This document shows positions 1 through 44,822 of a stretch of 44,822 bases of DNA, piece by piece (the first letter of the stretch is position 1; each line of letters begins with the position of its first letter). The translations under genes were made by a program, and so were the position numbers. The DNA is taken from positions 1-44,822 of IMG/VR virus record IMGVR_UViG_3300047444_000903, one strand, 5' to 3'. Source of the DNA: a virus. Below the pieces are notes generated by a model. The model was not told where the DNA came from. It ran no database searches and saw only the letters and a list, made by a program, of their open reading frames with translations.

Positions 1-654
1 CTGGTCGCCGTCCTCAAGAAGTTCGATCCGCTGGTGCTGGACCTGGTCGCGAAGCTCTGTCACGCGAACCTGGACGAGTACCTCAAGGACGAGAACGTGG
101 TGGCCAAGCGCGACCCCGACCGCAAGTCGAAGCTGACGGCGATCGAAGTCTACAAGTACTACGAGATGTCGAACTACGACGACATCGAGAAATGGGACAT
201 GCAGGACCATACGGTCTCTGCTCACGGAATCGGAGCATACTGGGAGGAAGGATGCGAGGACGTACCCTTGGAGAAGCGTGGAAACTCCTACGCGATCGAA
301 TTCACGCCCTGGGCCTACCTGCTCAACCTGCCTCTCACGATGAAGCAGACCGTGGTGCTGTGCAAGCACAAGTGGAAGAAGCAGAAGCCCAAGAAGATGG
401 GCTTCAAGCGGAAGGGCTCCAAGAAGTTTGAGCGCGGGCTCAGTTGGGTCTCGGACAGGACGACGGACGGCTACGAGAACACGGACGTCCGCGTCACCTA
501 CGAGCTCGGCGAGTTCCTCTACGGACTCTTCAACGAGCTCTGCTTCTTCTGGTCTCCCAATCGTCGCGACGAGAAGGAGAAGGAGCTCATGAAGAGCTGC
601 GAAGACGCGAAGAATGCCAAGCCCGAGGATTTCTCGGAGCTCGTAGAAGAATAG
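1..654 (+). CDS. Hypothetical protein, 5' end outside the window
   Basis: The reading frame is open from base 1, so the gene begins upstream. At least 217 residues are present; the GTG at 34 is probably internal. I do not recognise the family. The visible protein is charged and soluble-looking, with a very basic patch around residues 115-145 (KKQKPKKMGFKRKGSKKFER), several Trp and Cys residues, and a Glu/Lys-rich tail ending LVEE. There is no signal peptide or membrane segment in the visible part. The basic patch could bind nucleic acid, but that is only a guess. The gene ends five bases before a tRNA gene, so any transcript probably continues into the tRNA array. Confidence 0.8.
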   Translation: MVAVLKKFDPLVLDLVAKLCHANLDEYLKDENVVAKRDPDRKSKLTAIEVYKYYEMSNYDDIEKWDMQDHTVSAHGIGAYWEEGCEDVPLEKRGNSYAIEFTPWAYLLNLPLTMKQTVVLCKHKWKKQKPKKMGFKRKGSKKFERGLSWVSDRTTDGYENTDVRVTYELGEFLYGLFNELCFFWSPNRRDEKEKELMKSCEDAKNAKPEDFSELVEE

Positions 655-658
655 TTAT

Positions 659-733
659 TCCCCTATCGTCCAACTGGCAGGACACCTGACTCTGACTCAG
701 ACGATCAACGTTCGAACCGTTGTGGGGGAACCA
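659..733 (+). tRNA. tRNA-Gln (anticodon CUG)
   Basis: Complete cloverleaf: acceptor 659-665 pairs with 723-729 (7 bp, one wobble), D stem 668-671 with 680-683, anticodon stem 685-689 with 697-701 (one C-A mismatch), T stem 706-710 with 718-722 and a canonical TTCGAAC loop. Anticodon CTG is at 692-694, discriminator A at 730 and encoded CCA at 731-733. The final A of CCA is the first base of the ATG of the next gene, so the tRNA and the CDS overlap by one base. Confidence 0.88.
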
Positions 734-1110
734 TGAAAGTGAAGCCTCAAGTAGAGATCACGCGTGAGTACATCGAGTGCGACTGTGGGACCAAGGGTCA
801 CATGGCCGTCGCCGAGTACGACGTCGAGATCGGCATGACTCTTCACTACCAGCACCGCAACTGGAAGGGATTCTGGAAGCGAGTCTGGACCGCCTTCAAG
901 TACGTGTTCCAGCTCGGCTGGGAGCACGACATGGGGTGGGACTGCACGAGCATGACCAAGGAAAACTGCGCCAAGATGCAGAAGGTCCTGGACATGGCGT
1001 ACAGGCAAGGATACGGCACCATCTGGGAAGGGCCAAGCGAAACGGACGGGAGCGTTGCAACAGACAATGTCCCTCCAGCCCTCCCCCCTCTGATGCCTTC
1101 AAAGTTGTAA
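733..1110 (+). CDS. Hypothetical protein (125 aa)
   Basis: Unrecognised 125-residue protein. The ATG at 733 uses the last base of the tRNA-Gln CCA, and the purine run GGGGGA in the tRNA acceptor arm (724-729) is the only Shine-Dalgarno-like sequence, so tRNA processing would remove the ribosome site from this reading frame. The protein has an early CDC pair (residues 16-18) and an aromatic stretch around 38-62 (WKGFWKRVWTAFKYVFQLGW) that could be an amphipathic or membrane-associated helix, then two more Cys and a Pro/Ser-rich tail. It stops four bases before tRNA-Pro. The position inside a tRNA cluster suggests a small accessory gene of unknown role. Confidence 0.65.
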   Translation: MKVKPQVEITREYIECDCGTKGHMAVAEYDVEIGMTLHYQHRNWKGFWKRVWTAFKYVFQLGWEHDMGWDCTSMTKENCAKMQKVLDMAYRQGYGTIWEGPSETDGSVATDNVPPALPPLMPSKL

Positions 1111-1114
1111 GTCC

Positions 1115-1191
1115 CGGAAATTAGCTCAGCCTGGTAGAGCGCTCGGTTCGGGTCCGAGAGGCCGCACGTTCGAATCGTGTATTTCCGACCA
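1115..1191 (+). tRNA. tRNA-Pro (anticodon CGG)
   Basis: Acceptor CGGAAAT (1115-1121) pairs perfectly with ATTTCCG (1181-1187). D stem is GCTC/GAGC, anticodon stem CTCGG/CCGAG with loop TTCGGGT (anticodon CGG at 1149-1151, G37), and the T loop is TTCGAAT. Discriminator A and CCA are encoded. C1-G72 with A73 is the usual bacterial tRNA-Pro identity set. Confidence 0.93.
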
Positions 1192-1192
1192 T

Positions 1193-1262
1193 CCCTTAGT
1201 TAGTGTAACGTCAGCACACCGGGTCAAACCGGGGGAGCCGTTCAACTCGGCATTCGGGACCA
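1193..1262 (+). other. Degenerate tRNA-like element, anticodon possibly CAA
   Basis: Sits between two tRNAs and ends in CCA (1260-1262). I see a D-like stem GTGT/GCAC (1203-1206/1214-1217), an anticodon-like stem CCGG/CCGG (1219-1222/1229-1232) with a six-base loop GTCAAA, and a T-like stem GCCG/CGGC with loop TTCAACT. The acceptor is poor: only CCC/GGG plus one more pair. It is either a decayed tRNA or an unusual tRNA-like RNA. A leucine assignment would be odd because there is no long variable arm. Confidence 0.35.
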
Positions 1263-1263
1263 T

Positions 1264-1338
1264 CTGGATGTAAGTCATTGGTAGACACCCTCCTTCGGAG
1301 CGAGGACGTAGGTGGTTCGATTCCACCCATCCAGACCA
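1264..1338 (+). tRNA. tRNA, anticodon CGG by position (probably Pro)
   Basis: Acceptor CTGGATG (1264-1270) pairs perfectly with CATCCAG (1328-1334). A73 and CCA are encoded and the T arm is canonical (GGTGG TTCGATT CCACC). Counting from the stems gives anticodon loop TTCGGAG, anticodon CGG at 1296-1298, but with A37 rather than the usual G37 of tRNA-Pro and a C-C mismatch closing the stem. C1-G72/A73 also fits Pro. A shifted loop would give UCG (Arg), so the isotype is less certain than the gene. Confidence 0.75.
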
Positions 1339-1347
1339 ATTCAGCAA

Positions 1348-1420
1348 CGGGGTGTGGCGCAGCTGGGAGCGCGCGTGTCTGGGGGACACGAGGTCGTGAG
1401 ATCGAAACTCACCATCCCGA
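1348..1420 (+). tRNA. tRNA-Pro (anticodon GGG)
   Basis: Acceptor CGGGGTG/CATCCCG, D stem GCGC/GCGC, perfect anticodon stem CGTGT/ACACG with loop CTGGGGG (anticodon GGG at 1382-1384), T stem GTGAG/CTCAC with loop ATCGAAA. C1-G72 and A73 fit proline. CCA is not encoded; CTC follows the discriminator at 1420. Confidence 0.85.
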
Positions 1421-1477
1421 CTCTACGTAGCCTGGACGCAGTGCCCACGCAGTGTGGTGGGACGAACAGGGCATCAT

Positions 1478-1552
1478 CTGGGAGTAAGTCAGCGGTAGAC
1501 GGCCTGGTCTGGAGCCAGGAGGCCGTGGGTTCGAATCCCACCTCTCAGACCA
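1478..1552 (+). tRNA. tRNA, anticodon UGG by position (probably Pro)
   Basis: Acceptor CTGGGAG (1478-1484) pairs with CTCTCAG (1542-1548, one G-U). The anticodon stem CCTGG/CCAGG is perfect with loop TCTGGAG, giving anticodon TGG at 1510-1512. Position 33 is C instead of the near-universal U. T loop TTCGAAT, A73 and encoded CCA are normal. The C33 and A37 make it unusual for a tRNA-Pro; its sister at 1264-1338 shares the D-arm sequence. Confidence 0.72.
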
Positions 1553-1553
1553 C

Positions 1554-1621
1554 GGGGACAGTGGGAAACACCTGGCGGCGCCCAACCGCTCGAAGACGTG
1601 AGAGCCGTCGGGTCCCCTCCA
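1554..1621 (+). other. Divergent tRNA-like cloverleaf (Gly CCC-like)
   Basis: Starts two bases after the previous CCA and itself ends in T plus CCA (1618-1621). Acceptor GGGGAC/GTCCCC has 6 bp, D-like stem GTG/CAC, anticodon-like stem GGCGG/CCGCT with loop CGCCCAA (CCC at 1581-1583), and T-like stem GACG/CGTC with loop TGAGAGC. It has the cloverleaf layout, but U33 is replaced by G and the TTCGA T-loop is absent. It may be a decayed tRNA-Gly or a genuinely divergent one. Confidence 0.4.
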
Positions 1622-1625
1622 TTTC

Positions 1626-1699
1626 GCGGGTATGTTGTAATGGTAGCGAACGGGCTTGCCAAGTCCGAAGCGAGAGTTCGATTCTCTCTACCCGCACCA
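1626..1699 (+). tRNA. tRNA-Gly (anticodon GCC)
   Basis: Acceptor GCGGGTA/TACCCGC is perfect. Anticodon loop TTGCCAA gives GCC at 1658-1660 on stem CGGGC/GTCCG. The T arm is GAGAG TTCGATT CTCTC, with discriminator A and encoded CCA (1697-1699). The D arm is built on TTGT/GCGA with wobbles, shared with the next tRNA-Gly. Confidence 0.93.
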
Positions 1700-1820
1700 G
1701 TGTGGCCCTTTTGGAGGTCTTAAAGCTTGGCCGGCCTTCTCGTCTGGTGATTCGCGATTATCCAGCGGGATGTGGCGTGGGAACCCCCTTGCAAGGGGTC
1801 AAAGCCGGTTGTCACACGTT
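1700..1820 (+). other. tRNA-array spacer with an Ala(UGC)-like anticodon arm
   Basis: No complete tRNA can be folded here, but the spacer is not featureless. At 1783-1799 a perfect 5-bp stem ACCCC/GGGGT carries loop CTTGCAA, which would read as anticodon UGC (Ala) with U33 and A37. GTGTGGC (1700-1706) can pair over 7 bp with GTCACAC (1811-1817), enclosing the whole segment. A T-arm-like hairpin (GGTGA, loop TTCGCGA, TTATC) lies upstream of the anticodon-like arm rather than downstream. It could be remnants of two tRNAs. Confidence 0.3.
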
Positions 1821-1891
1821 GCGGGATTGTTGTAGTGGTAGCGAACGGGCTTCCCAAGCCTGAAGCGCGGGTTCGATTCCCGCATCCCGCT
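1821..1891 (+). tRNA. tRNA-Gly (anticodon CCC)
   Basis: Acceptor GCGGGAT/ATCCCGC is perfect. Anticodon stem CGGGC/GCCTG with loop TTCCCAA gives CCC at 1853-1855. The T loop is TTCGATT. Discriminator U73 is typical of bacterial tRNA-Gly. CCA is not encoded. The 5' half is nearly identical to the tRNA-Gly(GCC) at 1626, so the two look like a local duplication. Confidence 0.92.
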
Positions 1892-1893
1892 CT

Positions 1894-1991
1894 GAAGGTC
1901 GTGGACTACGAAAAGTCAGCGGATTGTGAATCCGAAAACGCGATGAGCCGGGAGACGTCCTGGCCCGGTGCGATACCGGCCGATCTTCCCA
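1894..1991 (+). tRNA. Unusual tRNA-His (anticodon GUG) with long variable region
   Basis: The diagnostic tRNA-His feature is visible: an eighth acceptor pair formed by G-1 (1894) and C73 (1988), giving GAAGGTCG/CGATCTTC, followed by encoded CCA (1989-1991). D stem GACT/AGTC, anticodon loop TTGTGAA with GTG at 1926-1928, and T-like stem CCGG/CCGG with loop TGCGATA instead of TTCGAnn. Between anticodon and T stems are 28 bases (1936-1963) containing a small hairpin GGGA-GACG-TCCT, whereas normal tRNA-His has 5. At 98 bases it is far longer than usual. Confidence 0.7.
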
Positions 1992-1996
1992 ATTTT

Positions 1997-2071
1997 GCGG
2001 GTGTAGTGCTAGTGGCAACACGTCTGGCTTCCAACCAGAAATGGCGGGTTCGATTCCCGCTACCCGCTCCA
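1997..2071 (+). tRNA. tRNA-Gly (anticodon UCC)
   Basis: Acceptor GCGGGTG/TACCCGC (one G-U), anticodon stem TCTGG/CCAGA with loop CTTCCAA giving TCC at 2030-2032, T arm GCGGG TTCGATT CCCGC, discriminator U73 and encoded CCA (2069-2071). With the GCC and CCC tRNAs nearby, the phage covers all glycine codons. Confidence 0.93.
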
Positions 2072-2131
2072 GGTACTCCCGACGCCAGGGAGCTAAGTGG
2101 TCGTGGTCTTGCCCGCGAACCCAGCCGCATC

Positions 2132-2207
2132 GCCCCCGTAGTTCAGTGGCTAAGAATACGGGCCTTGTAAACCTGGGACGTGAGTTCGATTCTCACCGGG
2201 GGCTCCA
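2132..2207 (+). tRNA. tRNA-Thr (anticodon UGU)
   Basis: Acceptor GCCCCCG/CGGGGGC is perfect. D stem GTTC/GAAT, anticodon stem CGGGC/ACCTG (one C-A mismatch), loop CTTGTAA with TGT at 2166-2168, T arm GTGAG TTCGATT CTCAC, discriminator T and encoded CCA. The 60 bases upstream (2072-2131) hold only a hairpin CTCCC/GGGAG with loop GACGCCA at 2076-2092 and no foldable tRNA. Confidence 0.93.
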
Positions 2208-2220
2208 CGAAGTGTTGTGA

Positions 2221-2251
2221 CACCAGGCCAGGTACATCCATGGCCTAGGTG
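2221..2251 (+). other. Strong hairpin in tRNA-array spacer
   Basis: CACCAGGCCA (2221-2230) pairs with TGGCCT and GGTG (2241-2251) in a 10-bp stem with a single bulged A at 2247 and a ten-base loop. It is not part of a tRNA cloverleaf that I can complete, and no T-run follows, so it is not an obvious terminator. It may be a processing signal or a remnant. The rest of 2208-2290 shows nothing I can name. Confidence 0.35.
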
Positions 2252-2290
2252 GTTGGGAAGGCTCTGAAGCGTTCGTAGGTGTTCGAGAAT

Positions 2291-2364
2291 GCCCCTGTAG
2301 GTCAACGGCAAACCGCCTCCTTGGTAAGGAGGAATCGAGAGTTCGACTCTCTCCCGGGGCTCCA
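2291..2364 (+). tRNA. tRNA-Thr (anticodon GGU)
   Basis: Acceptor GCCCCTG/CCGGGGC with one mismatch (position 6), perfect anticodon stem CCTCC/GGAGG with loop TTGGTAA giving GGT, T arm GAGAG TTCGACT CTCTC, discriminator T and encoded CCA (2362-2364). Confidence 0.92.
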
Positions 2365-2377
2365 GTTTCAAGTTATA

Positions 2378-2463
2378 GCGGGGACAGGCCCAGGTGGCCA
2401 ATGAGGGCTCATACCCCTCGCGAGCTAACGCTTGCAATGGTAGGTTCAACTCCTACCCCCGCA
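2378..2463 (+). tRNA. CAU-anticodon tRNA with class II type variable arm
   Basis: Acceptor GCGGGG (2378-2383) pairs with CCCCGC (2457-2462). D stem GGCC/GGCC has only a five-base loop. The anticodon stem GAGGG/CCCTC is perfect with loop CTCATAC (CAT at 2410-2412). A perfect 6-bp variable-arm hairpin GCGAGC-TAAC-GCTTGC fills 2420-2435, and the T arm is GTAGG TTCAACT CCTAC. Long variable arms belong to Leu, Ser, Tyr and Sec tRNAs, not to Met or Ile, so CAU here is odd. No CCA is encoded. Three bases separate the D and anticodon stems instead of one. Confidence 0.65.
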
Positions 2464-2465
2464 AC

Positions 2466-2533
2466 CGCTCTGGGTTTGGAACCAGCTGAGCCTCATAAGC
2501 CCAGCGCAGTGAGTTCGATTCTCACCTGAGCGA
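2466..2533 (+). tRNA. tRNA-Met-like (anticodon CAU), short D arm
   Basis: Acceptor CGCTCTG/CTGAGCG (one T-T mismatch), anticodon stem TGAGC/GCCCA with loop CTCATAA (CAT at 2494-2496), T arm GTGAG TTCGATT CTCAC, discriminator A, no encoded CCA. Only 68 bases long because the D region (2473-2486) is compressed to a tiny GGTT/AACC hairpin with a three-base loop. It could be elongator Met or Ile2 (lysidine-modified CAU). C1-G72 pairing argues against an initiator. Confidence 0.75.
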
Positions 2534-2591
2534 CTGAAGATCCTAGGGGCTGCGACTTCTAGGACACCTGGCTCGCAGGCCAGGTAGGTTT
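2534..2591 (+). other. Spacer with two hairpins, possible tRNA remnant
   Basis: Two strong hairpins lie here: TCCTAG/CTAGGA and ACCTGG/CCAGGT with loop CTCGCAGG, the latter resembling an anticodon arm (CGC would be Ala). No acceptor or T arm can be found, so I do not call a tRNA. Confidence 0.25.
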
Positions 2592-2678
2592 GGAAAGTAA
2601 TCTGGCCTGGGAACTCCAGCGGCGCTTGCTAAGCGTTTGGGTCTTACGACTGAGGTTCGATTCCTCTACTTTCCGCCA
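2592..2678 (+). tRNA. tRNA-Ser (anticodon GCU)
   Basis: Class II tRNA. Acceptor GGAAAGT/ACTTTCC is perfect, anticodon loop TTGCTAA gives GCT, the long variable arm includes GGGTC-TTAC-GACT, and the T loop is TTCGATT. Discriminator G73 is the serine identity base and CCA is encoded (2676-2678). Confidence 0.94.
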
Positions 2679-2679
2679 C

Positions 2680-2754
2680 GCCCTCTTGGTGCTAATGGTA
2701 GCATGCCTGTTTCGTAATCAGGCGGTCGGAGTTCGATTCTCCGAGGGGGCTCCA
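2680..2754 (+). tRNA. tRNA-Thr (anticodon CGU)
   Basis: Starts one base after the tRNA-Ser CCA. Acceptor GCCCTCT/AGGGGGC (one wobble), D stem GTGC/GCAT, anticodon stem CCTGT/TCAGG with loop TTCGTAA giving CGT at 2713-2715, canonical T arm, discriminator T and encoded CCA. It completes a threonine set with UGU and GGU. Confidence 0.93.
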
Positions 2755-2768
2755 ACATCGTCAACATT

Positions 2769-2841
2769 GGCCGTCAGTCCTGGCTGGGCAAACGTGATTG
2801 CAAACCACGTGGGCAGGGTTCGACTCCCTGGATGGCCTCCA
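2769..2841 (+). tRNA. tRNA-Cys (anticodon GCA)
   Basis: Acceptor GGCCGTC/GATGGCC (one G-U), D stem GTCC/GGGC, anticodon stem CGTGA/CCACG with loop TTGCAAA giving GCA at 2799-2801, T arm CAGGG TTCGACT CCCTG. U73 is the cysteine discriminator and CCA is encoded (2839-2841). Confidence 0.92.
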
Positions 2842-2842
2842 A

Positions 2843-2960
2843 AGTCCGCCCGGCGGGCCAGCAACAGATCCCACTTTCTGTCCTGAAGTAGCCTTGGGAG
2901 GCGAAAAGGAACGGACTGCTGCCACTGGTTCGTGGTTCGACTCCACGACGGCACATCTTA
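2843..2960 (+). other. Non-canonical cloverleaf-like element plus orphan T arm
   Basis: AGTCCG (2843-2848) pairs with CGGACT (2912-2917), enclosing three hairpins: GCCC/GGGC, ACAGA/TCTGT with loop TCCCACTT, and GCCT/AGGC. This is a four-way layout like a tRNA but with no TTCGA loop, and a CCA occurs a few bases after the closing stem. Directly downstream (2931-2947) is a perfect canonical T arm, CGTGG TTCGACT CCACG, for which I find no matching 5' acceptor strand. It may be a chimera of two decayed tRNAs. Confidence 0.35.
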
Positions 2961-2961
2961 C

Positions 2962-3036
2962 GGCGCGTTCGACTACTGGCTAGGTTGTCAGGTTCTCAAC
3001 CTGAAGGAAGGGGATCAAAACCCCTACGCGCTACCA
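2962..3036 (+). tRNA. tRNA-Glu (anticodon CUC)
   Basis: Acceptor GGCGCGT/ACGCGCT (one G-U at the first pair), D stem GACT/GGTT with two wobbles, perfect anticodon stem TCAGG/CCTGA with loop TTCTCAA giving CTC at 2995-2997, T stem AGGGG/CCCCT with loop ATCAAAA. Discriminator A and encoded CCA (3034-3036). It is the last tRNA before the terminator. Confidence 0.88.
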
Positions 3037-3040
3037 AAAC

Positions 3041-3082
3041 AAAAGCCCCTGAGGAGACCACTCTCTCTCTCAGGGGCTTTTT
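3041..3082. terminator. Bidirectional intrinsic terminator
   Basis: A perfect inverted repeat AAAAGCCCCTGAG (3041-3053) and CTCAGGGGCTTTT (3069-3081) with a 15-base loop, followed by a T-run on the plus strand. Read on the minus strand the stem is likewise followed by TTTTGTTTT. It sits between the tRNA array (plus) and the convergent minus-strand microprotein gene, so it can end both transcripts. Confidence 0.9.
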
Positions 3083-3099
3083 CTGTTTCAGGGATCGGA

Positions 3100-3252
3100 T
3101 CAGAGCTTGCTCTTCACCTCTTCCTCGACCTTCTTCGCTTCCTCGACGACCTTCTCCTCCGCTCCCTTCAGCCATCCCCAGAGTCTGGAACCTCCGAGGT
3201 AGGCCGCGCCCGCGGCAAGGCCTAGTAGTACTGCTAGCGTCAACATTTGCAT
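3100..3252 (-). CDS. 50-aa membrane-anchored microprotein
   Basis: On the minus strand an ATG at 3252 is preceded by an excellent Shine-Dalgarno sequence (AAAGGAGGTGA, 7 bases spacing). It opens a 50-codon frame ending with TGA at 3100-3102, 18 bases before the shared terminator. Residues 3-20 form a hydrophobic, Ala/Gly/Leu-rich helix with no charge, followed by GGSRLWGWLKG. Residues 31-50 form a highly charged Glu/Lys/Val helix (AEEKVVEEAKKVEEEVKSKL). This looks like a small single-pass membrane protein with a soluble charged tail. It is the only gene on this strand, and its function is unknown. A role in membrane or envelope control (holin- or spanin-like, or superinfection exclusion) is possible but not shown. 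Confidence 0.75.
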   Translation of the reverse strand: MQMLTLAVLLGLAAGAAYLGGSRLWGWLKGAEEKVVEEAKKVEEEVKSKL

Positions 3253-3436
3253 GAAAGTCACCTCCTTTCAGGTGGACTGGGTACAAGATACCTATCACAC
3301 GACAACTAGATTTGGTCAGAAAGCGTGAGAGTCTCTACTTATAAGAAACTGTAGGCGCCTACAGCTACTATAGCCTTTAAGCTATATAGCTTTATACTAC
3401 TTCTTCTAGAGAAGAGAGTAGAGGAGAAAGAGGAAG
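3253..3436. promoter_or_regulatory. AT-rich divergent control region with two palindromes
   Basis: This AT-rich gap in GC-rich DNA separates the minus-strand microprotein from the plus-strand genes. It holds a perfect 16-bp palindrome CTGTAGGCGCCTACAG (3349-3364) and a perfect 14-bp palindrome AAGCTATATAGCTT (3379-3392). It also holds an imperfect direct repeat (AGCTACTATAGCC..., AGCTATATAGCTT...) across 3363-3394, a CTTATAAG element (3338-3345, itself palindromic) and TATACT (3393-3398). The layout fits paired operators or promoters serving divergent transcription. No TTGACA-like box at normal spacing is evident. Confidence 0.55.
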
Positions 3437-3820
3437 ATGGCTGAAGATCAGACTGCTGCTCCCGCGGACGCGAGCGTACCCGAGGCAGATCCCGAGAAGA
3501 CCGCCCTCCAGGCCCAGGTCGCCGAACTGCAGGCAGCGCTGGAAGACGCCACTTCGAAGCTCGCAGCTTCGGACAACTCGCTGAAGGCCGCCAAGAACGG
3601 CTGGAAGTCGGACGTCAAGGAGCTGAAGGCGAAGCTCAAGGCCTCCGAGGACAAGGATGCGGGTCTCCCGCTCTGCGATGGCAATCATGTGTTCATCGAC
3701 GGTGGGAAGTATGATATAATCTGGAGATCGACAGTGAGAGACCTGGCTGTCGAGGGCTACCAGAAGCGGAACGTCCACGAGGACCAGACCGCGGTCGTCA
3801 TCGTCAAGTCCGGAGGGTAA
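3437..3820 (+). CDS. Coiled-coil protein, tandem paralogue 1
   Basis: A 127-residue protein of unknown family. Residues 1-20 are Ala/Pro/acidic and look disordered. Residues 20-72 form a long charged heptad-like helix (LQAQVAELQAALEDATSKL), a likely coiled coil. Residues 78-127 form a compact C-terminal domain with NHVFIDGGKYDIIWRST and a beta-type ending VVIVKSGG. The same C-terminal block recurs in the next gene. The ATG at 3437 follows AAAGAGGA. It is the first plus-strand gene after the control region, so it may head a transcript. A small oligomeric structural or assembly protein is my best guess. Confidence 0.75.
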   Translation: MAEDQTAAPADASVPEADPEKTALQAQVAELQAALEDATSKLAASDNSLKAAKNGWKSDVKELKAKLKASEDKDAGLPLCDGNHVFIDGGKYDIIWRSTVRDLAVEGYQKRNVHEDQTAVVIVKSGG

Positions 3821-3823
3821 GGC

Positions 3824-4174
3824 ATGCCAACGCACGGTTCCGGAAGTCTCGGTTCGGGAAGTCTAGATCCGGCCGTGCTGCAGGCGACCATCGCCTCCCT
3901 GAGGGCGGACCGGCAGAGACTGTCGGGATCGTTGGCCTTCCACCACCAGGCGCTCTCGGCTTCCAACGGTCAGATCACCGACCTGAAGAAGAAGCTGGCC
4001 GATACGGAGAAGAAGGCTTCCAACGCCGCCCTCCTGCTGTCGGCCAACCCGAACCACGTCGCCATCGACGGCCAGAGCTACGATGTTCTCTGGCGCAGCA
4101 CCCTGCAGAATCTCCAGACGGGATCGCTCGATCCGAACGCCACCGTCGTTGTAATCACAAAGACGGGAGGCTAA
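3824..4174 (+). CDS. Coiled-coil protein, tandem paralogue 2
   Basis: A 116-residue protein starting three bases after the previous stop, with Shine-Dalgarno GGAGG inside the end of the upstream gene. The N-terminus is a GSGSLGSGSLDP repeat, the middle (20-70) is a predicted coiled coil, and the C-terminus (NHVAIDGQSYDVLWRST ... VVVITKTGG) aligns with the previous protein, keeping NHV, IDG, YD and WRST. The pair therefore arose by tandem duplication with divergence of the helical arm. The Gly-Ser start resembles GS motifs in the fibre genes downstream. Function unknown. Confidence 0.75.
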   Translation: MPTHGSGSLGSGSLDPAVLQATIASLRADRQRLSGSLAFHHQALSASNGQITDLKKKLADTEKKASNAALLLSANPNHVAIDGQSYDVLWRSTLQNLQTGSLDPNATVVVITKTGG

Positions 4175-4175
4175 C

Positions 4176-5123
4176 CTGTCTGACGTAGAGTTCCCCAAGA
4201 AGATCAGCTACTCGGGCTGGATGGAAGCTCGCAACCACTGCCAGTGGCGGTGGAAGCTCAACTCCATCGACAAGCTGTACCACAAGGTCTATGGGATCTA
4301 CATGGACTTCGGGACAGCCCTGCACGAGACCATCGAGCTCTGCCACGCTCGCAACCCCATCATCACCGACATCGAGATCGCCGTCTTCTACTTCAAGAAG
4401 AAGTTCGAGTGGCTGTTCTGGTCCAACGTCCTCAAGTACCAGGAGAAGGAACAGGTCCGTCTCTGGACCCCGACCCACGACGAGAACGGGAAGCCGAACA
4501 AGTCCGCCCTCCGCCCCGAGACCTTCCTGGAGGCCGGTGAGCGGGTCCTGAGACGGTTCCACGAGTGTGAGGAGCTGGCCACGGCCCAGGTGCTCTGGAA
4601 CGAGTACAAGCTCGAGGAGCCCATCGCCCGGACCGACGGTCTGGACATCAAGTTCAAGGGCTACATCGACATGGTGGTCAAGACCAAGTCGAAGCGCGGC
4701 GAGACCATCCTGTACATCATCGACTTCAAGACCGCGGGCTGGGGCTGGCCGATGGACAAGAAGACGGACCACGAGCTCCACTACCAGATCCTGCTCTACA
4801 AGCATTTCTTCTGCAAGAAGCACGGGCTGGATCCCGCCAACGTCCGTACCGCCTTCGTCCTCCTCCTCAGGGCTCCACGTCCCGTGTCCAGGGGATCGAA
4901 GGAGCTGGTGAAGCCGATCGAATTCCTCCCTATCTCAGCGGGTCCTGTCTCCGTCGGCAGGGCGGTGGAGTCTCTAAACAAGGACATCACCCAGCTGAAG
5001 AAGAGGTTCGACGCCGGCACCCTCATCAAGAACCACAAGAACTGCATCGACGACTGGAACGAACGTTGCCCATACCTGGGGACTGAGCACTGTGACGCCC
5101 CTGTGCCACCCCCGAAAGCCTAG
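4176..5123 (+). CDS. Cas4/RecB-like PD-(D/E)XK nuclease with Fe-S cysteines
   Basis: Nuclease of the RecB/Cas4 type. With the start used here, motif II Asp is in GYIDMV (D165), the DxK motif is IIDFK (D183, K185), and the QxxxY motif is Q204-Y208. One Cys near the N-terminus (C22) and three near the C-terminus (C290, C298, C306) match the four-Cys iron-sulfur arrangement of Cas4/AddB-type nucleases. I extended the start upstream of the ATG at 4221 because FPKKISYSGWMEARNHCQWRW is the family's usual N-terminus and GGGAGG at 4165-4170 is well placed for a CTG start at 4176; the ATG at 4221 has no ribosome site. It probably acts in DNA end processing or recombination. No CRISPR array or other cas gene is visible. 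Confidence 0.85.
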   Translation: MSDVEFPKKISYSGWMEARNHCQWRWKLNSIDKLYHKVYGIYMDFGTALHETIELCHARNPIITDIEIAVFYFKKKFEWLFWSNVLKYQEKEQVRLWTPTHDENGKPNKSALRPETFLEAGERVLRRFHECEELATAQVLWNEYKLEEPIARTDGLDIKFKGYIDMVVKTKSKRGETILYIIDFKTAGWGWPMDKKTDHELHYQILLYKHFFCKKHGLDPANVRTAFVLLLRAPRPVSRGSKELVKPIEFLPISAGPVSVGRAVESLNKDITQLKKRFDAGTLIKNHKNCIDDWNERCPYLGTEHCDAPVPPPKA

Positions 5124-5130
5124 GTAACAC

Positions 5131-6453
5131 ATGGCCGAGAAGCGCAAGATCCTCTTTCTCTCCGATCACCCCCTCGTTCCCTCGGGTGTCGGCACCCAGG
5201 CGAAGTACCTCATCGAGGGGCTGCTCGCCACCGGAAAGTACAAGTTCATCTGTCTCGGTGGCGCGATCAAGCACCCCGACATGAGACCGCAGAAGGTGGC
5301 TCCCGACAAGTTCGGGGACGACTGGATCATCTTCCCGGTCGAGGGCCACGGCGACAAGAACACGATCCGGCAGATGATCATGGCCGAACGTCCGGACGCG
5401 GTCTTCATCTTCACCGATCCACGCTTCTTTATGTGGCTCTGGGAGATCGAGGACGAGGTCCGCGCCGAGTGCCCGATCGTCTACTGGCACGTCTGGGACA
5501 ACGATCCGACCCCGAAGTTCAACAAGGTCCTGTACGAGTCGACCGACCACATTGTGGCCCTGTCGATGAAGACGAAGGGCCTCCTGGATGACATGGGGTA
5601 CGAGCGCTGCAGCTACATCCCCCACTCGGTCTCCATGGACAACTTCAAGCCTCTCGACGAGGAAGAGATCCAGAAGTTCAAGCGGGAGCATCTCGGTCCC
5701 CACGCGGACAAGAAGTTCATCCTCTTCTGGAACAACCGCAACGCCCGCCGGAAGCAGACCGGAGACGTGGTGGCCACCTTCGCCAAGTTCGCCGAGAAGG
5801 TGGGCAAGCAGAACGTCGCCCTCTTCATGCACACCAACGTGCACGATCCCGAAGGGCAGGACATCTCGGCGGTAGCCGAACGGTTCAACATCGACAACAA
5901 CCTCATCATCAGCGAGGCCCGAATCGAACCGGCCAAGCTGAACATGCTCCTCAACGTCTGCGACGCCACGATCAACATCGCCTCCAACGAGGGGTTCGGT
6001 CTGGGCACCCTGGAGTCTCTCTCCTCAGGGACCCCCATCATCGTCCACATGACAGGTGGTCTCCAGTACCAGATGGGCGACTGGTGGAAGGATCTCAAGG
6101 ACTTTCGTGACCAGGAGAAGCTCACGGCCCATGCCAAGAAGATGTACCGCGCCGGCAAGGGCAAGTGGTGGGGCAGCCCCGTCTTCACGGCCTCCCGCTC
6201 CTGCACGGGCAGCCAGCCGATCCCCTACATCTACGACGACAAGGTGAACCACGACGACGTGGTCTCCGGCCTCGTCCGGCTCTACGAGATGGGAAGGCAG
6301 AAGCGGAGGGCTCTCGGTCTCGAGGCTCGTCAGTGGGTCGCCGAGAACTTCGGCGAGCAAAAGATGATCGACGACTGGGACAAGGTCCTGGAAGGTCAGA
6401 TCAATATTTACAAGGGGCGCGGACGTCAGAACGTCCGCCTGGCCTCAGTCTAG
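5131..6453 (+). CDS. Glycosyltransferase, GT4-like (GT-B fold)
   Basis: A 440-residue GT-B enzyme. The N-terminal Rossmann half starts KILFLSDHPLVPSGVGTQ, with the glycine loop that contacts the acceptor. The C-terminal half has FILFWNNRNARRKQ and the E-x7-E nucleotide-sugar motif NEGFGLGTLES (E287, E295). These are hallmarks of the GT4 retaining family, which transfers sugars from nucleotide donors. No membrane segment, so cytoplasmic. It opens the sugar module, begins seven bases after the nuclease stop, and is followed by an epimerase. An insert rich in Lys/Trp (about 320-370) is not typical of small bacterial GT4 enzymes. Donor and acceptor are unknown. Confidence 0.88.
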   Translation: MAEKRKILFLSDHPLVPSGVGTQAKYLIEGLLATGKYKFICLGGAIKHPDMRPQKVAPDKFGDDWIIFPVEGHGDKNTIRQMIMAERPDAVFIFTDPRFFMWLWEIEDEVRAECPIVYWHVWDNDPTPKFNKVLYESTDHIVALSMKTKGLLDDMGYERCSYIPHSVSMDNFKPLDEEEIQKFKREHLGPHADKKFILFWNNRNARRKQTGDVVATFAKFAEKVGKQNVALFMHTNVHDPEGQDISAVAERFNIDNNLIISEARIEPAKLNMLLNVCDATINIASNEGFGLGTLESLSSGTPIIVHMTGGLQYQMGDWWKDLKDFRDQEKLTAHAKKMYRAGKGKWWGSPVFTASRSCTGSQPIPYIYDDKVNHDDVVSGLVRLYEMGRQKRRALGLEARQWVAENFGEQKMIDDWDKVLEGQINIYKGRGRQNVRLASV

Positions 6454-6461
6454 GAGAAGAC

Positions 6462-7400
6462 ATGCCGGTTGCAGTTCTCGGAGGAGCGGGTTTCATCGGG
6501 TCGCACCTGGTCGACGAGCTCCTGGTGCAGGGACACGAGGTCATGGTCCTCGACAACTTCTCGGAAGGGAAGATCGAGAACCTCTACCGTTGGAAAGACG
6601 AGCCCAGACTCGAGGTCGTCCGGGGAGACATCCGGGACTTCGACATGGTTCGGCGGGTGGTGGACCACAAGGACTGGGTGTTCCACCTGGCGGCCATGAG
6701 CCGGATCCAGCCGAGCATCACCGACCCCCTTCTGGCGTTCAGCCAGAACTGCATGGGGTCGGCCAACGTCCTCGAGGCCTGCCGTCAGGGCGGGGTCAAG
6801 CGGGTCGTCTACTCGGCCAGCTCCAGCTGCTACGGTCTGAAGAACAAGCCTCCCCTCAAGGAGACGATGCCTTCCGACTGCCTCAACCCCTACGCCCTGG
6901 GGAAGAAGTTCGGTGAGGACGTTTGTGAGGTCTACACCAAACTCTACGGGCTCTCCACTGTGGCCCTCCGCTACTTCAACGTCTACGGCCCCCGCCACCA
7001 GGAAGAGGGCTCGTACGCCACCGTCATCGCCATCTTCAGGAAGCAGCTGCGGGAAGGCCTGCCGCTGACGGTCGTGGGGACCGGCGAGAAGCGCCGGGAC
7101 TTCACCTTCGTCGGCGACGTGGTCCGGGCCAACATGCTGGCAGCCATGAACCGCAACGCGACCGGTGTGTTCAACATCGGGACCGGCGTGAACTACTCGA
7201 TCAACCAGGTAGCCGACATGGTCGGCGGCGAGAAGACCTACATCCCCGACCGTCCGGCCGAGGCGATGGTCACCCTGGCCGACAACAGCAAGGCCCGGGA
7301 CGTCCTGGGGTGGAAGCCCCAGCTCAGTCTGAAGCAGGGTCTGGAGGTCCTGGACCTCTACGAGAAGCGAAACCAACCCAGCATCATCCTGGCTCGCTGA
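6462..7400 (+). CDS. NAD-dependent nucleotide-sugar epimerase (extended SDR)
   Basis: A 312-residue extended short-chain dehydrogenase of the GalE/HldD/WbpP type. It has GGAGFIG for NAD binding (residues 7-13), DIRDF for adenine contact, SSSCYG with the catalytic Ser, YALGK with the catalytic Tyr/Lys pair (Y144, K148), and RYFNVYGPR. Length is normal. It epimerises or dehydrates a nucleotide sugar. UDP-glucose/galactose 4-epimerase is the nearest guess, but an ADP-heptose epimerase role is possible given the heptose genes downstream. The ATG at 6462 follows AGGAGAA; the open frame extends upstream to 6165, but that part lies inside the preceding gene and looks like noise. Confidence 0.88.
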   Translation: MPVAVLGGAGFIGSHLVDELLVQGHEVMVLDNFSEGKIENLYRWKDEPRLEVVRGDIRDFDMVRRVVDHKDWVFHLAAMSRIQPSITDPLLAFSQNCMGSANVLEACRQGGVKRVVYSASSSCYGLKNKPPLKETMPSDCLNPYALGKKFGEDVCEVYTKLYGLSTVALRYFNVYGPRHQEEGSYATVIAIFRKQLREGLPLTVVGTGEKRRDFTFVGDVVRANMLAAMNRNATGVFNIGTGVNYSINQVADMVGGEKTYIPDRPAEAMVTLADNSKARDVLGWKPQLSLKQGLEVLDLYEKRNQPSIILAR

Positions 7401-7410
7401 AAGGCATCCG

Positions 7411-10400
7411 ATGCTCAAGCTCCTCCTCCGCGCCCCGGTCCTCACGGCCTCGGGCTACGGTGTCCACTCCCGACAGGTACTCAAGGCCCTCCTGGCCTGC
7501 GGGGAGTACGACGTCAGTGTGATGGCCTGCAACTGGGGCAACACCTCGTATATCCTCGACCAGACCCCGTTCTTCGCCAAGATCAAGGACCTCATCGTCA
7601 AGTACGAGATGGAGAAGGCCCAGGGGAACACGCAGTACGACGTGTCCGTCCAGGTCACCATCCCGAACGAGTTCGAGAAGATGGCCCGGGTGAACATCGG
7701 CATCACGGCCGGCATCGAGGTCGACCGCGTCTCCCCGGAGTGGATCAAGAAGATCAACGAGAAGATCGACCTCATCGTCGTCCCCTCGGAGCATTCCAAG
7801 AACACCATGCTCAACGTGGGGTACAACACCCCCGAAGGACAGCTCAGGGTCACCAAGCCCCTGGCGGTCTGCCACGAGGGCGTGGACGTCCGGTACTACA
7901 ACACGGATCCCGTCCCCGAGGACGTCCGGAAGTTCGAGCTCGACGCACCCTTCAACTACCTCTTCGTGGGGCTGGGGCTGGACAAGCCGCTGGGCGAGGA
8001 CCGGAAGAACCTCGGCAACCTCGTCAAGTGGTTCTGCGAGCGCTTCAAGGATGACCCGAATGTGGGTCTGGTCCTGAAGGCGGGCATCGTCAACGGGTCC
8101 CTCATGGACTACGACACGATGGTCCACCGGCTCAAGGAGATCAAGAAGCTGGTCGGATGCGAGAAGTTCCCCCGCATCCAGCTCATCCACGGACGTCTGA
8201 GTGATGCCGAGATGGCGGGCCTGTATAAGCATCCCCAGGTCAAGGCGCTGGTGTCCCTGACCCACGGAGAGGGCTTCGGATTGCCGCTCCTGGAGGCCGC
8301 CGCCTGCGGCCTGCCGGTCGTGGCCACCGCCTGGTCGGGTCACCTGGACTTCCTCCAGATCGACGGACGGAAGAAGTTCGTTCCCCTGGAGTACGAGCTC
8401 AAGGAGATCCCCGAGTCCTGCATCTGGAACGGCGTCATGGAGAAGGGGAGCCAGTGGGCCAACCCCAAGGAAGACGACGTAAAGCTGAAGCTGAAGAAGC
8501 TGACCCTCAGCTACGAGAAGCCGAAGGAGTGGGCGGCCGAACTGGCCAAGCACGTGGCCGAGAACTTCTCCGAGCAGAAGACCGGCTACACGCTCTACCA
8601 GTCCATCGGGGAGTTCCTGAAGCTCCACACCGCCCAGAACCCCCGCTCGGAGGCGGAGGCGGTCGCTCTCCTCAAGAAGCGCTTCTCGGGGGACGGGAAG
8701 AAGACCCTCCTCTACACGATGCCCATGTCGGCCGGGGACGTCTACATCTCCACGGCGGTCGTGAACTCCCTCCGGAAGAAGTTCCCGGAACACAAGATCT
8801 TCTTCGCCACGAACGAGCAGTACGCCTCGATCATCCGGGACAACCCGGACATCGACCAGGGCGTCCAGTTCGAGGGCTGGATGCAGAACGTCCCGCTCTG
8901 CGAGCAGGTCTTCGACGACGTCTTCACACCCAACCTGGCCATCCAGACCACGGCGGCCAACTGGGTCAAGCGTGGCAAGGGACGCCTCCTCGGAAACGAG
9001 ATGGCGCACCTCTGCGACGTGGAGTTCGGAGAGTACCGGATCGCCCTGGACAAGGTCGACGGGCTCCCCGAGGAGTACATCGTCCTCAACCCCGGATCGG
9101 GTAAGGGACAGTGGGAGGCACGGAACTACCTGCACTGGCAGGAGGTCATCAGCAACCTGCGGGCCATGACGGGACTTCCGGTCGTCCAGGTCGGAATGCC
9201 GGACGATCCGGAGTACAAGGACGTCGTCGACTTCCGTGGCAAGACCAGCTACAACCAGCTGGCCTCCGTGGTCAAGGGCGCCAAGCTCCTCCTCAGCATC
9301 GACTCGGTCACGTCCCACCTGGCGGACGGTCTGGACGTTCCACAGGTCTCCCTCTACGGGAGCTCCTACGCCACGTCCACGGGTCCGGTCAACAAGAAGA
9401 AGCTGGCCGTCCTGCTGGACACGCCGGACCGCTATTCCTGCGACCGGGCCTGCTACAAGTACACCTGCTCGGTGGACAAGGACCATCCCTGCGTCAACGA
9501 GATCTCTCCGAAGAAGGTCGTGGAGGAGACTCTTCGCGTCATCGCGATGCACTCCAACTCCTCGGTCATCATGGAGAAGATGACGGACTACAAGGAGTAC
9601 CGCCCGACCATCAGCGGCTACACCCACATCCTGAACCCCAGCAAGCAGGGGTACCCGTGGAAGGAGTCCATCCAGTCCATGCTCGGCTTCTGCGACCAGG
9701 TGGTCGTGGTGGACGGTGGATCCCAGGACGAGACCCTGGAGAAGCTCCAGGCCTGGGCGAAGGAAGAGCCGCGGCTCGAGGTCTCGGTCCGCCCGTGGGA
9801 CTGGGAAGAGCCGGGAATGGACGGACAGCAGAAGGCGTTCGGTCGGGCCCTCTGCACCGGGGACTTCCTCTGGCAGCAGGACTGCGACGAGGTCGTCCAC
9901 GAGGAAGACTACGACAAGGTCAGGGCGCTCGTCAAGCGCTTCCCGAAGGAAGTCAGCCTGGTCCACCTTCCGGTGGTGGAGCTCTGGGGCGACAGCAAGC
10001 ACTGTCGCACGGACCGTCACACCTGGAAGTGGCGCCTCAGCCGGAACGTCTTCAACATCACCCACGGCATCTTCAAGGACGCTCGGGTGGTGGACGAGAA
10101 GACCGGCAAGACCTTCGCCCGGAAGGGCATGTCGGACGGTTGCGAGTACATCGACATGATGAACTACGACTTCGTCCCGCACATCGGCTTCTACGACAAG
10201 GGTATGGAGATGCTCCGTCGTTCCAACCCGGAGGCCTTTGGCGAGAAGATGAACCAGATCTATGGAGAGCTCCCGTCAGTCTACCACTACTCGTGGGCGG
10301 ACATCCCCCGCAAGATCCGGAACTTCCGGGACTTCTGGGACAAGTGCTGGAGCAACCTCTACAACGATCCGGCGCCGCAGCCCCGCTTTCCCGAGGTGAA

Positions 10401-10536
10401 GACCGAGGAAGACGTCCTGAAGAAGGCGGCCGAGATGAAGGCCCAGGGCGGCGAGCACCAGAAGGCGCCGGTCTTCGAGCTGAAGCGTTCAAATCCTGCC
10501 GTGATGAAAGAGTGGATCGCCAGGATGGAAGTGTGA
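7411..10536 (+). CDS. Three-domain glycosyltransferase fusion (GT4-GT9-GT2)
   Basis: A 1041-residue protein with three catalytic domains. Residues 1-405 are a GT4-like GT-B domain with GEGFGLPLLE (E287, E295). Residues 429-713 are a GT9 heptosyltransferase-type domain: LLYTMPMSAGDVYISTAVV, LNPGSGKGQWEARNY (about 558) and SIDSVTSHLADGL (about 629). Residues 728-1041 are a GT2-type GT-A domain with VVVVDGGSQDETLEKL and a DxD-like QQDCDEV (about 821). It probably assembles consecutive linkages of one glycan in the cytoplasm. I see no break or frameshift across 3.1 kb. Its TGA is followed at once by a TATAAT box upstream of the next gene. Such a triple fusion is unusual. Confidence 0.88.
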   Translation: MLKLLLRAPVLTASGYGVHSRQVLKALLACGEYDVSVMACNWGNTSYILDQTPFFAKIKDLIVKYEMEKAQGNTQYDVSVQVTIPNEFEKMARVNIGITAGIEVDRVSPEWIKKINEKIDLIVVPSEHSKNTMLNVGYNTPEGQLRVTKPLAVCHEGVDVRYYNTDPVPEDVRKFELDAPFNYLFVGLGLDKPLGEDRKNLGNLVKWFCERFKDDPNVGLVLKAGIVNGSLMDYDTMVHRLKEIKKLVGCEKFPRIQLIHGRLSDAEMAGLYKHPQVKALVSLTHGEGFGLPLLEAAACGLPVVATAWSGHLDFLQIDGRKKFVPLEYELKEIPESCIWNGVMEKGSQWANPKEDDVKLKLKKLTLSYEKPKEWAAELAKHVAENFSEQKTGYTLYQSIGEFLKLHTAQNPRSEAEAVALLKKRFSGDGKKTLLYTMPMSAGDVYISTAVVNSLRKKFPEHKIFFATNEQYASIIRDNPDIDQGVQFEGWMQNVPLCEQVFDDVFTPNLAIQTTAANWVKRGKGRLLGNEMAHLCDVEFGEYRIALDKVDGLPEEYIVLNPGSGKGQWEARNYLHWQEVISNLRAMTGLPVVQVGMPDDPEYKDVVDFRGKTSYNQLASVVKGAKLLLSIDSVTSHLADGLDVPQVSLYGSSYATSTGPVNKKKLAVLLDTPDRYSCDRACYKYTCSVDKDHPCVNEISPKKVVEETLRVIAMHSNSSVIMEKMTDYKEYRPTISGYTHILNPSKQGYPWKESIQSMLGFCDQVVVVDGGSQDETLEKLQAWAKEEPRLEVSVRPWDWEEPGMDGQQKAFGRALCTGDFLWQQDCDEVVHEEDYDKVRALVKRFPKEVSLVHLPVVELWGDSKHCRTDRHTWKWRLSRNVFNITHGIFKDARVVDEKTGKTFARKGMSDGCEYIDMMNYDFVPHIGFYDKGMEMLRRSNPEAFGEKMNQIYGELPSVYHYSWADIPRKIRNFRDFWDKCWSNLYNDPAPQPRFPEVKTEEDVLKKAAEMKAQGGEHQKAPVFELKRSNPAVMKEWIARMEV

Positions 10537-10542
10537 TATAAT
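10537..10542 (+). promoter_or_regulatory. Extended -10-like box TGTGATATAAT
   Basis: TATAAT at 10537-10542 directly follows the TGA stop of the triple glycosyltransferase, preceded by TGTGA as in an extended -10 element. No clear -35 box is present. The next ATG is at 10552, so a transcript started here would have almost no leader. Similar boxes occur at 12972 and 24548. Confidence 0.4.
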
Positions 10543-10551
10543 AGTTAGTGT

Positions 10552-11316
10552 ATGGCCCTCATCGCGGACATCTTCGTCACCCACAAGCCCGGTCGGACGG
10601 ACCTCCTCGAAAAGTGCCTGAAGGCCATCGCTGAGAACACTGAGCGAGACCAGTACCGCCTCCACCTCGTCGTCGACGGTTCTTCCGTCGCCCCGCTCCT
10701 CCGGACCCTCCCCGACCACACCCTGATCCACACCGAGAACCTGGGGCTGGGTCCATCCATCAACCAGGCCTTGGCCCACATCAACGCCCTGAACGAGTGG
10801 TACGCCCACCCGACCCACGGCGACAAGGCTCAGGTGGCGGCGTTCGTCTGCTACATCCAAGACGATGTGCTGGTCACCAAGGGCTGGCTCCCGAAGATGG
10901 CCAAGTTCTTCCTCCTCTTCGAGAAGCAGTACAAGCTCGGCTTCGCCTCCGGGATCGAGTCCATCGAGCACGTCGTCCGGAAAGACATCGGGAACGGCAT
11001 GATCCTCAAGGACTGGATCCGGGCGGCCAACATGTTCGCCCGTAGAGAATACTGGATGAGCATGTTCCCGATCCCCCGACTCGACTGGGAGACCAGCCGA
11101 GTGCGGGCCAAGCCCAACGACGGCATGGGATCGGGAGTCGACTGGTGGTTCATCCGCAATCACCCAAACTCTGTCTGCAAGACTGGGCGCACCAACCTGG
11201 TGTTTCCTGGTATGATGGTGCACGCAGGCTACGACAAGAGCACTTGGCTCCAGAACGGACGTGAGATGCCCGAGTCAGACTCGGACAAGCTCAACGTCAG
11301 AAGGGAACTCGGATGA
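10552..11316 (+). CDS. GT2-like glycosyltransferase (GT-A fold)
   Basis: A 254-residue GT-A type transferase. The N-terminus IADIFVTHKPGRTDLLEKCL is the usual first beta-strand and helix of GT2 enzymes. LHLVVDGSS and HTENLGLGPSINQAL are the typical donor-site segment. YIQDDVL (D104, D105) is the metal-binding DxD equivalent. A C-terminal acceptor region contains W and H residues (VDWWFIRNHP, MMVHAGYDKSTW). Soluble. No Shine-Dalgarno sequence stands out, but a TATAAT box lies just upstream. It overlaps the next gene by four bases (ATGA), indicating coupled translation. The sugar is unknown. Confidence 0.82.
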   Translation: MALIADIFVTHKPGRTDLLEKCLKAIAENTERDQYRLHLVVDGSSVAPLLRTLPDHTLIHTENLGLGPSINQALAHINALNEWYAHPTHGDKAQVAAFVCYIQDDVLVTKGWLPKMAKFFLLFEKQYKLGFASGIESIEHVVRKDIGNGMILKDWIRAANMFARREYWMSMFPIPRLDWETSRVRAKPNDGMGSGVDWWFIRNHPNSVCKTGRTNLVFPGMMVHAGYDKSTWLQNGREMPESDSDKLNVRRELG

Positions 11317-12332
11317 ACGTAATCCTCGTGTCCTACACCCAGATCGGCGCCGGTGGTGGCGTTCCTCGTTTCAACCGCGACCTCATGTATGCTCTTCCCA
11401 AAAGTAAGCACTACTCCTGGTTCGACATGCTGAAGGAGCTCCGTCGACCGGACGCCAACATCCATGAGTGGGACAAGGCACGTGCCCTCAACGGCTGGCT
11501 CAAGGCCACCAAGCGGATCAAGCCGGACGACATCGTTATCGCCGACGGCTTCTGGGGTCTGGGCCTGGAGGACCACAAGAACGTGGTCAGCGTGGCCCAC
11601 GGCAACTGGAGCCACACCACGGCAGACGACGTGGCAAACGGAGTCGCGCCGGAGTTCCCGCTGCATGCCGCCGTCCAACTGGACTATCGGAAGAAGATGG
11701 TCGAGCGTGGCGGAAAGATCGTGGCCGTGTCCGACTTCATCGCCAACCAGTGCAAGCTCCAGTGGGGCTTCGACTTCCCGGTCATCAACAACGGGATCGA
11801 TATGAAGAGGTTTGTCCCCACGACGGACCGGAAGAAGCGTGACCGTCCCATCATCATCCACGGGACCACGACGGCCAACAAGGGCTCATCTCACATCGAG
11901 TACCTCGGTCGGAACATCGACGCGACCATCCTCCTCCTGGACGAGGCACCGGCCTACTTCGGGCTGCCCAAGTATCCGGCCCTCTCCCAGGCCGACCTGG
12001 TCGTCCACCCTTCAGCCCACGAGGGGAACAGCTACTTCGTCCTGGAGACGCTGGCCTCGGGAGTTCCCATCGTCAGCTACAACGTGGGCCTGATGTACCA
12101 GGCTCTCGAGGAAGGGCTCCAGGGAGACTTCGGACGCATCCTCGACCGCAAGGGCTACGACAAGGAATACACCCTCAACGGGACCCGCTCCTGCCTGGAG
12201 CACGTCATCCTCGGTCCGACCATGGGGGAGAAGGCCAGGGAGTTCGCTGCTCGCTTCTCGGTGGAAGTCTTCCGCCAGAACTGGCTGAACTACCTGACGC
12301 AGGAGTTCGGCTATGACCCTCTTTCGGGTTGA
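11313..12332 (+). CDS. Glycosyltransferase, GT4-like
   Basis: A 339-residue GT-B enzyme. N-terminal MNVILVSYTQIGAGGGVPRF is the glycine-rich acceptor loop. NNGIDMKRF is the linker motif seen before the second Rossmann domain, and HEGNSYFVLE (E237, E245) is the E-x7-E donor motif. Length is slightly short for the family. It shares four bases with the gene before and 20 with the gene after, so the three are probably made from one transcript in matched amounts. Donor and acceptor unknown. Confidence 0.85.
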   Translation: MNVILVSYTQIGAGGGVPRFNRDLMYALPKSKHYSWFDMLKELRRPDANIHEWDKARALNGWLKATKRIKPDDIVIADGFWGLGLEDHKNVVSVAHGNWSHTTADDVANGVAPEFPLHAAVQLDYRKKMVERGGKIVAVSDFIANQCKLQWGFDFPVINNGIDMKRFVPTTDRKKRDRPIIIHGTTTANKGSSHIEYLGRNIDATILLLDEAPAYFGLPKYPALSQADLVVHPSAHEGNSYFVLETLASGVPIVSYNVGLMYQALEEGLQGDFGRILDRKGYDKEYTLNGTRSCLEHVILGPTMGEKAREFAARFSVEVFRQNWLNYLTQEFGYDPLSG

Positions 12333-12981
12333 TGACTTCCCGGGCACCAAGCCCAACGAGTTCTACCGGCACAACCTGGAGACCTTCAAGGAGTTCCACC
12401 AGGTCATGTCGAAGTACAGCCTGAGCTACGACCTGGGAGTCATCCCGGTCTACAGTTCAGACGAGGCTCTCCGGTGGCTCGGCCAACAGCCGAACATCCG
12501 GGTGGCCATGCACGGCGTGAACCACGACGAGCGCTTCCCGAACGAGTTCAGGGACCACCAGACCGAGGCGGAGGTGTACGCCATCCTCCGCAACGAGAAG
12601 GCCATCCTGGAGGAGGAGACGGGGAAGCCGGTGCACGCCTACATCCCGCCGCACAATGTCATCGACCGAAAGACGGTGAATGCCCTCCTCAAGGCGGGGT
12701 TCACGATGCTCCACTCGGGACCGGGGACGGACTTCGACGTGGCCATGTACGCCTGCGAGAACGGGCTGCAGACGTTCCCCAGCTTCCCTCCCTACTATGG
12801 CAGGTCGGACGAGATGATGGCCGGAGGGTCGGTCAACGCCATCATCTCGGAATCTAAAGCACGTGAAAACCCATATAATTCACATGGTCCGCTCGTGATC
12901 GGTCTCCACTGGACGTGGGAAAAAAATATCGGCTTCGAGCACTTGGACCTGTTCCTTTCCAAAATCTGTGGTATAATGTAG
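12313..12981 (+). CDS. Polysaccharide deacetylase-like (NodB fold)
   Basis: A 222-residue enzyme related to CE4/NodB carbohydrate deacetylases. FRVDDFPG (D7, D8) supplies the catalytic base and metal Asp. MHGVNH (H67, H71) is the zinc-binding H-x3-H. YIPPHNV corresponds to the motif-3 Arg/Pro-type loop, and LHSGPG and LHWTW are later motifs. It would remove N-acetyl groups from a sugar chain, suggesting that the phage glycan contains or targets N-acetyl sugars. There is no secretion signal, so it acts in the cytoplasm, perhaps on a precursor. It overlaps the preceding gene by 20 bases, and its last codons contain TATAAT (12972-12977). Confidence 0.8.
   Translation: MTLFRVDDFPGTKPNEFYRHNLETFKEFHQVMSKYSLSYDLGVIPVYSSDEALRWLGQQPNIRVAMHGVNHDERFPNEFRDHQTEAEVYAILRNEKAILEEETGKPVHAYIPPHNVIDRKTVNALLKAGFTMLHSGPGTDFDVAMYACENGLQTFPSFPPYYGRSDEMMAGGSVNAIISESKARENPYNSHGPLVIGLHWTWEKNIGFEHLDLFLSKICGIM
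12972..12977 (+). promoter_or_regulatory. -10-like box TATAAT
   Basis: CTGTGGTATAATGTAG at the very end of the deacetylase gene, 11 bases before the ATG at 12989. TTGGAC lies at 12943-12948, but 23 bases upstream is too far for a standard sigma-70 promoter. Same context as the boxes at 10537 and 24548. Confidence 0.35.
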
Positions 12982-12988
12982 GGGACAC

Positions 12989-13591
12989 ATGATCGAACCA
13001 AACATCTATTGCAGGGTCTGTGGGATGGTGATGGAGTGCATCTCCCGCTGCAACCAAGAGAACAGGCGCCGTCCTCTCGTCATCGAGATCGGATGCGCCG
13101 ACGGGCAGGGAACCCAGCGCTATGCCGGTTTCTGCTCCAAGGTCATCTGCGTCGATCCGATGGTCGCCGACCGTCCGGACATCGACAGCCGGAAGCGTGG
13201 GGACGTCGTACAGGATCTTTCCCCCAACCAGGACAAGATCAACCTGTTCAGGCGTCGGACACAGGATTTTCCGATCGAGCTCGTCGTCGGGTGCTCCATG
13301 TGGCCAGACGTCATCGAGAGCGTGGAGAGGCACCTGGCCGGCCGACAGGCCGACATCCTCGTCATCGACGGTTGCCATCATCCGTTCGAGGCGGTGTGGG
13401 GAGACTTCGATCTCTACTACCGCTTCGTGAAGAAGGGCGGATACATCATCTTCGATGACCTCTACGAGGAGTGCATCCTGCAGGCCTACGAGAAGGCCAT
13501 CAAGGAACGCAACATGGAGATCGTGGACAGGTTCTACGTCCCTCCACACGAGCTACAGGACACCGCGGCTCTGAGGAAGACGGAGGACTGA
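12989..13591 (+). CDS. Class I SAM methyltransferase-like protein
   Basis: A 200-residue Rossmann-fold protein. LVIEIGCADGQGTQ (residues 30-43) is the S-adenosylmethionine motif I, and ICVDPM is the acidic strand-2 end. ILVIDGCHHPFEAVWGDFDL and GGYIIFDDLYEE match the TylF/Methyltransf_24 group of sugar and small-molecule O-methyltransferases. A CRVC near the N-terminus could bind metal. In this setting it may methylate a sugar residue as a cap, though a related group contains non-methylating hydroxylases. The TGA overlaps the next ATG by one base. Confidence 0.75.
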   Translation: MIEPNIYCRVCGMVMECISRCNQENRRRPLVIEIGCADGQGTQRYAGFCSKVICVDPMVADRPDIDSRKRGDVVQDLSPNQDKINLFRRRTQDFPIELVVGCSMWPDVIESVERHLAGRQADILVIDGCHHPFEAVWGDFDLYYRFVKKGGYIIFDDLYEECILQAYEKAIKERNMEIVDRFYVPPHELQDTAALRKTED

Positions 13592-14151
13592 TGCCCCACA
13601 ACAAGGTCGCGTTCGACTTTTTCGAATCAAATGTCATCCCTCTCCTGCAGAAGGCGGGATGCAAGTCGATGCTCTACGTCGGCTGGCGCCATGACTGCAA
13701 GCCGTGGTGGCATGACTACATGGCAAAGCAGCTCGGAGGTCCGCTGGGAGTGCTGGAGATCTTCCCGAAGAACATCTCGGACCTGGAGCACGCCGTCTGG
13801 AACGGTCGCTACCAGGTAGACTCCGTCATCGCTGGTGACGCTCGTGACCCGGGTTCCGCTCTGGTCAAGGGGTTCTGGGACGTCATCTTCTGGGACCACG
13901 GTCCCGAGCACGTGACCTGGGAAGAGCTCAAGGAGTGCACCCCCAAGCTCCTGGACTACGCCGGCAAGGCGCTCGTCTACTGCTGCCCATGGGGCTCGTG
14001 GCCGCAGGGTGAAGAAGACGGGAACCCCAACGAGGTCCATCGGAACTACGTGACCAAGGACCACATCTTCGAGCTGGGGATGACCCTCAAGACCTTCTTC
14101 GATCCCGGCCAGGAGAATGCCGGGGAGCTGGTCGCGTTGGTCGGAAAATGA
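13591..14151 (+). CDS. Probable methyltransferase-fold protein
   Basis: A 186-residue protein with Rossmann-like spacing: CKSMLYVGW (a weak motif I), GVLEIFPKN at the end of strand 2, SVIAGDARDP (acidic residue for the adenine) and DVIFWDHGPEHV for strand 4. The glycine loop is degenerate, so SAM binding is uncertain. The ATG at 13591 shares its A with the upstream TGA, and its stop overlaps the ATG of the next gene, giving tight coupling. It is likely a second sugar- or lipid-modifying methyltransferase, or an inactive relative. Confidence 0.65.
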   Translation: MPHNKVAFDFFESNVIPLLQKAGCKSMLYVGWRHDCKPWWHDYMAKQLGGPLGVLEIFPKNISDLEHAVWNGRYQVDSVIAGDARDPGSALVKGFWDVIFWDHGPEHVTWEELKECTPKLLDYAGKALVYCCPWGSWPQGEEDGNPNEVHRNYVTKDHIFELGMTLKTFFDPGQENAGELVALVGK

Positions 14152-15191
14152 TCCCCAAGCTGCCGCTACCCGAGAACGAACGGAAGACCCTGCTCATCGA
14201 CGCCCGGGAGGGCAGCGACTGGGGACAGGACCTGTTGTTCGCCGGACATGTGCAGCTGCTCGGTCCGGCCAAGGTCATCGACCACCCATACCACTGGAAG
14301 CACCGGTGGGACCTCACCTTCACGGGAGATCCGGAGAAGGACTGGGGACGGGAGCGCGGGATGCTCGGGTTCACCCCCGAGAACAAGCGGGTCTCGATGT
14401 ACTCTGAAGAAGAGCTCCGAGACGAGCTGAGCCGGGGGAACATCAAGCGGATCTTCCTGGACGAACGGGACGAGACCTACGCCCTCTACATGAAGCTTCG
14501 GGCGAACTTCTACGATGTCCCCGTGGTCGTGGTGGCCGGTCACGACAGGTTCTGGAACAGGAGCCCCGAGTTCGTGGCCGCCCGCTACGGCACCAGGCTC
14601 GAGGCCATGTTCCTCGACAACTGGCGTCCGGAGTACGACAGCATCCCCAAGGCCCATGTCTACAACTGGTGCATCAATTTCGACCAGTACTGGACGCCGC
14701 ACCGGACCCAGGAGAAGAAGTACGACATCTCCTTTCAGGGCTACAACAGCCATCCCGATCGGGCCAGGATCATCGATCACGTCCTCTCGAAGTGGGGACA
14801 CCTCCGGCTGAAGATCGATCTGGAACGTGAGCCGAACACGATGCGGGCCTACGTCCGCAAGAACGTGTACTTCGACGTGATGGCCCAGTCCCGGATCTGC
14901 CTCAACCTCAGGGGAGCGGCCGAGAACGGGAAGACCCTGCGGTTCTACGAGATCCCCTACGTCGGCAGCCTGATGCTGACCCAGGACTCCGGCGCCGTCC
15001 AGATCGAACCGTTCCTCGACCGGAGACACTGTCTCTACTTCAAGGACCTGAAGCGGCTGGACGAGCAGATCGAGTTCGCCCTGGAGTCGGAGAAGCGGGC
15101 CCAGTGGATCGCCTGGCAGGGACACTCTCACGCCATGGCTCATCACACCCTTCGGGCTCGCATGCTCCAGATGTACGCGGTGCTCAAGTGA
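14148..15191 (+). CDS. CgeB-like glycosyltransferase
   Basis: A 347-residue protein resembling the CgeB/DUF3880 type of GT-B transferases. The C-terminal half has YDISFQGYNSHPDR, then SRICLNLRGAAENGKTLRFY and PYVGSLMLTQDSGAV, which replace the E-x7-E motif in this group. The N-terminal half is poorly conserved, with HDRFWNRSPEFVAARYG. Soluble. The start overlaps the upstream stop (ATGA) and the stop overlaps the GTG of the next gene. A second member of the group lies at 19358. Confidence 0.75.
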   Translation: MIPKLPLPENERKTLLIDAREGSDWGQDLLFAGHVQLLGPAKVIDHPYHWKHRWDLTFTGDPEKDWGRERGMLGFTPENKRVSMYSEEELRDELSRGNIKRIFLDERDETYALYMKLRANFYDVPVVVVAGHDRFWNRSPEFVAARYGTRLEAMFLDNWRPEYDSIPKAHVYNWCINFDQYWTPHRTQEKKYDISFQGYNSHPDRARIIDHVLSKWGHLRLKIDLEREPNTMRAYVRKNVYFDVMAQSRICLNLRGAAENGKTLRFYEIPYVGSLMLTQDSGAVQIEPFLDRRHCLYFKDLKRLDEQIEFALESEKRAQWIAWQGHSHAMAHHTLRARMLQMYAVLK

Positions 15192-16093
15192 GGACCCTCT
15201 TCGGGAAGGTCTTTGGGCTCGGAAACGCCGTCATGGCGGTCCCGGCCATCAAGGCGCTCCACCACATCGGCTGTGAGCTCGACGTCCTGGTCGGCAGCAC
15301 ACGGGATGACGTCGGCGCCCTGGAAGTGCTGCGGTCCTTGAAGACCCATTACCGCTGCATCAAAAACATCTGGGTGGATCGGGCGCAACCCGTGGAAGAC
15401 CCGATGTACAAGATGGCGATCATGTCGATCCCCTTCGACGGCCGCTGGCACAACGGGACCCACTATCACGCCTTCCAGATGATGGACGGCAGGACCAGAC
15501 CAGATCCCTCCACCACTGGTCTTGTTTCCTGGAAGAAGCACGAGGTCGAGTACCAGATGGAGAACGCCCGGGTCATGGGCTACAACCACGTGACCCCGGA
15601 CTGCTCGTTCATGCCGAAGTGGCTCCCTCCCCCGAACGCCAAGTTCAGGATCTACCTCGGGGTCGGGTACAAGAAGGACGCCGCCGGATTCTGGAAGGTG
15701 AAGCACTGGGGGAATGAGAACTACGCTGAGCTCTGCAAGCGGATCCTGGCGGAGATTCCAGACTGCGAGATCGTGACCACGGGTGACATGGCCGACATCC
15801 AGCTTTCCATCATGCCGATCATGAAGATGGTGGACGACCTCCGTCTCCAGCTCATCCCGACGAACCTGATCCATTCTCTAGAGGTCGTGAACTCCTGTCA
15901 CATGTACGTCGGGAATGACACCGGCATGATGCACGTGGCGGCAGCCCAAGACAAGAAGGTCGTGGGGATCTTCAAGATGTGGAACTCCTCCGTCAAGGCA
16001 CATCCCTGGTGTCAGGAGTATCGGGTCGTAGAGGGCATAGATACCCCCATCACGGTGGAGGAAGTATTTACCAAGATCAAGGAGCTGCTGTGA
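15188..16093 (+). CDS. GT9 heptosyltransferase-like protein
   Basis: A 301-residue protein of the ADP-heptose:LPS heptosyltransferase family. RTLFGKVFGLGNAVMAVPAIKAL is the typical N-terminal glycine loop. IYLGVGYKKDAAGFWKVKHW corresponds to the donor-phosphate segment. YVGNDTGMMHVAAA (D244, H249) is the signature of the C-terminal domain. The GTG start at 15188 overlaps the TGA of the previous gene. Together with the GT9 domain in the fusion protein, the module has two heptosyltransferase-type units, fitting the heptose-making genes downstream. Confidence 0.82.
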   Translation: MRTLFGKVFGLGNAVMAVPAIKALHHIGCELDVLVGSTRDDVGALEVLRSLKTHYRCIKNIWVDRAQPVEDPMYKMAIMSIPFDGRWHNGTHYHAFQMMDGRTRPDPSTTGLVSWKKHEVEYQMENARVMGYNHVTPDCSFMPKWLPPPNAKFRIYLGVGYKKDAAGFWKVKHWGNENYAELCKRILAEIPDCEIVTTGDMADIQLSIMPIMKMVDDLRLQLIPTNLIHSLEVVNSCHMYVGNDTGMMHVAAAQDKKVVGIFKMWNSSVKAHPWCQEYRVVEGIDTPITVEEVFTKIKELL

Positions 16094-16734
16094 CTACCTC
16101 TGTGTTCGTAGCGGCCCTCGTCAGCGGGCTGCGCAGGATGGCCAAGATGAATGACGTGATCCGGGACACCCACGGGAACCTCTCCGTGCTGGCTCCCGGT
16201 GGAGTCGTCTGCATCAAGCCGAGCGGCATGCCGTACGAGCAGATCCAGGTCGAAGACGTCGTCTGCGTGGCGATCTCAGACGGCGAGATCCTGATGGGCA
16301 AGCGGAAGCCCTCCGTGGACCTTCCCCATCACCTGGCGATCTATCGGAAATATCCTCACGTCCACTCCATCTGCCACACCCACTCGCCCTACGCCGTCGG
16401 CTACGCCATCTCGGGTAGGGACCTCGAGGTCAGGTGCACGGAGCATGCCGACTACTTCGGTCACGACATCCGGACGACCGGAAGGCCGGACATCGACCGG
16501 TGGGGAGACGAGCTGCTCTTGGATCCGGATGAGAAGGCGGTGCTGCTCTACCAGCACGGTGTCCTGACCTTCGGCGACACTCCAAACAAGGCTGTGGAGC
16601 TGGCGGCCGCCTTGGAGAACATCGCTCAGAAGAACTACATCGCCCACACCCTCAACGGTGGCAACTGTCGCCTGATGCACGGCGAAGATGTCAAGGCCTG
16701 GCACAAAAGGTACAACACGACCTATGGACAGTAA
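16090..16734 (+). CDS. Class II aldolase/epimerase (AraD/FucA-like)
   Basis: A 214-residue zinc enzyme of the class II aldolase/adducin family. It has KPSGMPYEQIQVEDVV (substrate phosphate loop), HTHSP with two zinc ligands (H96, H98) and YQHGVL with the third (H156). Members include L-ribulose-5-phosphate 4-epimerase and L-fuculose-phosphate aldolase, which cut or invert sugar phosphates. Length is normal. The GTG at 16090 overlaps the upstream TGA, and the stop lies inside the RpiB gene. It probably supplies a sugar-phosphate precursor, but the exact substrate cannot be read. Confidence 0.85.
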   Translation: MTTSVFVAALVSGLRRMAKMNDVIRDTHGNLSVLAPGGVVCIKPSGMPYEQIQVEDVVCVAISDGEILMGKRKPSVDLPHHLAIYRKYPHVHSICHTHSPYAVGYAISGRDLEVRCTEHADYFGHDIRTTGRPDIDRWGDELLLDPDEKAVLLYQHGVLTFGDTPNKAVELAAALENIAQKNYIAHTLNGGNCRLMHGEDVKAWHKRYNTTYGQ

Positions 16735-17173
16735 CACCATCTACCTCGGTTCAGACCACAACGGGAACGCGGCCCGGGGCTACATCATGAAGCTCCTGCT
16801 GGCCGCTGGCTACTGCGTGTGCGACGTCAACGGGGACGACTACGAGCACAAGGTCGACTACACGGACATCGCCGAGAAGCTGTGCAAGGGCGTCATGAAG
16901 GACGACGCCACCGGCATCCTGATCTGCGGTACGGGGACGGGCATGCTGATCGCCGCCAACCGGTTCCGTTCCATCCGCGCCGGCCTGGCGACGGATCGCG
17001 CCACGGCCGAGCTCATGCGCCAGCACAACGACTGCAATGTCCTCGTCCTCGGCCAGTGGCGCACTCCCCTGGGTTCCATGGACGAGCTCATCCACACCTT
17101 CCTGGAGACCGCCTTCGAGGAAGGCCGTCACATCGCCAGGGTGGAGAAGCTGGGGTACCTCGGTGACGAATAA
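16724..17173 (+). CDS. rpiB: Ribose-5-phosphate isomerase B-like (RpiB/LacA)
   Basis: A 149-residue sugar-phosphate isomerase. The family motifs are all present: YLGSDHNGNAARGYI at the N-terminus, ILICGTGTGMLIAANRF (anion-binding loop with the catalytic Cys) and IRAGLATDRATAELMRQHND. RpiB interconverts ribulose and ribose 5-phosphates, and relatives act on allose or galactose phosphates. The start overlaps the aldolase by 11 bases, and the GTG of the next kinase lies before its stop. With transaldolase two genes later, this forms a small pentose-phosphate block. Confidence 0.9.
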   Translation: MDSNTIYLGSDHNGNAARGYIMKLLLAAGYCVCDVNGDDYEHKVDYTDIAEKLCKGVMKDDATGILICGTGTGMLIAANRFRSIRAGLATDRATAELMRQHNDCNVLVLGQWRTPLGSMDELIHTFLETAFEEGRHIARVEKLGYLGDE

Positions 17174-18083
17174 GAACATCCTGGTGGTCGGGGACGTGAT
17201 CCTCGACGAGTACACCCACGGAAAGAAGCTCGGTGTCTCCGCTGAGACTCCGACCATCGTGGCCGACTACGAGCGAACGGAACGCTTCATCGGAGGTGCG
17301 GCCCTCGTCGTCAGACATCTCCTCAGGTTGGGTGCCAACGTCCGGCTCCTGACTGTCGGCGGCGACGAGAGCCTCTGGACCCGGCTGGTGGAGTCCACTG
17401 ACGCCCCCACCCAGGACGAGCTCAACCGGCTCGACTACAGCCCGATCGTGGGCAAGGGATGGAAGTGGACGGAGAAGCGTCGGTTCTACGTCGACGACTA
17501 CAAGATGGTGCAGTACGACGTTCGGAACGAGGCGTACTACTCCCAGGACCTGAAGCAGATCATGGCCGACGCCTATGTCCAGGCCCGCAACGTGGCTGAC
17601 GCCGTGGTGGTCTGCGACAACCGCCACGGGACGATGGACTACAGCCTGATGGACCTCATCCGGCAGAAGAAGGAACGCTACGGCGGGAAGCTCTTCGTGG
17701 ACAGCCAGGTCTCCCAGAAGGAAAGCAACCACAGCAACTACGCCGGCGCCGACATGATGTTCCTGAACCTCAAGGAGCTGGAGGCCGTGGTCGGTCGTCC
17801 CCGTGAGGTGGACTGCATCGTGGACCGTGTCCAACGGGCCAAGGAACGCCTCCACTCTGGGATCACCCTGAAGCTGGGACACCACGGTTCGGCCACCATG
17901 TTCAAGGACTCGGACGAGTACCACGAGTCGGAAGCATACGATGTCCGGGCCGTGGACACCTGCGGGGCCGGGGACGCTTTCCTGGCCGCCTACGCCGTGT
18001 CGGAAGACCTCGACTTCGCCAACAGGTGGGCCGGCCTGAGCACTACTTATAAGGGGACGATCGTTCCCAAGGAGCGCCCATGA
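17163..18083 (+). CDS. PfkB-family sugar kinase, HldE-kinase-like (copy 1)
   Basis: A 306-residue ribokinase-fold kinase. NILVVGDVILDEYTHG and GGAALVVRHLLRLGANV match the N-terminal domain of HldE (D-glycero-beta-D-manno-heptose-7-phosphate 1-kinase). MFLNLKELEAVVG and DTCGAGDAFLAAYA with catalytic base D271 complete the active site. The GTG at 17163 starts inside the RpiB gene. A second kinase of the same type lies at 23621, so the two may act on different sugar phosphates. The last codons overlap the start of the transaldolase. Confidence 0.83.
   Translation: MTNKNILVVGDVILDEYTHGKKLGVSAETPTIVADYERTERFIGGAALVVRHLLRLGANVRLLTVGGDESLWTRLVESTDAPTQDELNRLDYSPIVGKGWKWTEKRRFYVDDYKMVQYDVRNEAYYSQDLKQIMADAYVQARNVADAVVVCDNRHGTMDYSLMDLIRQKKERYGGKLFVDSQVSQKESNHSNYAGADMMFLNLKELEAVVGRPREVDCIVDRVQRAKERLHSGITLKLGHHGSATMFKDSDEYHESEAYDVRAVDTCGAGDAFLAAYAVSEDLDFANRWAGLSTTYKGTIVPKERP
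18047..18053 (+). promoter_or_regulatory. Candidate late promoter element CTTATAAG
   Basis: ACTTATAAGG near the end of the kinase gene, 26 bases upstream of the transaldolase ATG. It matches the element at 3338-3345 over CTTATAAG and the TTATAAG at 35295. Given the gp55-like sigma factor, it may be this phage's late promoter. It lies in coding DNA, so chance cannot be excluded. Confidence 0.3.
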
Positions 18084-18793
18084 AAGAGCTCTTCCTCGAC
18101 AGCGCGAACCTGGACGACATCTCCCTCGCGGTCCGGACGGACGCCGTGGCCGGTGTGACGACCAACCCGTCACTCATGGCCAAGGAGACCAAGGTCGTCT
18201 CGCTGGAACCTCGCTTCTCGAAGGAGAAGTGGGACCACTACGTCAAGCGACTGGACGACGTCTGCCAGGTCTTCCAGACTCGTGCGCGGGCCAGGAAGCA
18301 CCTCTCGGTCGAGGTCATCACCCTCGATCCCCAGGAGATGTACGATCAGGCGCACCGTCTTCGGGACGCCCTCGGGAAGTACGACAAGGTGCAGCTGCAC
18401 GTCAAGATCCCGATCCTCTTCGAGTCACTCGAGGTGATCTCGAGACTTGGCGACGACGGGGTCAAGGTGAACGCCACCGCGGCCATGACAGCCCTTCAGG
18501 CGAAGCTGGCCCACGATGCCGGCGCTCCCATCGTCTCGTTCTTCTACAATCGGATGAAGGACGGGGATCTGGACGCCGACATGGAGCTGAGCCTGTTCGC
18601 CAACGATCTGAACCGAAACTGCCGTATCATCTGTGGCAGCATCCGGAAGCCGGAAGACCTGCAGGACTGCTGGCTGAACGGGGCGGACATCGTGACGGCT
18701 TCCCTGTCGATCATCAAGCAGGTGATCGCCCATCCCCAGACGGACAAGGCGGTCAAGCAATTCCAGGAGGACATCGACTCATGGCTGAAGTAA
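18080..18793 (+). CDS. Transaldolase-like (TalC/FSA type)
   Basis: A 237-residue TIM-barrel aldolase. ELFLDSANLDDI (catalytic Asp), GVTTNPSLMAKE, HLSVEVI and LHVKIPI with the Schiff-base lysine (K109) are family hallmarks. It is slightly longer than the usual 214-220-residue TalC/F6P aldolase. Transaldolase makes sedoheptulose 7-phosphate from fructose 6-phosphate and erythrose 4-phosphate, the precursor of activated heptoses. Phage transaldolases are known from cyanophages. Here it sits between a heptose-type kinase and a cupin, which suggests sugar synthesis. The start overlaps the upstream stop (ATGA). Confidence 0.88.
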   Translation: MKELFLDSANLDDISLAVRTDAVAGVTTNPSLMAKETKVVSLEPRFSKEKWDHYVKRLDDVCQVFQTRARARKHLSVEVITLDPQEMYDQAHRLRDALGKYDKVQLHVKIPILFESLEVISRLGDDGVKVNATAAMTALQAKLAHDAGAPIVSFFYNRMKDGDLDADMELSLFANDLNRNCRIICGSIRKPEDLQDCWLNGADIVTASLSIIKQVIAHPQTDKAVKQFQEDIDSWLK

Positions 18794-19152
18794 AGAAGAG
18801 GACCGCGTCCGACATCAAGCGCGTCGAGCGCGGGTGGGGCTACGAGCTCTGGATCGAGAACGAGCCGGAGTACTGTGGCAAGCTCCTCCACATCTACAAG
18901 GACAAGTGCTGCAGCCTGCACTTCCACATGAACAAGATGGAGACGATGTACTTGCAGAAGGGACACGTCCGTCTGAAACTGATTGACCCGGAGAAGGGGG
19001 CGCCGTACTACGTCGACCTCCTGCCGGGTGAGTCCATCCTCATCGACCGTGGTCTGGTCCACCAGATCGGCGCCATCGAGGAGTCGGACCTGTTCGAGTT
19101 CAGCACCATGCACGAAGAATCCGACTCATACCGAGTCGAAAAGGGGAACTGA
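18781..19152 (+). CDS. Cupin, sugar-phosphate isomerase-like
   Basis: A 123-residue single cupin barrel. CSLHFHMNKMETMYLQKGHV carries the metal ligands of cupin motif 1 (H-x-H and Glu), and the GESILIDRGLVHQIGA segment carries the motif-2 His. It resembles the mannose-6-phosphate isomerase type II domain and other nucleotide-sugar-pathway cupins. It may isomerise or bind a sugar phosphate. The ATG at 18781 overlaps the transaldolase stop. Confidence 0.75.
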   Translation: MAEVKKRTASDIKRVERGWGYELWIENEPEYCGKLLHIYKDKCCSLHFHMNKMETMYLQKGHVRLKLIDPEKGAPYYVDLLPGESILIDRGLVHQIGAIEESDLFEFSTMHEESDSYRVEKGN

Positions 19153-19153
19153 A

Positions 19154-19357
19154 ATGATCAAGAACAAGAAGGGCGAGAAGTGCTCTCCCAAGGATCTGGC
19201 GAAGGAAGTCCTGGTCGACGCTGTCCTCAACATCGGCTCCGTCGAGGGTGACGAGGGTCGGACCGAGAAGGAAGACGCGCTGATCGATGAGCAGTTCAAG
19301 AAGCTTAGCCAGCGCGTCCTCAAGGTCCTCGGCTACGTGAGCACCCAGGACGAGTAG
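19154..19357 (+). CDS. Small hypothetical protein (67 aa)
   Basis: Unrecognised, highly charged 67-residue protein. MIKNKKGEKCSPKDLAKEV is followed by an acidic middle (GSVEGDEGRTEKEDALIDEQ) and a helical end. No membrane segment. The ATG at 19154 lies one base after the cupin stop, with AAGGGGA upstream as ribosome site. Its stop abuts the next ATG. The close packing suggests a real gene, possibly a small regulator or subunit of the sugar enzymes. Confidence 0.65.
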   Translation: MIKNKKGEKCSPKDLAKEVLVDAVLNIGSVEGDEGRTEKEDALIDEQFKKLSQRVLKVLGYVSTQDE

Positions 19358-20248
19358 ATGCGTATCAACCTCGTCGGAGCATTCATCAGGAACGCCCCGT
19401 TCGGGACGGAGATCGCCTTCAAGAAAGGCTTCGACCGTCTCGGCGAGCACCTGGTGAATGTCATCGACGACAGCCAGCCCGGTCAGGTCTGGGACTACGA
19501 CGCCGACGCCACGGTGGTCTTCAAGACCATGCAGGGCTACTGGCATGACCTGGCCATCACCAAGGGCAAGAAGATCGTCTACCAGCCCGACGATCTTCGC
19601 TTCCCGCACATCAAGCAGATGATGCTGGACATGCGGAAGTACTGTGACTTCGCCTTCACGTTCGACGAAGACGGCGCCCAGCTGGCCCGGGAGTACGGGT
19701 ACAAGAAGGCGGAGCGTTTGCTCCTGACGGCAGATGACACGCTCTACCGCCCGCTCCCTCAGGTAGAGAAGGACATCGACGTCTGCTTCATTGGAAGCCT
19801 GACACCAGGTGCCAACCACAAGAGCCGGGTCAGGATGTGCCAGATCGTCAACAACATGCCGGGAGTGCACACCTTCTTCCACGGTGCGATCTACGACATC
19901 GAGCAACTGAACCTGATGTACAACCGCTCGAAGATCATCCTGAACCACGCGACCGACGTGGGGCAGGAGTTCGGTTTCGGCTACGGCTACCAGTGCCGAC
20001 ACTTCGAGGCGGGCATGACACGCTCCTGCGTCCTGTCGAACGTCGTTTCAAACGAGACTGCTCGAGACGGGATCAAGAGCTTCTGGTTCTTCTCCAGCGA
20101 GCAGGACCTCCAGGACCAGGTCCGCTACCTGCTCGCCGACCCGGGCCACCGTCAGCAGCTGGCCCATGACCTCTACGGTGAGATGATGGCCGGCCACAAG
20201 CCGGAGCATCGCGCCCAGCAGATGGTCGATTTCATCAGGAGCCTGTGA
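19358..20248 (+). CDS. CgeB-like glycosyltransferase (second copy)
   Basis: A 296-residue GT-B-like protein. After an N-terminal Rossmann half (RINLVGAFIRNAPFGTEIAF) it has KKIVYQPDDLRFPH, DVCFIGSLTPGANHKSRV and a C-terminal segment in which SKIILNHATDVGQEFGFGYG and CRHFEAGMTRSCVLSN match the CgeB-type donor site. Related to but clearly diverged from the gene at 14148. It begins directly after the preceding stop. The sugar is unknown. Confidence 0.78.
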   Translation: MRINLVGAFIRNAPFGTEIAFKKGFDRLGEHLVNVIDDSQPGQVWDYDADATVVFKTMQGYWHDLAITKGKKIVYQPDDLRFPHIKQMMLDMRKYCDFAFTFDEDGAQLAREYGYKKAERLLLTADDTLYRPLPQVEKDIDVCFIGSLTPGANHKSRVRMCQIVNNMPGVHTFFHGAIYDIEQLNLMYNRSKIILNHATDVGQEFGFGYGYQCRHFEAGMTRSCVLSNVVSNETARDGIKSFWFFSSEQDLQDQVRYLLADPGHRQQLAHDLYGEMMAGHKPEHRAQQMVDFIRSL

Positions 20249-20850
20249 TGAAGCTCAATCTCGGATGCGGGTCGGACCTCCGGCCCGGATATCTCAATGT
20301 TGACTTCCTGGGTCCGAAGTGGATCCCGGCCGACGTCGGGTTCCTGCTGACGGACCTGTCCAAGCTGCCTTGGCCGTGGGAGGATGAGTCGGCCGAGGAG
20401 ATCCTCATGTTGGACTTCCTCGAACACTTCCCGTACAAGCAGACGGAGAAGATCCTGCAGGAAGTCTGGCGAGTCCTGCTTCCCGGCGGGACGGTGGACA
20501 TCCAGGTGCCGGACTTCCAACACTGCGCCTACGCCGTGCTGGACGACGACGGTCTGGACTACCAGTGCAACCGGTGTGGCAACTGGATGCTGGGGTCGGA
20601 CGGCCATGGGTGCTCGAAGTGTGGCCAGAGCATCGCAGACATCCAGGACGCCGCCATCCATAGGCTCTATGGGGGGCAGGACGTCCAAGGGAACTGGCAC
20701 TACACCGCCTTCACCGAGGAGGTGTTGGGCAGGCTCCTGGAGAAGAACGGTTTCGCCAACATCCACGCCCTGGAACACGATCACCAGCAGGCGAACTGGA
20801 ACATCAAGCTCAGAGCCACCAAGGCTGAACTGACCTGGGGTGACCAGTGA
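20248..20850 (+). CDS. SAM methyltransferase with inserted zinc ribbon
   Basis: A 200-residue class I methyltransferase-like protein. KLNLGCGSDLRPGYLNVD is a classic motif I and acidic loop, LMLDFLEHFPYKQ is motif post-I/II, and EVWRVLLPGGTVDIQVPDF is the motif III strand. Between that strand and the C-terminal helix is an insert with two CxxC pairs (C107/C110 and C122/C125), a likely zinc ribbon. The GTG at 20245 could also start it; I chose the ATG at 20248, whose A is shared with the upstream TGA. It is probably a sugar or lipid-linked intermediate methyltransferase. Confidence 0.8.
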   Translation: MKLNLGCGSDLRPGYLNVDFLGPKWIPADVGFLLTDLSKLPWPWEDESAEEILMLDFLEHFPYKQTEKILQEVWRVLLPGGTVDIQVPDFQHCAYAVLDDDGLDYQCNRCGNWMLGSDGHGCSKCGQSIADIQDAAIHRLYGGQDVQGNWHYTAFTEEVLGRLLEKNGFANIHALEHDHQQANWNIKLRATKAELTWGDQ

Positions 20851-21872
20851 AGATCGCGTTCGTCGGGGTCAAGCGGGACTACCAGAAGCTCGGAGCTGGC
20901 TACGTCCGCATGTTCAACAAGTACCACCTGGAGATCCCGTTCTACTACGCGGAGCTTGGTGGGAACGACGTCACGGTCACGACCACGAACTACATCGGAG
21001 CCTCCGAGGAGTTTCTGTCTGGCGGCAAGTTCCGCAACGACGCCGAGCTGAGCTACATGGGCGGCCACGACCATCACCGCTACGACGTGGTGGTACACTG
21101 GCGGAAGTTCTTTCCGGAGCTCTACCACAAGGACGCCATCAATGTCCTCCACACCTGTGACCACACCTACCCAGAAGACTGGAAGCGGGACGTCCGGGCG
21201 GCTCTCTCTTCGGGGAAGCTGAAGAAGATCATCTGCTACAAGGGCTGGCACGCGAACCAGGTCGGTGTAGAGCTCGGTCTGGACCCTTCCCAGTGCCTGA
21301 ACCTGATCGAAACGGAGCTAACCTTCGGCGTGGACCCGGAGATCTACCATCCGTCGCCCTCCAAGGACCCCCACGCCATGCTCTGGAGCTCGGATCCGGG
21401 CCGCGGGCTGATCGGGGCGGTGCAATTGGCCGTGAAACTGCACGCCAGGGACCGTCGGTTCAAGCTTCACGTCTGCCATCCGGACTACACCAACATGTCC
21501 CCGATCGTCCATCCGTCGATCGTCTGGCACGGAAACGTGAGCAACGGACCGGAACTCTGGAAGCTTTTCAATGAGACGGGCATCCTGCCGTACTCGTCGA
21601 CCTTCCAAGAGCCGAGTTCACGAGCCGCTCGCCAGGCGCAGGCCGCCGGCAGCCTGGTCCTCTATCCACCGGGCATGGGCACCCCCTCAGAGTACGTCAG
21701 AGACATGGAGACGGGCGTCATGCGGCCTGTCAACCAATGGATCGACAAGATAGTAGAGCTGGTCGGCACCCCGGCGGCTTCTCAGATCTGTAGGAACGCG
21801 GTGGACCAGGCGGTTTCGGAAAGCTGGCAGGTCCAAGCGGAAAGATTCAATCAAAGGTTCAAGGGAGAGTAG
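20847..21872 (+). CDS. Glycosyltransferase, GT4-like (divergent)
   Basis: A 341-residue GT-B-like enzyme. KIAFVGVKRDYQKLGAGYV is the first strand and loop, VLHTCDHTYPEDWK the acceptor side, GVDPEIYHPSPSKDP the domain linker, and FQEPSSRAARQAQAAGSLVL the place of the E-x7-E motif (EP...Q, so the second Glu is replaced). The GTG at 20847 overlaps the upstream stop by four bases. Related proteins occur in other phage and capsule clusters. The donor is unknown. Confidence 0.75.
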   Translation: MKIAFVGVKRDYQKLGAGYVRMFNKYHLEIPFYYAELGGNDVTVTTTNYIGASEEFLSGGKFRNDAELSYMGGHDHHRYDVVVHWRKFFPELYHKDAINVLHTCDHTYPEDWKRDVRAALSSGKLKKIICYKGWHANQVGVELGLDPSQCLNLIETELTFGVDPEIYHPSPSKDPHAMLWSSDPGRGLIGAVQLAVKLHARDRRFKLHVCHPDYTNMSPIVHPSIVWHGNVSNGPELWKLFNETGILPYSSTFQEPSSRAARQAQAAGSLVLYPPGMGTPSEYVRDMETGVMRPVNQWIDKIVELVGTPAASQICRNAVDQAVSESWQVQAERFNQRFKGE

Positions 21873-21874
21873 GC

Positions 21875-22822
21875 ATGAGCATTGACATCAACGCTACCGA
21901 TTTCGTAGCCAAGTTCGATTCCACCAAGGGAACGGTCGGAGTGGTTGGCTATGGGTACGTCGGGCGCGCCGTCGAGCAGTTCTTCCGCTGGAAGACGGAC
22001 GAGAAGGGGAACCCCGCGCAGCTCTTCGACGTCAAGGTCTTCGACAAGGCCAAGCCCGAGATGGACACCCTGGCCGACGTGGTCGGGAAGGCGGAGATCA
22101 TCTTCGTCTGCGTGCCCACCCCGATGCGCAAGGACGGCTCCTGCCACACGGGCATCGTGGAGTCGGTGCTCAAGGACATCTTGAACGAGGCAGAGCGTCA
22201 GGGAAGAAGCCCGAGCTCATTCGTCGTCGTCGTCAAGAGCACGGTCTATCCGGGCTTCACCGACGAGATGCGGAAGAAGATGCCGATCAGGCTGCTCTTC
22301 TCTCCCGAGTTCCTCACGGAGAAGAACTCGGTGGCCGACTTCGAGAACACGAACCGCGTCCTCCTGGGTGGTGACACGGAGGACGGGCGCGTCGCCTTCA
22401 AGTTCTTCGAGGCTCGGCTCTACGAGAAGATCCTCATGAACCAGGTCGTCATCGTCGGCTGCGAGTCGAAGGAAGCCGAGATGGCGAAGCTCTTCACCAA
22501 CGGCATCCTGATGACGAAGGTCCTCTTCTGCAACGAGATGTACCAGCTCTGCCAGAAGATGGGCATCGACTACGAGGAGGTCCGCACCCTGGCGACGCTG
22601 GACTTCCGGATCGGGGTGAGTCACACCTACGTCCCCGGTCACGACGGTTCTCTGGGCGCGGGAGGCCATTGCTTCCCGAAGGACATCAACAACCTCCGGA
22701 ACGTCTGCCGTCAGCAGGGCGTTCCCGAGAAGCTCTTCACCGCCGTGATCGACCGGAACAACGAGATCCGGGAGGACCACGACTGGGAGAAGATGAAGGA
22801 TCGTGCGGTCATCGATGAATGA
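21875..22822 (+). CDS. UDP-glucose/GDP-mannose dehydrogenase, short form
   Basis: A 315-residue nucleotide-sugar 6-dehydrogenase. GVVGYGYVGRAVEQF is the NAD-binding loop, VCVPTPMRKDGSC and KSTVYPGFTDEM are family signatures, EFLTEKNSVADFENTNRVLLG is the sugar-contact segment, and GGHCFPKDINNL carries the catalytic Cys (C266). It oxidises a UDP- or GDP-sugar to the uronate. The usual proteins have 390-450 residues with a C-terminal nucleotide-binding domain that is missing here. The stop is clean, so this is a short form rather than a frameshift, and activity is uncertain. Confidence 0.85.
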   Translation: MSIDINATDFVAKFDSTKGTVGVVGYGYVGRAVEQFFRWKTDEKGNPAQLFDVKVFDKAKPEMDTLADVVGKAEIIFVCVPTPMRKDGSCHTGIVESVLKDILNEAERQGRSPSSFVVVVKSTVYPGFTDEMRKKMPIRLLFSPEFLTEKNSVADFENTNRVLLGGDTEDGRVAFKFFEARLYEKILMNQVVIVGCESKEAEMAKLFTNGILMTKVLFCNEMYQLCQKMGIDYEEVRTLATLDFRIGVSHTYVPGHDGSLGAGGHCFPKDINNLRNVCRQQGVPEKLFTAVIDRNNEIREDHDWEKMKDRAVIDE

Positions 22823-23162
22823 TCCCTTTCACGACCGACGTCTGGTGATGGACCTCGACGGCACCCTCTGCGAACAGACCGCAGGGGGTGACGCCTATTG
22901 GACCGCCCAGCCGAAGAAGGACGTCATCGCCCGGGTCAACCGCTGCTATGACGAGGGGTGGCACGTCACCATTCACACGGCTCGTGGAATGCGAACCCAC
23001 AACGGTGACGTGAAGAAGATCATCGAGCTCTACGAAGAAAAGACTCGGGACTGGCTGATCGACAACGGAGTGTGGTTCCACGAGCTGATCTTCGGGAAGC
23101 CCCCGGGTGACAGGTACGTCGACGACAGGAGTCTGAGGCCGGATGAATTCGCAGGCGTCTGA
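22815..23162 (+). CDS. HAD-superfamily phosphatase-like
   Basis: A 115-residue minimal HAD protein. VMDLDGTLCE (nucleophile D13 and acid D15), THTARG-like IHTARGMRTHNGD (motif II Thr) and YVDDRSLRP (motif IV Asp pair) are present, with no cap domain. Similar short proteins occur in capsule clusters. It could dephosphorylate a sugar phosphate and take the GmhB step in heptose synthesis, but the zinc Cys residues of true GmhB are not seen. The ATG at 22815 overlaps the dehydrogenase end by eight bases, and its stop lies inside the next gene. Confidence 0.78.
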   Translation: MNDPFHDRRLVMDLDGTLCEQTAGGDAYWTAQPKKDVIARVNRCYDEGWHVTIHTARGMRTHNGDVKKIIELYEEKTRDWLIDNGVWFHELIFGKPPGDRYVDDRSLRPDEFAGV

Positions 23163-23634
23163 GACATACGAACGGTTCGCCCGGTCCATCAGGGAGGCCG
23201 GGCTGTACCTGTTTCCCGAGACGGGGTACGATCGAATCGTCTTCACCAACGGCTGCTTCGACCTCCTCCACCGTGGGCACCTCGACGTCCTGAACTACGC
23301 CAGGAGCGTGGCGGGAGCCCGGGGAACCGTGGTGGTAGGTCTGAACTCCGACGAGGGGATCAAGCGCCTGAAGGGACAGGACCGCCCGATCCAGGATGAG
23401 CACACCCGCGCCCTCCTGCTCATCCATCTCAGGATGGTCGACCACGTCATTACGTTCGAGGAAGACACACCCTACGAGCTCATCAGAGCGCTGCAGCCGC
23501 ATGTGATCGTCAAGGGTGGAGACTATGATCCCAAGACGGTGGTAGGCTCTGATCTCGCCCTGGTCGTGACCTGTCCGTTCCTGGACGGCAACTCGACCTC
23601 CAACATCGTGGAGAAGATCCGTGGAATCTCCTGA
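23143..23634 (+). CDS. Heptose-1-phosphate nucleotidyltransferase (HldE C-domain-like)
   Basis: A 163-residue cytidylyltransferase-fold enzyme. VFTNGCFDLLHRGHL carries the HxGH motif (H43, H46). VVGLNSDEGIKRLKG, then RALLLIHLRMVDHVITFEEDTP, VIVKGGDY and GNSTSNIVEKIR match the C-terminal half of HldE (RfaE2), which makes ADP-heptose from heptose 1-phosphate and ATP. It stands alone here, directly before its kinase partner (14-base overlap), the reverse of the order in fused E. coli HldE. It is the strongest single marker for heptose activation in the module. Confidence 0.9.
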   Translation: MNSQASETYERFARSIREAGLYLFPETGYDRIVFTNGCFDLLHRGHLDVLNYARSVAGARGTVVVGLNSDEGIKRLKGQDRPIQDEHTRALLLIHLRMVDHVITFEEDTPYELIRALQPHVIVKGGDYDPKTVVGSDLALVVTCPFLDGNSTSNIVEKIRGIS

Positions 23635-24547
23635 CAAGGTCTACAAGGTTCTCGTGGTCGGGGACATCATGCTCGACCAGTACACGTACGTCAAGACGGT
23701 GCGACAGGCCGAGGAGGCCAAGATCCCCGTCTGGGATGAGCTGCGCCAGGAGTACCGTCTCGGTGGGGCGGCCAACGTGGCTCACAACCTGAAGGCGCTC
23801 GGAGGAGCGGAAGTGGAAGTGCACCTCGCCGGCATCTGCGGATCGTTGGTGGTCATCCATCGTCTGCGCGAGCTTGGGATCAAGCACGACCGGATGCTTG
23901 GGCATGAGACGATGGTCAAGCGTCGGTTCGTGGACGAGAACAACAACTTCGTCATGCGTCTCGACAACTTCAGGAAGTTCGACCAGCCCGAGGTAGAGTT
24001 CTTCGAGATGATGATGGACTACTGGGAGCAGAGCTTCGACTGCGTCATCTTCTCCGACTACGACAAGGGGACCATCACCCCGAAGGTCATGGAGGTTTTC
24101 AGGAAGCTGGCGCCCATGACGATCGTGGACTCCAAGCGAGAGGACCTCCGGATCTTCGACGGGATCAACATCCTGAAGGTGAACGAGAAGGAGTACTCCT
24201 CCCAGGTCTCCAGCAAGCTCTACACCAACTTCACCGAGTTCTTCCAGTACGTGGTGGTCACCCGCGGTAGTGAGGGTGCGACCCTCATCATGTGTGACCA
24301 CGCCAAGACGGTGAAGGCGGACCTGGCCCCTGGTAGGATCATCGGGGATTCCTACGTGAATCACTCCGAGGAGTTCCCAGTGATTCAAGCGATGGTCAAG
24401 GATGTGACCGGCTGTGGGGACACCCACACGGCCGCCATGGCCTTCTGTGCGCTGAAGACTCGGGACGTCCGATCGGCAGTGAAGTTTGCGAACTCGGCAG
24501 CAGCGCAGGTGGTCCAAAAGTTTGGTACATCTGTCGCCTACCTGTGA
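23621..24547 (+). CDS. PfkB-family heptose kinase, HldE N-domain-like (copy 2)
   Basis: A 308-residue kinase close to HldE/RfaE1. KVLVVGDIMLDQYTYV, RLGGAANVAHNLKALGGAEV, IFSDYDKGTITP (the Y-x-KG segment typical of RfaE1), VVVTRGSEGATL and DVTGCGDTHTAAMA with catalytic D267. It phosphorylates heptose 7-phosphate at C1. The GTG at 23621 lies inside the adenylyltransferase gene, so the two are probably coupled. Its TGA is followed at once by TATAAT, closing the sugar module. Confidence 0.88.
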   Translation: MESPDKVYKVLVVGDIMLDQYTYVKTVRQAEEAKIPVWDELRQEYRLGGAANVAHNLKALGGAEVEVHLAGICGSLVVIHRLRELGIKHDRMLGHETMVKRRFVDENNNFVMRLDNFRKFDQPEVEFFEMMMDYWEQSFDCVIFSDYDKGTITPKVMEVFRKLAPMTIVDSKREDLRIFDGINILKVNEKEYSSQVSSKLYTNFTEFFQYVVVTRGSEGATLIMCDHAKTVKADLAPGRIIGDSYVNHSEEFPVIQAMVKDVTGCGDTHTAAMAFCALKTRDVRSAVKFANSAAAQVVQKFGTSVAYL

Positions 24548-24553
24548 TATAAT
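24548..24553 (+). promoter_or_regulatory. Extended -10-like box TGTGATATAAT
   Basis: CTGTGATATAATGG directly after the kinase stop, 20 bases before the ATG at 24574, with a strong AAGGAGG ribosome site between them. It is the best placed of the TATAAT boxes and probably starts the transcript for the small genes and the sigma factor. TTGGTA lies 20 bases upstream, so a standard -35 is lacking. Confidence 0.5.
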
Positions 24554-24573
24554 GGAACTGTAAGGAGGAGTAC

Positions 24574-24759
24574 ATGGCGCTGAAACTTGGAAAGACGGTC
24601 CTGGTGGAGATCGTGGCGATCGTCCAGCGGGGACTGACGCAGGGGATCGACATCTCCCAGCAGCTTCGGGACATCGAGCTCGACGATCCGTCGGACGGCA
24701 CGATCGAGCTGACCCAGGCGTACGTGGATCGTAGGGACTCCGACCCGGACCTCTACTGA
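24574..24759 (+). CDS. Small hypothetical protein (61 aa)
   Basis: Unrecognised 61-residue acidic protein. It starts with ALKLGKTVLVEIVAIVQRGL, an amphipathic helix, followed by LRDIELDDPSDGTIELTQAYV and an acidic end. The ribosome site AAGGAGG is ideal. The TGA overlaps the next ATG by one base. It is the first gene after the sugar module, in a run of small regulators before the sigma factor. Confidence 0.75.
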   Translation: MALKLGKTVLVEIVAIVQRGLTQGIDISQQLRDIELDDPSDGTIELTQAYVDRRDSDPDLY

Positions 24760-24950
24760 TGCCCACGTACATCTACGGCTGTGACCCCTGTCAACAGACG
24801 ATGGAGGTCGTCCAGTCCATCAAGGACAAGCCGGGGTACCCTTGTCCTTCATGCGGGGAGAACATGTACCGCGTGATCCAGTCCACCTCCTTCGCCCTCC
24901 AGGGCGGCGGGTGGGCCAAGGACGGGTACTCGAAAGGAAGAGGCAGATGA
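24759..24950 (+). CDS. FmdB-like zinc-ribbon protein
   Basis: A 63-residue protein with the FmdB/CxxC zinc-ribbon signature: MPTYIYGCDPC (C8, C11) and PCPSCGENM (C29, C32), then VIQSTSFALQGGGW, which is the usual end of this family. FmdB proteins are small putative regulators common in bacteria and phages; their target is not known. The start overlaps the upstream stop and the stop overlaps the next ATG. Confidence 0.88.
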   Translation: MPTYIYGCDPCQQTMEVVQSIKDKPGYPCPSCGENMYRVIQSTSFALQGGGWAKDGYSKGRGR

Positions 24951-25276
24951 TCGGTGTAGTTTTGGGAATCCTGTTGGGACTCGCGGTTGCATACGGTGCC
25001 GTCGCGTCCTGGCTTCTGGTCCGAGCGAGCCAGAAGCTCCTCCAGTTCGACGATCTGGTGAACTACCTGGTCGACGACGTGGAGACCAACGTCAGGTACT
25101 TCGATGAGCTGACCAACACTCCGGTGCTGTCCAACGCGCCAGAGATCATGGACGCCAACAAGAACATGGCGACCATGTCGGCACGGCTCGACGAGTACCT
25201 CAGTCGCTTCGAAGAACTTACAGGGACGAAGGTCCGAAAGCTCACGGTTCCGAAGCCACCCGTAGCGGTAGGCTAG
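24947..25276 (+). CDS. Single-pass membrane protein (109 aa)
   Basis: Residues 2-26 (IGVVLGILLGLAVAYGAVAS and following) form one hydrophobic N-terminal helix, either a signal anchor or an uncleaved signal. The remaining 80 residues are soluble and helical, with DDVETNVRYFDEL and SARLDEYLSRFEEL, a possible coiled coil, and a basic/Pro tail. The start at 24947 overlaps the FmdB stop (ATGA). Topology suggests an inner-membrane protein with a long exposed domain. It could be a spanin-like or phage-host membrane factor, but no family motif is clear. Confidence 0.72.
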   Translation: MIGVVLGILLGLAVAYGAVASWLLVRASQKLLQFDDLVNYLVDDVETNVRYFDELTNTPVLSNAPEIMDANKNMATMSARLDEYLSRFEELTGTKVRKLTVPKPPVAVG

Positions 25277-25287
25277 AAAGGTCCACG

Positions 25288-26013
25288 ATGGCCCAGTATT
25301 TCACGAAGCAGACGGACGAGTACCTCGCGAAGTTCATCAATTCGACGGTGGTCGAGGAGAAGCACGAGGTCTTCGACGTACACATCCGCCCGGCTTTCGA
25401 GAAGCTGGTGGAGAACCTGATCTACGTGTACGGCTTCTTCAGCATCGACGACGTCGAGACCTTGAAGAAGGACTGCCTGGCGAACCTGTACGAGATGATC
25501 CCGAAGTTCGATCCGAACAAGGGGACCAAGGGATTCTCGTACTTCAACGTCATCGCGAAGAACTGGTTCATCCAGAAGACCCGTGAGAAGAACAAGCGCA
25601 ACCGGCTCGAGTCGGACCTGTACTATGATCTCGACCACGAGATGGTCCGCTCCGACCCCAACTTCACTCTCTCTCCCCACGAGGACAAGGTCGAGGAACG
25701 TGAGTTCTGGGTCGCCTTCTACAAGGAGTTGGAGTCCTGGAGGAAGAAGCTTACGAAGAAGACCGAGACCCAGGTTCTCGAAGCAGTCATCTTCCTCATG
25801 CGAAACTCAGATCTAGTCACTATTTACAACAAGAAGGCCGTCTACCTGTACCTCCGGGAGATGACCGGGCTGAACACCAAGCAGGTCGTGGTGAACCTGA
25901 AGAAGATCAAGGGCCTGTTCAACGAGTGGAAGGACAGGTACTTGTCTACCGGAGAAAGTGAAGAGTGTCAAAGCAATCCGAAGATCTCATCGACGAGGCG
26001 CACGGCAACCTAG
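25288..26013 (+). CDS. RNA polymerase sigma factor, T4 gp55-like
   Basis: A 241-residue late-sigma-like protein. Residues 52-98 resemble sigma region 2: DDVETLKKDCLANLYEMIPK, then FDPNKGTKGFSYFNVIAKNW with the Phe/Tyr/Trp pattern that binds and opens the -10 box, followed by a basic stretch REKNKRNR. In T4, gp55 directs host polymerase to TATAAATA late promoters. A helical block at 165-225 (YLYLREMTGLNTKQVVVNLK) could be a region-4 or clamp-contact equivalent. The last 17 codons overlap the next gene in another frame. It probably controls the downstream baseplate and fibre genes. Confidence 0.85.
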   Translation: MAQYFTKQTDEYLAKFINSTVVEEKHEVFDVHIRPAFEKLVENLIYVYGFFSIDDVETLKKDCLANLYEMIPKFDPNKGTKGFSYFNVIAKNWFIQKTREKNKRNRLESDLYYDLDHEMVRSDPNFTLSPHEDKVEEREFWVAFYKELESWRKKLTKKTETQVLEAVIFLMRNSDLVTIYNKKAVYLYLREMTGLNTKQVVVNLKKIKGLFNEWKDRYLSTGESEECQSNPKISSTRRTAT

Positions 26014-26297
26014 GGGAGGATCGTGCCAAGATCAAGGAGTTCACCGAACTCCTGAACAAGGCCATCTCTGTCGGCGAAGACGTCGACCCACTCGCCAAGA
26101 TCGCCCTCGCAGAATCCTTCGCCCGGCTCACGGGCGAACTCACCAAGAACAACTCCCTGCTCATCGAGCTGGCGAAGCTACGTGCCAAGAAGGAGTCCGT
26201 CACCAAGGGAAAGGGTGAGGGCTTCGACGAGGACGAGGCGGACACCATGTTCGATGAGATCGAAGGAGAGGAAGCGGAAGACGACGGGAGCAACTGA
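25965..26297 (+). CDS. Small helical protein next to sigma factor (110 aa)
   Basis: Unrecognised helical protein. Residues 1-75 are Leu/Lys-rich helices (KIALAESFARLTGELTKNNS), and the last 30 are very acidic (GFDEDEADTMFDEIEGEEAE). The GTG at 25965 lies within the sigma gene (49-base overlap), with GGAGAAA upstream. Size, acidity and position recall the T4 late co-activator gp33 (112 aa) that works with gp55, but no motif proves it. A small packaging or scaffold protein is also possible. Confidence 0.7.
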   Translation: MSKQSEDLIDEAHGNLGEDRAKIKEFTELLNKAISVGEDVDPLAKIALAESFARLTGELTKNNSLLIELAKLRAKKESVTKGKGEGFDEDEADTMFDEIEGEEAEDDGSN

Positions 26298-26506
26298 TGG
26301 CGGATTTCAGCAAGACAAGTGACGACGAACTGAGGGTGCGCCTGGACGCGCTCCTGAAGCGCCTGGACTACAATCTCAAGTACGTCGCGCCCATGCTCAA
26401 GAAGATCTCGGACGATCGCTTCGAGGCTGCGACGGTCGTCGAGGAAATGAAGAAGAGGGGGATCGATCTCGATCCCGGAAAGGATGCCACGTCAACCACA
26501 GTATAA
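26297..26506 (+). CDS. Small hypothetical protein (69 aa)
   Basis: Unrecognised 69-residue helical protein with SDDELRVRLDALLKRLDYNL and a second charged helix (DRFEAATVVEEMKKRG). The ATG shares its A with the upstream TGA. The last 23 bases overlap the hub gene in another frame. No membrane segment or metal site. Likely a small regulator or chaperone; function unknown. Confidence 0.7.
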   Translation: MADFSKTSDDELRVRLDALLKRLDYNLKYVAPMLKKISDDRFEAATVVEEMKKRGIDLDPGKDATSTTV

Positions 26507-27134
26507 TGACTACTACCGGCGCCCGGAAGTATTTCTCGCAGAGCTCCTGCAGAAGTACATGCGTGGCGAGCTGGTGGAACACGGCGAGGCCGCACCGGTC
26601 CTGTATCGTGCGCTCGTCGTTGCCGTCGATGTGGTAGGCGGCAAGCTCGAGAGTCCGCAGCCAGGCAACAACGACAAGGTCAAGCACGTCCTTCCCAACG
26701 GTCAGTCGGTCGACGTCAAGGCACAGGTCGGCCCGCTCAATCCCAAGAACTCCATCAAGGCCAGGCTGCTGACAGGCGGTCGAGACCAGTTCTTCTCAGA
26801 TCAGAACCTCCGAGTGTTCTGGCCCTTTTTCCCGGAACACGTCAGCGTCCCCATCAAGCCCGGTGAGCATGTGTACGTCCTGTTTGAGGACCGTGACATG
26901 ACACACGGCCTGTGGGTGGGCAAGATGCCGGGGCACGAGGGTGTCAACTTCAAGTCCGGCCAGTCCACCTACAAGACGGACGACGATGACACACTGGCCT
27001 CCAAGTTCGACGACACGGCGGGAGCAGGCAGCGGAGACGGTCCGAAGTACAACACCGAGCTCGAGGCCAGTATGTCCGGGATCAAGGACGGTCGCCTCGC
27101 CGACAAGTTCGATGACACCAAGGGCGGGGGCTAA
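26484..27134 (+). CDS. Baseplate hub OB-fold protein (gp5 N-domain-like)
   Basis: A 216-residue protein whose middle (residues 40-150) resembles the OB-fold domain of T4 gp5/VgrG hub proteins: ARLLTGGRDQFFSDQNLRVF, then PFFPEHVSVPIKPGEHVYV and MTHGLWVGKMPGHEG. The C-terminal 65 residues are Asp/Gly-rich linker with a repeated (L)A-x-KFDDT motif. T4 gp5 joins this domain to a lysozyme and a beta-helix; here the spike is the next gene and no lysozyme is seen. It lies at the centre of the baseplate. The ATG at 26484 is inside the preceding gene. Confidence 0.75.
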   Translation: MPRQPQYNDYYRRPEVFLAELLQKYMRGELVEHGEAAPVLYRALVVAVDVVGGKLESPQPGNNDKVKHVLPNGQSVDVKAQVGPLNPKNSIKARLLTGGRDQFFSDQNLRVFWPFFPEHVSVPIKPGEHVYVLFEDRDMTHGLWVGKMPGHEGVNFKSGQSTYKTDDDDTLASKFDDTAGAGSGDGPKYNTELEASMSGIKDGRLADKFDDTKGGG

Positions 27135-27904
27135 TGTCCTACGACATGGTCGAGGAGGACGTCCCTCCGTTTCAGGTCCGTGTCGGTGACTACGCCGTCC
27201 ACGGTTCCAACAACAGTTCACTGATCCTCGGTCGCGATCGTGCCAAGAACGGTCCGGCCACGGTCGACGACGGGCTTGGAACCGTCGACGATGGCGGAAA
27301 GGGGAAGGGCACCGGAGTGGCCCACCTGGTCGCCGGTCGCAAGGACAAGAACGGGGATCCGGACTTCTCCAAGGACATGTCGTTCCTGTACTTGGCCATG
27401 AAGACCAAGCTCGACGACAACCTGAACATCTCCACCAAGGGCGACGCCAAGGTCCCCAAGGACAACGACGTCCCGGCTGGCGTCATGAAGTCCGACAACG
27501 TCCGGGTCATGTTCCGCAAGAACGCCATGATCGTGATCGAGGACAGCACGAACTTCGTGTTCGTCGACAAGGACTCGGCCATCATCAGCATCGCGGACGG
27601 AAAGAACTACATCAAGGTCGAGAAGGACAAGACCACGATGAAGATCGGCTCTGCCGCCAAGGTCGTCATCGACGGCGGCGGGAAGAAGGTCACCATCGAC
27701 GTGGACAAGTCTGGCAAGATCGAGCTGTCCGAGGGCGCCGCCAACCACATCCTTCAGGCCGAGGCTTTCCTCGACAAGTTCGACAACCACAAGCATCCGA
27801 CCGGCGTCGGTCCTTCTGGTCCTCCGCTCGAGCCACTGAAGCCCCAGAAGGACCAACTTGCCTCGACGGGAGCTTCCAACAAGCCAGAGATCGTGATTCC
27901 CTAA
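27134..27904 (+). CDS. Tail spike (cell-puncturing device)
   Basis: A 256-residue beta-rich protein. The middle (100-200) is a ladder of short repeats (VIEDSTNFVFVDKDSAIISI, IKVEKDKTTMKIG, VTIDVDKSGKIELSEG) as in the trimeric beta-helix of gp5/gpV spikes. The end has NHKHPTGVGPSGPPLEPL. H219-x-H221 followed by P is the metal-binding tip motif of such spikes. It forms the membrane-piercing point of the contractile tail. The start overlaps the hub stop by one base. Confidence 0.85.
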   Translation: MSYDMVEEDVPPFQVRVGDYAVHGSNNSSLILGRDRAKNGPATVDDGLGTVDDGGKGKGTGVAHLVAGRKDKNGDPDFSKDMSFLYLAMKTKLDDNLNISTKGDAKVPKDNDVPAGVMKSDNVRVMFRKNAMIVIEDSTNFVFVDKDSAIISIADGKNYIKVEKDKTTMKIGSAAKVVIDGGGKKVTIDVDKSGKIELSEGAANHILQAEAFLDKFDNHKHPTGVGPSGPPLEPLKPQKDQLASTGASNKPEIVIP

Positions 27905-28422
27905 TGCCGTACGTACAGGCAGATCTCAAGTCCAAGATCAAGGATGCCCTCCAAAAGCTCAAGGATTCCAAGGACAAGAGCTCGACGGCTCCCGTTCCGA
28001 ACGACGAGTCCTGCGACGCCCTGGCAACTGCCTACGACGATTGGGCAATGCTTCCCCTCAAGGCCTTCAGCCCAGTCGTCCAGAAGTCCGCTCTGAAGTC
28101 CGCTCTCTCCGCTCCGATGTTCGCGGGGTGGGGACCGGGCTTCATTTCCTACTGGACAGGTTCTACGGTCACCGTCCCGGCCACCACCTCGGGGCTCATG
28201 GGTCCCACCTCCGCCACCGCTGGAGCCACGATACCAGCCGACATGGCCCAGATCATGCTGGACTTCGCGAAGAAGGGACAGGAACCTTCTTTGGACGATG
28301 TGGCAGATAAGATTGCGGGCGTTCTATTTAAAGCTACAAACCAGCTGATCTACATTCTGGTGCCAGTCCCACCGTCGCCAACTCCGACGACGCTGCCGCT
28401 GGCAACGGGTGTACCGGCTTAA
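27904..28422 (+). CDS. Baseplate-region structural protein (172 aa)
   Basis: A 172-residue protein of no recognised family, lying between the spike and the gp25-like wedge. A charged helical N-terminus (LKSKIKDALQKLKDSKDKSS) is followed by a Ser/Thr/Gly/Pro-rich middle with WGPGFISYWTGSTVTVPATT and a hydrophobic helix near 145-155 (LFKATNQLIYILVP), then a Pro/Thr-rich tail. Similar proteins at this place in jumbo myoviruses are annotated as baseplate or tail components. The ATG shares its A with the upstream stop. Confidence 0.7.
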   Translation: MPYVQADLKSKIKDALQKLKDSKDKSSTAPVPNDESCDALATAYDDWAMLPLKAFSPVVQKSALKSALSAPMFAGWGPGFISYWTGSTVTVPATTSGLMGPTSATAGATIPADMAQIMLDFAKKGQEPSLDDVADKIAGVLFKATNQLIYILVPVPPSPTPTTLPLATGVPA

Positions 28423-28429
28423 GACTAAG

Positions 28430-28837
28430 ATGCCTATTGGATTGACAGTTCCCTTCACGCAGTCTACCGGTTCGCTGGGCGTTCTCGCCTTCACGGACGA
28501 CGAGGTAGAAGCGGCCAAGCAGAACATCAAGTCGCTCCTGGTCACGAACTGGGGCGATAGGCCCATGCATTTCCACCTCGGCTGCAACTTCGTGGAGTTC
28601 CTCTTCGAGCCCTTGAAGAACGACGTGCTCCGTCAGAAGATGTCCGACCGGGTGGTGGACCAGCTCCAGAAGTGGCTTCCTTTCGTCAGGCTCCAGGACC
28701 TGGTGATCACGTTCCACGAGGATGATTCGAGAGTCCCAGCCAACGGGGTGGGGGTCGCCATGAAGTTCTTCCTGGTCAGCAAGCCGACCAACGTGGCGTC
28801 TCTGTTCCAAGTCGTCCCCGGCCCCGGGGGAGGGTAA
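28430..28837 (+). CDS. Baseplate wedge protein, gp25-like
   Basis: A 135-residue protein of the gp25/W (GPW) family. IGLTVPFTQSTGSLGVLAF, NIKSLLVTNWGDRPMHFHLG and CNFVEFLFEPL are the family pattern (the R-P-x-H/F loop and the LFEP helix). It forms the sheath-initiator contact in the wedge. I start at the ATG at 28430, which gives the typical MPIGL opening; a GTG at 28409 is in frame and would add seven residues inside the preceding gene. It ends with a Pro/Gly-rich tail (VVPGPGGG). Confidence 0.87.
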   Translation: MPIGLTVPFTQSTGSLGVLAFTDDEVEAAKQNIKSLLVTNWGDRPMHFHLGCNFVEFLFEPLKNDVLRQKMSDRVVDQLQKWLPFVRLQDLVITFHEDDSRVPANGVGVAMKFFLVSKPTNVASLFQVVPGPGGG

Positions 28838-28842
28838 AGTAG

Positions 28843-30711
28843 ATGCCGGCACCGAAGCAGAACAAGACCGCCTTCACCAAGGACCAGACTGTCAAGTACC
28901 TGAACAAGGACTTCCAGGGGTTCAAGCGCGACCTCATGCAGTTCTCGCAGGCGCACCACTCGGGCGTCTTCCAGGACTACAACGAGTCATCGCCCGGTAT
29001 GGCGATCCTGGAACTCCAGGCGTTCATCGGGGACATCCTCTCGCTCTACCAGGACATGCAGTTCGAGGAAGTGAAGCAGGAGTCGGCCCAGCAGATCGAG
29101 AACGTCGTGTCGTTCGCCAAGTCCCTCGGCTACCGTCCGCAGGGAAAGCGCGCCGCTCGAGGCAAGGAGACGTTCTTCGTCGAGGTCCCGGCCATCACCG
29201 TCAACGGCCAGTCCATCCCGGATGACTCGTTCGCCCCGATCCTCCGAGCCGGTGCCCAGGTCCAGGGACCGAGCAACACCATCTTCGAGACGCTGGACGA
29301 TGTGGTCTTCAGCGCCTCCAGCCCGGACTACCCCCGTCTCGTTACCGGCTCCCAGTTCGACTCGGCGACCGGACTCCCGACCCACTACGCCATCCGCAAG
29401 GACATGGAGATCACGGCCGGTCAGACGATCGTCGAGACCTTCAAGATCACCAACTTCGAGCAGTTCCTCCAGATCAAGCTCAGCAACCCGGACGTGATCG
29501 AGGTCCTCTCTGTCTATGACTCCGAGGGGAACCCCTGGACCGAGGTGGACTACCTGGCCCAGGAAGCGGTGTTCGACGCCGACGTGAACTCGGACCTGAC
29601 CGACAACACGGACGTGCCCTACCTGCTCAAGCTGGTTACCGTCCCCCGTCGGTACGTCACCGACCGAGACCCGACGGACAGCACCACCTCCCTGATCTTC
29701 GGCTCGGGTGACGGCGTCAACTTCGACGACGAGCTCATCCCGAACCTGGCCGACTACGCCCTACCGCTGGCCGGTCGTCGGACCTTCGCCTCCTTCGCGA
29801 TCGACCCGCAGAACTTCCTGAAGACCCAGACTCTGGGACTCAGCCCGTACAACACGACGCTCACCGTCTCCTATAGAGTGGGTGGCGGACCGCAGACGAA
29901 CGTGATCGCCGGCAGCATCAAGACGGTCACGAACGCCGAGCTGGACTTCTCGACCACCTCGTTGGACGCCACCAAGAAGGGCGCCGTGGTCCAGTCGCTG
30001 GAGTGCATCAACGTCCAGAAGACGGACGGTGGATCTCCGGAGGAGACCATCGGAGAGGTCAAGGCGAACTCGGCCGCCTTCTTCGCGGCGCAGAACCGCG
30101 TCGTCACCAGGGAAGACTATATCGCCCGCATCCTGACCCTGCCGGCCAAGTTCGGCAAGCCGGACAAGGTGTACGTCCGCCGGGACAGCATCAACCCGCT
30201 CGCCATCGACGTTCACGTCCTGGCGCGTGACGCGGACAACCACCTGCAGCTGGCGTCCGCCAACCTGAAGGCGAACATCGCTACCTACCTGACTCCGTAT
30301 CGGATGATCACGGACGGGATCAACATCCTGGACGCCAAGATCATCAACCTGCGGGTGAAGTTCGGCGTGACCGTCTCCCCGAAGGTGAACCGGACCGAGG
30401 TGCTGGCCAAGTGCCTCGCGGTGGTGCAGGACTACTTCGACATCGACTCGCAGCAGATCGGTCACCCCATCGTGGTCTCCGAGCTGTCGGCCAACCTGCA
30501 GGCGGTCCAGGGAGTCATCTCGGTGTACGAGCTGACCTTCACCAACGTGATCGGAAACGCTCCGCTGCCGGGCAGTCAGATCACCCTGCCCTACTCCACC
30601 ACGAGGTTCGACGTCTCTCACCAGCGTCAGAACGAGATCATCTACTGCCCGCAGGACTCGATCTTCGAGGTGAAGTACCCGATGGTGGACATCCAGGGAG
30701 TGTCGCAGTAA
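28843..30711 (+). CDS. Baseplate wedge protein, gp6/baseplate J-like
   Basis: A 622-residue protein. SSPGMAILELQAFIGDILSLY and QQIENVVSFAKSLGYRP are the N-terminal wedge signature of gp6/J proteins. The central part has VNGQSIPDDSFAPILRAG and GSGDGVNFDDELIPN, and the C-terminal half has VTREDYIARI and a typical AKIINLRVKFGVTVSPKVNR domain. Length is close to T4 gp6 (660). It forms the ring of the baseplate together with gp25 and gp7-type proteins. The ribosome site GGGGGAGGG lies just upstream. Confidence 0.9.
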   Translation: MPAPKQNKTAFTKDQTVKYLNKDFQGFKRDLMQFSQAHHSGVFQDYNESSPGMAILELQAFIGDILSLYQDMQFEEVKQESAQQIENVVSFAKSLGYRPQGKRAARGKETFFVEVPAITVNGQSIPDDSFAPILRAGAQVQGPSNTIFETLDDVVFSASSPDYPRLVTGSQFDSATGLPTHYAIRKDMEITAGQTIVETFKITNFEQFLQIKLSNPDVIEVLSVYDSEGNPWTEVDYLAQEAVFDADVNSDLTDNTDVPYLLKLVTVPRRYVTDRDPTDSTTSLIFGSGDGVNFDDELIPNLADYALPLAGRRTFASFAIDPQNFLKTQTLGLSPYNTTLTVSYRVGGGPQTNVIAGSIKTVTNAELDFSTTSLDATKKGAVVQSLECINVQKTDGGSPEETIGEVKANSAAFFAAQNRVVTREDYIARILTLPAKFGKPDKVYVRRDSINPLAIDVHVLARDADNHLQLASANLKANIATYLTPYRMITDGINILDAKIINLRVKFGVTVSPKVNRTEVLAKCLAVVQDYFDIDSQQIGHPIVVSELSANLQAVQGVISVYELTFTNVIGNAPLPGSQITLPYSTTRFDVSHQRQNEIIYCPQDSIFEVKYPMVDIQGVSQ

Positions 30712-32117
30712 TGATCTTCAGAATCTTCCCACAGAAGGACACGTGGATCACCAACCTGGTCCGCCAGTTCCCGACTGTCCCGGTCACCGGCTCCAACTTC
30801 GGCGCCAGCGAGATCCTCGACCTCTTCAAGAAGGCTGGAGTCTCCGGCGCTCTCGGATGGAACGGGAGCTCGAGTCTCGGTCACATCCTGATGCAGTTCG
30901 ACCTGGGAGCCTTCCAGGACCTGACCGCATCGTTGCAGGCTCCGGAACACCCGATGTGGCGGCTGAATCTGAAGGATGCTCGCCACGCCGAGACCCTGCC
31001 TTCCAGCTACGACATCGAGATTCTCTCGGTGACGACCGCCTGGGACGAGGGTCCGGGCTTCGACGAGGAGACTTTCCTCGACCTCGGACAGGCGAACTGG
31101 GTGCAGGCCAAGAAGACCACCTACTGGACCACTCCCGGCGGCGACGTGGAGACCGGACTGATCGACACCTTCCACGTCGACCAAGGACCGGAGAACGTCG
31201 ATGCGGATGTCTCCACCCAGGTAGAACGCTGGTTGGGCATCAACCCGCTTCCGCTCAATCCGACCAATGGGAACAACGGGTTCCTGCTTCGTGTGTCATC
31301 CTCGCAGGAGGTAGACCCGTTTGACTACTTCGTCAAGAAGTTCCACGGTCGGTCCACCAACTTCCTGGACCGTCGCCCGTACCTCGAGGCGCGTTGGGAC
31401 GACTCCATCAGGGACGACCGTTCGAACTTCGTGTTCGACAACTCCGGCACGCTCTACCTCTACAACGAGGTGCGCGGCCAGCCGGTCAACATCCCGGGGA
31501 TCACGTCCGGTCCGGACTGCCTGACCGTCCGCATCGAGGATCTGAGCGGGACGTTGTTGGTCGCTTCCGCAAGCTGGACCGGTCAGCCTGGAATCTACAG
31601 CTGCAGCATGTTGCTGCCGACCGGCTCCTACTCGGGATCGGTGTTCTCGGACATCTGGTTCCTCGGCAACCGGGCCTACATGACCGGCAACTTCATGCCG
31701 ACAGACAACTTCGCCCAGCCCACGTTGTCTACGGGCCGGTTCGAAGTGGACATGCCGAACCTCAAGAATGAGTACTCGGTCGATGAAGATCCCGAGCTGC
31801 GGGTCTTCGTCCGTCCGTTCGACTACAACCCGGCCGTCGTGAATACCGGGTCGGTCTCGCCGGTGGGGACCATCATCAACCGCGGCTACTACAGGATCGA
31901 CAACGATCGGACGAAGGAGCAGGTCGTGCCTTTCGGCACGGGATCGTACCAGGGCGGGACCGACTGGACCCGTCTCAGCTACGATGGGAACGGAAACTAC
32001 TTCTCGTTCTTCATGAGTTGCCTCGCACCGGGGCAGGTCTATCGCGTTGTCTTCCTATTTGATCAAGACGGTCGGAAGCAGATCATCGACCGGGGATTCA
32101 AGTTCAGGATAACGTGA
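30711..32117 (+). CDS. Baseplate or tail-fibre connector protein (468 aa)
   Basis: A 468-residue beta-rich structural protein of unknown family. It begins MIFRIFPQKDTWITNL, a pattern seen in phage proteins just after the J-like gene. Asn/Gly/Ser-rich loops and several Trp/Tyr pairs follow, with a jelly-roll-like C-terminal segment (GQVYRVVFLFDQDGRKQIID). SGS and TGS triplets recur (PTGSYSGSVFSD, VNTGSVSP, FGTGSYQGG). The ATG shares an A with the upstream stop. It probably links the wedge to the fibres. Confidence 0.78.
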   Translation: MIFRIFPQKDTWITNLVRQFPTVPVTGSNFGASEILDLFKKAGVSGALGWNGSSSLGHILMQFDLGAFQDLTASLQAPEHPMWRLNLKDARHAETLPSSYDIEILSVTTAWDEGPGFDEETFLDLGQANWVQAKKTTYWTTPGGDVETGLIDTFHVDQGPENVDADVSTQVERWLGINPLPLNPTNGNNGFLLRVSSSQEVDPFDYFVKKFHGRSTNFLDRRPYLEARWDDSIRDDRSNFVFDNSGTLYLYNEVRGQPVNIPGITSGPDCLTVRIEDLSGTLLVASASWTGQPGIYSCSMLLPTGSYSGSVFSDIWFLGNRAYMTGNFMPTDNFAQPTLSTGRFEVDMPNLKNEYSVDEDPELRVFVRPFDYNPAVVNTGSVSPVGTIINRGYYRIDNDRTKEQVVPFGTGSYQGGTDWTRLSYDGNGNYFSFFMSCLAPGQVYRVVFLFDQDGRKQIIDRGFKFRIT

Positions 32118-32122
32118 GGACA

Positions 32123-32296
32123 ATGCAAGCTCTAGAGATGGAAGACCAGGACCAAAAGACACCGGAGTTCAGGTTCTCGACCCGCAAGAAGTACGAGGAA
32201 GCGCTCGTCCGTCTGGCACAGGACGGGGACGATGAAACGTACGAGGCTCTTGCAGAAGAGTACGTCCGATTCTGCGACGCGGAGATGAATGGCTAG
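32123..32296 (+). CDS. Small acidic protein (57 aa)
   Basis: A 57-residue charged protein: MQALEMEDQDQKTPEFRFST, then helical KKYEEALVRLAQDGDDETYE and EEYVRFCDAEMNG. I chose the ATG at 32123 because TGAGG lies five bases upstream; a GTG at 32114 is also in frame and overlaps the previous stop. It ends eight bases inside the next gene. Unknown role; perhaps a baseplate assembly chaperone. Confidence 0.65.
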   Translation: MQALEMEDQDQKTPEFRFSTRKKYEEALVRLAQDGDDETYEALAEEYVRFCDAEMNG

Positions 32297-35294
32297 CAAG
32301 CTCTTCTCACTTTTCGATGACCAGATGAAGAAGCCCGGCGAGGTCGTCGCCGGTACTGCGCAGAGCCTTGCGACCATCTCGGTCAAGCCGGAAGAGCAGA
32401 ACTACATCATCGGCAAGCTCCGCCAGTTTCAGGTGGCAGAGTCCAAGATCGACTACTCCGATTTCAAGAACTTCGTCTTCTTCAATTCGGCCCTCGACTA
32501 CTTCAACCTCACCGCCGAGAAGATCCTGAACGAGTACCCCTACGACGCCAGCATCGACGTCATCGACACGTTCACGTTCGACCTGGACCCGTACCAGAGG
32601 TACCTCTCCAGCGTCTGGCCGAAGAACACCGGGCACCTCAGGTTCAATTCCGCGATCTCCTCCTCCTTCATCTCCATCGTCGACCTCGGTCAGATCTACG
32701 GAGACACACGGGCGGGAACCACCCAGCAGGCCGGCATCCTGAGCCCGGGAACGGGTTCATTGGCGGTGGAGTTCTGGTGCAACCTTTCGGGCGCCTTCAC
32801 GAACTCGGCCGCGATGGTCGTCATCCAGAAGGTGGGCGCCACGGGAGACGGCTACACCGTCTACGCCTCGGGCAGCAACATGACCTTCCGGATGGTCTCG
32901 GGCTCCGTGACCTCCGAGGTCTCCGCCCCGAGGACGGACGGACAGACGACCTACTACGCCTTCGTCTATGACCGGACCAACACGAATTTCCCGGTCCTCG
33001 TGGCCTACACCGGTTCGGCGAACATCTTCCCGACCGCGATCGCCTCCGCCTCCAGCCTCATCGGAGGCCCCATAAACATCGCCAATGCCCAGGCCTATAT
33101 TGGCAGTGGTACCCTATCCGGGAAGGTGACGGCACTCATCTCCGGTGCCCTCGATGAGGTGAGGGTGTGGCGTTCGGCCTTGCAGCTGGCGGATTTCACC
33201 GGCACGTACAACATCCAGGCCCATGCCCAGAACAACCTGATGGGTTGCTGGCACTTCAACGAGTCGGGGTCCATCAACCCGGACGACGGGAACGACCCGC
33301 TGGTGCTCGACTTCTCGGGTCACCGGATCAATGGACGCATCATGAACTACTGGACCGGCTTGCGCGGGTCCGGATCCTTGATCCCCTACGCTCAGCCGAG
33401 CCTCATGCTCTCGTCGTACTTCAATTCGCCCGAGGTGCAGACCCTCATCACCACCCAGCAGGCTTCGGGAAGCGCGTTTGACCGGGTCAGTGACAACATC
33501 ATCACTCGGCTCGTCCCCGAGAACTTCCTGAACCTCGAGAACCTGGAGAACACGCAGGTCCTCCAGAACTTCCTCTACATCCTGGCTCGCAACTTCGACC
33601 AGATCAAGGTGAAGATCGACCAGTTCACGAAGGTCCTCCGGGCGAACTACACCCAGTTCAACCAGACCCCGGACGCTCTGCTCGCCGACATCGCCAAGTT
33701 CTTCGGCTGGGAGTTCACCGGGAACTTCCTCAGCGCGGATGCGTTCCAGTACCTCCTTGGCAAGAACGTCCTGGCGAACCAGGACGCGAACAAGGAGCTG
33801 GACGTCAAGCTCTACCAGATCAAGAACGAGTTCTGGAAGCGTACCCTCGTCAACCTGATGTACCTCTACAAGAGCAAGGGTACACGGGAGAGCGTTGAGT
33901 CGTTCTTCCGCATCTACGGCGTGAACAAGAACTTCGTTCGCCTGAAGGAGTACGGCTACAAGCCGAACGTCGGCATCCAGACCAGCCGCATCCACGCCGA
34001 CAAGAGCGTGTATGCCATGGTCTTCTCTGGTAGCCACGGCTCCGGATCGCTGACGGGTTCGGTGACCTCCGTCCCGTTCACGGGTTCGGCCCTCTCGGCA
34101 GAGGTGAGGTTCTCCTTCCCGCTGTCGACCAGCACCGAGCTGACCCCGCTGATCACGACCGGATCGCTCTTCGCTCTCTATCAGACCGCTCTTTCTTCGA
34201 GCGGTGGCATCCTCGTCCCGACTGGTTCACAGCAGCTGGCGTACCAGGTCTACTGGACGACGCCGTTCGTGGGCAGCGAGACAGGCTCCCTGTTCCTGAC
34301 AGGAAGCGAGGGGCTACTCAGCATCCCGAACATCCCGCTCTTCAATGAGCAGTGGTACAATGTCTCGGTCCACCGGAACTCCCTGTCGGGGACGCTGAAC
34401 CTTCGCCTTCACCGCCTGAACTACGACGAGGTCGACGTCAACCTGTCGGCCACCCTGTCGGCGCCGGAGTCTTCAGGAAGCTCCATCTGGCAGCTCGTGG
34501 TCGGAGCCGCCAACAATCTCAAGGCCCAGGGGTGGATGCAGGAAGCCCGTGTCTGGAACAAGGACCTGACGAAGACGGAGATCTTCGATCACACCCTGAA
34601 CTTCCAGAGCTACGGAGTCGACTACCCCAACGACATGGGGGCATTGGCCCTCCACTGGCGCCTGAACGACAACGCCAGCGCCTCGATCGGGGGAACGATC
34701 TCGGGCCAGAACATCTTCCAGGACATCTCGCAGAACGGCATCACAGGTTCGGGAGCCGGCTTCTCTCCCCTCCGTGCCCCATTCGAGAAGTTCCTCTTGG
34801 ATTACAACTACATCGCCTCCCCCGACTTCAGCTGGAACGAGGACAAGATCCGCATCCTGCAGAGCTCGGAAGTGAAGCCGGCAGACGTGACCTACGACAA
34901 CCAGGCGCTGGCCCTGGAGTTCAACATGATTGACGCCCTGAACGAGGACATCTCCCAGGCGATCTCGACCATGGACAACTTCAACAATGCCATTGGCTTG
35001 CCGGCCAATCGTTACCGGGCGACGTACCAAGACATAGAGGTCATCCGCCGGCAGTACTTCAAGCGGCTCCAGGGACGGCTGAACTTCAGGGTCTTCGCGG
35101 ACATGCTGGAGTTCTTCGACAGAAGCTTCATCACGATGGTGCAGCGTCTTCTGCCGGCCCGCTCGATCTTCCTTGGAGACGAGTTCGTGGTGGAGAGCCA
35201 CATGCTGGAGAGGCCGAAGCTCCAGTGGAATTATAGACGTCAGACCGTGCCCTTCATCCCGGAAGGCGTGATCACAGTCTACGTGCGCACCTAG
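32289..35294 (+). CDS. Large tail protein with LamG domains and gpI-like region
   Basis: A 1001-residue structural protein. Residues 150-325 form a LamG/concanavalin-like jelly roll (TGSLAVEFWCNLSGAF ... LDEVRVWRSALQLADF ... GCWHFNESGS). Residues 420-560 resemble tail protein gpI: LQNFLYILARNFDQI, and LYKSKGTRESVESFFRIYG. Residues 600-790 form a second jelly roll ending LALHWRLNDN. The C-terminal 200 residues are helical with IEVIRRQYFKRLQG. It likely joins baseplate and fibres and may bind sugars. A TGS/SGS-rich stretch at about 580-680 is notable. The gene is intact. Confidence 0.83.
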   Translation: MASKLFSLFDDQMKKPGEVVAGTAQSLATISVKPEEQNYIIGKLRQFQVAESKIDYSDFKNFVFFNSALDYFNLTAEKILNEYPYDASIDVIDTFTFDLDPYQRYLSSVWPKNTGHLRFNSAISSSFISIVDLGQIYGDTRAGTTQQAGILSPGTGSLAVEFWCNLSGAFTNSAAMVVIQKVGATGDGYTVYASGSNMTFRMVSGSVTSEVSAPRTDGQTTYYAFVYDRTNTNFPVLVAYTGSANIFPTAIASASSLIGGPINIANAQAYIGSGTLSGKVTALISGALDEVRVWRSALQLADFTGTYNIQAHAQNNLMGCWHFNESGSINPDDGNDPLVLDFSGHRINGRIMNYWTGLRGSGSLIPYAQPSLMLSSYFNSPEVQTLITTQQASGSAFDRVSDNIITRLVPENFLNLENLENTQVLQNFLYILARNFDQIKVKIDQFTKVLRANYTQFNQTPDALLADIAKFFGWEFTGNFLSADAFQYLLGKNVLANQDANKELDVKLYQIKNEFWKRTLVNLMYLYKSKGTRESVESFFRIYGVNKNFVRLKEYGYKPNVGIQTSRIHADKSVYAMVFSGSHGSGSLTGSVTSVPFTGSALSAEVRFSFPLSTSTELTPLITTGSLFALYQTALSSSGGILVPTGSQQLAYQVYWTTPFVGSETGSLFLTGSEGLLSIPNIPLFNEQWYNVSVHRNSLSGTLNLRLHRLNYDEVDVNLSATLSAPESSGSSIWQLVVGAANNLKAQGWMQEARVWNKDLTKTEIFDHTLNFQSYGVDYPNDMGALALHWRLNDNASASIGGTISGQNIFQDISQNGITGSGAGFSPLRAPFEKFLLDYNYIASPDFSWNEDKIRILQSSEVKPADVTYDNQALALEFNMIDALNEDISQAISTMDNFNNAIGLPANRYRATYQDIEVIRRQYFKRLQGRLNFRVFADMLEFFDRSFITMVQRLLPARSIFLGDEFVVESHMLERPKLQWNYRRQTVPFIPEGVITVYVRT

Positions 35295-35301
35295 TTATAA
35301 G
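35295..35301 (+). promoter_or_regulatory. Candidate late promoter element TTATAAG
   Basis: TAGTTATAAGACGG sits in the 23-base gap right after the stop of the 1001-residue gene, 16 bases before the ATG at 35318. The same TTATAAG occurs at 3339 and 18047. It is the only AT-rich run in the gap and a good candidate for sigma recognition at the head of the fibre genes. Confidence 0.4.
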
Positions 35302-35317
35302 ACGGAGAATCTAGAAG

Positions 35318-35875
35318 ATGAGCAACTGGGTCTACGACGGAACAACCAACTCGGGGTCGCTGAACTTCCCGAAGACAGACGGGACGCCCATCCCTGTGGG
35401 CGGAGATCCGACCAAGTTCGTAGATGCGGTGGACTACAACGTCGTGAGCCAGGCGCTCACCGACATCCGCTTCGCGATCACGTCAGGAAACTTCTTCGGG
35501 TTTGGCACCCGGCTTCCCTCGGGATCTCTTCCCACGGGCGCGGACATCACGAAGGACTTCATTTTCCTCCGCCAGGACGGCGCCATCATCCAGCACAAGG
35601 GCACCTTCGGCGGGGCGACGCCGGGTGACTTCGTCATCGCCGCCGCCGCCGCGAACGTCCTCTACCAGCAGTACTCCGAGATCGTGTTGCCGACCGGATC
35701 GAACCCCAGCACCACGCCGGGATTCCCGTTCGGCTCGTCCGGCGGAGCGATCGTCTATCTGAAGAACAACGGACAGCCAACGGGGCAATCTCCCGCCGTG
35801 AACCGCTCGCAGCTCGTCATCAGGTGGTCCATCGACGGTACGGAAACGATCATCGCGGAGAGCCCGGCGATCTAA
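35318..35875 (+). CDS. Tail-fibre-region structural protein (185 aa)
   Basis: A 185-residue protein without a recognised family. NWVYDGTTNSGSLNFPKTDG begins it; the middle carries LPSGSLPTGADITKDFIFLR and Ala-rich VIAAAAANVLYQQY; the end is beta-type (SQLVIRWSIDGTETIIAE). The Ser/Gly triplets match those of neighbouring fibre genes. It follows a TTATAAG box and precedes a zinc-ribbon protein by one base. Probably a fibre or collar part. Confidence 0.72.
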   Translation: MSNWVYDGTTNSGSLNFPKTDGTPIPVGGDPTKFVDAVDYNVVSQALTDIRFAITSGNFFGFGTRLPSGSLPTGADITKDFIFLRQDGAIIQHKGTFGGATPGDFVIAAAAANVLYQQYSEIVLPTGSNPSTTPGFPFGSSGGAIVYLKNNGQPTGQSPAVNRSQLVIRWSIDGTETIIAESPAI

Positions 35876-35876
35876 C

Positions 35877-36308
35877 ATGGTGGACGTCACCTGCACTGAC
35901 TGTGGAACGAAGCTCGGGGAGGCCCTGGACGGACAGGAGCCCGGACCTCGCGCCCACGGTTGTGTCGACTGCTGGATGGACGCCATGGGCGTCGAGCGGG
36001 AATGGGTGCACCTCGAGAACCAGCCGCTCAACATCCAGCACATGAGCCCCATCACCACCCTCTACGTGGTGAAGCGCGGGCTCTTCGACGCCGTGGTGGA
36101 CGCGGACGACGACCTGACCGTCACCCTCTGCCACGAAGATTTGCGGAACGCGCCGCTGCCCATGATGATGGGAAACCCCAAGAGGAAGCTGATCAACGGA
36201 CAGACCCAGATCGACGGGCTCTACGTGCGCGGGACAGGAAACTTCTGCCTGCGCATCGACGCCACCGGTCATGATCCTGTCTACACGCACAGCTTCAAGG
36301 TGACCTAA
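35877..36308 (+). CDS. Zinc-ribbon protein in fibre cluster (143 aa)
   Basis: A 143-residue protein. The N-terminus has two Cys pairs, VTCTDCGTK (C6, C9) and HGCVDCWMD (C29, C32), a likely zinc ribbon. The rest is beta-rich (TTLYVVKRGLFDAVVDADDD ... LRIDATGHDPVYTHSF) and looks like an immunoglobulin or fibre-knob type domain. A zinc site in a virion protein, or a zinc-binding assembly factor, are both possible. It starts two bases after the preceding stop. Confidence 0.7.
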   Translation: MVDVTCTDCGTKLGEALDGQEPGPRAHGCVDCWMDAMGVEREWVHLENQPLNIQHMSPITTLYVVKRGLFDAVVDADDDLTVTLCHEDLRNAPLPMMMGNPKRKLINGQTQIDGLYVRGTGNFCLRIDATGHDPVYTHSFKVT

Positions 36309-36309
36309 G

Positions 36310-37314
36310 GTGCCGGCCTTCCGCGGAAACAACACCGGAATGTTCGATGCCGTCTACGGAGACGGTACGGACGGCGTCGTGTCTCTGACTTCCGACACGG
36401 TCCTCATCCGAGACGTCAATTACGACATCCTGACCATCGGCAAGGGTGTCCGTATCTTTTCCAACGGTTTCAAGATCAGGTGCCGTCGCCAGTGTTTCAT
36501 CCTGGGAGACCAGTTCTCGCTGGCCACCGTCTCCAACGACGGTTCCAACGCCCGCAACTCCAACGGTTCGACCGCTGAAGTCAGCTCCTCCGTTCCCGCG
36601 GGTACCCCTGGAGGTCCCCTGGGATCGACCGGCGGAGGTGGGCGTGGTGGAGCTGGCATGTACAACGGCGGCTTCCCGTCCGGATCTCTGCTGCACGATG
36701 GTGGAGCGGTGGGCACGCTGGTCCCGGCGGTCGATCAGCCGACCAACCCGTTCTACTTCCTTGGTGGAGCGGGTGGACGTGGAGGCGACGCACAGGCCTT
36801 CCTTTCAGGAGCTCTGACGACCTACACGGGCGCGACCGGTTCTTCTGGTTCTGTCCAGACTGCGACGCTCAGCGGCCTCCATGACTTCTTCGCCTCCATG
36901 ACCTGTGGGAACATGGGACTCCCTTCGGGGGCGACCGGTTCGTTTGTCCCGTTTGCGGGTGGCGGCGGTGGCGGCGCCGGAGCGTGTGGAAATTCTGGAT
37001 CGATCGGTGTCCGTCCGCGTTCAGGCTGGGGCGGTGGCGGTGGTGGAGTGGTCTACATCGCGGCTCGTGATCTCATCTTCCTGGGGAAGGTGACGGCCAG
37101 GGGCGGCAGCGGAGGAAACAGCTTCTCGCGTGGAGCAGGCGGTGGCGGCGGCGGTGGCGGGTTTGCCATGTTGGTCTACTCGTCGCTCCTCCTCCGGAAC
37201 AGCCTGAAGGACCAGATAGACATTTCGGGCGGGGCGCCCGGGATCGGTTTCTCGGGATCGGTGACACCACCGAACTCGGGCTCAGCCGGTTCCTTCTTCA
37301 CGTATAGGATCTAA
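36310..37314 (+). CDS. Glycine-rich tail adhesin, paralogue 1
   Basis: A 334-residue protein. The first 90 residues have GMFDAVYGDGTDGVVSLTSD. The remainder is extremely glycine-rich in blocks: STGGGGRGGAGMYNGG, GGAGGRGGDAQ, AGGGGGGAGACG, GWGGGGGGVVYIAARD and AGGGGGGGGFAMLVY. Interrupted polyglycine blocks like these form the polyglycine II lattice of phage adhesin tips (S16 and T2 gp38-type), so this is a likely receptor-contacting tip. It starts with GTG at 36310. The next gene is a clear paralogue. Confidence 0.75.
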   Translation: MPAFRGNNTGMFDAVYGDGTDGVVSLTSDTVLIRDVNYDILTIGKGVRIFSNGFKIRCRRQCFILGDQFSLATVSNDGSNARNSNGSTAEVSSSVPAGTPGGPLGSTGGGGRGGAGMYNGGFPSGSLLHDGGAVGTLVPAVDQPTNPFYFLGGAGGRGGDAQAFLSGALTTYTGATGSSGSVQTATLSGLHDFFASMTCGNMGLPSGATGSFVPFAGGGGGGAGACGNSGSIGVRPRSGWGGGGGGVVYIAARDLIFLGKVTARGGSGGNSFSRGAGGGGGGGGFAMLVYSSLLLRNSLKDQIDISGGAPGIGFSGSVTPPNSGSAGSFFTYRI

Positions 37315-37317
37315 AAC

Positions 37318-38310
37318 ATGGGACTTCGCGGACCAGGCGTAATCGACGCATTCTACGGTGACGGAACGGACGGCGACATCGTCGTCACGGGGACGCTCGT
37401 CCTCCACCGGGACACCTACTACAACAACGTCTGGATGAGCTCTTCGGTGGTCGGCGGCGTGGCTCAGCTCCCGCAGATCTTCCTGAACTCGTTCAAGCTG
37501 TTCGTGTCTACGAGAATGTACTTCATCACCTCGGGGACGCTGGACTGCTCAGGGACTCCCGGGGCGACTCCGGCTGCCGGCGTGGCTCCTGGCCTGGGAT
37601 CGCTCCCCGCTGGAGGCAACGGGGGCACCGGTAGCGTCGGCAACGGCCAACCTGGTTTCCCCCCATCCACGCTCTCCGCGTCCTTCGGAGGGACCGGTGG
37701 ACAAGGTGGAGCAGGCGGTGGCACCACGGCCGGCGCGGCCGGGATCGCTGCCCCGGTCCAGCCCACTTCTGGATCTAACCACAACTTCTTCTCCGCTCTG
37801 ACGGGCTACATGTTCGGTCAGGCGGGAGCCTACGGGATCGCTGGCGGTGCCGGTGGTGGAGCAGGTGGAGGAGCCGGCGCGGTTCAGGTCGGAGGGGGTG
37901 GCGGCGGCGCCGGAGGGACCCTGATGGTGGCCGTTCGAGAGATCATCTCGGCCGTCCCGTCTGGTTCTATCCTGATGGTCCCGACGGGTTCTTTCGTCTG
38001 GAACACGGGCATCTTCGTCAGCCAGAGCGTCGGTCCGATCGCTCCGCTCCAGATCCCGTACCCGAACGCCTACGAAATCCACGTGACCGGGACCTTCCAG
38101 GCGAACGGTGGAAACGGGGGAGCCGGTCAGGCCGGCGGCGTTACCGGCGGTGGCGGAGGTGGAGGCGGCGGAGTCGTCATTGTCGTGTCATCCAGAACCA
38201 CGGGATCGTTGGTCTATCAGGCCAATGCCGGACTCGGAGGACCTTCGAACGGCGGTGGCGGTGTCGGCTCGAATGCTAATACGGGGTCGGTGTTCCTCTT
38301 CACCGTCTGA
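37318..38310 (+). CDS. Glycine-rich tail adhesin, paralogue 2
   Basis: A 330-residue paralogue of the preceding protein. It shares the N-terminal pattern (LRGPGVIDAFYGDGTDGD) and the polyglycine blocks (FGGTGGQGGAGGG, GGAGGGAGGGAGAVQVGG, TGGGGGGGGGVVIVV, NGGGGVGSN), with different sequences between them. The pair suggests duplication and divergence of the receptor tip. The ATG at 37318 follows the preceding stop by three bases. The 51 bases after its stop (38311-38361) contain a short dyad, GACC/GGTC, and no other signal I can name. Confidence 0.75.
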   Translation: MGLRGPGVIDAFYGDGTDGDIVVTGTLVLHRDTYYNNVWMSSSVVGGVAQLPQIFLNSFKLFVSTRMYFITSGTLDCSGTPGATPAAGVAPGLGSLPAGGNGGTGSVGNGQPGFPPSTLSASFGGTGGQGGAGGGTTAGAAGIAAPVQPTSGSNHNFFSALTGYMFGQAGAYGIAGGAGGGAGGGAGAVQVGGGGGGAGGTLMVAVREIISAVPSGSILMVPTGSFVWNTGIFVSQSVGPIAPLQIPYPNAYEIHVTGTFQANGGNGGAGQAGGVTGGGGGGGGGVVIVVSSRTTGSLVYQANAGLGGPSNGGGGVGSNANTGSVFLFTV

Positions 38311-38361
38311 AAAGCGGTCTCGGTATCTATTTAGACCTGAGGTCAAGGGAACTTAGAAAGA

Positions 38362-39543
38362 ATGGCTAACCAGTTCATCACAAACCAGACTCCGTCGACG
38401 TACGCGTTCTGCATGTACAATCTGCTGAACGTGATGTCTGCCGCGGGCTGGAGCATCATGGCCTGGTCGGACGGGACCACTGTCCACAACACCGGGACGA
38501 TCCCCGGACCGTATCAGGCCGGTCCAGGATCTCCCGATCCTGTCTTCCCGCTGACCGGAACCTTCTCGAACACCGGAAACACCGGTGCCAACGGGATGGA
38601 CAACAACAACAGCTGGTGGGTCATGCGCCAGCCGAAGGGGACGGGTTCTGTCGGAGCATATGCTGGAAACCGCATGCTCGTCTTCCAGCGCGGCACGAAC
38701 GACACCCTCTGGAGGATCAAGTACTCGGTCGGTCCGCTCGCTGGAGTCAGCCACGTTTCTCAGTACCAGTTCGCGAGCGACGCGACTCACACCCCGAGTC
38801 TTTTTGCGAGCGTGGTCCAGGACGACGCGACCATCTGCGGCGGCGGTTCGGATGCTGCCCCGACTTTTCAGACATTGTTCGGTGCTGGCGCTCCCCAACG
38901 TGGTACCAGTCGATTCAACGTCATGGCCAACGACGGTCTGGCATTCGAGACCAGTCCGTTCGCGATCTATGCTGTCGCCTGGAACGCCGGCGCGGGTTTC
39001 CCCCCATCGATGGCGTTCATCTTCGAACCGATGACAGCTGGTTCGACTGCTCCCGGAGAAATCGATCCCTTCGTTGTTGGTTGCAGCTCTGTCAGCCCTG
39101 GAACCCTCAACGGTTCGCTCTTTCTTTCGACCAGTAACCCAGGCTGTGCATGGATCACGGGAGGTAACAACAACGTCACTGGTGCATTCGCCTGGTACAA
39201 GTACGGACAGTCGTCGGCAGCAGTGCAGAAGCTGATGCCGCAGATTTTCATATACTGGAATAGCGGTCTGGGGGCTACCGTGTCTGTCCCCGGAAGCTCG
39301 GTCACTGGAAACCCCATGTCGACGAACCCAGTCAACTCGGATGACGACCTGTTCCCCATGGCCTACGGACGTCCTCCCGCGTTCGGCTCGGGACCCGGAG
39401 GATACAAGGGTGTCGGTTCGATGATGAAGTGGAACTCGGCGGTGCGTGCGACGGGAGACACCCAGGCGCAGGCGACGGTCAGAGACCGAATCATCTTTGG
39501 ATCCGTCAGCGTCCCGTGGGATGCTTCGGTTCCGACGCTCTAG
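38362..39543 (+). CDS. Tail-fibre protein, tandem paralogue A
   Basis: A 393-residue fibre protein, first of three tandem paralogues. The shared start is NQTPSTYAFCMYNLLNVMSA then AGWSIMAWSDGTT. The shared middle has SWWVMRQP and LWRIKYSVG, and the shared end is GGYKGVGSMMKWNSAVRATG plus DRIIFGSVSVPWD. It is rich in Asn, Gly, Ser and Trp and has no Cys pattern. The three copies differ mostly in the middle, where a receptor site could lie. Ribosome site: AGAAAG before ATG. Confidence 0.78.
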   Translation: MANQFITNQTPSTYAFCMYNLLNVMSAAGWSIMAWSDGTTVHNTGTIPGPYQAGPGSPDPVFPLTGTFSNTGNTGANGMDNNNSWWVMRQPKGTGSVGAYAGNRMLVFQRGTNDTLWRIKYSVGPLAGVSHVSQYQFASDATHTPSLFASVVQDDATICGGGSDAAPTFQTLFGAGAPQRGTSRFNVMANDGLAFETSPFAIYAVAWNAGAGFPPSMAFIFEPMTAGSTAPGEIDPFVVGCSSVSPGTLNGSLFLSTSNPGCAWITGGNNNVTGAFAWYKYGQSSAAVQKLMPQIFIYWNSGLGATVSVPGSSVTGNPMSTNPVNSDDDLFPMAYGRPPAFGSGPGGYKGVGSMMKWNSAVRATGDTQAQATVRDRIIFGSVSVPWDASVPTL

Positions 39544-39552
39544 GGAGAGACC

Positions 39553-40662
39553 ATGCAGCATTTCAATACAAATTCGACTCCTAGCAGCTGGGCAGACTGC
39601 ATGTTCCGGTTCTGGCAGACCCTTGCCAGCGCGGGTTGGCAGACGATCGCTTGGTCGGACGGAACCACCCCGCACAACACCCCGATCGCGAATGCATACC
39701 CGTATTCTTCGGGAGCCATCGGATTCACGACTGCCGGCGGCGGCACCAACGGGGTCGACAACACTCGTGCCTGGATGGTCATGCAGCAGCCGCCTTCGAG
39801 CGGTGCCCTGACGGTCGGAGGAAACTACGCCGGGACCAGGCAGCTCGTCTGGCAACGTAGCGCCGTCAACAACCAGCAATGGCGTATCAAGTACTCGTTC
39901 AGCGGTGGTTACACGGCCCCGTCTGTGGCCGGAACCGCGACGAACACCCCCGTCATCAATGCGGGAATCGGAGACGAGGCTTACATCGCCGGTGGTGGTT
40001 CCGACGCTTCTCCGACGTTCGACCAGGTTTTCGGAGCCGGCACGAACGGCGGTTCTCGTTTGAACGTCATGGCGGATGACGGGTTCTTTGTCAGTGGTTC
40101 GAACTCGTATCCCTACGGATTCTACCTGATTACGTGGACCGCAGGAGCCTCGGCAGGTACTGAGACCGAGCACATGATGGATCCGATGATTTCCGGCAGC
40201 GCTCCCGCTGGAGATATCGATCCTTTCGTCTTTCGCCGGATGAGCACGGCCATCAACAACTCGGTCCTGAATCCTTACACTGCCCAGCAGTTTTTCGGCA
40301 GGGCCGCCAATGCTAATGGTGTAGCGCAGTGCTGGTTCAGGCTCCACCTGCAGGGCGCACAGTTCACGGGTCTGGCGGGAGTCTACTATACCCGAGGAAA
40401 CAGCAACAACGGATTTCCCAACTCGTATCCCCAGCAGACCGGCGCCAACATAAATTCGAACGAAGACGACTTGCTTCCCGTGATTATGGCCCGCGGGGCA
40501 AGTGTCGGGGGATTCGGCGGATACAAGGGACTGAGCAGCCTCTTGCGGTACACCTCGAGCATCAAGACGACCGGGACCTCGATGTCTGTCAATTCAAACA
40601 GAGACAGACTCGTCGCCAACACGGTCACAGTCCCGTGGGACGGGTCATTGCCGCTGGTCTAG
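39553..40662 (+). CDS. Tail-fibre protein, tandem paralogue B
   Basis: A 369-residue fibre protein starting nine bases after copy A, with GGGAGAG as ribosome site. It keeps NSTPSSWADCMFRFWQTLAS and AGWQTIAWSDGTT at the start, QQWRIKYSFSGGYTAPS in the middle, and GGYKGLSSLLRYTSSIKTTG with DRLVANTVTVPWDGS at the end. The middle (150-300) has MMDPMISGSAPAGDIDPFVF, equivalent to the MTAGSTAPGEIDPFVV block of copy A. Clearly part of the same family. Confidence 0.78.
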   Translation: MQHFNTNSTPSSWADCMFRFWQTLASAGWQTIAWSDGTTPHNTPIANAYPYSSGAIGFTTAGGGTNGVDNTRAWMVMQQPPSSGALTVGGNYAGTRQLVWQRSAVNNQQWRIKYSFSGGYTAPSVAGTATNTPVINAGIGDEAYIAGGGSDASPTFDQVFGAGTNGGSRLNVMADDGFFVSGSNSYPYGFYLITWTAGASAGTETEHMMDPMISGSAPAGDIDPFVFRRMSTAINNSVLNPYTAQQFFGRAANANGVAQCWFRLHLQGAQFTGLAGVYYTRGNSNNGFPNSYPQQTGANINSNEDDLLPVIMARGASVGGFGGYKGLSSLLRYTSSIKTTGTSMSVNSNRDRLVANTVTVPWDGSLPLV

Positions 40663-40671
40663 GAGATAGAG

Positions 40672-41823
40672 ATGGCGTTCTTCTTCAATCTAAATCAAAC
40701 TCCGGCCAACTGGGTCGGATGCATGATGCAGCTCTGGCAGGTCATGGTCTCCGCGGGCTGGACGGTCCTGTCCTGGTCTGACGGTGCTGTCGGCGGCGGG
40801 ACGACCCACGGGTCTCCTGGCCAGGGTTTCCTCGGGTTCTCCACGAGCTCGGCCGGAATCCCGAACTCTACCGCCGGTGTAGTCGGAAGCGCCAACAATC
40901 CCGACGCCTGGATCCTCATGCAGCAACCGACGAGCAGCCTGAGTCGCGGTCTTCCTTACGGTGGCACCCGTCAGTTTACGTTCCAGCAGAGCAACGTGAG
41001 CACCCGTACGCAGTGGCGTGTCAAGTACTCCTTGAGCGGTGGGTACTACCCGGTTCCCGGTTCGACGGGTTCCGTGACCGCCACTCCTTCGATCAACCCC
41101 GCCGTCAACGATGAGGTGATCCTCTTCGGCGGTGGTACAGACACGGTCCCGACGTTCGCGAACTGCTTCAACAACGGTGGAGCCTGGGAAGGGGCGGTCC
41201 GCTGCCACTGTATGGCGGACGACGGGACGGGACCGTCGGGAAGCATCCCGGATTCTCCGTTCTCGTGGCTCATGTTCGGAGCGAACCAGGGTGGCAACAC
41301 CACGGGCATGAACTTCACCGGTTTTCCGATCAACTTCGCGTTCATGTTCGACGCGATGGAGGTCGGCACCGCCGCGCCGCAGGACCTGGACCCGTTCATC
41401 ACGTACCAAGAAAACAGCGGCGGAGCTTGGTGTTTCAACAACGGAAACAACAACTGGTCCGCCGCCAGTAACAACAGCTCGAACAATCCCAGTGGCTGGA
41501 TGCGAAAGGGACAGACCAATCAGGCGTTCACCAGACTTCAGGCGCTCATCCCATGGACTGTCGAGACGGCGGCTCTGCCTGGTTCCATGGGAGGGAACCA
41601 CATAACCTTCGCCGATGACCTCATTCCTGTCGTGTACACCAGAAACGCCAGCGATGGCGGTCTGACCGGGTACAAGGGGATCAGCTCTCTCGTCCGTTGG
41701 AACTCTACCACCAGACAGACCAGCGACACCCTGAGCATCTCTCAGCCGGGATTTTCCCGTGACAGGATCATCGCGGCGCTCGTCAGTCTTCCCTGGGACG
41801 GATCATCGGTCCCGGTGATCTAA
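40672..41823 (+). CDS. Tail-fibre protein, tandem paralogue C
   Basis: A 383-residue third copy, nine bases after copy B, with TAGGAGATAGAG before the ATG. It has NQTPANWVGCMMQLWQVMVS and AGWTVLSWSDG at the start, TQWRVKYSLSGGYYPVPG in the middle, MEVGTAAPQDLDPFITY, and GYKGISSLVRWNSTTRQTSD with DRIIAALVSLPWDGSS at the end. The even nine-base spacing of A, B and C indicates stepwise tandem duplication. Confidence 0.78.
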   Translation: MAFFFNLNQTPANWVGCMMQLWQVMVSAGWTVLSWSDGAVGGGTTHGSPGQGFLGFSTSSAGIPNSTAGVVGSANNPDAWILMQQPTSSLSRGLPYGGTRQFTFQQSNVSTRTQWRVKYSLSGGYYPVPGSTGSVTATPSINPAVNDEVILFGGGTDTVPTFANCFNNGGAWEGAVRCHCMADDGTGPSGSIPDSPFSWLMFGANQGGNTTGMNFTGFPINFAFMFDAMEVGTAAPQDLDPFITYQENSGGAWCFNNGNNNWSAASNNSSNNPSGWMRKGQTNQAFTRLQALIPWTVETAALPGSMGGNHITFADDLIPVVYTRNASDGGLTGYKGISSLVRWNSTTRQTSDTLSISQPGFSRDRIIAALVSLPWDGSSVPVI

Positions 41824-41838
41824 GGAAAGGAGGCGTAG

Positions 41839-44822
41839 GTGCTCTCCTACAAGGATACAGTACTCGGCGACGGTCCGATCCTCTTCTGGAGGCTCGACGA
41901 GACCGGTCTTGTGGATCCGGCACACATCTCGGACTCATCCAACAACGGGATGACCGGGACCCTGTATGGAACTGCCGCCATTGGCACGACCGGGTCTCTC
42001 ACGTGGAACGAGTACTACACGGGCGTTCCTTCGGGAGCGTTCTTCGCGAACTCCACCTCCCCCGCGCTCATCCTCAATCCTCGAGACAAGTTCACGGGCT
42101 CGTTCGACATCAGTCCGGCCAACCCGACGTTCTCGGTCGAATGGTGGTACAAGCCGGTCTCTTTTTCCAACTTCAACAACTTCGTCGGTTTCGCCAACTG
42201 GGGGTACTTCACCTGTCACAATGACGCGAACGGGGGAATGTACTGCGGCATCCAGATCAGCGAACGCTTCACTCCTATTGACTGCGCGCAGTTCCGTGTC
42301 GGCGGTACCTACCTCATGTCCTTCACATACGACGGCGCGATGGCTCGTATGTACCGGAACGGGGTCAAGATCGCAGAGAAGACGATGTCCCCGCCGACCC
42401 AGTGGTCAACCTATCCGGCGGGTGGTTTCAACGGCTGGATGGGTCTCAATTCGACCAACAGCAACGCCTGGAACGCGACGTTCGACAACTTCTCCATCTA
42501 CAAGACCGTCCTGACGGACGCCCAGATCCAGAACCACTACCAGGTCGGGATCTCGGGAACGCAGGTCTACGGGAGATATGAAAGCGTCATCCAGCTCTCC
42601 AACCCGACTGTCTACTATCGTCTGGGTGACGCGTCCGGTTCGAGCCCCAACATCAAGGACCACTCTCAGACGAACGGGTTCCCCGGTACATTGGTGGGTG
42701 GAGCCAATGGGGTGATGTTCCAGCAGCCCAGCCTGGTGGACGGCAGGGACACCGACGGTGGCATCAGTGGTACCTTGGCCGGAAACTCCCCCTACATTCT
42801 CACCCCGGCTTCCACCGGCCTCGGTGCCGGTCAGTTCAGCGTCGAGTGGTGGCAGAAGCCGTCGGCATTCCCGACGGGCAGTGACATCAACAACACGATC
42901 GGAACGGGCTTCACCAAGTTCTTTGCGGGCATGTGCTCCGGTTCTGGCGAGGCTTTCTGCGGCATCAACAGCAAGGACATGTTCACGGCACGTGATCTCC
43001 AGCAAGGGTTCTTCCAGCTGGGACAGGCGGCCCACTATGTCTTCACCTATGACTCCACTTACGGGTACATCGCGAAGAACGGCAAGATCATTGCTTGGAA
43101 GAAGATGCAGCCGTCGGTCGCCTGGGGCGCGAACGGCTTCGCGGTCGGTTCTGGTTCCTGGGCGGGTGAGTACGACGAAGTGGCGGTCTACAACAACGCG
43201 TTGTTCTACGATGAGATCTACGCGCACTACCTCTATGGTCTGGGAACCGCGTCCCTTCCCGCTCCGTCGATCTCTGGAGCGCTGGCTTTCAGCGGCTCCG
43301 TCTACGGGACGGGCAACAAGATCTTCAATACTGGTGGGTCCTACGTCCTGCTGTCGGGCAGCAACTTCCAGCCCAACACGAAGGTCTATGTCAGCGGGGT
43401 GCAGTGTCAGCCGTTCAACGGCCCTGTAGACCAGAACCCGTCTCGTAATCTCATCGTCGGAAACAACTCGGGCAAGCGCCAGTTTGCTTCGGTCGCCATC
43501 CCGAGTTCGAGCGGAAGCCAACTGCTGTTCTACGCTCCGACGGGAACCCTGGGACCGGCCGACGTGACGATCGTGAATCCGGACGGCCAGTCGGCGACCG
43601 GATCGGCCGCAGTGACCTTCGTGACTGCCTCGGACCCGTATCACGCGCTCGTCATCGCGGACCAACCGAATCTCTTCTGGAGACTGGACGACGGCTCGGG
43701 ATCGTACCACCTTCCGAACTACGTCGCCACCGACGCGAACGACGTCATCTACTGGAGGTTCGACGAGGCAGCGGCTCCGTACCTGAGCACGGGAAACGGA
43801 AGCAGCCTCCCCCTGAACCCTCCTCCGACTGTCACGGCGGTCACTTCGACCCTGGGAATCTTCAGTGGCGCGGTCGCATTCCCTGGACCTCAGAACTCCC
43901 CGTACTATCTCGACACGGGTCCGACCGGGACGAACATCTCAGAGAACGCCAACATCACCGCCGGATGCTGGGTCTATCTCTTTGACTACGGCTTCAACTT
44001 CGGAGGAGGATTCGGAAACTTCGCTTCGATCCTCGGAAAGGCCTACCGGCCAGACTCTTCTATCTGGGCGGCTCCTTTCTGGACGTGGAACCTCCAGGTT
44101 CTGAACGACGCGACCGGTCGACTCTTCGGGCAAGTCTCTGTCGCCGGAACGTCTCACGGCGTCGAATCGAACTTCGTCATCCCGCTCAGGCAGTGGTGCC
44201 ACATCGGTCTGACGTATGACGGCACTACCTTGACCCTGTACGGGAACGGTGCACCGGCTCCCCAGGGAACCGTCGCCGGCGGTGGCGCCATCGACTACAG
44301 CGCTCACGGTCCGTACCGAGTCGGTGGCGGAAACCCGATCAGCTCAGTTCAGAGTTCGCCGAGCGACAACCTTCATGGACTGGTCGATGACGTCCGCATC
44401 GCCAACATCGTCCGAAACGCGACGTACTTCACCCAGTTCTCTGGTAGCGGAGGACCTTCTACGGTCGCCGACTGGTCGAACCACGGGTTCACCGGGTCTG
44501 TCTTCATCGGAATGCCGAACTTGCTCTGGCAACAGCCGGGACTGATCCGTCCTCCTGCCTTCGGACAGCCGGCGAACCTGGCGATGACAAACATTGCCAG
44601 TGACGCCCCGACTCCATTCATCGCGCATACCGGTGACCCAGCGGGACTTGCGGCCCCGTGCGCCGCCGGGATCGGGTCGGGATCTGCTCCGAATGCCATC
44701 ACGAGCTTCTCTGTTGAATGGTGGGCTCGCCGAGACGTGATCCCGCTGGTCGTGCCGGATCGCGTCAACTTCCCGTCATACCGTTTCGGTTTTTCGCAGG
44801 GACAGTTCCTCTACAACATCAC
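41839..44822 (+). CDS. Giant LamG-repeat adhesin, 3' end outside the window
   Basis: The frame opening with GTG at 41839 (ribosome site AAAGGAGG) stays open to the window end: at least 994 residues, no stop. It has repeated LamG/concanavalin-type modules starting with a strand-Trp motif: GDGPILFWRLDETG (about 10), LSNPTVYYRLGDASG (about 253), ADQPNLFWRLDDGSG (about 608) and NDVIYWRFDEAAAP (about 634). Each is followed by FSVEWWYKP-type or ITAGCWVYLF strands. Residues 485-595 look like an IPT/TIG immunoglobulin domain (GSNFQPNTKVYVSG). Such proteins bind glycans or host surface. No membrane segment is seen. Confidence 0.83.
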   Translation, partial: MLSYKDTVLGDGPILFWRLDETGLVDPAHISDSSNNGMTGTLYGTAAIGTTGSLTWNEYYTGVPSGAFFANSTSPALILNPRDKFTGSFDISPANPTFSVEWWYKPVSFSNFNNFVGFANWGYFTCHNDANGGMYCGIQISERFTPIDCAQFRVGGTYLMSFTYDGAMARMYRNGVKIAEKTMSPPTQWSTYPAGGFNGWMGLNSTNSNAWNATFDNFSIYKTVLTDAQIQNHYQVGISGTQVYGRYESVIQLSNPTVYYRLGDASGSSPNIKDHSQTNGFPGTLVGGANGVMFQQPSLVDGRDTDGGISGTLAGNSPYILTPASTGLGAGQFSVEWWQKPSAFPTGSDINNTIGTGFTKFFAGMCSGSGEAFCGINSKDMFTARDLQQGFFQLGQAAHYVFTYDSTYGYIAKNGKIIAWKKMQPSVAWGANGFAVGSGSWAGEYDEVAVYNNALFYDEIYAHYLYGLGTASLPAPSISGALAFSGSVYGTGNKIFNTGGSYVLLSGSNFQPNTKVYVSGVQCQPFNGPVDQNPSRNLIVGNNSGKRQFASVAIPSSSGSQLLFYAPTGTLGPADVTIVNPDGQSATGSAAVTFVTASDPYHALVIADQPNLFWRLDDGSGSYHLPNYVATDANDVIYWRFDEAAAPYLSTGNGSSLPLNPPPTVTAVTSTLGIFSGAVAFPGPQNSPYYLDTGPTGTNISENANITAGCWVYLFDYGFNFGGGFGNFASILGKAYRPDSSIWAAPFWTWNLQVLNDATGRLFGQVSVAGTSHGVESNFVIPLRQWCHIGLTYDGTTLTLYGNGAPAPQGTVAGGGAIDYSAHGPYRVGGGNPISSVQSSPSDNLHGLVDDVRIANIVRNATYFTQFSGSGGPSTVADWSNHGFTGSVFIGMPNLLWQQPGLIRPPAFGQPANLAMTNIASDAPTPFIAHTGDPAGLAAPCAAGIGSGSAPNAITSFSVEWWARRDVIPLVVPDRVNFPSYRFGFSQGQFLYNI

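Follow-up and report, generated by a model that had tools for sequence, protein, structure and literature searches.

A phage cassette of the ADP-heptose type that may operate without GmhA, with a cupin as candidate isomerase

Can a phage make its own activated heptose, and which enzyme would carry out the isomerase step if GmhA is missing? The question is raised by a stretch of viral DNA of 44,822 nucleotides (IMG/VR record IMGVR_UViG_3300047444_000903), hereafter the window, which encodes sugar-phosphate enzymes and glycosyltransferases (Table 1). A preliminary description of this DNA had located most of these genes and proposed that the phage makes its own nucleotide-heptose. Profile searches bear out the inventory, every named gene being an intact open reading frame at the position given and having a significant family match. 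Adjacent frames mostly overlap by a few bases, like those of one transcription unit. The cassette recurs in identical or near-identical form on three further contigs (L002, L004 and L006), and the co-occurrence of its genes is not due to chance. Megablast of the whole window against phage records returned no match. As a separate observation, the cassette region is mosaic and differs between otherwise highly similar phages.

Table 1. Genes of the cassette and neighboring sugar-related genes, in window coordinates.
Feature	Coordinates	Strand	Basis
Extended SDR epimerase/dehydratase, GalE-like	6462..7400	+	TIGR01179 galE 170 bits
GT4-GT9-GT2 fusion glycosyltransferase, 1041 aa	7411..10536	+	Pfam PF00534, PF01075, PF00535
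GT9 (heptosyltransferase family) glycosyltransferase	15188..16093	+	PF01075 9e-14
Class II aldolase/4-epimerase, AraD-type	16090..16734	+	PF00596, 4e-37
RpiB sugar-phosphate isomerase	16724..17173	+	PF02502 5e-40; PRK05571 139.8 bits (cut-off 135, passed)
PfkB kinase 1, remote HldE-kinase relative	17163..18083	+	TIGR02198 126 bits
Transaldolase, TalC type	18080..18793	+	PF00923, 4e-34
Cupin	18781..19152	+	Invariant metal ligands H47, H49, E54, H94
UDP-glucose/GDP-mannose dehydrogenase-like (UGDH-like) protein	21875..22822	+	PF03721, PF00984
HAD phosphatase, EcbF-BcbF/AfhF type	22815..23162	+	TIGR01689 EcbF-BcbF 67 bits
HldE-type sugar-1-phosphate adenylyltransferase (NTase)	23143..23634	+	TIGR02199 154.6 bits
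HldE-type PfkB kinase 2	23621..24547	+	TIGR02198 167.7 bits

By sequence, HldE domains are the nearest relatives of both the NTase and kinase 2. The two families that mark bacterial ADP-heptose synthesis, the HldE-type adenylyltransferase and the HldE/HldA-type kinase, are found here with scores below the equivalog cut-offs of NCBIfam: 181.5 for TIGR02199, the best family of the NTase, and 345 for TIGR02198, that of the kinase. The sole solved structure matching kinase 2 is the D-beta-D-heptose 7-phosphate kinase 4E84; the closest to the NTase is 5X9Q, deposited as a putative cytidylyltransferase. A second heptose kinase, counted at first, is ruled out: alignment with 4E84 shows SDYxKG and VDxK to be lost from kinase 1, and kinase 2 alone keeps the HldE motifs.

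The linkage of these genes was followed in 53 dereplicated phage loci carrying this adenylyltransferase. The kinase is present in 50, the cupin in 45 and an SDR in 41 (HldD-like in many); the phosphatase is either the HAD (27 loci) or GmhB (10 loci), never both. Six of the eight loci without cupin are cut off beside the NTase and the other two also lack the kinase. Reciprocally, 48 of 65 dereplicated cupin loci contain the NTase and 17 show none. Linkage to kinase and NTase is much closer for the cupin than for the HAD or the glycosyltransferases. GmhB-type phosphatases adjoin the same core in relatives, and in L017 GmhB and an HldD-like SDR lie beside a fused HldE and the cupin. The UGDH-like gene, in whose product Pfam detects N and central domains only, occurs in 9/53 loci. 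An apparent bacterial HldE-HldD-cupin-GmhB cluster (L151/L152, from a Neomarinimicrobiota MAG) was left out of the bacterial count since its flanking genes resemble phage genes. In the window, BLAST with T4-GC 304, 305, 306 and 307 places NTase, kinase, HAD and cupin within 6 kb. Relative to the close relative L003, these four genes have dN/dS values of 0.09-0.18.

GmhA had not been seen in the preliminary description, and the searches agree. The SIS_2 profile (PF13580) matches nothing in the window or the contigs nearly identical to it. Matches are equally absent from the NTase contigs (0/50), the cupin contigs (0/50) and the cyanophage genomes (0/5); the same search recovers the GmhA of phage Cr30. 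When the GmhA proteins of E. coli and Cr30 were used as queries against viral contigs, most hits were to contigs that closely resemble host sequence, or to Cr30 itself. Phages with a true GmhA are without the cupin, and the two were never seen together among the sampled phages. Because GmhA is absent from all sampled phages with this core, where the cupin is present instead, and GmhA phages lack the cupin, the latter is the best candidate for the sedoheptulose 7-phosphate isomerase step in GmhA's place. Bacterial genomes with the cupin offer no test of this exclusivity since they often encode SIS_2 proteins elsewhere; in Deltaproteobacteria and Binataceae MAGs, the neighbor of a cupin homologue is often an SDR, which in L094 is a GDP-mannose dehydratase.

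Family matches and fold search liken the cupin (structure model with pLDDT 94) to D-lyxose isomerase and phosphomannose isomerase; among its homologues, 39/41 match Lyx_isomer and 21/41 MannoseP_isomer. The products of these isomerases are aldoses of manno-type configuration at C2, like that of GmhA. The fold search also matches oxalate decarboxylase and quercetinase, at better E-values. RpiB as a substitute for GmhA, although chemically possible, was discarded as it occurs in 3/53 dereplicated loci versus 45/53 for the cupin.

The small HAD had been taken for a GmhB candidate. It belongs instead to the EcbF/AfhF type (TIGR01689), no GmhB model is among its matches, and the assignment is rejected because the HAD and GmhB families replace each other among phages. 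Residues D13, D15, T55, K95, D103 and D104 are invariant. Its nearest solved structures are 1XPJ and 9IQW; the latter, titled phage HY126 D-arabinose 1,5-diphosphate phosphatase AfhF, is the best fold match by E-value (30% identity in the fold alignment), whereas by sequence the HAD is closer to 1XPJ. We propose that it is a candidate sugar-1,n-bisphosphate phosphatase. PHROG 1238, labelled 'phosphoheptose isomerase', matches this HAD, and PHROG 7851, labelled 'cysteine dioxygenase', matches the cupin; automatic annotation therefore invents a phage GmhA and hides the likely isomerase. The cyanophage 'phosphoheptose isomerase' is likewise not GmhA: the gene is the HAD, with a SIS_2 domain in 0/5 such genomes.

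The HldD candidate of the preliminary description, the SDR at 6462, scores higher as GalE (170 bits) than as HldD (136 bits against TIGR02197, cut-off 274.6), both below cut-off, which rules it out as HldD. It lies 16 kb from the NTase and shares 24-27% identity with T4-GC 308, the HldD-like epimerase of cyanophages. The near-identical contigs G003 and G005 hold no better HldD match than this SDR. Relatives L005 (301.5 bits) and L011 (313.9 bits) encode an HldD above the curated cut-off, between a homologue of the GT9 gene at 15188 and the cupin, and this slot is occupied in the window by the AraD-RpiB-kinase-transaldolase block. The block is missing from L003 and from most relatives retaining the NTase/kinase core, and a scan with kinase 1 matched only near-identical contigs. 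The best solved relative of the AraD-type protein is the L-ribulose-5-P 4-epimerase 1JDI, with the motifs PSxD, HTHS and HADYF retained; those of the transaldolase are transaldolases, with Glu and Phe aligned. The block is probably an optional module, for sugar-phosphate supply or a variant sugar, and the transaldolase, if active, would be a source of sedoheptulose 7-phosphate.

Taken as a whole, the locus is best explained, in our view with moderate confidence, as a phage cassette of the ADP-heptose type working without GmhA. The families being assigned by sequence, we infer the following reactions. Sedoheptulose 7-phosphate would come from the host or be increased by the phage transaldolase, and the cupin, replacing GmhA, would convert it into D-glycero-D-manno-heptose 7-phosphate. 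Kinase 2 would add the 1-phosphate, the HAD would remove the 7-phosphate and the adenylyltransferase would make ADP-heptose, from which the GT9 and other glycosyltransferases of the operon could attach heptose to a glycan on either the host surface or the virion. The proposal of a phage-made nucleotide-heptose thus stands as the best-supported reading, through the HldE-type NTase and kinase and the HldD and GmhB of relatives, with its SDR, HAD and one kinase reassigned. More tentatively, and as a serious possibility rather than an expectation, the cupin would represent a class of sedoheptulose 7-phosphate isomerases that is both new and non-homologous and with which many phages make ADP-heptose without GmhA, the exchangeable block in the HldD slot of relatives feeding or altering the sugar.

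GmhA is usual in Gram-negative bacteria and may come from the host. Heptose 7-phosphate would then be provided by the host enzyme and the cupin would do otherwise, for example remodel a later sugar intermediate; sugar epimerases as well as ketoisomerases are found among cupins, and some homologues of this one are solitary or beside GDP-mannose dehydratase. We consider this unlikely given the cupin's tight bond to kinase and NTase and the lack of any sampled phage with both enzymes. Somewhat less likely still, though the chief competing account because the HAD has a relative that is a phage arabinose-bisphosphate phosphatase, is activated D-arabinose for DNA or glycan modification: RpiB would give ribulose 5-phosphate, the cupin arabinose 5-phosphate, kinase 2 the 1-phosphate, and after removal of the 5-phosphate by the HAD the NTase would yield NDP-arabinose. 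The AfhF fold match and the presence of RpiB and an AraD-type enzyme fit this route, as does the RB69-type phage phiR1-RT, where the neighbors of the same HAD include a protein annotated as arabinose 5-phosphate isomerase and a homologue of ORF052c (PMC6024577). In RB69-type cassettes, however, the isomerase is of the SIS type and the NTP-transferase is another protein, without HldE domains (PMC6024577). Relatives moreover carry HldD or GmhB with this core, most lack the accessory block, and the HAD matches 1XPJ better than AfhF by sequence. Decaying host cargo filling the phage head, the 'stuffer DNA' suggested as a possibility for cyanophages (PMC3037559), would suit a mosaic region variable among very similar phages but is highly improbable, the frames being intact, active-site residues retained, dN/dS low and the core recurrent in dozens of divergent phages.

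For a cassette of the ADP-heptose type, phage-made heptose could change receptors, superinfection exclusion or virion glycans. Among known systems, Caulobacter phage Cr30 also bears heptose genes, with those for an epimerase and a glycosyltransferase next to them, but, unlike the window, has a true GmhA and an HddA-like kinase and lacks the cupin. The bacterial ADP-heptose pathway (GmhA, HldE, GmhB, HldD) shares the HldE-family kinase and adenylyltransferase and GT9; the window is without GmhA, an EcbF/AfhF-type HAD stands in place of GmhB and a GalE-like SDR in place of HldD. The RB69/HY126-type arabinose cassette (SIS arabinose-5-P isomerase, ORF053_52c, AfhF-type HAD) has the same HAD family and the same isomerase-kinase-phosphatase-nucleotidyltransferase logic, with different isomerase and nucleotidyltransferase families; the profile used to look for a SIS-type isomerase in the window was SIS_2, which gave no match. 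The nearest system is the cyanophage LPS/heptose cassette (T4-GC 304, 305, 306, 307 and 308 in P-SSM2, S-SM2, S-CAM3 and P-TIM68), with 23-53% protein identity and, in common with the window, an HldE-type NTase, a PfkB kinase, a small HAD and a cupin clustered with glycosyltransferases. The cyanophage cluster also holds a nucleotide-sugar epimerase, whereas the window, from a different phage lineage, has no clear HldD-like one and adds the AraD-RpiB-PfkB1-transaldolase block and the UGDH-like gene. Such completeness had been thought undescribed in phages; yet heptose/LPS cassettes are already known, the cyanophage core T4-GC 304, 305, 307 and 308 having been published since 2010 and its NTase, kinase, cupin and epimerase sets reported as LPS/heptose genes (PMC3037559, PMC7824862, PMC7378029). 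Sullivan et al. (2010) observed that seven LPS genes occur together in three cyanophages and did not settle the question of function versus filler (PMC3037559). The comparison adds a GmhA-less core in dozens of relatives with the cupin as candidate isomerase, and a stepwise pathway with a named isomerase candidate makes that question testable.

The genes of the proposed activated-heptose cassette named in the preliminary description are all present, intact and correctly placed according to ORF and family searches (see table). The cassette also occurs on three contigs (L002, L004 and L006) identical or nearly so to the window across the shared stretch. The baseplate wedge protein of this 44.8-kb virus record has its best known relatives, at 34-36% identity, in a Microcystis phage, an uncultured phage and Flavobacterium phages.

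Features of the window and their assignments
Feature	Position	Observations
tRNA cluster	659-3036	13 genes, four for proline
SDR	6462-7400	GalE-like by family scores
Glycosyltransferase	7411-10536	1041-aa triple fusion, GT4-GT9-GT2
ORF run	15188-24547	tight, co-directional, frequent overlaps
First kinase (PfkB1)	17163-18083	matches 4E84; last two motifs read CDNRHG, VDSQ
Cupin	18781-19152	
UDP-glucose dehydrogenase-like (UGDH)	21875-22822	315 aa; GGHCFPKD motif kept; C-terminal domain not found in Pfam; conserved beside HAD-NTase-kinase in window lineage
HAD phosphatase	22815-23162	full set of HAD catalytic residues
Adenylyltransferase (NTase)	23143-23634	nearest family HldE adenylyltransferase domain, 154.6 bits
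Second kinase	23621-24547	nearest family HldE kinase domain; heptose 7-phosphate kinase 4E84 is the only solved relative by sequence; KxR, RxD, SDYxKG, VDxK all kept in alignment with 4E84

Linkage was examined in 80 NTase matches from IMG/VR (78 loci) and six annotated phage loci, a total of 84 loci dereplicated to 53 at 90% NTase identity, gene presence being scored by profile searches built from window proteins. The kinase was found in 50 loci, the cupin in 45, the SDR in 41 and the HAD in 27, against nine for UGDH, three each for AraD and RpiB and two for transaldolase. Ten loci carry a GmhB-type phosphatase and none of these has the HAD. Among the eight cupin-less loci, six end near the NTase on one side and two (L023 and Streptomyces phage Jay2Jay) also lack the kinase. 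Reciprocally, scanning from the cupin recovered the NTase in 48 of 65 dereplicated loci, mostly less than 2 kb away, both samples being non-random sets of best hits with many fragmentary contigs. In L017, fused HldE is followed by an HldD-like SDR, the cupin and GmhB; in L012 it is followed by the cupin, the HAD and an HldD-like SDR. The SDRs of such loci score far higher as HldD than as GalE, and those of L005 and L011 exceed the curated HldD cut-off. Two phage-like contigs filed under a Neomarinimicrobiota MAG (L151, L152) carry fused HldE, HldD-like SDR, cupin and GmhB consecutively. In Synechococcus phage S-SM2 (L088), the HldE-type NTase has as neighbours a class II aldolase, a 'dN-sugar pyrophosphorylase' and a pair of HAD paralogues, possibly a sign of two sugar-nucleotide routes within one phage.

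On sequence grounds, a heptose product is favoured over arabinose, since NTase and kinase are HldE-type and HldD and GmhB accompany the same core in relatives. Activated D-arabinose, the main rival, is suggested by the HAD, whose nearest relatives of known structure are 1XPJ, of EcbF-BcbF type, and 9IQW, entitled phage HY126 D-arabinose 1,5-diphosphate phosphatase AfhF. Family matches support the proposed nucleotide-heptose pathway for the NTase and second kinase; the first kinase, with its altered motifs, does not bear out a pair of HldE-type kinases, and the SDR, being GalE-like, does not supply the HldD step. HldD was not found in the sequence available for the window phage, which makes the final sugar of this phage the point of greatest uncertainty.

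The preliminary description had no GmhA candidate in the window, and a profile search agrees: PF13580 matched nothing in the window, in 50 NTase contigs and 50 cupin contigs (both best-hit samples, with many fragments) or in five cyanophage genomes. The same profile detects GmhA of Caulobacter phage Cr30, and the cupin was found nowhere in the records of Cr30 and GmhA-bearing huge phages. One phage collection record, AGRM01000002.1, is a 691-kb Salmonella chromosome contig yielding host RfaE and DiaA matches.

Eighteen residues are invariant over 41 cupin homologues, including the metal set H47, H49, E54 and H94 and the polar E22, K34, K52, E106 and R118. Taken singly, 39 of the 41 match Lyx_isomer and 21 match MannoseP_isomer. 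The predicted model (pLDDT 94.3) resembles oxalate decarboxylase first, then 7ZVY, a Thermococcus phosphomannose isomerase of similar length (TM 0.71/0.79), as well as D-lyxose isomerases; as oxalate decarboxylase precedes the isomerases, fold alone does not fix the reaction. Phosphomannose and D-lyxose/D-mannose isomerases convert a ketose into an aldose of manno-type C2 configuration, and GmhA makes the same change on sedoheptulose 7-phosphate. By analogy, we infer that the cupin may perform this GmhA chemistry. In some bacterial MAGs the cupin adjoins an SDR, which in L094 is a GDP-mannose 4,6-dehydratase, an association that would also suit a phosphomannose-type isomerase.

In the window, the block AraD-RpiB-PfkB1-transaldolase sits between GT9 and the cupin. 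Its aldolase is class II and AraD-like, and its transaldolase aligns with true transaldolases at Glu and Phe, positions that distinguish these enzymes from fructose-6-phosphate aldolases. The distant relative L010 has the block in the same place and gene order, at 38-72% identity. In the close relative L003 the cupin directly follows GT9, and HldD occupies the slot in L005 and L011; the block is therefore an exchangeable module outside the core. Supply of sedoheptulose 7-phosphate would be its simplest role, a variant sugar being possible.

L003 matches the window at 100% identity from about 29.0 to 30.7 kb (about 1.7 kb of a baseplate gene), whereas identity in the sugar region is mostly 60-93% (7-40% divergence). 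Two gene blocks were gained or lost between them over 9700-30700. Judged from these alignments, the glycan region has undergone recombination. Their dN/dS is 0.09-0.18 for cupin, HAD, UGDH, NTase and second kinase and about 0.5 for two glycosyltransferases: the enzymes stay conserved and glycan assembly grows more diverse, the pattern to be expected if selection on a surface or virion glycan changes.

Database labels of the HAD and the cupin look wrong, as checked on NC_006883, NC_048049, NC_031906, NC_015279, NC_028955 and both window genes: PHROG 1238 and many records of T4-like phages and cyanophages call the HAD 'phosphoheptose isomerase', and PHROG 7851 calls the cupin 'cysteine dioxygenase'. 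Among open-licence papers, our search found none connecting a cupin to GmhA function. The preliminary remark that so complete a set was not known to be described for phages does not hold. T4-GC 304, 305, 307 and 308 are among seven co-occurring LPS genes of three cyanophages, their function left open (PMC3037559); cyanophage clusters combine epimerases, cupin-fold sugar isomerases, PfkB kinases and HIGH nucleotidyltransferases (PMC7824862); heptose genes, a 'phosphoheptose isomerase' among them, were named in SynMITS9220M01 (PMC7378029); and pelagimyophages carry rfaE and UDP-glucose dehydrogenase (PMC7029224). The cassette is therefore one variant of a type already known. To this the present analysis adds that GmhA is systematically absent, that the cupin has a candidate assignment, that two swapped labels need correcting and that the block is exchangeable.
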